From contig JAMWFC010000049.1 of NCBI GenBank assembly GCA_027475525.1, forward strand, positions 1,799,297 to 1,863,296: 64,000 nt of DNA. Reading direction: 5' to 3'. The translations under genes were made by a program, and so were the position numbers. Source of the stretch: Macrolepiota albuminosa. Taxonomy: Eukaryota > Basidiomycota > Agaricomycetes > Agaricales > Agaricaceae. The notes beneath the pieces were generated by a model. That model was not told the DNA's origin, did not search any database, and worked only from the letters and a program-made list of their open reading frames with translations. Positions within the stretch are counted from its first letter, which is position 1, and the number at the start of each line of letters is the position of its first letter. Of this stretch, positions 1 to 64,000 are shown piece by piece.

Positions 1-739
1 GTCAGAGCACAGATAATAACTAGAACGTTAAAATAGAATAAGCAGATTTAGATTCAGAGTTTCGAGATAAGACTTAAGGATGACTGAGATTTAAGACAAA
101 ACAACTGTGTTGATTGCCTAGAGACTTGTAACGAGGACAGAGTTTTTATATGTAGTTATGTAAAGGAGAAGTAAATAAGGAGCGATAAAGAATAGGAAAC
201 TGAATCAGTTTATGAGGTCATGTATGACGAGATAAGAAAAGGAAAAAGGAGAAAAAGGAGAATGAGAATTTGAATAAGGAGAAGTCGACGAAATTAGAGT
301 AAATCGGAAATCGGAATATACTTGGTGATTTTTCTGATTTTATTGACACCTAACCAATCCAAAGATAGAAATCTGAATGTCTTCCTGAAGCGTTAGCCAT
401 GGTCAGGTCAGCATCTTCAATGGCTTTACGCATGAAACTGTCTTTCTGCGCATTTGAAAAGCTCCGCATAACTCAGCCATTTCAATTTCTTGCACAAAAT
501 GCTTGATATACTAGCTATATGGATCATTATTTTTGGTGGTATACCCATTGAGGATTTTACAAGTACAAGTACATTACAAACTATACAAGAACCATGCAGA
601 ACGATTGCCAAGCCCCAGAGCCTCATTACCACGAGACATCATCATCTGAATCATTGCCTTCTATTCTGGAGCATCAAATAAGAGCCACCTGGAGGGACCA
701 CCACGTTGCGCTGGCTGCTACTTTCTGAGTGTGAGCGGA
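1..739. other. No supportable gene
   Basis: I see no convincing coding region here. The first 300 bases are purine-rich on the plus strand. Short open frames of 60-70 codons around 426-681 resemble no protein I know. It is probably decayed intergenic or transposon-derived DNA. Confidence 0.5.
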
Positions 740-1117
740 TCAACGCAGCTTGAGGTTGAATAGAACACCCAGATACTTATAGATCTGCATGGTCTTCATG
801 GGCTGAGTTGTTATGGTCCCATGCTTGTCGAGGTGCGTGAGGTGCAGATTTGGGGGAGCATCCTGAGCTGAATGTGGGAAGTCCATCAGGGCTAGTTTGG
901 TCAGTTCAAAGGGTAAATTATGTGAGTGATACCAATCGAAGCCACCTTGAGTGTGCTCCATCATGTCTGTTATTATTTTATGCATCTCATTCAGAAACTT
1001 TGTGACGGTGAGAAACATTGCATTGTCTACAAAGCCAATCGACGTTTCAGTGGTGCTGGAGGGGTGAGCGGTTAGTAACAAGGGTGCATTGTCAAATGCG
1101 ACATCATATGGGAACAA
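740..1117 (-). pseudogene. LINE (non-LTR retrotransposon) reverse transcriptase fragment
   Basis: A 125-codon open stretch on the minus strand reads like the middle of a fungal LINE reverse transcriptase. It contains GFVDNAMFL (the family usually has VDD, so the second catalytic aspartate appears as N), a GGFDWYHSHNLPFELTKLALMDF-like segment split over about 35 residues, and YKYLGVLFNLKLR, which matches the usual YKYLGV(L/I)FD.KL motif. No endonuclease, 5' end, poly(A) tail or target duplication was found nearby, so this is an isolated relic. Identification rests on remembered family motifs. Confidence 0.7.
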
Positions 1118-2513
1118 GCTAGAAAGTTGGTGAAAAGACCTTGCATGCCTGCCAGATTACTGGCTTTATTCTTATCATTTCTGGAAATAAGTCTTAAGCC
1201 TCAAAACCTCAGGAAGAATATGCTGGACATAAGCTTAGGCTGTATTATGGAAGCCGCCAATGTTGGAGATGGTTAATGGAATACACACCACAAAGCAGGA
1301 CTTGACTACATTAATGCAAGAGAGTTCTGCTATTGATCAACTTTTGGGCATCATTATCACGCTTTGTAAGTTGTCACCCATGCTTGCCAAGTCGCTGTAG
1401 TACTTGGTAGAAGTATTACTTGATAGTTCTGGGGCTTGCTAGTGTAGAATATGACCTTGAATTCCCACTGACTTTGATGACGAAAGGGATAATTATTATC
1501 TTGAATGCGTTTAATAATTTTGCAAAACGCCGAGGTTTTGAGGAATTATAATATTGAATGAGAATAATAATATTCCCACAAGTCGAGGTTTCTTAACAAA
1601 CTCCGGCCTAAGCAATTCACTCCCTGGGAATCACCGAGCCTTTGCCTATCAATTGCCTGCCTATTCTCTACTAAACTTGGGCTATTTATACTGTTTTTCT
1701 GGTGCACAGACCACTATCTACATATGACTCTTTGTCGGAAACTCTCCCACTTCCAGAACGTATTTGATAGTCCAATTTCCCTTTTGGGAGGCCTGTTTCA
1801 GTGCCACCCGTTCCACCATTCAACTTCTTGTTCCGCCATTCTTCCGGATGTTTTGGATTGCCACTTCCCCATTTGCTTGAGCTCCATTTAGCACGATCCC
1901 ATTCATAGATCCTTCTTTCCTCTTTTAGCACCTCCCTGCATCGCCTACTTCTTTTCTTTCCTCTTTCCGGTTATGTCAAATCAAACATTGACTGATTTGA
2001 TGATGAAATTGAGAAATTATAATATTGAATGACAATAATAATTTCCCAATTTCATCCTATTCCGTCCACTCTGCCAGCTTCCATGCTTCCCCTCCCCATT
2101 ATAGTGGTTAGACTATTGTTAAGCAGATAGTTTGAACTGGTCCCTGCCTGTTGTTCTGTACTTTTCTGTGTATTTGTTGGGATGTTTTCGGAGATACATT
2201 TTTGTTGAGACTGCTACCAGGAGGCTTACAGTTTTCAGCCCATAATTAAATGTTTATTTTGACTTCTGGTGCATGGTATGTCTCTGACTGCTGGTACAGC
2301 GTTGTATCATTGCCAACTTACCTTGCCCAGGCTCCTCCCCCCATTCCTACAACTGAAGATAAGCTGGAGGACATCCTGTCTGGTGCCTTGCCGATGATGG
2401 TAAGTGCGCCTGTAACAGGGTGAGTACTTTCTGACTTCTGCTGTGACTTAGCTGTGGTCTGAATTGTCCTCTCATAGCCAATAAAATGTGCTGGCACCCT
2501 TGGCGTGTATGCA
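1118..2513. other. Non-coding, AT-rich stretch with a diverged 35-40 bp duplication
   Basis: No gene can be supported. Two similar AT-rich blocks, about 1537-1575 and 2011-2045, share the core AATTATAATATTGAATGA followed by CAATAATAAT or GAATAATAAT. They could bound an old insertion, but no inverted ends or coding remnant support that. 2290-2513 is the 5' flank of the decayed gene that follows and may hide further exons. Confidence 0.35.
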
Positions 2514-3051
2514 GGTAAATGAGGAAATTGTGGCAGTGCAGGAAGAGGCCACTTGTGATGCCTAGGAGATCGGAAGGGCCTTGGAGCAGGAGCTTGCCCA
2601 GGAGATGGAAGCAGTTGCTGCAGAAAAGATGCCTGCAGCTGTTGGCAAGGTGAGGGCTTCCTGAGCCAGTAGCATTCAGAGTTCCACGCTACCAGCTAGT
2701 CAGGCAGGAACTCCATCAAAACCTGCCAAGGCCACAAAGAAAAACGTGAGTTGAATTCATTCTACTGCTGCCCTGGGTTGCTAATAAGTCTTTTAAAGTC
2801 TTGCAAGGGGAAGGCCCCTCAGTACATGGTAAGACTTTCTTTGCACCTACCTTGCACTGTGCTGACCCCTGCACTAGGCACCTACTCAGATGTCCTTTAC
2901 TGATGCCGAGTTGAAGGGCTTGCTGGTGCCACATCAGGAAGAAGCTGTCCTGGATCAGGGGATGGGTGCAGGAGTCTCCTTACTGGAAATGAAGGACAAG
3001 AAGATGGTAAGCATGGCAAGGAGGCAGGAATTCAAGGATTTCCAGGGGGTG
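2514..3051 (+). pseudogene. 5' exons of a decayed cysteine-cluster gene, split by element B
   Basis: Exon-like pieces alternate with short GT..AG introns. They are 2514-2649 (ends before GTGAGG, rich in E, Q and A, coiled-coil-like), about 2700-2745 (ends before GTGAGT), 2799-2828 (ends before GTAAGA) and 2878-3051 (ends before GTAAGT). The first exon has an in-frame TAG, so the gene is dead or badly decayed. The last intron starts at 3052 and contains element B (3096-37244). Its acceptor CCAAG lies at 37251-37255 and leads into a cysteine-rich exon. Removing B and one TTATC copy leaves an intron of about 55 bp, the normal size here. The exact donor phase is uncertain. I believe it is one of the lineage-specific Agaricomycete genes with a Zn2Cys6-like cluster. 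Confidence 0.5.
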
Positions 3052-3095
3052 GTAAGTGTCTTACTCTTCCTTTGGTGCACTTTCTCTGACTTATC

Positions 3096-3763
3096 TGTAA
3101 CCTAAGTTATGAGTTAGAACTATCTTGTGTGTATCACACAGTGCTAAATCAGACCGCAGTATCGGATTTGACTAGTACTTAGAGTGAAAACAAGATGTTG
3201 TCTTATGTAATACTTGTCAGGGGACTCCTTATTTCTTCCTTTTCTCACTCCTTATCTCTTCACTCTCCTTCCATTCATTCTCTTATTTCTTCTGACATTA
3301 TTTCATTTTACTGTTTCTATTCTTTCAACACTATCTGTCAGTACCACTCTCAGCCCTTGAGATGCTCTGGTTCTTTAGCCACCATTCAGACAAGTGTGGG
3401 CCCACTCAGCACCGCTTCCAGACCGCTTATATAAGCCAGAGTTTGCCAGAGTTTGCCCCTTATTTGTACAAGTGTTTGTGTAGGCAATTTTCGAGTTTTT
3501 AAGGTTTTGTTGTACTGTACAGTTGTTTCCCATGCTTCAGAGGCCCCAGAAGCATCCAACCTGGCATAGGGAATCCCTAGACTTGTTCTCTTTGGATCTC
3601 CCTCTGCCAGGTGAGTAGCTACCTTGATATTGTCAGTATATATTCTAATACACTTTGGATCTCCCTCTGCCAGCTGTGTGACTGAGCCACAGCCTCTAGA
3701 GGTTGCCCTTACAATACTCTACTGGACGTCGTTGATGCTAGCACTATGTGTGACTCTGTTACA
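3096..3763 (-). repeat. 3' LTR of element B, interrupted by solo LTR F1
   Basis: 3096-3214 plus 3719-3763 align with the 5' LTR at 37072-37244, with F1 and one copy of AATACT inserted between them. Net length is 164 bp against 173 bp for the other LTR. The difference is a 9-bp deletion near GTCGTTGATGC. Confidence 0.92.
3215..3712. mobile_element. Solo LTR F1 (family F)
   Basis: A 498-bp TGTCAGG...CTTACA unit is inserted in the B 3' LTR, with AATACT on both sides (3209-3214 and 3713-3718). It is homologous, in the opposite orientation, to the 518-bp unit at 14494-15011. It contains an internal direct repeat of the block CTTTGGATCTCCCTCTGCCAG, with starts about 66 bp apart. No internal coding region is present, so it is a recombined LTR whose parent element is absent from this window. 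Confidence 0.88.
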
Positions 3764-3775
3764 TACCCCCCAATG
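3764..3775 (-). promoter_or_regulatory. Polypurine tract of element B
   Basis: On the minus strand, ATTGGGGGGTA directly abuts the 3' LTR start TGTAAC. The same position is held by AATGGGGGGCA in A and CAAAGGGGGGCA in both C copies. It is the expected plus-strand primer for reverse transcription. Confidence 0.75.
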
Positions 3776-4120
3776 AGACCAAATACTCGGTCTTAGGAAG
3801 GAAGTTGGAGCGAGATGTAGGGTGCACAATAGTGCAAACACCCGATAAATAACACATGTATTGCGTGGCTGCCAGATGTTAGCATTTATTCGCAGCGTAG
3901 AGGTGTCATCTAGACACACTGGAAGTCAGTCCTTATCAGACAAGTGCGCATGTTGCGCCAGCAGTAGATGCAGTATGAATATGTATATATCAAAAATAAA
4001 AACAAAAATTGAGTGACCCCTCCTCTGGGTTCGCTGTATCTACACGCAACTCTGGAGTGCGTATCAGCTGAGATGTTTTGAGTGAATTACTCAGAGGTAC
4101 CTACACAACAAAATATGGGT
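3776..4120 (-). other. 3' untranslated region of element B
   Basis: This lies between the ORF3 stop at 4121 and the polypurine tract. No open frame or structure worth naming was seen apart from AT-rich sequence near 3970-4010. Confidence 0.5.
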
Positions 4121-7068
4121 CTAGGACCCATCCAGCAATGCTCCCGCACCCGCACCCATCTCAGTCACCGTTGACTCCTCCTCCAGTGTGACGTTAATCG
4201 TGGAAGGGGGAGGCACTGATTCCGTCCTCGGTGGGGTGATAGGCCCCTCGACTACAGGCATGTCCACCACCATAGACTCAGTTAGTGTGACGTTAATCGC
4301 TGAAGCTTTGGTGGTGATTGTACCATGCTCTGCCGTGCGTGACAGGAGATTGACCCGGTGTGGGTCCATGTCAGCCGTAGGCAGGTCATGCGCTGCCATG
4401 CGTTTTAGGAGGCGGACCTGGTTTGGGTCCATACCAATGAGATAGTAGAGGCCATTGGCCTCAGGATTTTTGGGAAGATGACTTTCCTTGTCGTGCTTGA
4501 ACATAAGACAATAATGATCGTCTTTGGTCATCTCCCGCCAGCCATCCCATTGTGGGATTGCGGAAGGGGTACCGTACTTGTTCAAGCGCTCCATGCGCTT
4601 GTCATTGATGTTGCGGAAGATGTCCATAGACATTGTGGGGGCGTGGAATTGCTGTTCCAGGAAGACCACTCCGTATGTATACACGTGGTCCATCCAGTCG
4701 GCAGGTATCCGGTTGTGCAGTAAGACACGTAACACGTCGTCGTCCGAAAAGTTCTGTGCAAATTCGTCTGGTATGTGCACAGGGTGAAGTTCTAGCTGGG
4801 GCCCTCTCTGGGGCTCAAACGGCTGGTCTGGGAACATGGCATTGTAAGAGGCAATAGCCTCGCAGTAAAGACCTGGGCAGGCCATGACGAGGGTCATGCG
4901 CCACATGATCACGGGCTTGGCTGCACTGTTAGCGCAAAGAGCTCGGCATAAGGCGAACCCAAAGAGGGTTCGCCAGTGCATGTGGTAGGCATGATCAACC
5001 GCAATGCCTTGATATGTGTTTTCCAACCCCGGACGACCAAAGATCAGCGCGTACTGCGCAAGCTGATCCAGGTCAAACAGTGTGGAGGAGTCTTGAGTGT
5101 GCATTACGCGCAGCGCAGTTGAGCTGTCTTCTTTCGTGTGCAGGAAGCACCCCGGAATGTGTCGGCGCTCGACAAGCGCAAGGTTGTCTGCCCCCTGAAT
5201 TGGGTTGACAAGGTTTTGGTAGCATGGGTCCTTCATCAGGAGCATCATTGTTCGGTCATGTAGTGACTCATCTGTTTGCTGAGCAAACATCTGAAGCTCC
5301 GTGATGAGGAGGTAGGCGGTAATATGTTTGCAACGGGAAGCATGCTCGTTCAAATAGTATTTGTAGAGCTGATCCAGCTCTAATGGCATGCAAGGAAGGC
5401 TGCAAGGAGAGTACTTGTAAACAACGCTGGCAGGAATGCCAGCATGGTGCCCAGAAGAAAACTCATATGCCGCTGCCCAGTTGGCCTCGGCTCCCAACAG
5501 CACGGTATTCAAATGATACGAATAATAAGTGCAGTGGCTGAGTGCTCCTCTGAAGCACAAGTTTGTTCGCTCGATATCGAGCGGTCCCCACACCTTCACC
5601 CCCAATCCATCGGAAATTCTCCCCAAAAACTCATCCTTGGACCTCTGTTTGAGGGCCTGCAGCTCCTTGGCGCGATTCGCCTTCTTCTTTGCAATGCGCT
5701 TATTGCGCAATACTCGCTGGAATCGGTCCACTGCCGATTCCCCTTCCTCTGCCTCCTCCTCATGCTCCGAGCTCGACTCTCCATAGTTGCTCTTGTTGGA
5801 TAAGGAGGCCACGGGTGCTTTGCCTTTTTCAGGCATGGAACAATTCTTTGAGGTCGCCACCAGACCGTCATATTGCTTGGGAGAGTGAGGGTCGGTGGTC
5901 AAGACAACCACAGGAAAGTGTGCCTGCAGTGCCAGCATGGTAACAGGCAACAAAAACAACATTGAGACCTTCCCAGCCTGTGCAGGAATGCCAGCCGGGA
6001 ACTCTATTACCTCCAGCTTGGAGGCATCAAGAGGAGGCTTACGGCCTCAACGTTGGCGTACTGATCCCGACTTGACCAGGGCAGAAGATCCGAACAGTGG
6101 CTGAGCCACCAGAGGGGCAGGCGCATTTCGTGCCAGAGTTCTCCCTCCAGGCTCAGCTCGAGGAATAATGGTAGTGGGTGCTCTTGGCACCACAGCAACG
6201 GTGTTGGGCCCCCTAGGTGGGGCCCAGGATGATGCAGTTTCCCGCTGACCCAGGGACAGACCTGCCAAGGGTTCACTGACTGCAGCCAGCGACTCTGAGG
6301 AAGCCTGAGGGCCTGACTTGGGTAACCATGATGACAAAGCCACGGGCTGAGCAGGCTGCTCATGGCACGCGAATTGCGCGTCTGATGGCATCCTTGCCCA
6401 TGGAGGGTCGACCGGTCGACTGGGCTGATATTTAGCCCTCTTGACCTCGGCGGTCAATTCCTCAACCGTGGTGATTTTGCGCTTAGATGTGCGTTCAATC
6501 TGTTCCAGCGCTGTGACGCGCTGCCTCTTCATCAACTCAATCTGGTCGAGCAATCCCTCCATCACCATCACGGCCAGACTGTCCTGCAGGAAGGATGCAG
6601 TTGCAGGGACTGGCTGTCCTGCTGCTTCCAGTCTGTCCAACAGCACGTCTGACACTGCTAACCTCTGCGCTTGTGGCGCAGGCTCCCCACATGACTCTGT
6701 CATGGGCCAATGCGCCCATGGTACTGACGGCAGCCCCGTCACCACACCCGCATACGTCGGATGCGACGCAGCCAAGCGTGACGACGGTTCCTGGTAGTAG
6801 CGCTTGCGGCACATGCTGTCCTCCAGGCGCCCATAGCGCCCTTTGTTGTCGACCTCCATCTCTTGCAAGTGGAGGGGCATCTGGTATGGAAGCAGCTTGT
6901 CACAGCCTGGATAGGCCACGCCCGCTGACTGAAACTGGCTTGCCACCGGATATGGCAGCTGCCTCTGGTACTGATTAGAATAATCTCGTTTTGTATATTC
7001 AGAGGTCTTCCCCCTCCACTAGAGCCTTGCTGGCTCTTATCACCCTCTTGCGGCCCCCAATAGGCCAT
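4121..7068 (-). pseudogene. ORF3 of element B (about 980 codons, broken)
   Basis: This is the third ORF of the A/B/C lineage, lying between integrase and the polypurine tract. The likely start is the ATG at 7068 (MAYWGPQ). There is a frameshift near 6950 and an in-frame TGA at about 6044-6046; the rest is open to TAG at 4121-4123. Blocks shared with A and C are an EMEVDN motif near the N-terminus, a coiled-coil stretch with FLQDSLAVMVMEGLLDQI and QRVTALEQ followed by basic clusters, an NYGESSSEHEEE acidic patch followed by KKANRAKE, then DGLGVKVWGPLDIERTN, YKYSPCSLPCMPLELDQL, WRTLFGFALCRALC and PGLYCEAIASYN, and near the end WDGWREM and GLYYLIGMDPNQ. No signal peptide, membrane anchor or enzyme motif fits the family alignment. 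Function is unknown. Confidence 0.8.
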
Positions 7069-7230
7069 TACAATGAGACATGTATGCTACGTGTATTGGG
7101 ACTGAAGGAAGCAAAAAAAAAAACAATCTCCCAACTCCGCTAGTGGTGGAAACAACTACAAACACACGCTACCCGGCCTCTCACCAGCTATCAAAGTGGA
7201 CTTCATCCACATTCCACCACCACATGTGCG
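7069..7230 (-). other. Spacer between integrase and ORF3 in element B
   Basis: A 162-bp non-coding spacer containing an A11 run at 7114-7124. The equivalent spacer is 191 bp in A and about 230 bp in C1. Confidence 0.5.
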
Positions 7231-8093
7231 TTATGCGTGTTTTGCTAGCTGTTGAGGACGTTTCACGCCCTGCAACTCTAGGTATCTGTCCATCGCTGCA
7301 AGGTCTTTGCAGTTCACTAGCGGTTCCCAGTATCACCTAAGCTCCACCTTACCTCGAATTTGAGGTTTCTCTTTGTCCACCGATGACCTATGAGGTCATC
7401 TACAAACCACTCCTGGTCATTGCCAGTTCCAAAGTCATACGGCTCTGGAGTTGCGCAATTAGGAAAGAGCACATCACTACTAGCCATATACGGTTGCAAC
7501 AGCAACATGTAAAACTTGGGAACTATCCTGCGCGCTTGCAGTGCATGGGGTAGTTCCAGCACATAGTTAGACGTGCTTGGCTCCGCCTTAAGGACCCTAT
7601 ATGGTCCAATCCACTTTGGACACAACTTACTCGCCCTGCCTTTTGGCAGGTTCAAGTTCTTCATCAAAAGGTACACTAGGCTCCCTTTATTGATGTCCGG
7701 CTCATCATGTCTGCAATTGTTTGCATGCTTGGTCTGCCATACACGCGATTCTATAATTGCATCATGGGCATCTGCCAAGTTCCCTAGCACGTTGCATGCA
7801 AACTGCTTTACTCCCACATGAATAACTTTGTCCGTCCAAAGTTCACAAATCATGGATGGCATGTAGCCATTGTTGAGTTCAAAGGGTGAATACCCTGTAG
7901 TTTCCAATATGCTCGCGTTTATTGCGAATTCCATGAGTGGACATCTATCCACCCAGTCCTTCTGATCAGGACATATGAACGCTTGCAGTATTTGCGCGAT
8001 ATTTCTATTCGCACGTTCTGATTGACCATCTGTTTGCGAATGAAACGACGTTGACATGAGCAACTTTGCTTCTAGCAGTTTGTGCAACTCCTT
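7231..8093 (-). pseudogene. Element B integrase, C-terminal half with chromodomain-like tail
   Basis: This continues the integrase interrupted by A at 8093/19697. It starts KELHKLLEAKLLMS, passes the third catalytic residue in QTDGQSERANRN, the GPY/F-type module (LCPKWIGPYRVLKAEPS) and a tail reading EWFVDDLIGHRWTK..LKFEVRWSLGDT. A one-base frameshift near 7325 separates the tail from WEPLVNC, A-A-M-D-R-Y-L-E-L-Q-G and the stop at 7231-7233. The tail has the VxxIxxHR, VRW.xGD.TWE pattern of a chromodomain, which in chromoviruses is thought to target integration to marked chromatin. The chromodomain call is inference. Confidence 0.85.
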
Positions 8094-8287
8094 TGTAACG
8101 GCCCACATGTATATATTGTGTTACCTATCTTGTTAGTATGCGACATGACATCACAGTTATACTAGTATTTATAGTTATTTAGGAGTTAGTTCCTTTTTCT
8201 TGTGTTACATAGCTGAAATCGAGACGCTAGTCTGATTCACTCGTGTGACTAAGGACTTGGAATTTCCACTACTGTAACTACGTTACA
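8094..8287 (+). repeat. 5' LTR of element A
   Basis: A 194-bp direct repeat of 19503-19696, with TGTAACGG...GTTACA ends. It is short compared with most gypsy LTRs, in keeping with B (173 bp) and C (191 bp). Confidence 0.95.
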
Positions 8288-8310
8288 TTTTTTTGAATCT
8301 TCTGGTTCTC
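8288..8310 (+). promoter_or_regulatory. Leader motif at the primer-binding position of element A
   Basis: Directly after the 5' LTR comes T7 GAATCTTCTGGTTCTC. Elements B and C have related sequences at exactly this place (T6 AAATCTTCTG and T6 GAACCTTTCGGGTTC on their own sense strands). It does not begin with TGG, as a primer-binding site for an intact tRNA 3' end would. Its conservation suggests a priming or packaging role by an unusual primer. Confidence 0.5.
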
Positions 8311-8416
8311 AGCTATCAGCTATTGGCACTCTGTCGAACTTGTCGAACTTTATCAGCTTCTCTGCTTCTTACACAGCCACTTTAAAAAACTTTCTGTCAA
8401 GAATACTCCCTCCGAC

Positions 8417-11287
8417 ATGGTTGATCCTCGTGGAGATAAAGCACCTGACGTGTCCAGCTTGGACAGTGGACAGCGTGTGGAAATGACAACGAAGTCATTG
8501 ACATACTTACCACTGTCTAAGCGCGACGAAGGGCGAGAGCCCTCAACCTCGGTCCCTAGTGAAGGGTTTGGAATGCCAGGGGGCCTGTTGGTAAAGCAGA
8601 TGAAAGGAATCCTGACCCCGGCCCCTGGAGGTGACAGTCCGATAGCCATGTCAACTGGGGCCAAGGTGGGTCCAGCTGGACCCGAGAGGAAGCAGACAGT
8701 ATCTTTTTGGGCAACGGGGCCCAAGGACCAGGCGTCGGGGGTGCTGCAGCCTGAGGAGGTATGCCTAGGCACCGGCACGGTGGAGAGCTCGCCGTTTTGT
8801 CCTTCCAGGGCAGAGCAAGGAGGGGGCAAAGGTAGGGAAACACCCCCACATACGAGGTCAGGAGCACGCTATGGGACGTCTGTAGTGCGAACGAGGTCCG
8901 CGTTGCGTCACAAGGTACGCACCGGAGTCAAAAGTGAGCCCGAGGGGGAGGGCGATGTTGCTGCATTGAGGGTGAAGGCTGAACAGGAAGGGGACGGCGT
9001 GGGTTGCCGAGCATATGTGGAGGATGCGTCCTCAGATGAGGAGGAGCAGGACAGGGTATCGTCCACGCTCAGAGTGCAACTGAAGATTGTACTTGCAAAG
9101 TATCTGCAGGTGACAAAGGAGACGATGCAAGCGCGCCTGCAGCTGTATGTGGTAAAGCACATCTAGATGATGAGGCGCTGCCAGCAGGCAGTGCACCCTG
9201 AAGAGTTAGAAGGGTATGTTGAGCTGTTTGCTCAAATCTTCGAGCTTGAGTTGCAGCAGTACCTTGAGCAAAAGAGGATGAGGAGTAGTACGGCGTCTAC
9301 TTCAACAAGCTCGGTGGGATACGACTCCCTGTGGTTCAATCGTACTCCAGCAATAGAGGAGGCAATGGAACTGCTAGAGGCGCCCAAGAAGGCTGACGAG
9401 TCTCAGGAAGACTTTGTTCAGCGGCACGCTGCTGCCAGCAGGCAGAGATACTCAACGGGGATGGATAATGAGGGGGAGTCAACAGTCAAAACGTTGACAC
9501 AGGATGTAGCAGGAGGTGTGAGGAGTGAGACGGGGGCGGAGTACTGCCCAGTACAGGTTGAAGGAGCCTTAGACTCTGGGGAAGAAGCAGAGTCACCACA
9601 GGTGCAGGTGGAACAGCTGGGGCTGGGGAGGCCAGTGAGGCCAGTGGAGCCGCGGCGGAACCAGCGGGTTCTGATGGCCAATACTATGGCTGAGCAAGTC
9701 AACTTCCAGAGAATGAGGAACCAGGACCTCCAAGTTTGGGGGGAGTCGCGGGTGGATGATCAAGGCATTGTGTTTAAAGGCGCTAATGGCGTGATGCCTG
9801 TGGATAATATGCGTCGGCAGTATGTGCAAGGGCAACAGGCCAGGGGTGGCCCAAGGCATGATAGCACAATACGCAGAGAGGTCAGGGGCGAGAGTCGCGA
9901 GTCGACCAGCCAGCAGGTGGCCAGGGGGCAACAGCAGGGGAGCACTGCAGTGCCACCTGCTGCGCCTGAGGCACGGGAGAACACGCCTGGGATGAATGAG
10001 GCGGCCAGGGCGCATAGGGAGAACATGCACAATCGGTTGATCCGCCTGGTGGATGACGCACTGGGGGCATGTTTCAATTTCCCTGACAGGCTTAAGCCCC
10101 GTAGATCGGAGGCAAAGACTATACGGTCTTATACTGGGGGTTACCAGTTCTCGCAGCTCGAGGACTGGGCCATTGACGTGTGCTATCATCTGGCAGCATG
10201 CCGCTATGAGGGAGATGATATGGATTACAAGAGAGTGTTTGTCTTGCAGGAGTTCCTGGAAGGAGAGGCGAAGGCATGGTATCGCCACCATATTGTGCAT
10301 ACCAATCGAACGGTCCAGGAGTGGACGTTCAAGGATGTCCTCATTGGACTTTACAATAGGTTTGTGAGCCTGTCAACTATGCAGGATGCGCATGAGGCCT
10401 TTCAGAAGGCGCAGTATAGTGAGAAGACAGGCGTGCAAGGGTTTTATGATGTGCTTCGGGAGCACGCTCAGAATATGGCTGTCTACCCAGATGAGTATAC
10501 CATACATGAGGCGTTCCTGGATGGATTGCCCTCAGAGATGAGGAGGTCGCTGATCCGCGACGATAATTTGTCTCCAGAGATCAATACCATGGATAAGTTT
10601 TTGGCATATGCTGTACGATACAAGCAGTCGCTGAAGACAGTGATGCACTACAAGCAGCGGATGACGAGGCGGCAGACACCTCAGTGGACGGCTGATAAAA
10701 TTGGCATGTTTGTGATGCGGCAAGCTGACTTGGTGTTGGGTAGCACCCTGCAGAATGTGGTCCGTGATGATAGAAAGATGAATAGGGCTGCCCAACAGGG
10801 AGGTGGGGATGAGAAGCCACAAGAGGATCGGGCCAAGAACAAGGGAAACGTGCAGGGACAGGGACTGCTGCGTAAAGACGAGGGTGGAGGCCCGAGGGCG
10901 GGGCCAAAGATCATGAGTAGGGCAAGAACGCCTGGAGTCCAGCAATGCTTCAACTGTGGAGCACACGATCATTTTGCAAATTTTCTGAAGTGCCCTCAGT
11001 ATAGGCCGCGGGACCATGTGCAGCTTTGAGCTGCCCATACGGTGGATGGCAGTGATGGGGAGACCAGTGAGGCTGGTAGCGGGCCAGGAGGGGACTCGGA
11101 GGCCAAATTGGCTGACAGCAAAGCGAGTGATGATGAGCACGCGGTGGAGGAGGATGATGAGTTGGTGACTGTAAATGTGTACGCCAATGATTACTATAGT
11201 CGCGATAGCAACTTGGAACACCTGGTGGTGCTCACGGACTACCCAGAAAATGAGTATGATCGTCCGAAAGGGGACCAGCGCGTGTGA
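8417..11287 (+). pseudogene. Gag of element A
   Basis: The structural polyprotein starts at ATG 8417 (MVDPRGDK). An N-terminal domain contains the lineage block SSDEEEQDR..STLRVQL followed by ARLQLYVVKHI. A capsid-like part follows (FSQLEDWAIDVCYHLAACRY, AKAWYRHHIVHTN, VQGFYDVLREHAQNMAVYPDEY) and then a nucleocapsid knuckle CFNCGAHDHFANFLKC. That knuckle has six instead of four residues between H and the last C, so it is non-canonical next to B and C. In-frame stops are at 9164-9166 (TAG), 11027-11029 (TGA) and 11285-11287 (TGA). The first TGA aligns with an arginine in the C copies. The acidic segment 11042-11280 links Gag to protease. Particles would form in the cytoplasm if it were intact. 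Confidence 0.85.
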
Positions 11288-11788
11288 ATGCGTCGAGTAA
11301 CGCTGCATAAGGCCTCGACAAAACTGAGTCGCTCGAGATATAGGCGAGATGAGAAGGCGTGTCTGGTGACATACGTGAATGTAAATGGTAGTCCTGCATG
11401 GATGTTGTGGGACTCAGGAAGTACCACATTGGGAATCACACCCCAGTTTGCGCATGTGCACCAGATTCGCGTTAACAAATTGGAGGAGCCCATAACTCTC
11501 CAGTTGGGGACAGTGGGCAGTAGGTCAGTAGTCCAGTTCAGGACGAAGGCCAAGGTGGCCGTGGGCGGGGTGTCCACAACAGAGTACCTCAATGTAGCGA
11601 ACTTTGATCGCTATGACATGATTATTGGTACGCCATTCATGTGCAAGAATGGAGTCCTACTGGACTTTAGCAAGGATGAGGTAGTTGTGAATGGTGAACA
11701 ACTGAAGGCAGAACGAGTGGTCTTGGAAGACACAGATGGACGTCTGCACTGACAGAGGGCAACCAAGAAGCGCCGCGACGAGAACTGA
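11288..11788 (+). pseudogene. Aspartic protease (retropepsin) of element A
   Basis: Same frame as Gag. The active-site motif LWDSGSTTLGITPQF is intact and the flap and core region NFDRYDMIIGTPFMCKNGV is clear. A retropepsin acts as a homodimer to cut Gag and Pol. One premature TGA at 11750-11752 replaces an arginine seen in C2. The frame ends with a second TGA at 11786-11788 that is shared with B and C2 and is treated separately as a putative readthrough stop. Confidence 0.85.
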
Positions 11789-11795
11789 CTCCATG
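11786..11795 (+). promoter_or_regulatory. Conserved UGA stop between protease and RT (putative readthrough site), element A
   Basis: The codons AAC TGA CTC CAT GGT fall at the same alignment position as TGA CTA GAT GG in elements B and C2, after the aligned block A-T-(K/E)-K. UGA followed by CUA is an established high-readthrough context in eukaryotes including fungi; A has CUC, a slightly weaker match. The RT frame continues unchanged after it. Confidence 0.6.
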
Positions 11796-13720
11796 GTCGC
11801 CAACGCAAGGCAGCAGTGGAGGAGGTGAGAGAGGAAGTCAAGCCTGTGGCCAGTCTACCAGTGGATTTGCCATGCCTGATGATGACTGAGGAGGAGTTCC
11901 AGGTGGGTCAGATGGCTCGGCCTGGGACAGTGAGGAACAGGAATGCCAGAGTTGAGATGAGGCATGCAGTGCGAGCGTCGAGTGAGTGCCAACCCACGAC
12001 GTCGAAGGTCAAAGTAGAGGACCTGGTAACGGAGGAAGAGGAGCAGCAATGGGCCGCGGAGGCAGCATTGGTAGTGGGCACCGGGTGCACCTTGTGGGAC
12101 CGGCCCTGTGTTGCGCCCGAGGTGCAATGGGCCTATGACCTGCGGATGCCACGAGAGTGGAACGATCTGGTGGCGTCGATGTGCATCTGCAATGTACGCA
12201 GGGGGTCTAGTAGAGGCAAAGCATATTGCCTAGCTACTCCAGATGAAGTATTGGCGCCGTCAGAGATTAGATTCAAGGGGGTGGCGCAGTCAGCACTGGG
12301 GCCGCTACTACGACTGAACGTTGGGGATGGCAGCGCTGAGCACCTGCAGGCGCTTGATGACAGGTTTTGCGGGCAACCGTGGGGAGTGGTGGACAGACAC
12401 TGGCCAGCCGACAAAGGCAAGGGGCCGGGGGTGGATGTGGAGCTGCTGCGCCAGCAATGGCAGAGGGAATATGCCGATATTGTCAATGGGACGAAGGAGG
12501 AGTTGCCTCCCTGGAGGGATGTCAATCATGAGATAAATCTCATTGATGAGGATAAGTGGTATAAATATCATCTGCCTCGCTGTCCGCGAGCATTGCAGGA
12601 CCAGCTGCGGGACAAGACCAACCGTTACTTGAATGCATGTTGGTGGGAGGCGAGGCCGGCGGCACAGGCGGCGCCACTGTTGTGCATTCCAAAGAAGGAT
12701 GGGACTTTGTGCACGGTGCTGGATGTGCGGCAGCGCAATGATAACACTGTTAAGGACATGATGCCCCTGCCGGACCAGGAGGTCATTCGGGAGGATGTGG
12801 CTCGGGTGAAGATACAGTCAAAAATTGACCTGACTGATGTGTATGAGCAGGTGCACATACGTACTTCTGACATACACAAGATGCTGTTTGCGTCATCCAT
12901 GGGGACGTTTGTGAGTAATATTATGCAGATCGGCGACTGTAATGCGCCGGTGACGTTTCAGAGGTTGATGACCTCAATATTCCATGATGTCATCGGAAAG
13001 TTCATGCATGTGTACTTGGATGACATATTTATATTCTCGGACTTCATTGAGGAGCATGAGGACCATCTCAGGGTCATGTTCAAACGACTCCGGGAGAATA
13101 GGTTGTATCTTAAGTGGAAGAAGTGCGAGCTGTACGCAGAGATAATTGACTGTTTGGGTCATGTAATAGATGACCAGGGGATCCACCCTGATGCGGATAA
13201 GATTGATAGGATTTGGGAGTGGCATGTACCACGGAATTACAATGATATCCAGCGCTTTGTGGGGTTGGTAAATTATATTGGCACCTTCTTGCCAGACATA
13301 TCAGCCTATATGGGGCCGCTGATGGCCATGATGCTAAATGGGGCCCCGTTCTACTGGCGAATGCTGCACCAGCGGTGCTTTGAGATGATCAAGCAGATTT
13401 GTGCTAAGACGCCGGTGCTGCGTCCTATTAATTCTAGGCGGGATGAGCCTATATGGCTCATTTGTAATGCGTCCAAGACTGGAGTTGGGGCGATGCGCCC
13501 TGCCAGGTTTATGTCGAAGAAGTTTACAGCGGCACAGCAGAACTACGCCGTACATGAGCTGGAGACATTGGCCATACTGGAGGCCCTGCTGAAATGGGAG
13601 GACAAATTGATGGGGTATAAGATACACGTCATCACCGACCATAAGGCTCTTGAGTTCTTCAAGATACAGGTGCACCTGTCACCATGGCAACGCCGCTGGG
13701 TGGATTATATGTCGAGGTAA
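11789..13720 (+). pseudogene. Reverse transcriptase and RNase H of element A
   Basis: The RT begins after a variable linker. It shows LLCIPKKDGTLCTVLDVRQRN, the KIDLTDVYEQVHI block, MQIGDCNAPVTFQRLM and an intact catalytic MHVYLDDIFIFS. The thumb and connection read LPDISAYMGPL. RNase H has LICNASKTGVGAM, where B and C1 have D in place of N, so the first catalytic aspartate is lost; about nine residues present in B and C are deleted just after it. HELETLAILEALLKW and ITDHKALEFF are kept. The frame stops at TAA 13718-13720, where the relatives have tyrosine. RT alone might fold, but the RNase H is inactive by these changes. Confidence 0.9.
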
Positions 13721-14493
13721 CAGTTTGACATTACGTATGTGAGAGGCGAGCTGAATAAGATTGCCGACTGTTTGTCCCGATACTTCGAGAGTAACACAAA
13801 GGAGGACATATATAATGAGTACGAATATGTCCAGGCAGACAGGCGCATGGATCCAGATGGGGAGGATTTTCCCATGCAGAGATACGAGGAGATCAAAGAG
13901 CATGTGATTGAGATCCGGGCCATGCGGGTTCAGGAGGCCAGGCACAGTCAGCGCCTACGGGACCGGCAGGAGCAGCGTGAACTGGAAGCGTGCGATATGG
14001 CGCAGGCTCAGGAGATGTCCGAGAGACGAATGGGGGATGGGCCACATGCAGCAGGGCTAGTCCTGGGGGAGGCCCTGAAGTTGAGTAGCGGTGAAGCAGG
14101 GCCGGTTGGCCCAGAGGATCGCGAGTTTGCAGACATGGTGAGACACGAATATGCATGTGATGTGCTGTTTGCAGAGATCATGGCGAGGCCAGGGGATCAT
14201 GCCCGCTTTACCGTGGAGGACGGGCTGGTATACACCAGCAACGTGAGGAGGAATAGGGTGCTCGGGGTGCCAAGAGACCGGCAGCTGATTACGACCTTGC
14301 TGGAGCAAGCGCACCGTATAGTGGGGCACTTTGGCCCTCAGCAGACGCTGGCCTATGTGCGGCGGTGGTATTGGTGGCCTCAGATGGTCACAGATGCGAC
14401 TAAGTTCTGTGGGACGTGTGAGTCGTGCCAACAGTCAAAGACCTCCAACGCGAGGCCGGCAGGCCGGCTGCACTCCCTGCCTATTCCCGTTAG
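13721..14493 (+). pseudogene. RNase H tail, linker and integrase zinc finger of element A
   Basis: Continues in frame with FDITYVRGELNKIADCLSRYFES (end of RNase H), an acidic and Q/R-rich linker, then the integrase HHCC zinc-binding domain: H in EQAHRIVGHFG and the pair CGTCESCQ. It ends at the target duplication GTTAG (14489-14493), where solo LTR F2 is inserted. Coding resumes at 15012. Confidence 0.87.
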
Positions 14494-15011
14494 TGTAAGG
14501 GCGACCTCTAGAGGCTGTGGCTCAGTCACACAGCTGGCAGAGGGAGATCCAAAGTGTATTAGAATATATACTGACAATATCAAGGTAGCTACTCACCTGG
14601 CAGAGGGAGATCCAAAGAGAACAAGTCTGGGGATTCCCTATGCCAGGTTGGATGCTTCTGGGGCCTCTGAAGCATGGGAAACAACTGTACAGTACAACAA
14701 AACCTTAAAAACTCGAAAATTGACTAACCAAACAAGTGTGCAAACAAGGGAGAAAAACTCCGGACTTTAGAAGTCAGAAAGGCAAACTCCGGCTTATCTA
14801 AGCAGCCTGGAGCGGTGCTGAAGGGCCCACACTTGTCTGAGTGATAGCTAAAGAACCAGAGCACCTTAAAGGTTGAGAATAGTACTAACAGATAGTGTTG
14901 AAAAAGTAGTAACAGCAAGATGAGAGAATGATAGAAGAAATAAGGAAGTGAATGAAAGGAGAGTGAAGAAATAAAGAGTGAAAGAAGAAAGGAATGAGGA
15001 GTCCCCTGACA
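14494..15011. mobile_element. Solo LTR F2 (family F) inside element A
   Basis: A 518-bp TGTAAGG...CTGACA unit with GTTAG on both sides (14489-14493, 15012-15016). It is the inverted relative of 3215-3712. Joining the flanks restores the integrase frame across ...P-V-R-P-W-D-L-I-G. It post-dates A. Confidence 0.92.
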
Positions 15012-16130
15012 GTTAGGCCTTGGGACTTGATTGGGATGGACTTTGTTGGTCCTTTCCCAAGGTCCCAGGGTTATGACTATCTCTGGGTGGTCATTTGTCG
15101 GATGACCAGCATGGTGCATTTGATACCGGTCAACACTATGATGACGGCGGCTGAGTTGTCGTGGTTATATCTCAAGAAGATAATGTGGTTGCATGGGCTG
15201 CCGAGCTCCATTGTCAGCAATAGGGATGCGAAATTCACTTCCGCTTGGTGGAGGGAATTGCACAAATTGTTGGGAGCAAGGCTGCTCATATCGACGTCGT
15301 TCCATCCACAGACTGATGGGCAGACGGAGCGCGCTAACCGCAATGTGGCACAGATCTTTAGGACGGTTGTCTGGCCGGACCAGAGGAACTGGGTTGATAA
15401 GGTGCCCATAACTGAGTTTGCGATCAACGCAAGTGTGTCTGAGATGACGCGTTATGCGCCTTTTGAGTTGAATGGTGGGTATATGCCCACCATGCTGCGA
15501 GAGTTTTGCAGTGATGGGGTTGCGCACCGGGGGGTGCGCGAGTTTGCGCAGCAGGTGTTGGCGAATTTGGTGGACGCGCACAACGCAATTATTAAGGCTC
15601 GCGTATTTCAGATGTGTAACATGAACACGCGTAGGGGTGAGGAACCGGCGATTGCACAGGGTGATTTGGTGTTCTTGTCCACAAAGAATCTCAACTTGCC
15701 TAAGGGTAGGGCAGCGAAGCTTTGCCTGAGGTGGGTGGGACCCTATCGGGTCCATAGCGCCGAGCTGAGCACGTCGAACTATGTGCTGGAGTTGCCAGCT
15801 GTGTTGCAGAAGAGGCGGATTGTGCCTAAGTTTCATGTGTCGTTGCTGTGACCTTACAGCCCGAGCAATGATGCACTCTTTCCTAACAGGGCCACTCTGG
15901 AACCCTATGATTTCGGGGCTGCCAAGGATCAGGAATGGTTTGTCGATGAGATTATCGGCCATCGTTGGATGGCGTGGGGTGGCCTCAAATTCAAGGTGTG
16001 TTGGAGTCTGGGGGACACAACGTGGGAGCCATCGTGCAGTTGCACGGAATTGGAGGCTCTGAGCCGTTACCTGGAGCTGCAGGGCGTTGGCTGCCCACGG
16101 GACCTAGCAAGACGTGTGGGTGACGCGTGA
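15012..16130 (+). pseudogene. Integrase core and chromodomain-like tail of element A
   Basis: The core has RPWDLIGMDFVGPFP (first catalytic D), IVSNRDAKF (the family has SDRD, so the second catalytic aspartate is N here) and QTDGQTERANRN (catalytic E). The GPY/F-type module is LRWVGPYRVHSAELS. A TGA at 15849-15851 stands where C1 has arginine. After it the frame continues through EWFVDEIIGHRW, KVCWSLGDTTWEPS and LSRYLELQG to the stop 16128-16130. The tail resembles a chromodomain. The D to N change and the stop make it inactive. Confidence 0.88.
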
Positions 16131-16321
16131 GGGGGGTGGCTGGTCTGGGCCACCAGCTCCGGCGGCGGTGAGGGTGATGGAGGTCACAAAGGTGATGTGG
16201 TGGAGCGTGACCGTGTTTGGATGGGGTTATGTCAGTGTGGCGGAATTTGTCAGCAACAGAATGAGGAGAGAATTTTTTTTCTCTTCTGACCTCAGTCTGC
16301 TCCTCCGCAATCTTTTGTGAG
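16131..16321 (+). other. Spacer between integrase and ORF3 in element A
   Basis: 191 bp without an open frame. A T8 run with flanking CTC occurs at about 16272-16285. It could hold an ORF3 promoter or splice signal; nothing decisive is visible. Confidence 0.4.
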
Positions 16322-19246
16322 ATGTCGTACTATCAGCGACATAAACAGCCTGAGAGTTTGAGCGCAGGCCCAAGGAGGGGGGGAACTGGGCATGACCCAG
16401 TGGACTATGAGGAAGAGAGCTATGAAGAGTTCGGTCAGCAGTCAATGCAGGCGTCACCTGCGCAAATGTTTTATGTGGGAGGACGGTATCAACAAGGTCC
16501 CCTGGGACAACAATATTATCATGCTACCCAGTGGGGGTATCCACAGGTGATGCCTGGCCCGGGTGGCCCGGTACCTATGGAGGTTGATGATGAAGTGCGG
16601 AATGTGCCACAGTACTACTACCCGCACCCAAGGGGAGCGGTGCAGTCAATTCCACAACCACGGGGAGTGGTGCAGTATGCGCCAAGAGGTTATATGGGAG
16701 CTCCTCTAGCACCACAAGTGCCTCTGCAGGCACCACGGCAATCGCAAAATGTCAGAATAGAGCTGCGAGTACACCGGGTGCAAGGGGGCACTGTGAAGAC
16801 TCCAGGTGCTCGACTCTCTGGCGCTGAGACGCCAAAAGCCCCTCTCGCTGCAAAAAGCGGGCGGGAGAAGGGCAGGGGACAGGTGGAGGAGCCAGTAGAG
16901 GCAGAGGAGGAAACACAAGAGGCCATGCAGCGGAGATTGGGGGCAGCGGGGTACTCTGTGCCCTCGGATGCCGAGTTCTTGAGTGATCCGCTTGTGATGA
17001 TGGTGTTGAGTGGGCTGCTGGATGAAAACAATAACTTGCGACGTCAGCGGCAGATGGCGCTGCAGCAGCTATTGAATGCGCAGAAGCGCAAAATGCAGAG
17101 CCAGACGGAGGACCGTGAGAGTGAGCCCAAGAGGACTAAAGTAGCAAAGGAAGAGCGCGGTGACGTACTACGGGGACATGAGAAGCAGCTGAGGAAGCCG
17201 TTAGTAGAGTTGGTGGAGGGACCGTTCACCGGGCTCACGGTGGAGGGTTGTGAGGAAGGTATGGAGGCAGGAGAACTGCTTTCCGGAGAAGTGTTGACTG
17301 CTGAAAGTATGGGAATCTGCAGGGCAGAGGAACCGGCGGTGAGGGTGAGTGAGACACCAGCGGGGAAAGTGGGGGCGTCAAGTGCACCCAGTAAGGATAT
17401 GGAGGCATCCATACATGCGCCCAGCCCGGTGATGGCAGCGCCAGCAAGGAGGCGGGGGCCTAGGCATCAGATTGATGAGAGCAAGCTGGTCTCACAAAAT
17501 TTTCCTGCCGATGTTCCGTTTGGGGCAGGACCTGCCCAGCTACAATTCGTACTTCCCGAGCTCCTGCCCACTCCAGCCAGTGTGTTTTTCATAACATTGG
17601 TTCCGAGTGATCCACAACCTGCTCCTGGCAGGATGGTGGAGGGTAAAGGAAAGGCTAAGGCAGCCTTTGGAGACATAGCAGATGAGGACAGTGATTATGG
17701 GCAGGAGTTGTCCTCCTCCACGTCAGACGGCGAAGAGGGTAGGCCCGGAGAGTCCTCAATGGATCGCCTGGGGAGACAGCTGTATCTTGCGCAGGCATGC
17801 AAAAAGAAGGCGAATCGGAAGCTGGAGGCAGAACGCCTTGTTGAGAGACAGGCCAAGTTGCAGTCCGGAAAAATCCCGGACTTGCTAGGGGCATACGTGT
17901 GGAACGCCCATAACGTGGAACAACGCAACTCCTGTTTTGTGGGGGGCCTGGGAGAGTATTTCTATTGGTCCCCTTACTCCAATGCTGTCTTCTTTGGGAA
18001 TGAGGCCAATAAGGCCTCGTACTTTGAGCAGCAATACCAGAAGGGCGTGGCCGTACCACGCACAATGGTATACAAGCATGCGCCACGGGGATTTCCCATG
18101 AACCCGCACAAGCTCGACAGGCTGTTCAAGTACCTGTCTAACAAGCACGCTCCACGGCAGGAACATATTGTGGCGTATATGCTGTTTACGGAGTTCCAGC
18201 ACTTTGCAGGTATGATTGAGGCCGAATTCCGAGACAATACAATGAGGTATGCACTGGACGACGCAACGTTTGCATCCCCAGTCAATTCTCGATGACCGGG
18301 CGTGTCTGAGGACTATGCCATGATGGAGTGGGTGACCATACCCCCTAGATTGACAATGCGCAAGGAAGATGGCAGCTTGCAACTCGTGGCTATGTGCCCC
18401 CCTCCACCTGCACAACCGTTTGACCTTGACACATTGGCGCAATACGCCATTGTATTTGGCCGCCTAGGCCTGGATAATGCATTTACTGGCCTGGCCTTCG
18501 ACTTGGCGTATCAGATACACTACCGTACGCTCTTTGGTTATGCCTTGGCACGGGCAGTGTGTGCCAGTGGAGCCGGTCGACCCACCGTAGTGCGACAGCT
18601 GGCACTGGTGTTTGCACAACCTGGATTGTACAGAGAGGCTGTAGCGGCCTTCAATGAGAAGGATGTTCACCACCCATTTCAGCCACTGGGTGGGGAAAGC
18701 TTTGATTGCCACCGAGTATACATGCCCAAAAGCACGTCACAGAATTTCAGCGACAATGATGCCATTCAAGTGCTGCTTCAGAATTGCATTCCAGTAGAAT
18801 GGGTGGACCATGCGTACACCTATGGATTAGTGTACATGGAGCAGCACTTCTTCAAGCCCACCGTGTCGCTCGACATTTTCTGAGCAGCTGATAACGAGCG
18901 ACATCATCGCTTGGCCACGTACGGCGTGCCTCCAGCCATCCCAAACTGGGATGGGTGGCGGGAGATGGATGCGGACAATCACTATCGCCTCTTATTTAAG
19001 ATTTGTGAGGAGGAGAGGGCAGGCATGCCCACACAGAGCAGGGGAATGTACTACTATATTGGTACCAACCCCAACTTCGAGTATCTGCAGATGAGACCAC
19101 GGAAGGACATTCCTCCCATCCTGACACCACCTGGATGCCCTGTGGACACCGAGGCAACTAACGTCGCCCTGGAGAATATGGAAATGGCCGCCCCCGAAGA
19201 GGTCGTGGAGGCTCAACCATTGTCGTTGACTAACGTCAACTTATGA
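16322..19246 (+). pseudogene. ORF3 of element A (975 codons, two stops)
   Basis: Start ATG 16322 (MSYYQRHK) matches the C family start (MSYPYQRT). One frame runs to TGA 19244-19246, broken by TGA at 18293-18295 and 18881-18883. Layout: Q/P/Y-rich N-terminus with VPMEVDDE near residue 80; a coiled-coil block FLSDPLVMMVLSGLLDENNN and RQRQMALQQL near 220-250, followed by KRKMQSQ and EPKRTKVAK basic clusters that could be nuclear signals; acidic DSDYGQELSSSTSDGEEG near 460; basic KKKANRKLEAER; then a long, probably globular part with AYVWNAHNVEQRNSCFVGGL, YKHAPRGFPMNPHKLDRLFKY, RTLFGYALARAVC, QPGLYREAVAAFNE, EWVDHAYTYGLVYMEQ, NWDGWREMDADNHYRLL and YYYIGTNPN. No membrane segment or known enzyme motif. 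Function unknown. Confidence 0.85.
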
Positions 19247-19490
19247 GATGAAAGCGGCAGCGGCCAGGGCAAGGCTCCTAGCCCGTCTCCCACCCCATCA
19301 GGATACTCAGCATAGATAGGAACAAGTGCGTGGGAGAGTGGTGCAGTAGCGCCTGGCAATATTGAGAGATGAAGACGCAGGGGCGGCAACGCTGCCCCAC
19401 CTGAAAAAAAAAAAAAAAATTTGAGAATGCACCGAGGCAGCAAGTGAGCCCTCGATGCAATACAGATATGTTAGATTGTGATAACAATCT
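19247..19490 (+). other. 3' untranslated region of element A
   Basis: Between ORF3 and the polypurine tract. It contains an A15 run at about 19405-19419. No gene seen. Confidence 0.5.
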
Positions 19491-19502
19491 CAATGGGGGG
19501 CA
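19491..19502 (+). promoter_or_regulatory. Polypurine tract of element A
   Basis: CAATGGGGGGCA directly abuts the 3' LTR, equivalent to those of B and C. Confidence 0.78.
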
Positions 19503-19696
19503 TGTAATGGCCCACACGTATATATTGTGTGACCTATCTTGTTAGTATGCGACGTGACATCGCAGTTATACTAGTGTTTATACTTATTTAGGAGTTAGTT
19601 CCTTTTTCTTGTGTTACATAGCTGAAATCGAAACGCTAGTCTGATTCACTCATGTGACTAAGGACTTGGAATTTCCACTACTATAACTACGTTACA
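19503..19696 (+). repeat. 3' LTR of element A
   Basis: 194 bp, TGTAATGG...GTTACA, direct repeat of 8094-8287 with about ten differences, several of them CG to CA or TG. Confidence 0.95.
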
Positions 19697-21246
19697 TCCT
19701 TCCACCATTTGGAAGTGAACTTAGCATCTCGATCGCTTACGATCAAACTTGGCAGTCCATGGAGGCGTACTATCTCCTTGAGATAGATCCACGACAAGTC
19801 CGACACTGTCATGGTGGTTCTCACCAGAATGAGATGGACCATACTGGTCATTCTGCAGATCACTACCCAAAGGTAGTTAAAGCCTTTCGACTCGGGAAAC
19901 GGACCTATAAAATCCATCCTGATTGAATCCCAAGGTTTGACCGGTATAGGTAGCAAATGAAGCTTTCCCAGTAGCTTCAATGTCGATACTTTTGACTGTT
20001 GACATAGCTTGCATGTCAAGCAAAATTGGCTTGTCTCTTTGGCCATTTGCAGCCACCAGTACCAGCGTCGCACATAGTCCAGCGTTTTCTGAGTTCCGAA
20101 GTGGCCCACTACTCTATGGGCCTGGTCCAGGATAGTCGTAATCAGCGACCTCTCCCGGGAAATGCAGATGACTTTGGACCCTGTGGGTCTGGTAAGGTAG
20201 ACGAGCTGCTGCTCCACCTTGAAGCGTGGATGCGCTTGGATATTGTTCAGAATCTCTAAGAAGAGATTATCATCCTTGTATCCTTGCTGGATACGTGTGT
20301 GGAATTGCGCATTGCCTAAGTCAGCTGATGCAGGCGTATGGTCCTGTGACTCTAGCGCTTGCTGGAGCATCATATCAGTACCTCTTGTAGGCACCCCTTG
20401 CCTTGTCTCTTCACTTGGCTGAGGGGCCTCATGATCCACTAGCACCTGGGCTTTGATATCGCGAGTCTCTTGCTGTTCGTGCAGTCACTTACTGCGACAT
20501 GTTTCCTGCACTCACATGGCACATAGCTTGACCCTATGTTCCCTGATTTTGTGGAACCGATGCAGAGGCAAATCTTTGCCCTCTGGGTCAATACCTTTGT
20601 CCACCTGGACATAGTCATGCGCATCATGGACGTCATCTTGAGTATTACTCTTGAAATATCGAGACAGGCAATCCGCGACTTTGTTCAATTCACCTTTTAC
20701 ATAGGTGATGTCAAACTGATACTGCGACATGTAGTCAATCCAGCGACGTTGTCGCAGAGATAGGTGCACCTGAGTCTTGAAGAACTCTAGTGCTTTGTGA
20801 TCCGTAATGACGTGGATCTTATATCCCATCAGTTTATCCTCCCATTTTAGGAGGGCCTCCAGGATAGCAAGTGTTTCTAACTCGTGTACAGCATAATTCT
20901 GCTGAGCAGCAGTGAATTTATGGGACATAAATCCCGCTGGTTGGCACGTCTGCCACATTTTACCTTGGCCAAACATGGCCCCAACCCCAGTCTTCAACGC
21001 ATCACATATGAGCCAGATGGGCTCATCGATGTGTGGATCAATTGGCCGGATGACTGGCGTCTTTGTGCATATGCGCTTAATCATCTCAAAATACCGCTGA
21101 TGCAGCGGTCTCCAGTGAAAAGGGGACCCATTCTGGGTCATGGCCACAAGTGGCCCTGTATATGCAGTGATGTCTGGCAAGAAGTTGCCAATATAGTTCA
21201 CAAGTCCAACAAATCGTTGGATATTATTATATGTGTGTGGAGTACG
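19697..21246 (-). pseudogene. RNase H and integrase N-terminal half of element B
   Basis: Read on the minus strand from 21246. RT connection is followed by RNase H with LICDALKTGVGAMFGQG, HELETLAILEALLKW and VITDHKALEFF. A frame break lies near 20440-20515. The HHCC zinc finger follows (AHRVVGHFG; CLTCKLCQ), then the integrase core with WDSIRMDFIGPFP and LIVSDRDAKFTSKWWK. It ends at the A insertion and resumes at 8093. A TAG at about 21244 replaces the tryptophan seen in A and C1 at the RT/RNase H boundary. Both visible catalytic aspartates of the integrase are retained, unlike A. Confidence 0.87.
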
Positions 21247-22745
21247 CTACTCTCGGATTTGATCGAGCTTATCTGTATCTGGGTGAATGCCCTTCTGGTC
21301 AATGATGTGACCGAGACAATCTATACTCGTTGTGTACAACTCACACTTCTTCCATTTGAGATAGAGGCTGGCCTTCCGTAGCCGTTCAAATATGACTCGT
21401 AGGTGCAGCTCATGCTCCTCAATGGTTTCAGAAAATATGAATATATCGTCTAAATAGACGTGCATAAACTTCCCGATTACATCTCGGAAGATTGAGGTCA
21501 TTAACCTCTGAAATGTCGCCGGTGCATTACAATCACCAATCTGCATGATGTTACTCACAAACGTCCCCATCAGGGATAAGAACAGCGTCTTTGGTATATC
21601 CTCTTTGCTTATGCAAACCTGTTTGTACACGTCTGTGAGGTCGATTTTCGACCTATACTTTGCTGTCGCGACATCTTCTCGTATTACTTCCTGGTCTGGA
21701 AGAGGTGTCACATCCTTGACTGTATTATCATTGCGCTGTCGCGCATCCAATGCCATCCTTAACGTTCCATCCTTCTTGGGAATACAAGGTAATGGTGCAG
21801 CTTGCACCGCTGGTCATGGTTCCCACCACTTTGCATTTATGTATCTATTCGTCTTTTCACGAAGTTGATCCTGTAGTGCTCGCGGGCAGCGAGGCAAATG
21901 ATATTTGTACTGCTTGTTATCGTCAATGAGGTTGATCTCATGATTAACCTCCCACCACGGAGGAAGCTCTTTCTTCATTCCATTGACGATATCAGCAAAC
22001 TCCAGTTGCCATTGCTGGCGCAATCGAGGAATATCCTCCTCTGTAAGGCTCACAGCCTTACCTTTTCCTTTGGCTACACGTGCTATACGCAGTTGAACCT
22101 TTGGTTCAAATTGCTCCCATAAGGCATGTACATGCTCTTCTGTGAGATCTCCTGGGTTCAACCTTACAACAGGTTGTCTATCTACCACTCTCGTTGTCCT
22201 TGACAACGACTGCACACTTCTCGCTTTCAACAAGAGTCCATCGCATACGATATCCATTGTTTCGGAGATCTTGTCCTCTTGTGCATGATGGTATACTTCC
22301 CCCGTCTGAGTTGCCTGCACCCTTCCCATAGTCTGCGTCACCATTGATGCCACCAATTCATTCCACTCCCATGGCATATGTGGGTCATACGCCCATTGCA
22401 CTCCTGGCCAAGGCACTGGTCAATCCATTAGCGACCTAGTGCTACCCACAGTTCCCATCGTACTATTCACCTCATCCTTGACGAGATCCTCAACCTTCAC
22501 TCGAGAGCTAGTCGGCTGGCATTCCAGCAACTCCACCACACGTCTACCACGCTCATTCTTGCACTGTACAGCCTGTTTAGGCTTTCCATTGGTACACCCA
22601 ATCACATCCGGGTGCTTCCCCTTCTTCAGAGTTCCTTGAAACTCTTCCTCAGACATCAGTATAGCCGGCGAGTCTGCCGGCAGGCTTTTCAGTGGGACCT
22701 GTTCGTCCTCCACCTCCTGTACAGTCGCTCTCCTGCACCATCTAG
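21247..22745 (-). pseudogene. Reverse transcriptase of element B
   Basis: After the putative readthrough stop, an acidic linker (VEDLVKDE) and the RT follow. It shows LPCIPKKDGTLRMALDARQRN, KIDLTDVYKQVCI, MQIGDCNAPATFQRLM and an intact HVYLDDIFIFS. In-frame stops at about 22417-22419 and 21808-21813 interrupt it; the first is consistent with TGG to TGA (LMD*PVPW). A small indel between 22716 and 22745 shifts the linker relative to the stop. The catalytic core itself is intact, but it cannot be made as one protein. Confidence 0.88.
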
Positions 22746-22748
22746 TCA
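22739..22748 (-). promoter_or_regulatory. Conserved UGA-CUAG stop between protease and RT, element B
   Basis: On the minus strand AAC TGA CTA GAT GGT: stop codon at 22746-22748 followed by CTAG. Upstream frame: D-T-D-G-R-L, then R-A-T-E-K, then the stop, parallel to A and C2. This is the classical strong readthrough context. Confidence 0.65.
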
Positions 22749-22819
22749 GTTGCGTTCATCACGCTGCTTTTCAGTTGCGCGATAGTGCCTCAACCGACCA
22801 TCTGTGTCGTTTAACATAA

Positions 22820-23010
22820 TGAAACAAAGTCAAGTATAGGGTTAGCCTTACGGTCACACCAACAGAACCAGATCGGTATTCGATTCCAGTACTACGAGTA
22901 TGACAGTAAAATTGGCTGCCTTATGTAAGGCAGCCAGCATGTATGTATAGTAATAATAACTAATTAATATAAGTGTATATTAATTAATTAACTAAGTCTA
23001 ATACGTTACA
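22820..23010 (-). repeat. 3' LTR of C1
   Basis: 191 bp with a 22-bp hairpin palindrome at 22914-22935 (arms GGCTGCCTTA and TAAGGCAGCC around TG). It is nearly identical to 33257-33447. Confidence 0.95.
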
Positions 23011-23022
23011 TGCCCCCCTTTG
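23011..23022 (-). promoter_or_regulatory. Polypurine tract of C1
   Basis: CAAAGGGGGGCA on the minus strand, adjoining the 3' LTR. Confidence 0.78.
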
Positions 23023-23201
23023 AGACTGGTAACCAGTCTCGATGTAAGGAGGGACACTCTCTGTCTGGGTCACTAATTAAGTCAGTGTGGAGGAACGCTG
23101 GTCCTCCATGGCTCGAAAATGTCCAAGTCATCTGTCAAAAAATACAACGCCGACGTTAACCGACAGTATGAATTGATAAGGAGATGAGCCGCCTACGATA
23201 A
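23023..23201 (-). other. 3' untranslated region of C1
   Basis: No gene. It contains GACGTTAACCGAC, a partial repeat of a motif inside the end of ORF3 near 23262-23273. Confidence 0.45.
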
Positions 23202-26018
23202 TTACGCAGATGGCGGACGCAACAACTCGTGAGCCGTATCAATCCTCATCTCAGTGTCGACGTTAACCGAGGATGATGAGGCGATGGGACCCGACGATGT
23301 TGAGGCTGTAGGAGCCTGAACTGACGTGGATGGGTGTGATGGAGAGGGGGGATAGGGCCCATGTCGAGAGCGGCGTTGCCATAAGTCTCGACGGTTGGGG
23401 TTCATCCCCACCGGATAGTATAGTCCACTTTCAAGGTACTCATGACCTTGATCGGATTTGCAGGCGAGTAGTGCATGGAGACGAATCATATCATTGTCCG
23501 TGGGCAGTCGCCAATCGTCCCACCGCGTGATGGCCGGGGGCTCTCCATAGAGGTCCAGTCGACGATGACGTTCATCGTCGACCTCACGGAACTGGTCAAT
23601 GGAGGCTGTGGCTGCAAGGAATTGGTTTTCGAGGTAGACCACGCCGAAGGTATAGGCGTGGTCCACCCACTCGAGAGGTACGCGGTTGGCTATCATAGCC
23701 CGTAGCACGTCAGCATCGGTGATGTGGACGGCATTAGCCGTGTCAAAGTATGGGGATCGGAACTGGACGTCAGTCTAGCTCATGGGTACGAATGGATTGC
23801 TGGGGTTGGCGGCGTCGTAATCTGCGACCGCCTCACGATACAGCCCAGGACGCGCGAGAATCAAGGCTAACAGCCTTGCAAAGCGTCCCCGAGCTCTTCC
23901 CGAAGGGGACAGTCCACGCGTCAGGGCATGGCCCAGCAGAGTACGCCAGTGAATGCGGTAAGCCCGATCCACTGCAATGCCGTATACCGAATTCATCATC
24001 CCTGGTCGACAGAAGTAGAGAACGTTCTGCGCCAGCTTGTCCAGATCGAAGGTGAAACGTACACCTTCGGAGTCAAACCCGGAAAGCATGAAAAACAGTC
24101 TTCCGGCTCGGTCCTTCCATCGCAGGTATCCGTCTGGGGTTGGCATGACCGCGATATTCATGTGATGGGATGATAAATCTAGAGGGGGCGAAATGTGCTC
24201 GTACTCTGGTGAACACACCAGAGCCATTGTCCTATCCCTCACCAATGTATAATAATTAATACTGATGCGCTGAAACTCGCGCAACAGATAGTAAGCCTTA
24301 GTGCGTAGAGACACTGAGGTGAACTTGTTCTGCGAAAGCTCATAAAGCTTTCGCAACTGCTGAGGATTCATCGGGAATCCCCTCGGTACCACTCGATTCA
24401 ACTCCTTTGAGGTATGGTAATACCTCTCTCCCCTTTCTTCCTCGTGCGTCTTCGCGGCCAAGGCTTCATCGCTCACAAATACCGTATTGGTGAGCTGGGA
24501 GTAATAAAAATGGCGGTCGAGTGCCCCGCCGTAGAACCAGTTGGAACGCTCCACCGACGTCCCGCTGACAAACACCCCGAGGCCATCAGGAATATGGCCT
24601 GTGGCCTGCTCCTCCCGGTCTTTATCGACCTTTGCCTGCCGGGTGGCCTCGTGCTTCCTCCGAGCCTCTTTTTTGCGTTTCTTGTCTAAACGCACTCGGC
24701 GTTTAGCGGGGGTTTCTCCTTCCGAGGGGGTCTCATCCGATGACTCCCCATAATCACTCCCATCGCTCGGTTCATTCAGACCGAGCGCAGCCAACGTTAG
24801 GAGTTGCCCTTCGACCTCGGCGTCCGTCCTCGTGTCCTTTATGGGGACCGCAGACGCATACGCCCTCAGTGGTGCCTCAAACTGCACCACTGCTCCGAAC
24901 CGCATCACAACTCTGTCTGCTCCTTGCGGGACGTCTGCTCCGAACTCCACTTCCGACAGGACCACCTCATCCTGCCGCTTCGCCCCTGACTGCTGGGAAG
25001 GTGCATGTGTTGACGAGGACAGTCCTCGTAAACTATTGTCAACCTCCACCAGCTCATCATGTAACTCGGCCGGGCTCGGAGTGAGTTCTCCAGATTCCCG
25101 CACCCCAACTTCTGGTCCTGCATCACGCGCTCTGAGGCATTTTGCCTCAGGTAGCTCCTCCGATGACGACGGACGCTTCTTCATAGCATTCGCGAAAGTT
25201 TTGATAGTATTGTTGTTACGCTGCTGCAGCATAACGATCTCATCCAGCAGACCCGTAATCACCACAACTCGCTGGCTGGCAGATATGAGGCGTCTCCAGA
25301 CTGCCTCTGCCTGAGGGTCCAACACCTCCGACGGCGTTCCAATCTCTCTTCCTTTTCCTTTCTCCGCGTACGATAAGCGCCGCAGAGATGGTGCACGACG
25401 GGGTGAAGGAGAAGCTCGTCGAGGCAGTGTTCGAGGTCGGGGTTGACCTCGATTTTGCGTCCTTGCTGCCAGCTCATCCCGTCTGCGCCCAACCATTTCC
25501 TGAGGCCCGCCTCCTCGTGCCCCGGTACTCCTCGGAGGCGATTGCCTCCAGTCTCTTCTATACGTCTCTCGCGGGGGCAGCGTCCTTTCTCGCTGTCGTT
25601 GAGGTTGCACCACCTCGCTCTTTACTTGCTGTTGACGCCCCGCGTCATTGTCCACGTCCATGGGTGCTACCTGTGGTGCAGTTAGTGCTTTCTCATCCGA
25701 AAGGAGTGTACTTGCACTCTGGGTCTGCGTCTGCTGCATCGGCATTGGCATTCCCCACATAACCTGTCCCCCCATCTGCTGTCCAGGACCAGCTGGTCCT
25801 GGGAAGTACGGCATCTGGAAGAACGGCGGATAAAACTGCGGAGGTTGTCCAAATTGGGCTGGGTTCTGCCCAAACTGGGACACCACTGGATACGACGCCA
25901 CAGTCGGCGTTGTTACAGGCTGCTGAATGTTTTGCTGGGGGCGATCCCCCCCTCCTCCAGAACCCTGTGGGTTCTGAGGTTGCTGCTCGCTGGTCGTACG
26001 CTGGTAAGGGTACGACAT
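23202..26018 (-). pseudogene. ORF3 of C1 (about 939 codons, one stop)
   Basis: Nearly the same protein as ORF3 of C2 at 47640-50495. ATG at 26018 (MSYPYQRT). One TAG at 23772-23774 replaces a tryptophan codon (TGG) of C2 and cuts off the last ~190 residues. About 17 residues containing VPPESAFLVDP in C2 are missing in the coiled-coil block. Otherwise it is open, with the acidic DGSDYGESSDE patch, KRRVRLDKKRKK basic stretch and the C-terminal conserved part. See the C2 entry for layout. Function unknown. Confidence 0.88.
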
Positions 26019-26088
26019 GGTACTATGAAAATGTCAACGTGTCGGTGGGAAAAAACACACTAAATTCCCCATCATCAGGTTACATAAC

Positions 26089-26224
26089 CTGATCCGACCG
26101 TCAACTCCGCATCATGATCCGTATTATTGCATCAGATAGATCAATCTCTATCTTATCCATCCGGAACAATCGTGACCCAATCCAGATCAGATACTCAAGT
26201 GATCCGAGATCCAACTGATCCGGC
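26089..26224 (-). promoter_or_regulatory. GATC-rich spacer upstream of C1 ORF3
   Basis: About eight GATC cores, mostly as TGATCCG or AGATC, lie within roughly 140 bp in the spacer between integrase and ORF3. The same cluster is kept in C2 (50566-50703), which has accumulated other changes. It may be an internal promoter or enhancer for ORF3. This is inference. Confidence 0.35.
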
Positions 26225-26248
26225 CTACATCTTATCACTGCCATCAAT

Positions 26249-29200
26249 CTAAGCACGTGAGCGCTTAGCAAGCTGATTTGGGCGCTTCACCCCCTGCAGT
26301 TCTAAGTACCAATCCAACGCTGCCAACTTGGCACATGTGTGGTACGACTCCCATGTTGTATCACCTGCACTCCATCGCACCTCGAATTCGAGGTGCGTTC
26401 CTTCCTGCCACCAATGGCCCAGGATGTCCTCGACGAACCATTCTTGTTTGTCACTGGCACCAAAATCATATGGCTCGGGAGTCACCTGATTAGGGAACAT
26501 AGCATCATCGTTTGTGTTATACCGCCTAAGTAACGATACGTGGAACTTAGGCACAATCTGACGTGCTTGCAGAGCTGCAGGCAGCTCCAGAACATAGTTC
26601 GACGTGCTTGGTTCCGCGACCAAGACTCTGTATGGTCCAATGAATTTTGGACACAGCTTTCTTGCTCTTCCTTTCGGAAGATTCAAGTTCTCCGTCGACA
26701 GGTACACTAACGTCCCAGGCGTTAGTTCTGGTTCCTCACTTCGCCTATCATTTGCATGTCGTGCCTGTACAACACGCGCGGCTATGATAGCATTGTGTGC
26801 ATTGGCTAGATTCGCCAATGCTTGCTGTGCAAAGTCCTTTACCCCTTTGTGAACGACTCCGTCTGCCTTTAGTTTGTGCAGCATGGAGGGCATATAACCT
26901 CCATTGAGCTCGAACGGTGCGTATTTCGTGGTCTCAGACACACTCGCGTTGATTGCGAACTCAGTTAGCGGTATTCTATCCACCCAGTCGCGTTGGTCTG
27001 GTCAGACCACCGTACGAAAGATCTGGGCAATACTTCTATTTGCTCGCTCTGTCTGTCCATCCGTCTGTGGATGAAACGAGGTAGACATGAGTAATTTAGC
27101 TCCCAGGAGCTTGTGAAGTTCTCGCCACCAGTGAGATGTAAACTTGGTGTCTCGATCGCTCACGATCGAACTTGGAAGGCCATGTAGCCTTACAATCTCC
27201 TTCAAGTAGATCCAGGATAACGCGGACGCCGTAATGGTTGTGTGCACTGGTATCAAATGTACCATACTCGTCATTCGGCAAATGACCACCCAAAGGTAGT
27301 TATACCCTTTGGACTCGGGGAATGGACCAACAAAGTCCATTCCAATGGAGTCCCACGGCTTTGTCGGGATGGGCAGGGAATGCAACTTCCCTGCTGGCTT
27401 CCTATTGCTGGTCTTCGACCGCTGGCAGGCCTCGCAGGTCTGGCAGAACTGCATCACTTCTTTCTGCATCTGAGGCCACCAGTACCATTGCCTCAGGTAT
27501 TCTAGTGTTTTGTTGGTTCCAAAGTGACCAACAACCTCATGAGCTTGGGTGACAACCTTAGTGAGCAGTGTTTGGTCGCGTGGTAAGCACACCACGTCAT
27601 GCCCTCGAACATTCGTTATCCGGACTAGTCCTCTCTCATCCACGCTGAAGCGTGGATGGGCGTTTGCGTTCTGCCGGATTTCTGTGTAGAACGCATCGCG
27701 TCTATAGCCTCTCATCACCTTTTGGAGGTACTCATCGGTTTGAGGGACAGGAGGGTTACGATACTCTCCTGTAGGTGATAACACGTCAGCGAGCGTAATG
27801 TCGTGGCTATCCAGTCCACGACTGCTTCCAGTCTCACTTTGGTGTGGCTTTGTTGCCTCTTTTTGCTGAGCCTGCTCCAGTTGCTCAGCCTCTATGTCGC
27901 GGCCCTCTTGCTGCTCTTGCAGTCGTTGACTGCGTCGCAGTTCGGTAGCTTGCATAGCCCGAAGCTCGACCACATGCTCCTTCACCTCTCTGTAGCGATG
28001 ATACGGAAGATCATCGCCATGAGGATCAATACGAATGTCCGCATCGACATACTCATGCGTATCATGGTGTTCGCCTGCTCTATCGCTCTCGAAGTACCTC
28101 GAGAGACAGTCCGCCACCTTGTTCAGTTTGCCTTTGACATATGTGATGTCAAAGTTGTAGCGAGACATATAGTCAATCCACCGGCGTTGCCGGGGGGACA
28201 ACGTTGCTTGAGTCTTGAAGAACTCAAGTGCTTTATGGTCTGTAATGATGTGGATCTTATATCCCATCAATTTATCTTCCCACTTAAGGAGCGCCTCAAG
28301 TATCGCCAGCGTTTCAAGCTCATGGACCGCATAATTCTGTTGGGCCGAGGTGAACTTCCTCGACATGAACCCTGCAGGCCGACAATTTTGCCATGAGCTT
28401 CCCTGGCCGTACATTGCACCTACTCCGGTCTTTGAGGCATCACAGATGAGCCAAATCGGCTCATCACGTCGGGGATCTATGGGACGAATGACTGGTGTCT
28501 TTGAGCAGATCCTCTTGATCATCTCAAAACATTGTTGATGTATAGGTCTCCATATAAATGGAGCTCCATTCTGAGTAATAGACATCAACGGTCCAGTATA
28601 TGCTGTTATATCAGGCAGACAATTGCCGATATAGTTCACTAGTCCCACGAATCTTTGCACATCATTATAGTTACGAGGCACACGCCATTTGTGTATGCGA
28701 TCGATTTTGTCCTGGTCAGGGTGAATACCCTGACTATCAATCTTGTGTCCGAGGCAATCCACTGTCTTGGCATATAGTTCGCATTTCTTCCACTTGAGGT
28801 ATAGCAAGTTAGACCTCAGTCGCTCGAAAATGACACGAAGATGCTCTTCGTGTTCTTCGATTGAATCGGAGTATATGAATATGTCGTCCAAATAGATATG
28901 GACGAACCTCCCGATAACATCCCGGAAGATGGAGGTCATCAACCTCTGAAATGTCGCAGGAGCATTGCAATCTCCTATCTGCATAATGTTGCTCACATAT
29001 GTTCCCGTGATTGACGAGAACACTGTCTTTGGGATATCAGACAAGCGAATTCTCACTTGCTCATACGCATCCGTCAGGTCAATTTTCGACCTGAACTTTG
29101 CTCTCGCCACATCTTCTCGAATCACTTCCTGATCCGGAAGTGGCGTCACGTCCTTCACGGTGTTGTCATTGCGTTGGCGTGCATCCAACGCCGTCCTTAA

Positions 29201-29455
29201 TGTACCATCTTTCTTCGGAATGCACAATAGCGGAGCAGCTTGGGAGGCTGGTTGAGCCTCCCACCAGTGGGCTCTCAGGTACCGATTGGTCTTGTCTCGG
29301 AGCTGCTGCTGCAGCGCCATTGGGCATCGAGGCAAATGATATTTATACATCTTATTCTCATCAATAAGGTTGATTTCATGGTTGACCTCTCGCCAGGGAG
29401 GTAACTCCTCCTTGGTTCCGTTCAGAATATCCGCAAATTCCTGCTGCCACTGCAA
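26249..29455 (-). pseudogene. Reverse transcriptase, RNase H and integrase of C1
   Basis: The most complete pol of the lineage here. RT: LLCIPKKDGTLRTALDARQRN, KIDLTDAYEQVRI, HIYLDDIFIYS. RNase H: LICDASKTGVGAMYGQG, HELETLAILEALLKW, IITDHKALEFF. Integrase: zinc finger AHEVVGHFG with CQTCEACQ, core SIGMDFVGPFP, IVSDRDTKF, QTDGQTERANRS, GPY/F-type FIGPYRVLVAEPS and a tail with EDILGHWW, EFEVRWSAGDTTWESY and LDWYLELQG. Only two nonsense changes: TGA 29456-29458 at the start (CGA in C2) and TGA at about 26999-27001 (W-P-D-Q in A) inside integrase. All catalytic residues are kept. A chromodomain-like tail may direct integration. Confidence 0.93.
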
Positions 29456-32400
29456 TCATAGGTCCGGAATGTCCTCCTTCATAAAACCACTGGTTTTACA
29501 TTTGCCCTTCTGGTCCACATCCTTGCATGGGCGCCCGGACAGCTTTGCTTGCACGGCTGGACGGCCATACTTCTCTCTGAGGGCAGTAATCCTCAGCTCG
29601 CTGTCATCCGGCGTGTGCAGTCGCACAGGCACTTCCTTCTTACTTCTCTGCGACGTCACAGACAGTCCGTCGAAGAACACCTCACTCGGCGACGATATCT
29701 CGTCGTCACTAGCCTGACGATACGACTCCTCCTTCGACGTCCATTGTGGTCCATTCCACGCATACATCGACACCACTAGGTCATTCCACTCAGCAGGCAT
29801 TTGTGGATCAAATGCCCATTCAAATGTGGGATGAGGTACTGGCCAATCCCAGATTGACCGATTCGTATGTGTGGAGGACGCCTCATCCTCCATCAGTCCT
29901 TGGTCGTCGTCATCTGTTACCAAGTCCTCAACCTTCACTCGCGACAACGTCGGTTGGCACTCTGTGCTTGCCGCATGCTGAGGCCGCTTGTCCTCAGACT
30001 TACTCTGCTTTTCACACTTCATCTCCTTCATCTCGGGGCTCTCCCCCCTCTTCAGAGTACGTTCGTTGATACTCGCCTGCGTACCAAACTGTACCACAGC
30101 TCGGCTGCCCACAGTACCCAATTGAAGGAGTAGTGGCTCCTTCAACTCACTGACAGAAATATCGTGCACTTGGCAAAACTGGGGTGTCACCCCAGTAGTC
30201 GTACTACCTGAATCCCACAATGTCCACGCCTTGTGGCCATTCACCTCAACGTACGACGCCAGGCACTCCTTATCCTCGCGCTTCAACACCGGTCTCACCA
30301 GCTTCTCTGGAGCCTTGCGAAGGTGTACCTTATACACCTTAACATTGGCTGCTCCAATGGGACGGTCTAATGCGCTGGCCAGGTAGTCCGTCAGAGCTCC
30401 CATGAACTCTGAGTCTGACTCCCGGGCGTAATAATCGTTGTCGTATACGTCAACCTCCACGTATTCATCATCCGACAACTCCTCTACCACAGAGGTGTTT
30501 TCATCCTCTGGTGCATCAGGTATGAGGTTCTCCACCTCATCGTCTTCCACATCAGGTTCATTTCCGGAGTCTATCCCTTCAGCATCCGGGATAGCAGTGT
30601 GCGCCGCCCGTACATAGGCACGTGGCTTACCCATAGGCTTTCCACCACCCACTGGGCATGCATTCGCAAAATGCCCAGGCTGACCACATTTGAAGCACTT
30701 ACTCGCCACAAAAGGGCGAGCTGCTTCATACTTCGGTGGCCCAGTCGGTGTCGGCAATTTAGCCTCACCAGCAGCCTGATGCGGTCGAACACCCTCTCGG
30801 CACGGACCTCTCTGAGCATCCTGTGCCGGTGCATCCCTACGGTCCCCTGGCCGGTCGCTCCAGAAGCGTCGGTCTTGCCGAGGTGCTGCTCTTACCACAA
30901 ACCTCGGGTTCGTATTGCCCACCATCTCCTTTCGACGAGCCCAGAAGGTGCCTACCTTCCGAGGCTCGGCCCTGGTTACCGATCGAACCTTTGAGCTATG
31001 TAGCCCAAAGTGTCGCGCTATTTTGTGGGCTTGCTCGTAGCGCAATGCATGCGCTACAAATTCCTCGACGGTATTTACTTTGGGCAATAGTCCGTCATCA
31101 CAAATGAGGGACTCTCTCATTGCGTCAGGTATCCCCCGCAGGAAAGTATCAATCATTACCCAGTTGTCTGGGTAAATAGACATATTCTGTGCGTGGTCTA
31201 TCAAGGTATTATAGAAACCTTGAACACCTAATCGTTCAGTGTAGGAGGTTGCAATAAACGCCTCCCGAGCATCCTGCATGGTGGATGCACTCACGAACCG
31301 GTTATATAATTCAAGGATTACATCCTTGAACGTCCATTGCTGTCATGCACGATTGTAGTGCAAGACATGATGACGGAACCAGGCTTTGGCTGGTCCGTCC
31401 AGGAACTCCGGGAGCATGAACACACGTTCTCGATCCAGACGATCCCCCCCATACTGGCATGCTGCCAGATGGTTGCACACATCCATCGTCCAATTTTCCA
31501 AGTCGCTAAACTTGGACTCCCCTCTGTATGGTTGGATGTGTTTTGACTCCGCCTTACGCAGTTTGATACCTTTGGGCAGGTGCAATGCTACGCCTACCGC
31601 ATCGTCGATTATACTACTGAGGCGCTGGTGCATATTCTCAGTATACACCTTTGTCGCCTCAGCTATTCCAGGCGTTTTATTTCTACCTTCCGCTGGAGGT
31701 ACCACGGAGAATGCACATACAGGTCGGTGACCTGTGTAGTGCACTTTCTCTGCACCCTTCCAATGCAGTGGGCTCTCCTGTCCCCCTAGCTCTTCTATCA
31801 CCTGCTTTCCAGGGCCTCGGCTCGGATCCGCCGTGGGCGGGTCCCCTCTCCTGGTGTCAGGCTGTCGTGTCCGTTGGACATATTGCCTTCTCATCTCGTC
31901 GATGGGCGTTATCCCATCGAATACAATTCCCTGGTCGTCTATCCAGGAGTGCCCCTGGCGCTTCAGGTCTTGGTTCCGCATGCGCTGATAAGCTACTCTC
32001 TCCGCAAACTTATCAGCCAACGGCACTTGATTTGTCAGTGGAACATTCTCCACTGATTCCTGTTTTGTGTGAGGGTGCCTTGGCTCCCCCGCTTCGTGTA
32101 GGTTGCTATCTACCACAGGTATGGTAGACACCGATTCAGTTGTCGACAGAGGTCTCCTTCGCTGACCTCTGAATACATTCTGTCTTTGTGCTGCAGCAAA
32201 CCTGGCAGCGAACTGCTCGTCAGACTCTCCTGCTTGCTGGGGCGCATATATATTGCTCATTGCCTCTTCCAGATGGGGAGACAACTCTGGCTTTGCCACT
32301 GGGGGTATATTCGGAATCAAGTTTGCCCCCTCTGGAGTCGAGGCAGCTGATCCTCGATTAGCCTTGCGATACATATATGCTTGGGCTTCCAGCTCAAGAA

Positions 32401-33106
32401 TCTGAACGTACAATGTAATGTATTCAACAGTATTCAATTGAGGTACATTTTCACCTCTAGCCTGTATCAACCGTATGTGCTTCAGTACATACAGTCCTAG
32501 TCGAGCACGTGTGGTATCCTTTGTAATGCTAGGGTATCTCTTCCATAGCATAGCACACTGAACCTGAAGGGTGGACTCACTCCGTCCACTCTCTTCGTCG
32601 TCGGACGTTTCATCTTCCCAATGTACTGCCAGCATTCTTTGCTCAGGAATTGTCGTTTCCTGCGGCACTCCGGCTCCCTGCTGACGTTGCATCATGGGAG
32701 TGGATTCAGTTGGAACTCTCCAACTGCCCGCCTCTTGCCTCGGCATCTTCCCCAGAAAGTACGATGAAGGTCTGCGACCTTCGATAGGTCCCTGAGCACT
32801 ACTCCTGCTCTGGAATTGTCGCCCTGACCTCCCAGTCTGCATGGAAGATTCATGATCCCTGCCGAACTGCTGTTCCAGGTCTTCCACAATTGCCCCTGGT
32901 CTCGCTGCACCGCTTGGCGCAGCTGTCGGCCGCACTTCACTCCATTGCGTCCCTCCTGGCATTCCCTGAGGCTGTCGTGAAGGCTCGGCCTCAGTATTTT
33001 CTGACCCAGGACGACCCGGGTCAGTCGCCGCAGATTGAGGATATGCCAACGACTGGTCGATGGTCTCACCATCGTGTGTCGGTTCAGTAGATTGATTGGT
33101 CTCCAT
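29456..33106 (-). pseudogene. Gag and truncated protease of C1
   Basis: ATG 33106 (METNQSTE). N-terminal block DDEESGRSESTLQVQ and RARLGLYVLKHIR, coiled-coil-like segments, capsid-like region (FSDLENWTMDVCNHLAACQY, AKAWFRHHVLHYN, VQGFYNTLIDHAQNMSIYPDNW), then a canonical CX2CX4HX4C knuckle CFKCGQPGHFANAC. An acidic linker leads to the protease with LWDSGSTTTGVTPQF. A TGA at 31343 replaces arginine. After QFGTQASI the sequence jumps to ERTLKRGES, losing the protease core block that follows the active site and the conserved UGA, so Gag-Pro is fused in frame to the RT linker. Confidence 0.9.
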
Positions 33107-33228
33107 CCAATCAAGTGTTGCTACGTCTCGTTTTACCCGGAAGCATGCGTCAAAGAAGTTGATGCACTGTTCGATGCAATCACAGTCTAGGCTATCAGTC
33201 TAGCCCCGTAGTCTTCGTCCGCAGTAAC

Positions 33229-33256
33229 AGAATTGAACCCGAAAGGTTCAAAAAAG
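33229..33256 (-). promoter_or_regulatory. Leader motif at the primer-binding position of C1
   Basis: Sense strand C T6 GAACCTTTCGGGTTC AATTCTG. TTGAACC and GGTTCAA can pair as a 7-bp stem around a 5-nt loop. Identical in C2 and related in A and B. Confidence 0.5.
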
Positions 33257-33447
33257 TGAAACAAAGTCAAGTATAGGGTTAGCCTTACGGTCACACCAAC
33301 AGAACCAGATCGGTATTTGATTCCAGTACTACGAGTATGACAGTAAAATTGGCTGCCTTATGTAAGGCAGCCAGCATGTATGTATAGTAATAATAACTAA
33401 TTAATATAAGTGTATATTAATTAATTAACTAAGTCTAATATGTTACA
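33257..33447 (-). repeat. 5' LTR of C1
   Basis: 191 bp, includes the palindrome at 33351-33372. Confidence 0.95.
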
Positions 33448-33886
33448 CATAACTTTCTCCGCCTTCAAAGGTGTACCATTCACAACGACCATGTCGTTCA
33501 TGAAATCCAGCGACACCTTATTCTTACGCATAAATGGCCTACCAATAATCATGTTGTAGCGATCAAAATTCACTATATCCATGTATTTTTTCGTCAACAT
33601 TCCTGACATCTTTATTCTCACTTCTGCGCCAAACTGCACCATAGCGTGACTCCTTACAGTCCCCAGCTGGAGCATCAATGGCTCCTCCAGTTCATGAACG
33701 CAAATCACGTTGACATGAGCAAACTGACTGGGGCGTAATGCCTGTAGTGGTACTTCTGGAGTCCCACAATGTCCATGCCGAATGTCCATTGACATCAACA
33801 TACGTGACCAGGCACTCCTTTTCTTTGATAGTATAGCGTGGCTGCTGCAACTTATTAGTTGCCTTCTGCAGGGTTATGTGTCTCAT
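33448..33886 (-). pseudogene. Aspartic protease of element B (interrupted by C1)
   Basis: Reads CLVTYVDVNGHSAWTLWDSRSTTTG: the active-site glycine of DSG is R, and a frameshift follows near 33720. After it come LEEPLMLQLGTVRSHAMVQFG and NFDRYNMIIGRPFMRKN up to the C1 insertion. The end of the protease (N-D-T-D-G-R-L to the UGA-CUAG stop) lies at 22749-22819. Inactive by the G to R change and the frameshift. Confidence 0.85.
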
Positions 33887-36800
33887 TCAGACACGCTGAT
33901 CTCCACGGCACTTTGTCAGTGCAAACAGGTGTTCCTCCTTGTCATCACGAGCATAGTAGTCGCTGTCGTACACATCCACTGCGATGTATTTGTTGCCATC
34001 AATCTGGACGCTCTCGGCGTCATCCACTTCCAACCCATCAGCTTCTACCTGTGGTTCTTCCTCCGCTTCTTCGACAATCTCCTCATCCTCTTTGTCACTG
34101 ACGACATTGCTAGGTGCCACAGCCATATGGGCTGCTCGGATGTGTGCCTTAGGAGGGGCAGGACATTCCTTAGCAAAATGCCCACTCCTGCCACAGTTGT
34201 AGCACACCAAAGGGTCTCCAGCAGTCCTTCTCTGGGCCACTCCGGGGCCCCCAGTAGGTTTGCTTGCCATCCGCGCTGCAGGCGCTACTACCCCTTTTGC
34301 CGCTACTTGGTTTTGACCCAAGAAGGGTCGACTATCCTTCATTGGCAATTGTCCAGCAGGCTTCGATCGAGGCCATTGGCCTCCAGGGATTGACTTGCGG
34401 GCAACAAATCGCGGATTGCAATTGTTCTCCATATCTGTCTGTTTGACCAGGAAAGTTCCCACCTTCACTGCCTGACGGTTCACTGTTCCCCGGCGTGAAC
34501 TACGCTGCTCATAATAGTTTGCAGTCCGTGTCGACTGCTCATAACGAATGGCATACGCCAAAAATTCGGTCACAGTATTGACCTCTGGAGACAAATTGTC
34601 GTTACGTATTAACGCCCTCCTCATGTCTGCAGGTATTCTGTCCAGGAATGTCTCGCAAATAGTGTATTTGTCTGGATAGACGGCCATATTCTGTGCATGG
34701 CCCACCAGGTCATCATAAAAGGTCTGGACGCCAGTCTTAGCATCATACACCGCCTTCCTAAAGGCATCACGAGCTTTCTGCATCGTAGCAGCGTTGACAA
34801 ACCGATTATACAGTCCTATCAGGACTTCTTTAAATGTCCAATGTGATTTGTTGCGATTAATGTGGAGGACATGGCGACGGAACCAATTCCGAGCCTCTCT
34901 CTCCATAAATTTGTGTAGCACAAATATCCTTTCCTGGTCCATGTCGTCTCCACCATAGCAGCAAGCTGCTAGGTGGTAGCACACGTCCATGGCCCAATCC
35001 TCCAGTTGGGAGAACCTATGTCCTCCGGCGTATGCACGTATGTGCTTACCATCAGACTTACAGGGACTTACCCCAGCAGGGAATTTAAACCTGACTCCAA
35101 GGGAGTCATCCACCAGACAAGTGAGACGGTCATGCATATGATCCATATGGATCCTGACCGCTTCATTCATTCCCGGCATAGTTTCATGCAATTCATGAGG
35201 TGTGGGCATTGAAAATGCCTGGGGACTGCAAAACAGGTGCTCATTGGCTGTTCGTTCTGGCCATGGAGTGGGCTGTTGCCTCACTTGTGGCTCTGCTGGT
35301 ACTCCACCAGCCCGCCTGCCACTATCACAACAATTATTATTGTCTTGATCGTCATTCCTACGATCACGCCCTCCACCATCATTATTGCAACAGGTTGACT
35401 CCCTCCACTTGTAGTGGTCGCTACTATTATCGCTACCACCCGGATCTCTGTCCAGTTCAGCAGTCTGAGCCGTGAATTGTCACCGCATGTCATTGACAGG
35501 CATTACTCCCTCACGCCCTTCAAATGCTACCCCCTGGTCGTCAATCAACGACTCGCCATGATTGTGCAAGTCCTGGTTGCATATCCTCTGGTAGTTAATG
35601 CATTCATTCCAGTTGTCCACTAGGTGGACGTGTCGCATTACGCGTTGTGGTCGTGTTCATTCCTCAAGAATGTGGACTTCGTCCACCTCTTCTTTGATAG
35701 TAACTTGCTTTTGGGGTGTCTTAACCTCCTGCACTGCAAGTAGTGCCTCTGGCTCTGCCGGAGTCGTTGTAACAGTCTCTACCTCGGACAATGCCTGCTG
35801 AGGCACTCCGCTGACAATGCGTTGACAGTTTGCGGCATTCTGACGCCTAGCATAGTCCTGCTGAGACTCATTGGCCTGACAAGGCGCATTAAGCAAATCC
35901 ATCGCGTCAGCAATTAATGGCGCTCATTGGCGCACACTCATCTCACATTCCACTGAGTCGGCTGGAGTGGCCGTGGAGACTGCTGACCCTCGCGCCGCTT
36001 TGCACTTAAGGTATTCAACCACTTCGAGTTTGAAGATACGCACAAGCAATTCGATATATTCATTCGAATCTGCACGGGGTACATCGTGGCTCCTAGCAGC
36101 CAGCAACTGTAAGTGCTTTACTACATAAAGCTGCAGACGCTTTTGCGTTGATTCCTTCAATCGTGGCTCCTAGCAGCCAGCAACTGTAAGTGCTTTACTA
36201 CATAAAGCTGCAGACGCTTTTGCGTTGATTCCTTCGCGACCGATGGATATCGGTCTAACACCAGCTGTAACTGGATAGACAAGGTCGAATGCGACCTTTT
36301 GCTTTCCTCATCATCTGAGGATTCCAGCTCGGACTCTAAGTCCATAACTCTCCTGAGGCCGTCATGCCTCACTTGCGGCTGTTTGCCAGCCCGTCTGTGC
36401 AACTCTGGAATTCCAGGCGCTGTTGATGCCTTTTCCACCCTTACAACATTGTTGCCCTCCCTACTGACCACTATTGCTGGTCCTTGCGCCTGTTCTTGTA
36501 TTGTCAGTGACAACGGTCCCAGCTCAGTAGCCGCATCGGCCACATATTCCAAATGCTGTTCAGTAGGTGCAGTCTGGAATGGAGTACTATGCGCAAATGC
36601 GCTGCCTTGTACCATTTCCAAGTACTGGGTAATATCCGGTTGACCCTCAGAATGAGCTGACGAGCTCTCGGGCAATACCGGATACATCAATGAAGGCATT
36701 TGGCTCGCTGGCAGCGACACTCCTGAGACCGCAGATCTCTCTCCTGGTTTACCACCAGGTCGTACAATGGACATCATCCGTGATACGGATAGCCCACCAG

Positions 36801-36960
36801 ACATTCCAAAGCTTGTGCTGACATCGTGAGGAGCCTTTTTGTCCCGCTTTGGCGGAGGTTGGTATGCTGACGCAGATTGCGTCTTCACAGCTTGAAGCAC
36901 AGGTAGGTCACCTGTGTCTGCAGCTGGGAATGGAGGATCTGGATCAAGAGAGCCAGTCAT
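33887..36960 (-). pseudogene. Gag of element B
   Basis: Likely start ATG 36960 (MTGSLDPD). N-terminal block SSDDEESKRSHSTLSIQLQ and TQKRLQLYVVKHLQL; a 77-bp tandem duplication there shifts the frame. Further stops occur near 35921 and 35654, with degraded sequence to about 35500. From 35284 a long open frame carries the capsid-like part (FSQLEDWAMDVCYHLAACCY, VQTFYDDLVGHAQNMAVYPDKY), an intact knuckle CYNCGRSGHFAKEC and the acidic linker. Non-functional. Confidence 0.87.
36083..36235. repeat. 77-bp tandem duplication in the Gag gene of element B
   Basis: 36083-36159 is repeated almost exactly at 36160-36235. The period, 77, is not a multiple of three, so it frameshifts Gag after the block KRLQLYVVKHLQLL. 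The two units are still nearly identical, so the duplication is younger than the element. Confidence 0.9.
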
Positions 36961-37071
36961 GGAAGCACGTTTTCGATGTGATGCCAACAGAAAATCGAGA
37001 GGTTTTGATGATAGTTGCCTAGTCGGTAACAAACCTAGATTGTAAAGCCAATAGCAGAAGATTTAAAAAAA

Positions 37072-37244
37072 TGTAACCTGAGTTACGAGTTAGAACTATC
37101 TTGTGTGTATCACACAGTGCTAAATCAGACTGCAGTATCGGATTTGACTAGTACTTAGAGTGAAAACAAGATGTTGTCTTATGTAATACTCTACTGGATA
37201 ATTATAGCGTTGTTGACACTAGCACTACGTGTGACTCCGTTACA
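37072..37244 (-). repeat. 5' LTR of element B
   Basis: 173 bp, TGTAACC...GTTACA on the plus strand, followed by TTATC. The adjoining leader on the minus strand is T6 AAATCTTCTG. Confidence 0.93.
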
Positions 37245-37255
37245 TTATCTCCAAG

Positions 37256-37726
37256 TGTGATAAGTGCTGGGCAGACAACGATCCAGAGGGGTGTTGGTAC
37301 TCCACTGGTGCCCAGCCCTGCTACTGCTGTGGAACACTGAAATGAGCTTGTACCTTGAATGGCACCAAGAGTTGTGAACATGGTAGTGCTACCAACGTGG
37401 TAGTTGAGCATACTTTTATGTGTGCAGTCTTGGTCAGGAGAGCCTGGGAATTCATAGAGGGAGAGAGAAAGAAAGTGGCCACTGGTGATGTGGCCAACAT
37501 CAGTAAAAGTTCCCTGGCACTGCTGATGCGCCAAGAGGACAAAGAGTCAACTGTCAGTAACTGTGGCACCAGTGAGCGCCAAGGAACTGAAATCTCTGCA
37601 AAACAACAAGTCCCTTCTTGAACACCATCATGGCCACACAACAGCGGTTGTCATCCTTTGCAGCAGGAGCAGCTTCTCAAGTCTACGCCTCCACAAACTC
37701 ACGATCCCAAGACTTTGTTCTAACAC
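37256..37726 (+). pseudogene. 3' part of the decayed cysteine-cluster gene split by element B
   Basis: Begins after the acceptor CCAAG. The first 30 codons hold a CX2CX8C then CX2CX6C array (CDKCWADNDPEGC; CYCCGTLK*AC), close to a fungal Zn2Cys6 cluster. One in-frame TGA falls inside it and is consistent with CGA to TGA. It continues through VVVEHTFMCAVLVRRAWEF and EGERKKVATGD to TGA at 37619-37621, with homologous-looking sequence possibly to 37726. The 5' exons are at 2514-3051. In fungi such clusters often bind DNA; here function is only inferred and the gene is broken. Confidence 0.55.
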
Positions 37727-38631
37727 TCCTCACTCCTCTGATGGACAATGCCAGCAATTGTACCAGAAAACTTCACAATGCAATTTGACTCTGATTGCTC
37801 CCTCGTTGCCTAGTCAACAATCAAGCCTGGAACAAAACAAACTCATTGTTAAGAGAGATTTCCATAGTGCCATGGAAAATCACCCAACATTCTCGATAAC
37901 TTCTGCTTTCACATTGTTAGCAAAGGTAAAATGGAGTTTCAACCATCTCTGAGAGAGATTGTAATCAATCTTTATAGATATCTAGTCGCAGCAATTGCGC
38001 AGCACAAGTACACCAAAGCTGTTTTGGAGCATGAGCCCAAGGAAGAATCAATGGGGTCTACACGATTGAACTCGCTTCTGACATGTAAGGTGACAAATGT
38101 CGCTTATTTCAGTCATGCAAGTCTTGTAATTTGTCATCTTGATATGTTGTGCTTGGTTTTGTAAACAGATTTTGACATCAGTCTTACTTCTGTACAGACG
38201 TTCTTTGGGTCGCATGAATCGGACAGAAAGTGACAAAACTCAGCACATAGGATTACTCAGGTTGATGTTATTATTAGATGAAGGCTGTGTTTGCAGTGAC
38301 AGTAAGTTGCAGGATGTGATTATGTATGATCTTGATAGCATTTATCAAGCACCAGATACGGTTGTTATGATTTTCTCATGCCACCGAGAGTAGGTGTGAG
38401 TAGGCTTCTTCGACAAAAATCTGGCTTTTTGAGACAATATGCATTGAGATAATTATGATCCACATGTGGCTTAGGTGCTTGCAGCTTGACTTGAGAGATT
38501 CATCAATATGCCCCATTCGTGCCTGCTGCAGACTTGTTTTCATCTATTTTCTCTCGCTCTATGGCTCAACTTGTTTAATGCTCAGCTTTGCCTCATGGCC
38601 CAGGAGCAATACACCTGCGTTTGCACATTAA
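37727..38631 (+). other. Host DNA, possible exons of an unrecognised gene
   Basis: Open pieces near 37931-38088 (before GTAAGG) and 38168-38391 (after GTAAACAG) could be two exons around a 79-bp intron. The peptides, with REIVINLYRYLVAAI and GLLRLMLLLDEGCVC, match nothing I recognise. 38392-38631 shows nothing. ATTAA at 38627-38631 is the target duplication of D. Confidence 0.3.
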
Positions 38632-39358
38632 TGTCATGACCCCTTCCCTCCGGACCCACCCTGGGACACCCCCGGAACACCACCCGGGACCCTCCCTCCG
38701 ACCCCACAGGACACACCCCGCCATCACAACTACCAACGCCGCCATCACGCGCATCAAGGACCGCCATCAGCTGCCACCAGCCCCAATCAACGATCAGATC
38801 ATGCGCATCACGCATCACAGCTCCCTCTGCGTCAATTGATTGCACACCCCACACACGCAATCCAGGTATACAGTCCCTGCCCGCTACTCAATAACTCCCG
38901 GAACCCATCCCAGACACCCCGGAACCCCGAGACCCAGTCCTGTAGTACTTATAGTGTAGTTCCTTGTTGTATTCGTTAGTCTTGATATTACACTGCTTAC
39001 ACTGTTTTCACTTGGTTACTTGAATTGTTGCGTGCCCTCTATTTGACTGGTATGCATTGACTAGCATGCTTGAATACTCGCGTGCTCTAAGATTGGTATG
39101 CACTTTGCGACTTTAATTTGCTAACTCGGTCTTGTCTTAGAACCTCTGGTTCACGACTCGACCCCCACCCGAGTCCCCCAGCTACTCACAACCCAAAACC
39201 CCCGGACCAAGTTCCTTCTCCCGGGATTACCCCTGTCCACGTCTTGAACCCCGGAGTCCTAGCCCCGGAGTTCCAGACACCCGAGTATCCGTGGGTCAAG
39301 TCCGCATTGTAAGGGTGATTGCTTTCCCAGAAAGCCCCCGACTCAGCGGAACCTGACA
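38632..39358 (+). repeat. 5' LTR of element D
   Basis: 727 bp, TGTCATGACCCC...CTGACA. Direct repeat of 57224-57978, lacking two 14-bp repeat units found there. Confidence 0.94.
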
Positions 39359-39391
39359 TTATATCAAGACTCTCTCCTTACACCGTTCTTG

Positions 39392-42000
39392 ATGGCTACG
39401 TATACTCACACTTACTACCCCATGGGCTACCAGACCAACCCCTACAGGCGCCCGGTACCCAATCATTACTCTGCACAGACCCCCCGCCCCGTCTATCCAC
39501 CCCTCCCGTACGAACCTCCATATCTCCACCGCCACTGGGCCCCCGACCCATCCTTCTATGATCTGGGGCCCTCAGCCAGCTGGGCCCCTCTGCCCAACTT
39601 AGCCATGGCACGACCCGTGGAGGTCCCCTCGTACCGGAGCATCCCCAGGGGCCTGCCGGAGACCCCACCAGTACCCAGTGGGCCTCGCCCGATTCCCCCC
39701 AGCGAGGGCCCCTTTGCACCCACCCCCTACTATGGCTATCAGCGCCCCGTTCCCCAACTCCGAGAACTCCGAGGACCCCCCTACCCCGACTACCCCCCTC
39801 GTTACTACCCGGCCGCCGCTCCACCCACTCAAACCCCTCCCTTGCCAATGAGACGACGACGCCTTGAGGAGTATGAACGGCAACAGGACAAAGTACTCTG
39901 CTCACTCAGGATCTTGCCGGAGGACTTTGCGCAACAGGCAAGGGTGCTGCTCACGGAATTTGGGCACAACAACTTCGAAGGCACTCCAGAGGAATGGGCT
40001 CATTGCTTGGTCAAATTCGGGGATCACCTCATGCGAGGAGAACTCCCGGAGCAACCTATGGTAAAGTATAGGCGCAATACGATCCTTCGAGAAGAATTGC
40101 AGCAGTTGCTTGACGAAGTCCACGCGTCCCCCTCCCCTCGACCTCTCAACAACCCCGCGGACCCAGGTCGCTCGATTCACATTCGACGGGAACCCCCAGA
40201 ACTGGCCCCGGCAGCCCTGACAGCCCCCGCAGCCCCCACTCCGGAACAACGACAACGGGAAGAGCGACGAAACGCCTCAGCCATATTGCGGTCCCTCAAC
40301 CTGACTGGAGGCCTCTTTGATCAATCCGCTGCCCGCACGGTAGGCTTGTCAACTTGCCACAGGGCTAACTCCGTTCCTAGTACCTTTGAGACCTGGGGAC
40401 AGCCCCAGAGACCCCTGGAACCGCTCCTGCGAATGGACAACGCCCGGGTGGATACCCCCAGCACGGACGACACGCTGTGCTACATCGACAAGCTCATGTG
40501 CAGCAACAACAAATAACGTCCCATGCCCGTGCCCGCTCTGGCACCACCCCACACATCTGCCCCGGCCCCTCCGGAACCCAGTTTCTGTCGCGATCCGCCA
40601 CCCCACTTTGACCTACGGAACCCCCCGCGACCCCTGATGCAAGCACGACCCTCCCGGGCTGAACGTCCCCCGCGCAATCCGGCACCCGACCCAGCACCCG
40701 GCCCCCCTCCACCCGACCCAACACCGCTGAACCCTCCCCGACCGCCTCCGCCACCCCCAGCCGAACCTCGAGGACAACCCCCAGGTCCCCCACCTCCGCC
40801 ACCCCCTGCGTGGAGACCTGGGCCTCCTCCTGGCAGGAACGAACCCCCCTGGGACAACGGACCCCCCGGGCGTGGACCCCCAGATGAGCCATCCGGAGGA
40901 GGCCCTCCAGGCAGGTGGGGTCCTGCCCTCGGTGCTTTTCCCCCACAAGAAGGGGGGGGTAATCATTACTACTACTACTACTACAATGCCGGCCCTCCCA
41001 CCCGCAACACTGCTGGACCAGACGACGCTCGCGATGCCCTCGCCCGCGAAGGACGTCTGGACATTCAGAAACCCGATGCGTTCACAGGCCGGGACCCCTG
41101 AAAATAGCATACATTCCTCACTCAGTGTCTCAATACGTTTCAGGTGAAACCACTCACGTTTCAGGTTGACAGCTCCCGAGTGGCCTTTGCCGCCTCGTAC
41201 CTCCAGGGGATCGCCTTCGACCACTACACGGCCCTCATCCAGTTCGACCCCAACAACCCGGCACTCGCCTGCTGGCAAGCCTTTGTCGACGAGTTCTCCG
41301 GGAAGTTCGGGATCTACGACACCGTGGCTGAGGCCGAGGACAACCTCTTCAACCTCCGGATGCGCTCGGAAGGACGTTTCACCACCTTCATTGTACATTT
41401 TGAAAAGGAAGCTTACGAGACAGGCTGGAATTACAGCGCCCTCCGGTACGCCCTCTGCCGTGCCCTGCCGCAACGTATCAAGGACGTTCTCCGACTCACC
41501 CCGAAACAACCCTCCTACGACGGATACAAGGCCCTCGTCATGCAGATCGACCAGCGCTACTGGGAAGACCGCAGCGAGTACTCGAACTTCCAAACCCCTG
41601 GAACCCTAGGGGAGGACCCCCATGGCCCCCCGGCAAAACCCCCAACCCCCAAACCCAAAACCCCGGTCCCCCCGCATTCCCTGGCGGCTGACCCCCGGTG
41701 AGTCGTGGCCCGCCCAATACTAACCCCTCCAGCGGCGCCCACCCCCAGGCCCAACTCAACGCCGCCGTGGCCGCCAACGACCCGGGCGACGCGCCAAACC
41801 CTGAGGAACCCCTGGAAGACTCCGAAGATCCCGACTTCACCAACAAACGGGACAAAGAGGCCCTCCGGGCCAACCGGCTCTCGAAAAAGGGGCGACCCTG
41901 GGTGGAGGTCCCGACAGATGTGCAGAAACGACGGAGAAGGGAGGGTGTCTGCATACTCTGCGGTGAGAAAGACCACTTCATCTCCGAGTGCCCCCAATGA
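39392..42000 (+). pseudogene. Gag of element D
   Basis: ATG 39392 (MATYTHTYY). P/Y-rich N-terminus, a middle part with R-R-R-L-E-E-Y-E and HCLVKFGDHLMRGELPEQ, an extended polyproline region (40560-40950) with a tyrosine run coded by a TAC repeat, then a Retrotrans_gag-type capsid: DAFTGRDP, LTFQVDSSRVAFAASYLQG, DNLFNLRMRSEGRFTTF. The knuckle CILCGEKDHFISEC lies near 41950-41995. Stops at 40514-40516 (TAA), 41099-41101 (TGA), 41105-41107 (TAG) and 41699-41701 (TGA), plus a frame change near 41699. The 41105 stop fits TGG to TAG and the others CAA or CGA with C to T. Confidence 0.85.
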
Positions 42001-42176
42001 CAGGTCATGGGATGTGCCACCTGGACCTTCGAAGAGGAGGACGCCACTTATGAGTATTCGGAAAACGACCCGGCAATTTAGACCCGGAAGAAGCCCTAAA
42101 TTGCGGAATCGACCCCGACGTCTTCTCCGCCCTGGTCTCACATCTTCGCTCTACAACACTCATACAGGACACCCTC

Positions 42177-43388
42177 ATGGCTTACCTACCCTCCCACTCC
42201 TTGCACTCTCTTCTCCTCAAAACCCGCCTCACCCCCTCCGGAACCCCCCTCGACACCCTCGTTGACAGTGGCGCCACCGACAACTTCATCGATGAAGCAT
42301 GGTCTACCCTTGCCCTGGAACCCACTCAGCGACTCCCGGTCCTGGTATGGCTCTGCCTCTTTGATGGAGATGCCTCTATGGCAGGGGACGTCACTCACTT
42401 TGTGCGTATGCCCGTTACTTTCGCCAACGGACAGACTCACACCCTCCAGATGTTAATAACCAAACTCCACCCCTCCACACCCCTGGTCCTAGGGCTTCCG
42501 TGGCTCCAAGACACCAACCCCCGCATTGATTGGCGACATCTCACCCTTCGCCTGACCTGGGACCCGACGCCCAATGACCAGCAACTCCTCTTCGACATCC
42601 CCCACTCTCCGAACCCTACCCCAAAGGACGGGCCCCCACCACCCCCCGGACTCCAGTCCCGCTCATCCCGATCCTTTGTCATCAATGCCAGGCTGGATGG
42701 TGCCCCGGAACCAATATCGGCCCTCATCGACAGCGGAGCCACCGGAGTTTTCATCAGCAATGCCCTCGACCTCCCCCATGACTCCCTCGACCAGCCTCTC
42801 TGCCTGCAACGCCTCGACGGCACCCCCTCCTCCTCCGGCCCCATCCAGAGGTCTCACTCGGGACGCGTGACCCTGGACAACAACTACGAGTTCACCTCCG
42901 ACTTCCTGGTCACACGACTTCACGAATCGACCCCGATGGTGCTGGGACTACCCTGGCTGCGCAACACAAACCCCGACATCGATTGGAGGACGCTCACCAT
43001 GACCTTCCTGGGACCCAAAGACCACCCCTCGACCGCCGTGCACCTCCAGGCCCTAGGAAATGACCTGACGCCCGACACCCCTGGGACGACTGCCACGCTC
43101 CCCACGCCCGTCCAAGACTGCAAGGCCCCTGATCGACCTCCAAACATTTCTCGGAACAAGTATAAAGGGCCAAACTACCCTGGCCGGTCTCAGACACGTG
43201 TCACACCCGCTCTGGCCGATGCATCCACGACCCCGATCGACCCGAACGCACTCGACATTAGGATCATTGGGGCCGCCCCCTTCGCCCGCCTCATGAAGGA
43301 TGGAACTCCCACGTTTCAGCTACACACCTCGCCTTCTCTCCCGGAAGAATATCTACGAGGGGACGCTATTCCCCCGGAAAAGAAAACT
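42177..43388 (+). pseudogene. Tandem retropepsin domains of element D
   Basis: Two complete aspartic protease units in one frame. The first has TLVDSGATDNFID (Asp codon 42264) and ends PLVLGLPWLQDTNPRIDW. The second has ALIDSGATGVFIS (Asp codon 42729) and ends PMVLGLPWLRNTNPDIDW. They are 155 codons apart, joined by a P-rich linker. Retropepsins normally dimerise from one domain per chain; two per chain would allow a single-chain, pepsin-like enzyme. Reading frame differs from the preceding Gag and from the following RT, so frameshifts (programmed or decay) lie at both borders. No stop inside this part. Confidence 0.82.
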
Positions 43389-44720
43389 GAGGAGCAAATC
43401 CTCCAGAGTATCACGAGTTCACTGACGTATTCTCCAAAGGAGACGCCAAGGAGATTCCCCCTCACCGCCCCTATGACCATACCATCGACCTCGAGGAAGG
43501 AGCCGCCCCCCCTTTCGGCAAGGTGTACAACATGTCGGAGGTTGAACTTCGGGCCCTCAAGGATTACCTCGACGAAATGCTCGGTAAGGGATTCATCCAA
43601 CCCTCCGCCTCCACCGCTGGAGCCCCGGTTCTATTTGCCAAGAAGAAGGATGGCTCGCTCCGACTCTGTGTCGACTACCGGGGACTCAATAAGATCACCA
43701 AGAAGAACCGCTACCCGCTCCCGCTCATTGGCGATCTGGTCAATCAACTCTGCAGTGCCAAGGTTTACACGAAGATCGACCTCTGCTCCGGTTACAACAA
43801 CGTCCGCATCGCCCCGGGACACGAGTGGAAAACCGCGTTCCGCACGTGGTATGGTCTGTTTGAGTATCTTGTGATGCTTTTTGGAATGACTAACTCCCCC
43901 GCCATGTTCCAATACTTCATGAACGACATCTTCCACGACATGAGCGACGTCTTGTCCAGCAAGTCCTCGAACGCCTCCTGGAGCCCAACCTCCACGCCAA
44001 GCCTGAGAAGTGTTCATTCCACACAGGAGAGGTTGAGTATCTCGGCATCATAGTATCCCCGAATGGTGTTCGCATGGACCCCCACAAGGTCGAGGCCATC
44101 ATCAACTGGCCGCAGCCCCGGAACGTCAAGGAAGTACAATTCTTCTTGGGTTTCGCTAACTTCTACCGGAGGTTCATAGATAACTACTCCGGTATCACGA
44201 AACCCCTCAACCGGCTCACATGAAAGGACGTCGCCTGGAACTGGGACGGTAAGTGCCAGAGTGTCTTTAACCTGCTCAAGGAGGCTTTCACGGCTGCCCC
44301 TGTACTCTGGCACTACGATCCGGCCCTCCTGATTATCCTGGAATGCGACACCTCCGACTACGCCATCACCGGGATTCTCTCGCAGATGGGACCTGATGGC
44401 GAGGAGCCCTGGCCAGTCACCTTTTACACCCAGTCCATGATCGACACCAAGCTCAACTATGACATCTACGACAAGGAGCTCCTTGCCATTGTCAACGCCT
44501 TCAAACAATGGCGAGCCTACCTTGAGGGAGCCCGGCACCGGATTCAGGTCTACTCGGATCACAACAACCTGCAGTACTTCACCACAACCAAGCAACTTAG
44601 TCGACGGCAGGCCCAATGGTCCGAGGTTCTCTCGGAATACAACTTCATGATCCAGTACCGCCCAGGACGACTCAGAGCTAAACCCAATGCCCTCACCCGT
44701 CGACCGGACATCTACCCCAA
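43389..44720 (+). pseudogene. RT and RNase H of element D, catalytic YxDD deleted
   Basis: Frame 2 from about 43400: [57 protein letters not shown] and [18 protein letters not shown]. At about 43945 it jumps from DMSDV to [22 protein letters not shown] with a frame change, losing the 15-20 residues that hold YLDD. Thumb and connection continue ([32 protein letters not shown]), with TGA at 44221-44223. RNase H: ECDTSDYAITGILSQM, IYDKELLAIVNAFKQWR, VYSDHNNLQYF. The enzyme cannot work. Confidence 0.88.
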
Positions 44721-46368
44721 GAAGTCATTCGAGGCGGAACGCAATGCGTTCAATTATTGCGTGGTGATCCCTCCCGAACATCTGAATGCCGTACTGATCT
44801 TAAACAACGAAGGGACCCTGAGCCAGATCTGCCACGCCCCCCAAGACAAGTACTTCACCGATCACAACCCCCGAAACCCTTCCGACGGAACCGACCAGGA
44901 CCCCGCCTTCTCCTTGTCCCCCGACGAAAAACTCCTCCTCCAGGACAGCCGCATCTACGTCCCAGATCACGCCCAACTCCGCTACGACATCCTCCATCAA
45001 CACTACGACCACAAGCTCCAGGGACACCCTGGAATATGTAAGACTCTCCAGCTTATCTCCTGGACTTACTTTTGGCCAGGATTGAAGAAGGACGTAACCC
45101 GTTACATTCGATCGTGTGAGCCCTGCCTCCAGGCCAAGGTCCCCTGACACCAACCATACGGACTCCTGAAACCCCTGCCGGTCGGACGACGTCCCTGGTC
45201 CTCCATATCCCTGGACCACATCATCGAACTCCTGGAATCTGAAGGGTTCGATGCCATTCTCGTCGTTATGTGCAGGCTAACCAAACAGGGCATCTTCCTA
45301 CCCTGCCACACCACAGATACCACCCTGGACTTTGCCCAGCTGTTTCTTGAGCACGTCTTTGCCAAACACGGCCTCCCAGATGACATCATTTCTGACTGCG
45401 GCCCCCTCTTTGTGTCCAAGTTTTGGACTTCCCTGTGTAAGGCACTTGAGGTAAAAACTAACCTCTCTACCGCCTACCACCCCAAAACCGACGGCCAAAC
45501 CAAAAGGGTCAACCAGTCCCTCGAGCAGTACCTCCGGCTGTACGTCAACTACTTGCAGGACGACTGGCGCGCCGAGCTCCCCCTGGCCGAGTTCACCTAC
45601 AACAACACGCCACACTCTGCCACCGGGGTATCACCCTTCTTTGCCAACAAGGAATACCACCCTTGACTGACGCTCTCACTCCGGGACATCCCATCACATG
45701 CCACCCACGAGGTCGCCTGGGATCTCCAGTCCCTTCACGAGTTTCTCTGGGAAGAGATCAACACCGCAAACCAGGCCTATGCGAAACACGCCGACCGGAG
45801 ACGGGAAGACACCCCCGATTGGGCCCCTGGGACAAAGGTATGGTTAGATCAACGCCACCTCCGCACCTGCCGGCCCTCCACAAAACTCGATCACAAGCGC
45901 CTCAGCCCATTCAAAATATTGAAGAAGGTCTCATCCCACGCCTACAAGATCGAGCTTCCCCCGGGACTAAAAGGTCTGCACCCGGTATTCCATGTCTGCC
46001 TCCTGGAACGACACCCCCCGGATCCCTTCCCCGAACGACGCCCTGAGCCCCCTCCCCCGGTCAAAGTCAAGGACGAGTACCACTACAAGGTTGAAGACAT
46101 CCTCGACTCCCAGAATATTCGTGGACGACCCCACTTCCTCGTACGGTGGAAGGGATACGGCCCAGAAGATGACACTTGGGAACCATGCGGAAACCTTGAA
46201 GGCGCCCTCGACAAACTCCGGGACTTCCAACCATCCGGGAAACGACCTTCCCAGGTGCAGGACTCACAGATGGCAGTAGTGGGCGTAACCCCCGCCTCTG
46301 GGCTCAGTAGGAATTCAACTCCCATGTATACTTTCTACTTTCCCTTTCGAGATCTTACTCTTTTTTAG
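44721..46368 (+). pseudogene. Integrase and chromodomain of element D
   Basis: Zinc finger H-H..C-C (HYDHKLQGHPGICKT; CEPCLQAK), TGA at 45145-45147, core SISLDHIIELLES, DIISDCGPLFVSKF and KTDGQTKRVNQSLEQYLR, TGA at 45664-45666. The DDE signature is mostly there, but the residue after TDGQT that is usually E is K. C-terminal module [12 protein letters not shown] and chromodomain [20 protein letters not shown] followed by [14 protein letters not shown] (about 46084-46190), which would bind methylated histone tails. Ends TAG 46366-46368. Confidence 0.9.
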
Positions 46369-46551
46369 TACCTCTTTGTAGTAGTGCCCCGGAATCTGGG
46401 CAAGGTGATCTTTCCAGTTTCCTTCGGTTTCTTCGCCCCCTTACTCATACTTCTCACTGATCTGGGACAACCGAGTATATACATTTTTAGAGGTACACTA
46501 TGCTACAGTTACAAGACCACAAAACAAGCGATAGCAAGAAAACGGGGACCC
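46369..46551. other. Intergenic spacer between the convergent pol and antisense gene of D
   Basis: Short spacer between two converging genes. It probably holds both polyadenylation regions; no signal is clear enough to mark. Confidence 0.4.
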
Positions 46552-47256
46552 CTAGAGCTGGGGCCCCGAACTACCCTCACCCTCCCCTCTCCTCGGCCAG
46601 CCCCGGAAACCCTCCCCCATCCCCTCTGGGCCATGCTCCCGCCACACTTCCTTGGCCAACAAATCCCAGGATGGGAGGGGCTCGCCTTCGTCCAGCACGT
46701 GCTCAAACCAGGATCCCGGGGTGGGCACGTTCCTCTGCTGATGTGCGGCCACCAGCCGCCCCAAGAGATTGAGGCCGCGCTCCACCCTGGGGGTCGTCAC
46801 CTCTGGGTGTTGCCCCTCCCGCAACGCAGTGAGTGCCACGGCAGCCCCGTCCAGGAGCAGACGGTGCTCCCGGGCCCAGCCTGAAGACGTTAGCAACAGA
46901 GGTGAGTGAGTGACAAGGGACTCACTTAAGGACGCCATGCGCGCAATGACCACATCACGGCGCAGCCCCTCCATCAACTCCGGCTCCGAGGGGATTCTCT
47001 CCGGGCTCCCCACTCCCTGCCCCAGCCTCGCCCGCAGCGCCTTCAACTCAGCCTCCACTTCTCCTCGGGCGACCCTGGCCTCCTCCAGGTCCTGGATCAT
47101 TGCCTCCCGACCCTCCTCCAGATCCTGCCCGGCCGCCGCCTCCTCCCTTGCCCCCTCTCCATGGCCCCCCTGCTCCCGCTCCTGCAGGGCCCTGACTTCA
47201 TCAGCTTGGAGTCCCCTGGACAAGGGGGAGAATGTCGCTGGGGATAGGTGCGGGTG
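46552..47256 (-). pseudogene. Antisense gene of element D, 3' part
   Basis: About 230 codons on the minus strand, ending at TAG 46552-46554. It continues the reading frame of 56071-57068: removing C2 and one GGGTG copy joins V-S-H-P-H-L-S-P-A-T-F to S-P-L-S-R-G-L-Q-A. The first half is charged and heptad-rich (DEVRALQEREQ, EEARVARGEVEAELKALRA), a likely coiled coil; the second half is helical with GLRRDVVIARMASLSESL, HRLLLDGAAVALTALREGQH and PGSWFEHVLDEGEPLPSWDL. I recall similar hypothetical proteins from Agaricomycetes but know no function. Confidence 0.7.
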
Positions 47257-47447
47257 TGAAACAAAGTCAAGTATAGGGTTAGCCTTACGGTCACACCAAC
47301 AGAACCAGATCGATATTCGATTCTAGTACTACGAGTATGACAGTAAAATTGGCTGCCTTATGTAAGGCAGCCAGCATGTATGTAGAGTAATAATAATTAA
47401 CTAATATAAGTATATATTAATTAATTAACTAGGTATAATCTGTTACA
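47257..47447 (-). repeat. 3' LTR of C2
   Basis: 191 bp, palindrome at 47351-47372. Abutting it at 47448-47459 is the polypurine tract CAAAGGGGGGCA (minus strand). Confidence 0.95.
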
Positions 47448-47459
47448 TGCCCCCCTTTG

Positions 47460-47639
47460 AGACTGGTAGCCAGTCTCGATGTAAGGAGGGACACGTTTTT
47501 GTCCAGGTCACTAAATAGGTCAATGTGGAGGAGCTCTGGTCCTCCACGGCTCGAAAATGTCCAAGTCATCTGTCAAAAAATACAACGCCGACGTTAACCG
47601 ACAGTATGAATTGAAAAGGAGATGAGCCGCCTACGAAAT
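47460..47639 (-). other. 3' untranslated region of C2
   Basis: Parallel to 23023-23201 of C1; nothing coding. Confidence 0.5.
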
Positions 47640-50495
47640 TCACGCAGACGGCGGACGCAACAACTCACAAGCCGTATCAATCCTCATCTCAGTGTCGACG
47701 TTAACCGAGGATGATGAGGCGACAGGACCCGACGATGTTGAGGCTGTAGGAGCCTGAACTGACGTGGTAGGGTGTGACGGAGAGGGGGGATAGGGCCCAT
47801 GTCGAGAGCGGCGTTGCCATAAGTCTCGACGGTTGGGGTTCATCCCCACCGGATAATATAGTCCACTTTCAAGGTACTCATGACCTTGATTGGATTTGCG
47901 GGCGAGCAGTGCATGGAGACGAATCATATCGTCGTCCGTGGGCAATCGCCAATCGTCCCACCGTGTGATGGCTGCAGGCTCTCCATAGAGGTCCAGTCGA
48001 CGATGACGTTCATCGTCGACCTCACGGAACTGGTCAATGGAGGCTGTGGCTGCAAGGAATTGGTTTTCGAGGTAGACCACACCGAAGGTATAGGCGTGGT
48101 CCACCCACTCGATAGGTACGCGGTTGGCTATCATAGCCCGTAGCACGTCAGCATCGGTGATGTTGACGGCATTAGCCGCGTCGAAGTACGGGGGTTGAAA
48201 CTGGACGTCAGTCCAGCTCATGGGTACGAATGGGTTGCTGGGGTTGGCGGCGTCGTAATCCGTGACCGCCTCACGATACAGCCCAGGGCGTGCAAGAATC
48301 AAGGCTAACAGCCTTGCAAAGCGTCCCCGAGCTCTTCCCAAAGAGGACAGTCCACACGTCAGGGCATGGCCCAGCAGAGTACGCCAGTGAATGCGGTAAG
48401 CCCTATCCACTGCGATACTGTATACCGAATTCATCATCCCCGGTCGACAGAAGTAGAGAACGTTCTGCGCCAGCTTGTCCAGATCGAAGGTGAAACGTAC
48501 ACCTTCGGAGTCAAACCCGGAGAGAGTAAAGAACGGTCTGCCGGCTCGGTCCTTCCATCGCAGGTACCCGTCTGGGGTTGGCATGACCGCGATGTTCATG
48601 TGATGGGATGATAAATCGAGAGGGGGCGAAATGTGCTCGTACTCTGGTGAACACACCAGAGCCATCGTCCTATCCCTCACTGACGTATAGTAATTAATAC
48701 TGATGCGCTGAAACTCGCGCAACAGATAGTAAGCCTCAGTGCGTAGAGACACCAAGGTGAACTTGTTCTGCGAAAGCTCATAAAGCTTTCGCAACTGCTG
48801 GGGATTCATCGGGAATTCCCGCGGTACCACTCGACTCAACTCCTTTGAGGTATGGTAATACCTCTCTCCCCTTTCTTCCTCGTGCGTCTTCGCGGCCAAG
48901 GCTTCATCGCTCACAAATACCGTATTGGTGAGCCGGGAGTAATAAAAATGGCGGTCGAGTGCCCCGCCGTAGAACCAGTTGGAACGCTCCACCGACGTTC
49001 CGCTGACAAACACCCCGAGGCCATCAGGAATACGGCCTGTGGCCTGCTCCTCCCGGTCTTTATCGACCTTTGCCTGCCGGGCGGCCTCGTGCTTCCTCCA
49101 AGCCTCTTTTTTGCGTTTCTTGTCTAAACGCACTCGGCGTTTAGCGGGGGTTTCTCCTTCCGAGGGGGTCTCATCCGATGACTCCCCATAATCACTCCCG
49201 TCACTTGGTTCGTTCAGACCGAGCGCAGCCAACGTTAGGAGTCGCCCTTCGACCTCGGCGTCCGTCCTCGTGTCCTTTATGGGGACCACAGACGCATATG
49301 CCCTCAGTGGTGCCTCAAACTGCACCACTGCTCCAAACCGCATCACAACTCTGTCTGCTCCTCGCGGAACATCCGCTCCGAACTCCACTTCCGACAGGAC
49401 CACCTCATCCTGCCGCTTTGCCCCTAACTGCTGGGGAGGCGCATGTGTTGACAAGGACAGTCCTCGTAAACTATTGTCAACCTCCACCAGCTCGTCATGT
49501 AACTCGGCCGGGCTCGGAGTGAGTTCTCCAGATTCCCGCACCCCAACTTCCGGTCCTGCATCACGCGCTCTGAGGCGTTTCGCCTCAGGTAGCTCCTCCG
49601 ACGACGACGGACGCTTCTTCATAGCGTTCGTGAAGGTTTTGATAGTATTGTCGTTACGCTGCTGCAGCATAACGATCTCATCCAACAGACCCGTAATCAC
49701 CACCTGAGCCACCGGATCCACTAAAAACGCAGACTCCGGTGGCACTCGCTGGCCGGCAGATATGAGGCGTCTCCAGACTGCCTCTGCCTGAGGGTCCAAC
49801 ACCTCTGACGGCGTTCCGATCTCTCTTCCTTTTCCTTTCTCCGCGTACGATAAGCGCCGCGGAGATGGTGCACGACGGGGTGACGGAGAAGCTCGTCGAG
49901 GCGGTGTTCGAGGTCGGGGTTGACCTCGATTTTGCGTCCTCGGTGCCTGCTCATCCCGTCTGCGCCCAACCATTTCCCGAGGCCCGCCTCCTCGTGCCCC
50001 GGTACTCCTCGGAGGCGATCGCCTCCGGTCTCTTCTATACGTCTCTTGCGGGGGCGGCGTCCTTTCTCGCTGTCGTCGAGGTTGCACCACCTCGCCCTTT
50101 ACTTGCGGTTGACGCCCCGCGTCATCGTCCACGTCCATGGGTGCTACCTGTGGCGCAGTTAGTGCTTTCTCATCCGAAAGGAGTGTACTTGCACTCTGGG
50201 TCTGCGTCTGCTGCATCGGCATTGGCATTCCCCACATAACCTGTCCCCCCATCTGCTGTCCAGGACCAGCTGGTCCTGGGAAATACGGCATCTGGAAGAA
50301 CGGCGGGTAAAACTGCGGAGGTTGTCCAAATTGGGCTGGGTTCTGCCCAAACTGGGACACCACTGGATACGACGCCACAGTCGGCGTTGTTACAGGCTGC
50401 TGAATGTTTTGCTGGGGGCGATCCCCCCCTCCTCCAGAACCCTGTGGGTTCTGAGGCTGCTGCTCACTGGCCGTACGCTGGTAAGGGTACGACAT
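47640..50495 (-). CDS. ORF3 of C2: intact 951-residue protein of unknown function
   Basis: The only long undamaged retroelement gene here. ATG 50495, stop 47640-47642. Rough layout: 1-115 Q/P/G-rich, probably disordered; PMDVDDDA near 120; 130-225 R/S/P-rich (RRDRRRSPPRST, RRASPSPRRAPSPRR), SR-like; 240-320 coiled-coil block with FLVDPVAQVVITGLLDEIVM, then KKRPSS and KRLRARD; acidic DGSDYGESSDETPSEGE near 430 followed by KRRVRLDKKRKKEAWRKHE; 490-930 a conserved, probably globular region (DGLGVFVSGTSVERSN, YYHTSKEL, FPMNPQQLRKLYEL, DLDKLAQNVLYFCRPGMMNS, AYRIHWRTLLGHAL, PGLYREAVTDYDAANPSNPF, EWVDHAYTFGVVYLENQ, LYYPVGMNPNRRDL). No signal peptide, membrane span, zinc site or catalytic motif seen. 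The basic clusters suggest a nuclear or nucleic-acid role; that is inference. It has its own ATG and a GATC-rich spacer upstream. Confidence 0.9.
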   Translation of the reverse strand: MSYPYQRTASEQQPQNPQGSGGGGDRPQQNIQQPVTTPTVASYPVVSQFGQNPAQFGQPPQFYPPFFQMPYFPGPAGPGQQMGGQVMWGMPMPMQQTQTQSASTLLSDEKALTAPQVAPMDVDDDAGRQPQVKGEVVQPRRQRERTPPPQETYRRDRRRSPPRSTGARGGGPREMVGRRRDEQAPRTQNRGQPRPRTPPRRASPSPRRAPSPRRLSYAEKGKGREIGTPSEVLDPQAEAVWRRLISAGQRVPPESAFLVDPVAQVVITGLLDEIVMLQQRNDNTIKTFTNAMKKRPSSSEELPEAKRLRARDAGPEVGVRESGELTPSPAELHDELVEVDNSLRGLSLSTHAPPQQLGAKRQDEVVLSEVEFGADVPRGADRVVMRFGAVVQFEAPLRAYASVVPIKDTRTDAEVEGRLLTLAALGLNEPSDGSDYGESSDETPSEGETPAKRRVRLDKKRKKEAWRKHEAARQAKVDKDREEQATGRIPDGLGVFVSGTSVERSNWFYGGALDRHFYYSRLTNTVFVSDEALAAKTHEEERGERYYHTSKELSRVVPREFPMNPQQLRKLYELSQNKFTLVSLRTEAYYLLREFQRISINYYTSVRDRTMALVCSPEYEHISPPLDLSSHHMNIAVMPTPDGYLRWKDRAGRPFFTLSGFDSEGVRFTFDLDKLAQNVLYFCRPGMMNSVYSIAVDRAYRIHWRTLLGHALTCGLSSLGRARGRFARLLALILARPGLYREAVTDYDAANPSNPFVPMSWTDVQFQPPYFDAANAVNITDADVLRAMIANRVPIEWVDHAYTFGVVYLENQFLAATASIDQFREVDDERHRRLDLYGEPAAITRWDDWRLPTDDDMIRLHALLARKSNQGHEYLESGLYYPVGMNPNRRDLWQRRSRHGPYPPSPSHPTTSVQAPTASTSSGPVASSSSVNVDTEMRIDTACELLRPPSA

Positions 50496-50565
50496 GGTAT
50501 CACAAAAAACGTCGATGTGTCAGTGGGAAAAAACACATTAAATTCCCCATCATCAGGTTACATAA

Positions 50566-50703
50566 CCTGATCCGACCCTCTCCTCCGCATCATGATCCGC
50601 GTTATCTCATCAGATAGATCAACTTCCATCTTATCTATCTGGACAACTTGTGATCCGATCAGGATCAGATACTCGGTCGATCCGAGATCCGACTGATCCG
50701 GCC
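50566..50703 (-). promoter_or_regulatory. GATC-rich spacer upstream of C2 ORF3
   Basis: About nine GATC cores, including GTGATCCGATCAGGATCAGA, between the integrase remnant and ORF3. Positional match to 26089-26224. Confidence 0.35.
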
Positions 50704-50727
50704 TTCATCTTATCACTGCCATCAATC

Positions 50728-52453
50728 TAAGCACGTGAGCGCTTAGCAAGCTGATTTGGGTGCTTCACGCCCTGCAGTTCTAAGTACCAATCCAATGCTG
50801 CCAACTTGGCACATGTGTGGTACGACTCCCATGTCGTATCACCTGCACTCCACCGCACCTCGAATTCGAGGTGCGTTCCTTCCTGCCACCAATGGCCCAG
50901 GATGTCACTAGTCCCACGAATCTCTGCACATCATTATAGTTACGAGGCACACGCCACTCGCATATGCGATCGATTTTGTCCTGGTCAGGGTGAATACCCT
51001 GACTATCAATCTTGTGTCCGAGGCAATCCACTGTCTCGGCATATAGTTCGCATTTCTTCCACTTGAGGTATAGCAAGTTAGACCTCAGTCGCTCAAAAAT
51101 GACACAAAGATGCTCTTCGTGTTCTTCGATTGAATCGGAGTATATGAATATGTCGTCCAAATAGATATGGACGAACCTCCCGATAACATCCCGGAAGATG
51201 GAGGTCATCAACCTCTGAAATGTCGCAGGAGCATTGCAATCTCCTATCTGCATAATGTTGCTCACATATGTTCCCGTGATTGACGAGAACACTGTCTTTG
51301 GGATATCAGACAAGCAAATTCTCACTTGCTCATACGCATCCGTCAGGTCAATTTTCGACCTGAACTTTGCTCTCGCCACATCTTCTCGAATCACTTCCTG
51401 ATCCGGAAGTGGCGTCACGTCCTTCACGGTGTTGTCATTGCGTTGGCGTGCATCCAACGCCGTCCTTAATGTACCATCTTTCTTCGGAATGCACAATAGC
51501 GGAGCAGCTTGGGAGGCTGGTTGAGCCTCCCACCAGTGGGCTCTCAGGTACCGATTGGTCTTGTCTCGGAGCTGCTGCTGCAGCGCCATTGGACATCGAG
51601 GCAAATGATATTTATACACCTTATTCTCATCAATAAGGTTGATTTCATGGTTGACCTCTCGCCAAGGAGGTAACTCCTCCTTGGTTCCGTTCAGAATATC
51701 CGCAAATTCCTGCTGCCACTGCAATCGTAGGTCCGGAATGTCCTCCTTCGTAAAACCACTGGTTTTACCTTTGCCCTTCCAGTCCACATCCTTGCATGGG
51801 CGCCCGGACAGCTTTGCTTGTACGGCTGGACGGCCATACTTCTCTCTGAGGGCAGTAATCCTCAGCTCGCTGTCATCCGGCGTGTGCAGTCGCACAGGCA
51901 CTTCCTTCTTACTTCTCCGCGACGTCACAGATAGTCCGTCGAAGAACACCTCACTCGGCGACAATATCTTGTCGTCACTAGCCTGACAATACGACTCCTC
52001 CTTTGACGTCCACCATGGTCCATTCCACGCATACATCAACGCCACTAGGTCATTCCACTCAGCAGGCATTCGTGGATCAAATGCCCATTCAAATGTGGGA
52101 TGAGGTACTGGTCGATCCCAGATTGACCGATTTGTATGTGTGGAGGACGCCTCATCCCCCATCAGTCCTTGGTCGTCGTCATCTGTTACCAAGTCCTCAA
52201 CCTTCACCCGCGACGACGTCGGTTGGCACTCTGTGCTTGCCGCATGCTGAGGCCGCTTGTCCTCAGACTTACTCTGCTTTTCACACTTCATCTCCTTCAT
52301 CTCGGGGCTCTCCCCCCTCTTCAGAGTACGTTCATACTCTACAGCTTCGCTTTCCAGCATCAACACCGCCGGACTATCCATGGGCAAGCTCACACAAGCT
52401 TGCTCTTCATCCTCTCCATCCTCAACCGTAGGCGCTTTCCTGCCTCCATCTAG
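50728..52453 (-). pseudogene. Truncated pol of C2 (RT plus integrase tail)
   Basis: From the codon after the conserved stop: linker LDGGRKAPTVEDGEDEEQ, then RT with LLCIPKKDGTLRTALDARQRN, KIDLTDAYEQVRI and HIYLDDIFIYS, to NDVQRFVGLV. There the deletion fuses it out of frame to the integrase tail; the fused frame ends at 50780. The tail itself (EFEVRWSAGDTTWESY, LDWYLELQG) is readable in another frame down to about 50728. RNase H and integrase core are absent, so this copy would need enzymes from another element. Confidence 0.92.
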
Positions 52454-52456
52454 TCA
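52447..52456 (-). promoter_or_regulatory. Conserved UGA-CUAG stop between protease and RT, element C2
   Basis: On the minus strand CGA CAC TGA CTA GAT GGA, stop at 52454-52456 followed by CTAG. The frame is open before and after it. Same alignment position as 11786 (A) and 22746 (B). Confidence 0.68.
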
Positions 52457-55400
52457 GTGTCGCCTGACTAGCACCTTCTTCTCCGTGGCGTGGTGTCGAT
52501 GGAGATGTCCATCTCCATTATCTATGGTCACTCGCATTGCAGGGATGGTCGTGCCATCCACCACTATCTCATTCTTCTTGAAGTTCAGCAGAACGTTGTG
52601 CTTCCTCATATACGGCGTGCCTATAATCATGTCGTAACGATCAAAGTTCGCCACATCAAGGTACTCCCTCGTCCTTGATTTCGCACAGGCGATACTCGCC
52701 TGCGTACCAAACTGTACCGCAGCTCGGCTGCCCACAGTACCCAATTGAAGGAGTAGTGGCTCCTTCAACTCACTGACAGAAATATCGTGCACTTGGCAAA
52801 ACTGGGGTGTCACCCCAGTAGTTGTACTACCTGAATCCCACAATGTCCATGCCTTGTGGCCATTCACCTCAACGTACGATGCCAGGCACTCCTTGTCCTC
52901 ACGCTTCAACACCGGTCTCACCAGCTTTTCTGGAGCCTTGCGAAGGTGTACCTTATACACCTTAACATTGGCTGCTCCAATGGGACGGTCTAATGCGCTG
53001 GCCGGGTAGTCCGTCAGAGCTCCCATGAACTCTGAGTCTGACTCCCGGGCGTAATAATCGTTGTCGTATACGTCAACCTCCACGTATTCATCATCCGACA
53101 ACTCCTCCACCACAGAGGCGCTTTCATCCTCTGGTGCATCTGGTATGAGGTTCTCCACCTCATCGTCTTCAATATCAGGTTCATTTCCGGAGTCTATCCC
53201 TTCAGCATCCGGGATAGCAGTGTGCGCCGCCCGTACATAGGCACGTGGCTTACCCATAGGCTTTCCACCACCCACTGGGCATGCATTCGCAAAATGCCCA
53301 GGCTGACCACATTTGAAGCACTTACTCGCCACAAAAGGGCGAGCTGCTTCATACTTCGGTGGCCCAGTCGGTGTCGGTAATTTAGCCTCACCAGCAGCCT
53401 GATGCGGTCGAACACCCTCTCGGCGCGGACCTCTCTGAGCATCCTGTGCCAGTGCATCCCTACGGTCCCCCGGCCGGTCGCTCCAGAAGCGTCGGTCTTG
53501 CCGAGGTGCTGCTCTTACCACGAACCTCGGGTTCGTATTGCCCACCATCTCCTTTCGACGAGCCCAGAAGGTGCCTACCTTCCGAGGCTCGGCCCTGGTT
53601 ACCGATCGAACCTTTGAGCTATGTAGCCCAAAGTGTCGCGCTATTTTGTGGGCTTGCTCGTAGCGCAATGCATGCGCTACGAATTCCTTGACGGTATTTA
53701 CTTTGGGCGATAGTCCGTCATCACAAATGAGGGACTCTCTCATTGCGTCAGGTATTCCCCGCAGGAAGGTATCAATCATTACCCAGTTGTCTGGGTAAAT
53801 AGACATATTCTGTGCGTGGTCTATCAAGGTATCATAGAAACCTTGAACACCTAATCGTTCAGTGTAGGAGGTTGCAATAAACGCCTCCCGAGCATCCTGC
53901 ATGGTGGATGCACTCACGAACCGGTTATATAATTCAAGGATTACATCCTTGAACGTCCATTGCTGTCGTGCACAATTGTAGTGCAAGACATGATGACGGA
54001 ACCAGGCTTTGGCTGGTCCGTCCAGGAACTCCAGGAGCACGAACACACGTTCTCGATCCAGACGATCCCCTCCATACTGGCATGCTGCCAGATGGTTGCA
54101 CACATCCATCGTCCAATTTTCCAAGTCGCTAAACTTGGACTCCCCTCTGTACGGTTGGATGTGTTTTGACTCCGCCTTACGCGGTTTGATACCTTCGGGC
54201 AGGCGTAATGCTACGCCTACTGCATCGTCGATTATACTACTGAGGCGCTGGTGCATATTCTCAGTATACACCTTTGTCGCCTCAGCTATTCCAGGCGTTT
54301 TATTTCTACCTTCCGCTGGAGGTACCACGGAAAATTCACGTACAGGTCGGTGACCTGTGTAGTGCACTTTCTCTGCACCCTTCCAATGCAGGGGGCTCTC
54401 CTGTCCCCCTAGCTCTTCTACCACCTGCTTTCCAGGGCCTCGGCTTGGATCCGCCGTGGGCGGGTCCCCTCTCCTGGTGTCAGGCTGTCATGTCCGTTGG
54501 ACATATTGCCTTCTCATCTCATCGATGGGCGTTATTCCATTGAATACAATTCCCTGGTCGTCTATCCAGGAGTGTCCCTGGCGCTTCAGGTCTTGGTTCC
54601 GCATGCGCTGATAAGCTACTCTCTCCGCAAACTTATCAGCCAACGGCACTTGATTTGTCAGTGGAGCATTCTCCACTGATTCCTGTTTTGTGTGAGGGTG
54701 CCTTGACTCCCCCGCTTCGGGTAGGTTGCTATCTGCCACAGGTATGGTAGACACCGATTCCGTTGTCGACAGAGGTCTCCTTCGCTGACCTCTGAATACA
54801 TTCTGTCTTTGTGCTGCCGCGAACCTGGCAGCGAACTGCTCGTCAGACTCTCCTGCTTGCTGGGGCGCATATATGTTGCTCATTGCCTCTTCCAGATGGG
54901 GAGACAACTCTGGCTTTGCCACCGGGGGTATATTTGGAATCAAATTTGCCCCCTCTGGAGTCGAGGCAGCTGATCCTCGATTAGCCTTGCAATAAATGTA
55001 TGCTTGGGCTTCCAGCTCAAGAATCTGAACGTACAATGTAATGTATTCAGCAGTATTCAATTGAGGTACATTTTCACCTCTAGCCTGCATTAACCGTATG
55101 TGTTTCAGTACATACAGTCCTAGTCAAGCACGCGTGGTATCCTTTGTAATGCTAGGATATCTCTTCCATAACATAGCACACTGAACCTGAAGGGTGGACT
55201 CACTCCGTCCACTCTCTTCGTCATCGGATGTTTCGTCTTCCCAGTGTACTGCCGGCGTCCTTTGCTCAGGAATTGTCGTTTCCTGTGGCACTCCGGATCC
55301 CTGCTGACGTTGCGTCATGGGAGTGGATTCAGTTGGAACTCTCCAACTGCCCGCCTCTTGCCTCGGCATCTTCCCCAGAAAGTACGACGAAGGTCTGCGA

Positions 55401-55729
55401 CCTTCGGTAGGTCCCTGAGCACTACTCCTGCTCTGGGATTGCCGCCCTGACCTCCCAGTCTGCATGGGAGATTCATGCTCCCTGCCGACCTGCTGTTCCA
55501 GGTCTTCCACAAATGCCCCTGGTCTCGCTGCACCGCTTGGCGCAGCTGTCGGCCGCACTTCACTCCATTGCGTCCCTCCTGGCATTCCCTGAGGCTGCCG
55601 GGAAGGCTCGGCCTCTGTGTATTCTGACCCGGGACGACCCGGGTCAGTCACCGCAGATTGAGGATATGCCAACGACTGGTCGATGGTCTCACCATCGCGT
55701 GTCGGTTCAGTAGATTGATTGGTCTCCAT
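52454..55729 (-). pseudogene. Gag and complete protease of C2
   Basis: ATG 55729 (METNQSTE). One frame to the UGA-CUAG stop with two premature TGA codons, about 55124-55126 and 54488-54490, both where C1 has CGA arginine (TTRARLGL; QRTRQPDTRR). Capsid-like region, knuckle CFKCGQPGHFANAC, acidic linker, protease with LWDSGSTTTGVTPQF and NFDRYDMIIGTPYMRKHNV through HATEKKV to the stop. The full protease shows what C1 lost. Confidence 0.92.
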
Positions 55730-55879
55730 CCAATCAAGTGTTGCTACGTCTCGTTTTACCCGGAAGCGTGCGTCAAAGAAGTTGATACACTGTTCGATGC
55801 AATCACAGTCTAGGCTATCAGTCTAGACCCGTAGTCTTTGTCCGTAGTATCAGAATTGAACCCGAAAGGTTCAAAAAAG

Positions 55880-56070
55880 TGAAACAAAGTCAAGTATAGG
55901 ATTAGCCTTACGGTCACACCAACAGAACCAGATCGATATTCGATTCTAGTACTACGAGTATGACAGTAAAATTGGCTGCCTTATGTAAGGCAGCCAGCAT
56001 GTATGTAGAGTAATAATAATTAACTAATATAAGTATATATTAATTAATTAACTAGGTATAATCTGTTACA
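55880..56070 (-). repeat. 5' LTR of C2
   Basis: 191 bp, palindrome at 55974-55995. The adjoining leader at 55852-55879 matches C1. Confidence 0.95.
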
Positions 56071-57068
56071 GGGTGGGAGACCGGAGATGGGGTCTCCGGG
56101 GGCAAGCGCGCCCTCTTGAAGGGCCTCAGGGAAGGGCTAGGCGACGCCCGCCATTTCCCCTTGTCAGGGCACCCCTCACGTTCCTCCCGCCCTGGGGCAT
56201 CAGACCGGGTCATCCAGCGCGTGATCAAGACCATGGGCCGGCCCCGGCCACCCACCCGGACAACCCCCCATCCTCCCGCCTCACCCCCAGGGGCCTCTCC
56301 TGGCACCTCCTCCTGAACCGCCGCCGCCCTCGCGACCCAATTCCTCTCCTCCACCTCCATCCTTTGGGTGATCCCTCCCAACGGCCAACCCTGCTCCTGC
56401 GAAACGCAATATGCCCTCCAGAGGGCTGAAATGGAACATCGCTCGTGATTGAGGCGACAGGCCTCGCACATGGAAGTGTCGCGCCGGGACAAGGCGGACG
56501 GGGCCTTGAACAAACACGTCACCGAGCGACGTGCACAGTGAAGACACTAGGAAGGATTAGCCGCGGGACCGGAGGTACGAAGCCACTTACCGGCCCATTG
56601 CTGATACACCAGGCATGGGGAGGCAAGCCCCGGGGCCTCACCAGCGCCCCCTCGAAGGCCTCCTGCGTTGCGCTGGGTCTCCAGGACCTCGGAAATGGCC
56701 TCCACTGCCATCCCAGAGCGACGGAAACGAGGGGCAACCAGTCTAGGACGAGGAGGGGGAGGGGGACGGGGGGGATGCACGGTCATCCACGCAAAAGAGG
56801 GCACGGGACGACTGGGGCCTGACCCCAAAGGACCTCTAGGACCTGCATCAGGAACAGGCTCCGGGAGCCAGCTGGGACCCGCCTCCGGGGCAGTAATGTT
56901 GTGTTGTTCTGAAAAGGGAAGATCAGTAACGACAAGCGAGCAGCGCGGGAAACACTCACGTTGTTGCACAAACGCCGCCACGTGCTCCTGGTCCAGGCGG
57001 GCTTGATACCATGCGTCTCAGGCTTCCCAGGCCATGAGGGGCGCGACTTCGTTAGTTTGCGGGGGCAT
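56071..57068 (-). pseudogene. Antisense gene of element D, 5' part with intron and Zn2Cys6-like cluster
   Basis: ATG 57066-57068 (MPPQTNEVAPLMAWEA), then an in-frame TGA near 57018 before DAWYQARLDQEHVAAFVQQ. A 51-bp intron 56909-56959 (GTGAGT...TTTCAG) splices in frame to QQQHNITAPEAG. A P/R-rich part follows, then, at codons 56546 to 56436, CX2CX6C-X15-CX2CX6C (CLHCARRSVTC; CEACRLNHERC), the spacing of a fungal Zn2Cys6 DNA-binding cluster with a long loop, and then SALWRAYCVSQEQGWP. A TAG (56547-56549) abuts the cluster. It could end a second intron 56547-56590 (GTAAGT...CTAG), but that splice leaves the cluster out of frame by one, so an indel or a true stop must be assumed. Continues at 47256. 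Confidence 0.7.
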
Positions 57069-57223
57069 CGGGAAATGCGTCGGCGTACGTGACATGGTTG
57101 AGTTTGATGGTAAAATTTTTTTTTGATACGTGGCAGGTCAGGTGCAGGATCCCACGGTTGGACCCCGGTCCGGACCACCGGCTACGTGCACCTCAGAGGG
57201 TCTCGGCGCTGAGGGGGGGATGA
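57069..57223 (+). promoter_or_regulatory. Upstream region of the antisense gene and polypurine tract of D
   Basis: Contains a T9 run at 57115-57123 and, directly before the 3' LTR, GAGGGGGGGATGA (57211-57223), the polypurine tract. The antisense promoter must lie here or in the LTR. Confidence 0.6.
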
Positions 57224-57978
57224 TGTCACGACCCCTTCCCTCCAGACCCACCCCGGGACACCCCCGGAACACCATCCGGGACCCTCCCTCCGACCCCACA
57301 GGACACGCCCCACCATCACGACTACCGACGCTGCCATCACACACATCAAGGACCGCCATCAGCCGCCACCAGCCCCGATCAACGATCAGATCATGCGCAT
57401 CACGCATCACAGCTCCCTCCGCGTCAATTGATCGCGCGCCCCACATGCGCGATCCAGGTATACAGTCCCTGCCCGCTACTCAATAACTCCCGGAACCCAT
57501 CCCAGACACCCCGGAACCCCGAGACCCAGTCCCGTAGTACTTATAGCGTAGTTCCTTGTTGTATTCGTTAGTCTTGATATTACACTGCTTACACTGTTTT
57601 CACTTGGTTACTTGAATTGTTGCGTGCCCTCTATTCGACTGGTACGCATTGACTGGCACGCTTTGACTGGCATGCTTTGACTGGCATGCTTGAATACTTG
57701 CGTGCTCTAAGATTGGTACGCACTTCGCGACTTTAATTTGCTAACTCAGTCTCGTCTTAGAACCTCTGGTTCACGACTCGACCCCCACCCAAGTCCCCCA
57801 GCTACTCACAACCCAAAACCCCTGGACCAAGTTCCCTCTCCCAGAATTACCCCTGTCCACGTCTTGAACCCCGGAGTCCTAGCCCCAGAGTTCCAGACAC
57901 CCGAGTATCCGTGGGTCAAGTCCGCATTGTAAGGGCGATTGCTTTCCCGGAAAGCCCCCGACTCAGCGGAACCTGACA
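57224..57978 (+). repeat. 3' LTR of element D with extra 14-bp repeats
   Basis: 755 bp. Near 57650-57690 it has additional copies of CTTTGACTGGCATG compared with the 5' LTR; two extra units explain the 28-bp length difference. Ends 523 bp upstream of the caspase-like gene. Confidence 0.93.
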
Positions 57979-57983
57979 ATTAA

Positions 57984-58500
57984 TCACTATTACCCAATTG
58001 ATCTCAGGCTTCAACAAGAACTTTTATGGCTCATTCCCATTTACACGTGCCATCCTCACTTGTTTCTCATTTCGATGTCGCTCTCATGGCTCAAGATGTC
58101 TATGTCTATTCGACGTTTTGCAACTTGTTTCTGGTACTTAGTGGTGGCTATTGCACAATGTTTGGTCCACTGTATGGCTCAAATCTACCAGTGTATCCGT
58201 CGTGCTTCAACTTTCTCTCCTTCATCAACGTGAGATGTTGGCCAAAGTTGATTTTAGATTGTTCACCAGGTTACAGACCCTCTGCAGTTAAGCAAGGCTT
58301 GACCACAAACTTTTCAGAAGAAAACAGCGTCCTGCCATCCAAACATCTGTTAAAATACCAAGAGTGAGCCTTGGTTCCAATTATTTTTGTGTACTTCCGT
58401 CGCTGAGTGCTGTTTTTTTTTAGTTCTCCCACTGCTGATCCACTCCAATTGACTGTCCTCGAAAGGTAGGTTTTCAGTTACATTATGAAGAGCCAGATAG
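57984..58500. other. 5' flank of the caspase-like gene
   Basis: An open stretch 58026-58367 (113 codons, hydrophobic C/F/L-rich middle) matches nothing I know and is probably chance. The ATG at 58501 is immediately preceded by an in-frame TAG, so it is the first usable start unless an upstream exon exists. Confidence 0.4.
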
Positions 58501-60996
58501 ATGACACATGGCAACCAACCATCAACTTTATTTGCCGTTGTAGTTGGAATTAACAAATATGAGGACCCCAATATTCCTGATCTCTGTGGTGCCGTCAACG
58601 ATGCAGATGCAATTGAGAGATTTCTGATATCAGAAGTCGGTGTTTTGAAAGATTGTATTGTGAGTCTACATGATGAAGAGGCAATGTGGGAAGCAACCAT
58701 GAAAACTCTGTGTGGTCTTGCTCAAAATAGTGCAATTCGTGCACAGGATCCTATTTTCATATACTACGCTGGTCATGGCAGTGAATGTCCATCACCAACT
58801 GCTGGCAATGTTGCAAATGGCATGATCAAAATGCTCCTTCCTCATGATTTCAATTTACAAGGATCAAATGCTGTGCAAGGTCAGGGTATCTTTGATATCA
58901 CACTTCATAAAATTTTTGCCGACATCGCCATGGCCAAATCTGATAACATTGTAAGTTCTCTGTCAGGTCCTCATTCCATTCTGGAATTGAATTCTGGAAC
59001 GGAAACAGACAGTTATCCTTGATTGCTGCTACTTTGGTTCTGGAGACAAGAAGAATACGAGCGATGGAGTGGATACGATCCATGGAGTACGGTTACCACA
59101 TGACTATAGCATCCCTGCCAGTTTCCTCATCTCAGAACCATGCATAGAATTGAATCACTGGGTGCAGGGAATGATATTTTTTTTGCAAAATAATATAAAA
59201 ACACAGTAAAAATAATCCAATTAATTTCAGAATTTTATTTGCATATTTCTGTCAAAACTATAGAAAAAATATTTTAACTGAACTTGGAAGAATAAAAGAA
59301 CAAATTGCCACAGGAGGCTTATTCTGGTCTTTAGGCTCAAGAATGACCAATATAGTCCTCTCCAATGCATTTGAGAGCATCAGACCAAGTACCATTCAAA
59401 ATTTGGTTAGAATATTTTTTCTATAGTTTTGACAAAAATATTCAAATAAAATTGTAAAATTAATTGGATTATTTTTACTGTGTTTTTACATTGTTTTGCC
59501 AAAAAATATCATTTCCTGCACGCAGTGAATGCTTCAGGATCATACAAGGAAAGTATGAGTTCTCACGTCTTGTTAGCCGCCTGTGAACCAGGCCAACCAG
59601 CTCTGGAGAGTCAGGGTCGTGGAGTTTTTACCCGAGAGTTACTGAACCTGCTCGAAGAAGAAGGCATACAAAAGCTTACCTGCAAAGATGTAATCAACTA
59701 TTTGCCGTATATTCATTGGTGAGTAAATCCTTGTCCCTTCTTTATTTTCTCACTATGCTTTTCAGCCAAAGTCCCCGATGCGAAGGAGTAAACCAAGGTC
59801 GCAGACTGTTCGACCTCAAGGCCAATAGACTTCCCACGACGTATTCTGTTCATCAGACGCCTGGGAAGCCAAATGTCTTTACCCTGGAAGCAGGTGAAGA
59901 ACATGGCATAGTGAATGGGACCGAGTTTATGGTTTATTCTGATGAAGCTCTGTCCATCCATCTCGGGTCTATTGTCGCGTTCGATGCAACTCCCTTCACA
60001 TCTCAATGCTTTGCTTTCGGCGGTGCACCATTCGCACTTTCGCAATCTGCATACGCTATTCAGACACGTATCAAGAAAAGGCAAGACTTTCTTCTTTTCA
60101 TACCTCCGGACGACCCATATTGTCACCATCTCACACAACTACTCAAAGATATACAGGCAAAGCCAACTGAGCGTATTATCCGCCTTGCAAAACACGATTT
60201 TGAGGAGCCGGATCTCGTTCTCAGTACCCGTGGCAAAGTGGTTTGCTTTGAAGTCAGAGAAAAGATATGCCGTCAGTATGGTCTAACCCATATGCCATTC
60301 CATGAGGTCTGTGTAACTGAATCCGAGTATCTCCGTTCCATCCTGCTCAGTGCGGACGATTTCTATCGTCATCTGCATCACTCGGGCAACAACGGTTCAC
60401 TGACCAGCATGGTCGATGTCGAGTGTTTCAAACTTGAAGCGACCGGACAATTGTCAGATGACTTCGACGATATCTTCGTTCCCGAGTCCAGCGGTAGGAA
60501 TTTGAACATCAATGGTACAATATTCATCGATGTTGGAGACGAGAATGAGCCCTACGGTTACAAGGTCACCAATAAATCTGATGTTCCTCTCTACGTAGCC
60601 CTCTTTTATTTTGATGCTAGCGATTTGAGTATCGGTGATTGCTGCAACCTTTATTTTTTCGAGTCACCACTGACCAGAGAGTTTCTAGTGGATTATTATT
60701 TACCGAAGTGTTTGTCTACCACTGATAAACCCGACTTCTCTCTTCTACCAATGGGATTCTTGAATATTGGAATCGACAACTATGACGACCCTCCTCGCAC
60801 ATATTACCTTCGACAAGGTCAAAAAGTTGACGTCGGATTTTTAAAAATCTATGTTTCGACAAGCCATGTTGACTACTCCGGTATTGTTCAATCAACTCCC
60901 TTCCAATCCATAGACACACGTGGAAGAGGTGATTTCCCAATCCACGAAGACTTTTGGGATTCACTCATCATTCCCATCATACAACAACGTAAATAA
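58501..60996 (+). pseudogene. Caspase-domain (metacaspase-like) protein gene, disrupted by a transposon
   Basis: Exon 1 58501-58950, intron 58951-59008, exon 2 59009-59718 (containing a 372-bp insert plus its target duplication), intron 59719-59765, exon 3 59766-60996 (TAA). Without the insert and one AAT copy the coding length is 2,016 nt, 671 residues, with no stop. The p20-type domain has FAVVVGINKYEDPNIPDL, catalytic His in YYAGHGSE and catalytic Cys in VILDCCYFGSG, so both residues are kept. HVLLAACEPGQPA and RGVFTRELLNLL complete the caspase fold. PRCEGVNQGRRLF and a roughly 390-residue C-terminal part (FTLEAGEEHGIVNGTEF; YGYKVTNKSDVPLYVALFYF; YYLRQGQKVDVGFLKIYVST) match the extended caspase-like proteins expanded in Agaricomycetes. 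Metacaspases cut after K/R; the substrate here is unknown. With the insert, translation ends at about 59207, soon after the Cys. Confidence 0.85.
59156..59527. mobile_element. 372-bp MITE-like element with long terminal inverted repeats
   Basis: Ends CACTGGGTGCAGG...and, inverted, CACTGCGTGCAGG. Imperfect terminal inverted repeats of about 110 bp, including AACACAGTAAAAATAATCCA in both arms. Flanked by AAT (59153-59155, 59528-59530), a 3-bp duplication. CACTG ends with a 3-bp duplication fit a CACTA/CMC-type DNA transposon derivative. The unique centre (about 59290-59400) is less AT-rich and codes for nothing recognisable. Confidence 0.85.
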
Positions 60997-61812
60997 ATCT
61001 CCTGAATGATGCATTGTATGACTCGATAGGTAGTAATCCATGAAGATATTCCCAGTCCCTGTTTAGAATGATTTAATATGCCAGTAGTGCTGCAGAATAA
61101 GCTTACAGGCATAACACACATACACACTCTTAAAACATCTTTCAATCACACATTCAGATGTGTTTGATGGAGACAAGTTAACGAGACGCACACGAAACAA
61201 GCAGAACTCAAGACCAGAAAATATGGGGTACGAAAACCTGCTTTATTTCTCTAATTCTATCCCTTTTATACTAATTCCAAAGCCTATCGGAATCGCCGAT
61301 TCTCTCCCCCATCCGCTTCAAATCCTCGATTCCATCCCAATTTACAGCCCAACCGTCAGTCTGTCTCATAATTCCTAAACCTTAATTCTCTGACTTGCCC
61401 TCTTCGTCCAATCAACTTCCTGATTCGTTTATCTCGACTTTCACTCTCAATCTTGCTTTTTTTGTCCGTCTGATTTCCTGATTTGTCTCTTCGACTCTTC
61501 ATCGTAGCTTTATGCACCCTCCTTTAAGTCGTTTCCTCGTGTTCCCCCTTGTTGTCGAAGTCATACTCCTGTCGTGCCCAGAACTCTCGTTCCAACCCAT
61601 CTCCATCTCCCAACCAACCTTTTGATCTCTCCATCCCGATTTCCCACTGTAACCTTGTATGCCATCGTGTAGTTGTTTCGTCATGTACTTTTTAAAGTTG
61701 AATCCAAACCCCAGTTACGCCCAAAACCTTCGTCTCGACTATTTCCATCTGCAGTCTTTGTCTCTCTTCCACAGACCGGGGGCGTTTTAGACGATGACAC
61801 CATCGTCCCCGA
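60997..61812. other. Non-coding region downstream of the caspase-like gene
   Basis: AT- and pyrimidine-rich. The right part is probably 3' untranslated region and LTR remnant of the retroelement whose integrase lies at 61813-62707; a TG at 61161 could be its end, but no partner or target duplication was found. Confidence 0.35.
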
Positions 61813-62707
61813 TTACATCCACAATCGAAACCCACTCGCTCCGTACTCTTCCTCCTTGTAAAACCTTGATCCAACGCTCCTAATAGTTTGAAACTCCTCC
61901 CTGAAATAGAAAATCTTCATCCGGCTACCTGCCACCGGCTCGCGTCTGACTGTCCCATCGAGCTCTCGTAACTGGTACGTGGTGTCCCGAAGTCTGCGAT
62001 GAACGACAAACGGTCCAGACCATCGGAGAGCGAACTTATGTCCTTTTTGTCCTTCCAGCCAAGTCTCATGCACCAGAACCCAGATTCCCTCTTCAAACTC
62101 TCCTTTCGAAAGAATCTTACGATACTTATCATTGAACGCAGTGACTGCTTTTTGTCTGGCTTCCTTTTGCTTCTCGAGAGCCACCACCAATTTCTCATCT
62201 CTCCTCACCAACTGCCTCATCCGAGTCGTCAACAGATCCTCTGTTGTACGCACTTGATCCCAATCGAGGGCTTCCCATGTCACATCCGCGATGTCGAAGG
62301 CAAAGAAAGGATTCCGTCCATAGAGCAGAAAATATGGTGTATATCCAGTCATCCTCGATGTAGCTGTTCTCATAGCCAGTAGACCAGCCTCCACGAATAA
62401 AGGCCATTTATTCGAATCTCGTCCGCACGCTTTTAAAATCGAATCGCATAACATTTTTGTGTGCCCTTTCAGCGATGCCGTTTCTCTCCGGATGATAAGG
62501 CGACGACACGATGACCGTAATACCATATTGCTTGTAGATGAACTTTTGTCGAGGAAATTGACTAACAACTCCGGCAACACTCCGAATAACCTTCACGTCA
62601 AAAGTATTTGTTGTGTATACGTATGTTTCACTTTGATTTATATTTTTCAAATACTTCTTATACATCTTACTCATACTATTCAAAACACCCTTAACCCTAC
62701 TCCACAT
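61813..62707 (-). pseudogene. Integrase fragment of another Ty3/gypsy element (E)
   Basis: Minus strand. Frame 1 shows YGITVIVSSPYHPERNGIAERAHKN, the third catalytic region. After a frameshift near 62448 frame 2 continues with WPLFVEAGLLAMRTATSRMTGYTP, FLLYGRNPFFAFDI, a basic coiled stretch, GIWVLVHETWLEGQKGHKFA and a GPF-type FALRWSGPFVVHRRLRDTTYQL, ending at 61813. It differs from A-D. No RT, Gag or paired LTR is nearby, so it is a 5'-truncated relic. Confidence 0.75.
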
Positions 62708-62784
62708 GTTTCATTAGTACAACGAGTTAAATATGTGTCGTCACTTGGAATAAAAATCATCTTCGATTATTGACTCCAGATATA

Positions 62785-62885
62785 TTGTGCTATATACTCG
62801 TACACTAATACGTCTTGTTGCGCATTATGCTGCGTCAACTCTGCCTCTCCCAAAAACTCCTTCCCTCCATCGGTGATGAAAGCAG
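62785..62885 (-). pseudogene. Possible copia-type integrase scrap
   Basis: On the minus strand AFITDGGKEFLGEAELTQ resembles the second catalytic region (TDGGxEF) of Ty1/copia integrases. It is only about 30 residues, cut at its 5' side by the putative LTR that follows. Tentative. Confidence 0.35.
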
Positions 62886-62889
62886 GTAC

Positions 62890-63307
62890 TGATACGTTCA
62901 TTTCAAGACTGAGACAAAAAGACTAAGACAAGGACGAAGTAGAGCGAATAAAAAGCTTTATTTAAAAGTAATAGTCCAAATAACAGTCTAAGAACAAGGA
63001 AAAAGCCGAAAACTGTAGGCTCTTGTTCAAACATGGTCGAAAACGGTAGACCAAGACGTACCTCAACATACCCAGTAAACCGTAATTGAGCCCATCATCG
63101 AGCACACAAAACACAACACCACAACCAAGTGACCATGGCCAAGGCAGCAGCAAGACTGATGGCAACACGATCATGAGCACTACCCGTGCACCATGTGTAT
63201 CAGGAAGGATTTCGCTCCACAAGTGCTGACTACCCTTCAGGGTCGGTCGACTACCTCCAGGGTCAGCTCAAAGAAGCTGAGCGGATCAGTAATTTCGGGG
63301 CGTGACA
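62890..63307 (-). repeat. Candidate solo LTR
   Basis: Minus-strand TGTCACGCCCCG...CGTATCA, 418 bp, with an AATAAA-containing segment (63-bp region from 62946). Flanks GGTAC and TCTGG do not match, so target duplication is lacking and the borders are guesses. Confidence 0.35.
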
Positions 63308-63874
63308 TCTGGCACCCCGTTACATTCGAAATGAGCATTATAACCCACCAGTAACTTATTATTTTGACCTGAATTTGCTCGGGGAGCACGTGACTGGCGC
63401 ATGTGACCAGTGCATGTGATTCGGGATCTCCCGGGCACATGATCAGGTTTAGTGTCAGAAAGCCGCCCTAAAGTTGAGGAGTTGGTTATATTGATGTCAT
63501 TTGGATTCTATGTCCCTTGGTATGTCTTTCCGTCAACCTATTCCCTATACTTACCTTACGGTTAGTTCCTTATATTGATGTCTTTTTTCTTTTTTTTTTT
63601 CTTTTTTTTTTTGGTGGTATCGCGGTGAAACAGCAGACAACGCAATAATGTCAGCCTCTGCTGGTCATTGATGTCTTTTCCTTAAGCTGTCTGCCATCCT
63701 TACTTTACAGTTAGTTCTTAGATTGACCCTCCATTTTATCTGTGACTTGTTGAGAATTTTTTAAAAAAAGTATCAATACAACGACTAATTACTAGTGTTA
63801 AGATATGGCATGACAGAAAAACATACGAACTTGGTGCAAGTGACGTATATTTAAATCCCCGATTTCACGAGGCC
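63308..63874. other. Non-coding region with CAYGTGA motifs and a diverged repeat
   Basis: Three CACGTGA/CATGTGA motifs lie within 63387-63420. Two similar blocks of about 70-80 bp (63487-63570 and 63665-63728) both contain TTGATGTC and TTAGTTC; a long pyrimidine run (63577-63611) separates them. No gene seen. Confidence 0.35.
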
Positions 63875-63932
63875 ATCACGTGTTTTGCGCGACTCATTAA
63901 TGATTAATGAGGAGTCACGCGAAGCACGTGAT
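63875..63932. repeat. 58-bp imperfect palindrome with CACGTG at both ends
   Basis: ATCACGTGTTTTGCGCGACT pairs with AGTCACGCGAAGCACGTGAT around CATTAATGATTAATGAGG. It could be a cruciform, the end of a small transposon, or a regulatory site for a bHLH factor binding CACGTG. Confidence 0.6.
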
Positions 63933-64000
63933 CCTTACACCAGAGAGCAACCTGAGAAACCTAAGTCCGGTAGAGACAACCATCTCAGTGTTCGCTCTCT

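Follow-up and report, generated by a model that had tools for sequence, protein, structure and literature searches.

What is a third long open reading frame, lying beyond pol, doing in the retrotransposons of a mushroom genome? The question is raised by a 64,000-nucleotide stretch of Macrolepiota albuminosa DNA (contig JAMWFC010000049.1; hereafter the window, numbered from its first letter), in which an earlier note made from the letters alone had pointed to a long frame, ORF3, in four gypsy copies, here called C2, C1, A, and B. Long frames do occur at all four places, but only that of C2 is intact, and those of C1, A, and B are broken. The C2 frame (47640..50495) is open over 951 codons, as had been claimed, and it lies on the minus strand, a point absent from the earlier note; the other five frames of the same stretch contain 28–40 stops each (28 in the plus-strand frame). 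Our leading reading, which we hold tentatively, is that one Ty3/gypsy chromovirus-type lineage in the mushroom has a genuine third gene, ORF3, and that this gene encodes an intracellular accessory protein, most likely a nuclear one.

The element that carries the intact frame, C2 (47257–56070), has termini of the kind expected of a chromovirus. Its LTRs run TG...CA (3′ LTR of 191 bp, 47257..47447; 5′ LTR, 55880..56070; both minus strand), a polypurine tract precedes the 3′ LTR, and the 5-bp repeat CACCC, read from the sequence on the minus strand, flanks the element as a target duplication at 47252–47256 and 56071–56075. Because the two LTRs are 99.5% identical and are flanked by this repeat, C2 seems to have inserted recently. 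It is also defective. Its gag-pro-RT frame, which ends in a remnant of the chromodomain-like end (50727..55822, minus strand), has premature stops, and about 2.2 kb of C1 (26428–28636) is missing at the C2 junction 50905/50906. Since this deletion removes RNase H and integrase, the description of ORF3 as following integrase does not apply to C2, and the order has to be read from C1 and A. The description does apply to C1 and A, and to B with respect to its integrase end.

In C1, the gag-pol frame (26249..33199, minus strand) encodes a zinc knuckle, protease, RT, RNase H, integrase, an SH3 (GPY/F) domain, and a chromodomain-like end; it contains three premature stops, and its protease match falls under the curated Pfam cut-off. 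ORF3 of C1 (23202..26018, minus strand) has one premature stop and lacks 13 residues of a helical module. Element A lies between LTRs at 8094–8288 and 19503–19697, and its ORF3 (16322..19246, plus strand) has two premature stops. ORF3 of B (4121..7068, minus strand) is broken by a stop and by one or more frameshifts, and its last 641 codons (4121–6046) are open. Pfam finds RT, RNase H, the integrase zinc-binding and core domains (the core of A under the curated cut-off), and SH3_Tf2-1 (GPY/F) in both C1 and A, and together with the coordinates these give the order gag-pro-RT-RNase H-integrase with a GPY/F-type SH3 domain in each. As far as they are described in the available parts of PMC3248453 and PMC2864245, fungal Ty3/gypsy chromoviruses share this set of RT, RNase H, integrase, and SH3_Tf2-1 domains. 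The pol ends of C1, A, and B are chromodomain-like by eye, although Pfam gives no Chromo match to that of C1 at E ≤ 0.1; a canonical Chromo domain is present in the neighboring element D, and the 0.9 kb beyond it yielded no match to ORF3. What had been described as three diverged families is better described as subfamilies, as A and C are 79% identical over 431 residues of RT-RNase H and thus belong to one lineage. In all three subfamilies, ORF3 follows the end of pol and precedes the 3′ terminus of the element, and on the best reading it has been inherited together with gag-pol.

Is the protein itself maintained? In the C family, ORF3 is under purifying selection, with a constraint like that on gag-pro. 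Between C1 and C2, whose divergence is a mixture of time before and after insertion, dN/dS (Nei-Gojobori) is 0.24 over 937 codons of ORF3 (0.29 and 0.20 in its two halves), 0.24 over 1041 codons of gag-pro, and 0.52 over 475 codons of RT. Because transitions inflate synonymous change, we compared these values with a mutation-spectrum null, in which the substitutions seen were redistributed at random over the sequence, with their type and CpG context kept, in 2000 shuffles. Relative to this null, omega is 0.38–0.40 for ORF3 and 0.41 for gag-pro, and none of the 2000 shuffles was as low in either case (for ORF3, in either direction). For RT, which offers only 36 substitutions, omega is 0.89 of the null, with 694 of 2000 shuffles as low and no sign of constraint. 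The claim of selection on protein function therefore stands for the C family, where dN/dS is well under the neutral expectation; between families, synonymous sites are saturated. Raw identity is less telling. The ORF3 halves of C1 and C2 (95.0 and 96.2%) are kept better than the gap that precedes them (84.8%) but not clearly better than the LTRs (94.3–94.8%), the leader (96.0%), or the 3′ tail (92.7%); RT and gag-pro stand at 97.5 and 96.9%. Because ORF3 thus resembles other, non-coding parts in raw identity, the argument for selection rests on the codon counts.

Across subfamilies, the protein changes quickly. Beyond RT-RNase H, A and C are 48% identical in the stretch up to the integrase zinc finger, 72–80% in the integrase core and tail, and 38–44% in gag. 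For ORF3, BLAST of the open pieces gives 28–29% at A residues 182–641 (the first 181 residues of A are unaligned), 41–50% in the next piece, and 31–40% in the tail; the core is 35% identical over 195 three-way columns. These A/C values are near those of gag, so ORF3 diverges about as fast as Gag does. C2 and B are ~37% identical in ORF3, and the A pieces are 42–47% identical to B.

Despite this divergence, the ORF3s have a common layout, consisting of an M(D/E)VD motif, a helical module, a basic patch, a variable linker, an acidic and then a lysine-rich segment, and a C-terminal domain. In C2 (all on the minus strand), the conserved M(D/E)VD motif occupies residues 119–124 (50124..50141), in the low-complexity N terminus. 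By alignment, the short module FL.D...GLLD and the basic NLS-like patch occupy residues ~225–320 (49536..49823), and the acidic patch followed by the lysine-rich segment residues ~430–484 (49044..49208). The conserved C-terminal domain, ~420 residues long, spans residues 485–905 (47781..49043). Judged by inspection of the sequence, the GLLD module likely forms an amphipathic helix. Within the C-terminal domain, the strongest blocks (C2 H703, W797–Y802, W846–W849, and Y880–N888) include WVDHAYT and WDGW, and many positions are near-invariant, for example H703 in 125 of 125 sequences, W797 and Y802 in 99% of 99, and W846 in 88 of 88. The blocks named in the earlier note are present in A, B, and C, some of them in weak form, as B lacks FPMNP and has WMDHVYT for WVDHAYT, and A has IPDLLG for IPDGLG. 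AlphaFold models reach a mean pLDDT of 51.7 with 22 sequences and 58.0 with 137. Helices at C2 ~565–628 and ~705–800 are fairly confident in a model that is poor as a whole, so the C-terminal part is predicted to be helical in part; searches with these low-pLDDT models by Foldseek and VIA gave no convincing fold match.

Several kinds of protein could account for these properties. First, ORF3 could be a second structural or packaging protein, which would coat or organize the RNA or the particle with Gag in the cytoplasm and would use the helical module and the basic segments to do so. Its Gag-like rate of divergence and Gag-like constraint are what such a protein should show, and the partly helical model of the C-terminal domain and the basic low-complexity N terminus in C are consistent with it. 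But the element already has a Gag with a zinc knuckle, neither a zinc knuckle nor a gag profile is found in the ORF3 part, and comparison of ORF3 with the elements' own gag-pol pieces reveals no similarity (best E 0.42, to an RT piece). We consider a structural role rather unlikely. A duplicate of Gag was rejected on the lack of Gag similarity and of a zinc knuckle in ORF3; the knuckle that Pfam detects just under its cut-off in one database relative (P0047) belongs to a stretch of gag to which ORF3 is joined.

Second, ORF3 could be an envelope-like or transmission gene, given its place between the integrase end and the polypurine tract. A hydropathy scan of C2 ORF3 detected neither a signal peptide nor a membrane anchor; the most hydrophobic 19-residue stretch has a mean of 1.54 (Kyte-Doolittle) and lies inside the helical module. 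Nor does C2 ORF3 contain a cysteine- and glycan-rich ectodomain, with 4 cysteines and 1 N-glycosylation sequon in 951 residues. Because the membrane segment and the cysteine/glycan pattern are both absent, and with acidic and lysine-rich segments conserved instead, an envelope function seems very improbable. Here we agree with the earlier note, which had seen the position of env but not its product.

Third, ORF3 could be a host gene that was captured and whose conserved domain still performs its cellular activity. In other LTR elements, accessory ORFs of outside origin are known (available parts of PMC5408684 and PMC9289625), and the conserved polar residues H703, D799, H800, E810, D821, and D847 could suit an enzyme. 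Among 5.8 billion proteins, we found at least 132 distinct ORF3 relatives in the matches listed, and all are named Termitomyces (strains T32_za158, Mi166, T159_Od127, Mn162, and J132). From these names, the mushroom behind the window probably belongs to Termitomyces, a termite-farmed genus of the Lyophyllaceae, or close to it. The largest of these searches gave 275 matches at E ≤ 10, from which the best 120 were taken, and each protein search scored the ~8000 candidates that shared most words. By summed BLAST score, B is the nearest window copy for 118 of the 132 listed relatives, C for 14, and A for none; all 14 C-nearest relatives among the matches listed are from T32_za158. No Pfam domain was found in the window copies, and 50 of the 132 relatives gave scattered weak matches without a convincing domain; the precomputed Pfam annotation of all listed relatives is empty. 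A sequence search of the PDB returned nothing below E 0.3, although a word search of this kind could miss a far-diverged donor. For the window copies and the relatives scanned, a host donor recognizable by Pfam family or PDB relative is lacking, and we regard capture of this kind as improbable. That the earlier note could name no described family for the protein agrees with these results, a known domain having been found neither by Pfam nor by PDB sequence nor by fold search.

Three features favor the reading that we prefer, an intracellular accessory protein that is perhaps nuclear: a constraint like that on Gag, the segment rich in lysine, and the basic patch. Among the 14 proteins with the anchor used for counting (C2, A, and B plus 11 relatives out of the 132), an anchor that was picked after viewing the alignment, every one has such a patch after its helical module. 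The strict bipartite-NLS pattern is present in 10 of these 14, by way of differing residues, and fails in four. In eight of the 14 the pattern pairs basic residues internal to the helix with the patch, and in five (C2, A, B, P0003, and P0125) it pairs the patch with a second cluster, so that both lie wholly after the module. Composition shuffles produce the pattern at frequencies of 0.00–0.18, with 0.41 for A and a mean of ~0.09. The Arg/Pro/Ser-rich stretch that had been called SR-like is present in C only and is absent from the B-type relatives aligned. The earlier suggestion of a nuclear or nucleic acid-binding factor thus remains plausible on the strength of the basic patch in these 14 proteins, but it is weakened by the incidence of the strict signal and by the restricted SR-like region.

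How might such a protein act? From the layout, one can propose that the basic patch would mediate nuclear entry, that the helical module would mediate self-association, and that the basic segments would contact nucleic acid or chromatin. The C-terminal domain would then bind a partner, which might be the complex of cDNA and integrase that the element itself makes or a host factor involved in chromatin or silencing, and this binding could help new copies to be delivered or kept expressed. A special case of this accessory role is that ORF3 is an anti-silencing factor directed against host DNA methylation or small-RNA control. Fast divergence under constraint, as occurs in host-parasite conflict, and the basic NLS-like patch are both compatible with it. 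So are the premature stops, as four of the five in C1 and C2 that can be compared with the sister copy resemble transitions at CpG sites. CpG transitions are expected from the decay of methylated elements. Yet the protein itself has no direct link to methylation and no fold match, and ORF3 evolves no faster than Gag. We therefore judge this special case unlikely.

Whatever its role, ORF3 has to be expressed. The gap between the pol stop and the ORF3 ATG measures 230 nt in C1, 231 nt in C2 (50496..50726, minus strand), 191 nt in A, and 162 nt in B, and in C1 the coordinates place ORF3 in a different frame from pol. With a gap of 160–230 nt and this change of frame, ORF3 is probably made from a separate message. 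All four gaps contain a T-tract that begins 37–55 nt before the ORF3 start (T6 in C1 and C2, T8 in A, T11 in B); in C2, T6 tracts lie 38 and 14 nt upstream of the ATG. When the gap was shuffled with its dinucleotides kept, a run of this length arose in 117 (C1), 62 (C2), 7 (A), and 4 (B) of 2000 cases, so that the tracts of C1 and C2 are unremarkable. Other T runs of at least six occur once in A, twice in C1, and twice in C2, always with one just after the 5′ LTR. The tract ahead of the ATG is a hint that transcription may start at an internal promoter, the reading that we prefer over splicing. Splicing is less favored because C2 has no CAG/TAG acceptor between the T-tract and the ATG; possible acceptors are present in C1, A, and B, and no splice donor common to C and A was found.

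Extra third ORFs are already known in plant and rotifer elements, whereas for the ORF3 protein family we found no description. In the available part of PMC3248453, fungal LTR elements, chromoviruses among them, are described through gag and pol, and neither env nor envelope is mentioned there; in our elements, by contrast, a third gene of ~950 codons follows pol. The sole env-like place in the accessible text of PMC2864245 concerns Athila-like elements, plant elements that have an env-like extra ORF beside gag and pol; they belong to another host kingdom, and the likeness is by description only. LTR elements of bdelloid rotifers likewise carry an extra third gene after pol that is mostly not an envelope, according to the portion of PMC5408684 at hand, but their products are GDSL esterases, DEDDy exonucleases, or Env, and neither a GDSL nor an exonuclease profile matches the window copies or the 50 relatives scanned (of 132). 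Orchid gypsy elements have an additional AlkB-type RNA demethylase ORF with a proposed role in host control (PMC9289625, in part); the mushroom ORF3 differs here too, as the same proteins match no 2-ODD/AlkB profile. The parts available of PMC5689174 and PMC2774666 contain nothing on such an ORF in fungi. More generally, a literature search that covered mostly open-access papers turned up no account of the ORF3 family, nor of a comparable ORF in fungal or basidiomycete elements.

A third gene under Gag-like constraint implies that the mushroom elements need some function in addition to their own copying and integration, perhaps an interaction with the host nucleus. One may speculate further, and we offer this as a doubtful possibility, that a mushroom chromovirus lineage evolved or captured its own family of nuclear proteins, which protects or targets the element in chromatin (as an anti-silencing or integration-targeting factor) and does so in trans, thus aiding the spread of defective copies such as C2. 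Many "hypothetical proteins" of Termitomyces are probably transposon genes of this kind. ORF3 may also provide a way to study how the elements of basidiomycetes hold out in the face of silencing, and its importance would be greatest if it proved to be a true anti-silencing or targeting factor.

Element D, a fourth chromovirus-like element (42054-46884, + strand), lies next to C2, one of the window's Ty3/gypsy chromovirus-type elements. It encodes protease, RNase H, integrase zinc-binding, SH3_Tf2-1 and canonical Chromo domains. The 0.9 kb separating element D from C2 gave no match to ORF3, the third gene found between the end of pol and the 3' end of elements A, B, C1 and C2. Element D may serve as a control lacking the third gene, with the qualification that its 3' LTR was not located.

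Immediately 3' of the 5' LTR, elements A (8289-8310, +) and C2 (55860-55879, -) carry a T6-T7 GAACC/GAATC box, which also occurs at the equivalent position in C1. Complementarity to the LTR extends over only 6 nt in A and fewer than 6 in C2, and no primer-binding site was identified.

Adjoining the 5' LTR of C1 is a gag fragment with a zinc knuckle (33448-35479, -), which belongs to a family other than that of C1. This fragment matches the gag part of P0047 (C0992_001983), one of 132 listed Termitomyces relatives of ORF3, in whose public gene model the central portion of the ORF3 domain is fused to a gag segment with zinc knuckle and protease. The fusion could represent either a rearranged copy or an artefact of gene prediction.

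Other repeats include a pair of about 760 bp each (38631-39366 and 57223-57986; 91% identical), unaccounted for by the elements described in the window, an inverted repeat with 112-nt arms (59178-59289 and 59395-59506; 89% complementary) and a 105-nt spacer, and a perfect 76-bp direct duplication with copies one base apart (36083-36235).

Finally, the order of pairwise identities among A, B and family C differs between ORF3 and the integrase tail: A and B are the closest pair by the former but the most distant by the latter. The discordance may reflect module exchange or unequal rates.
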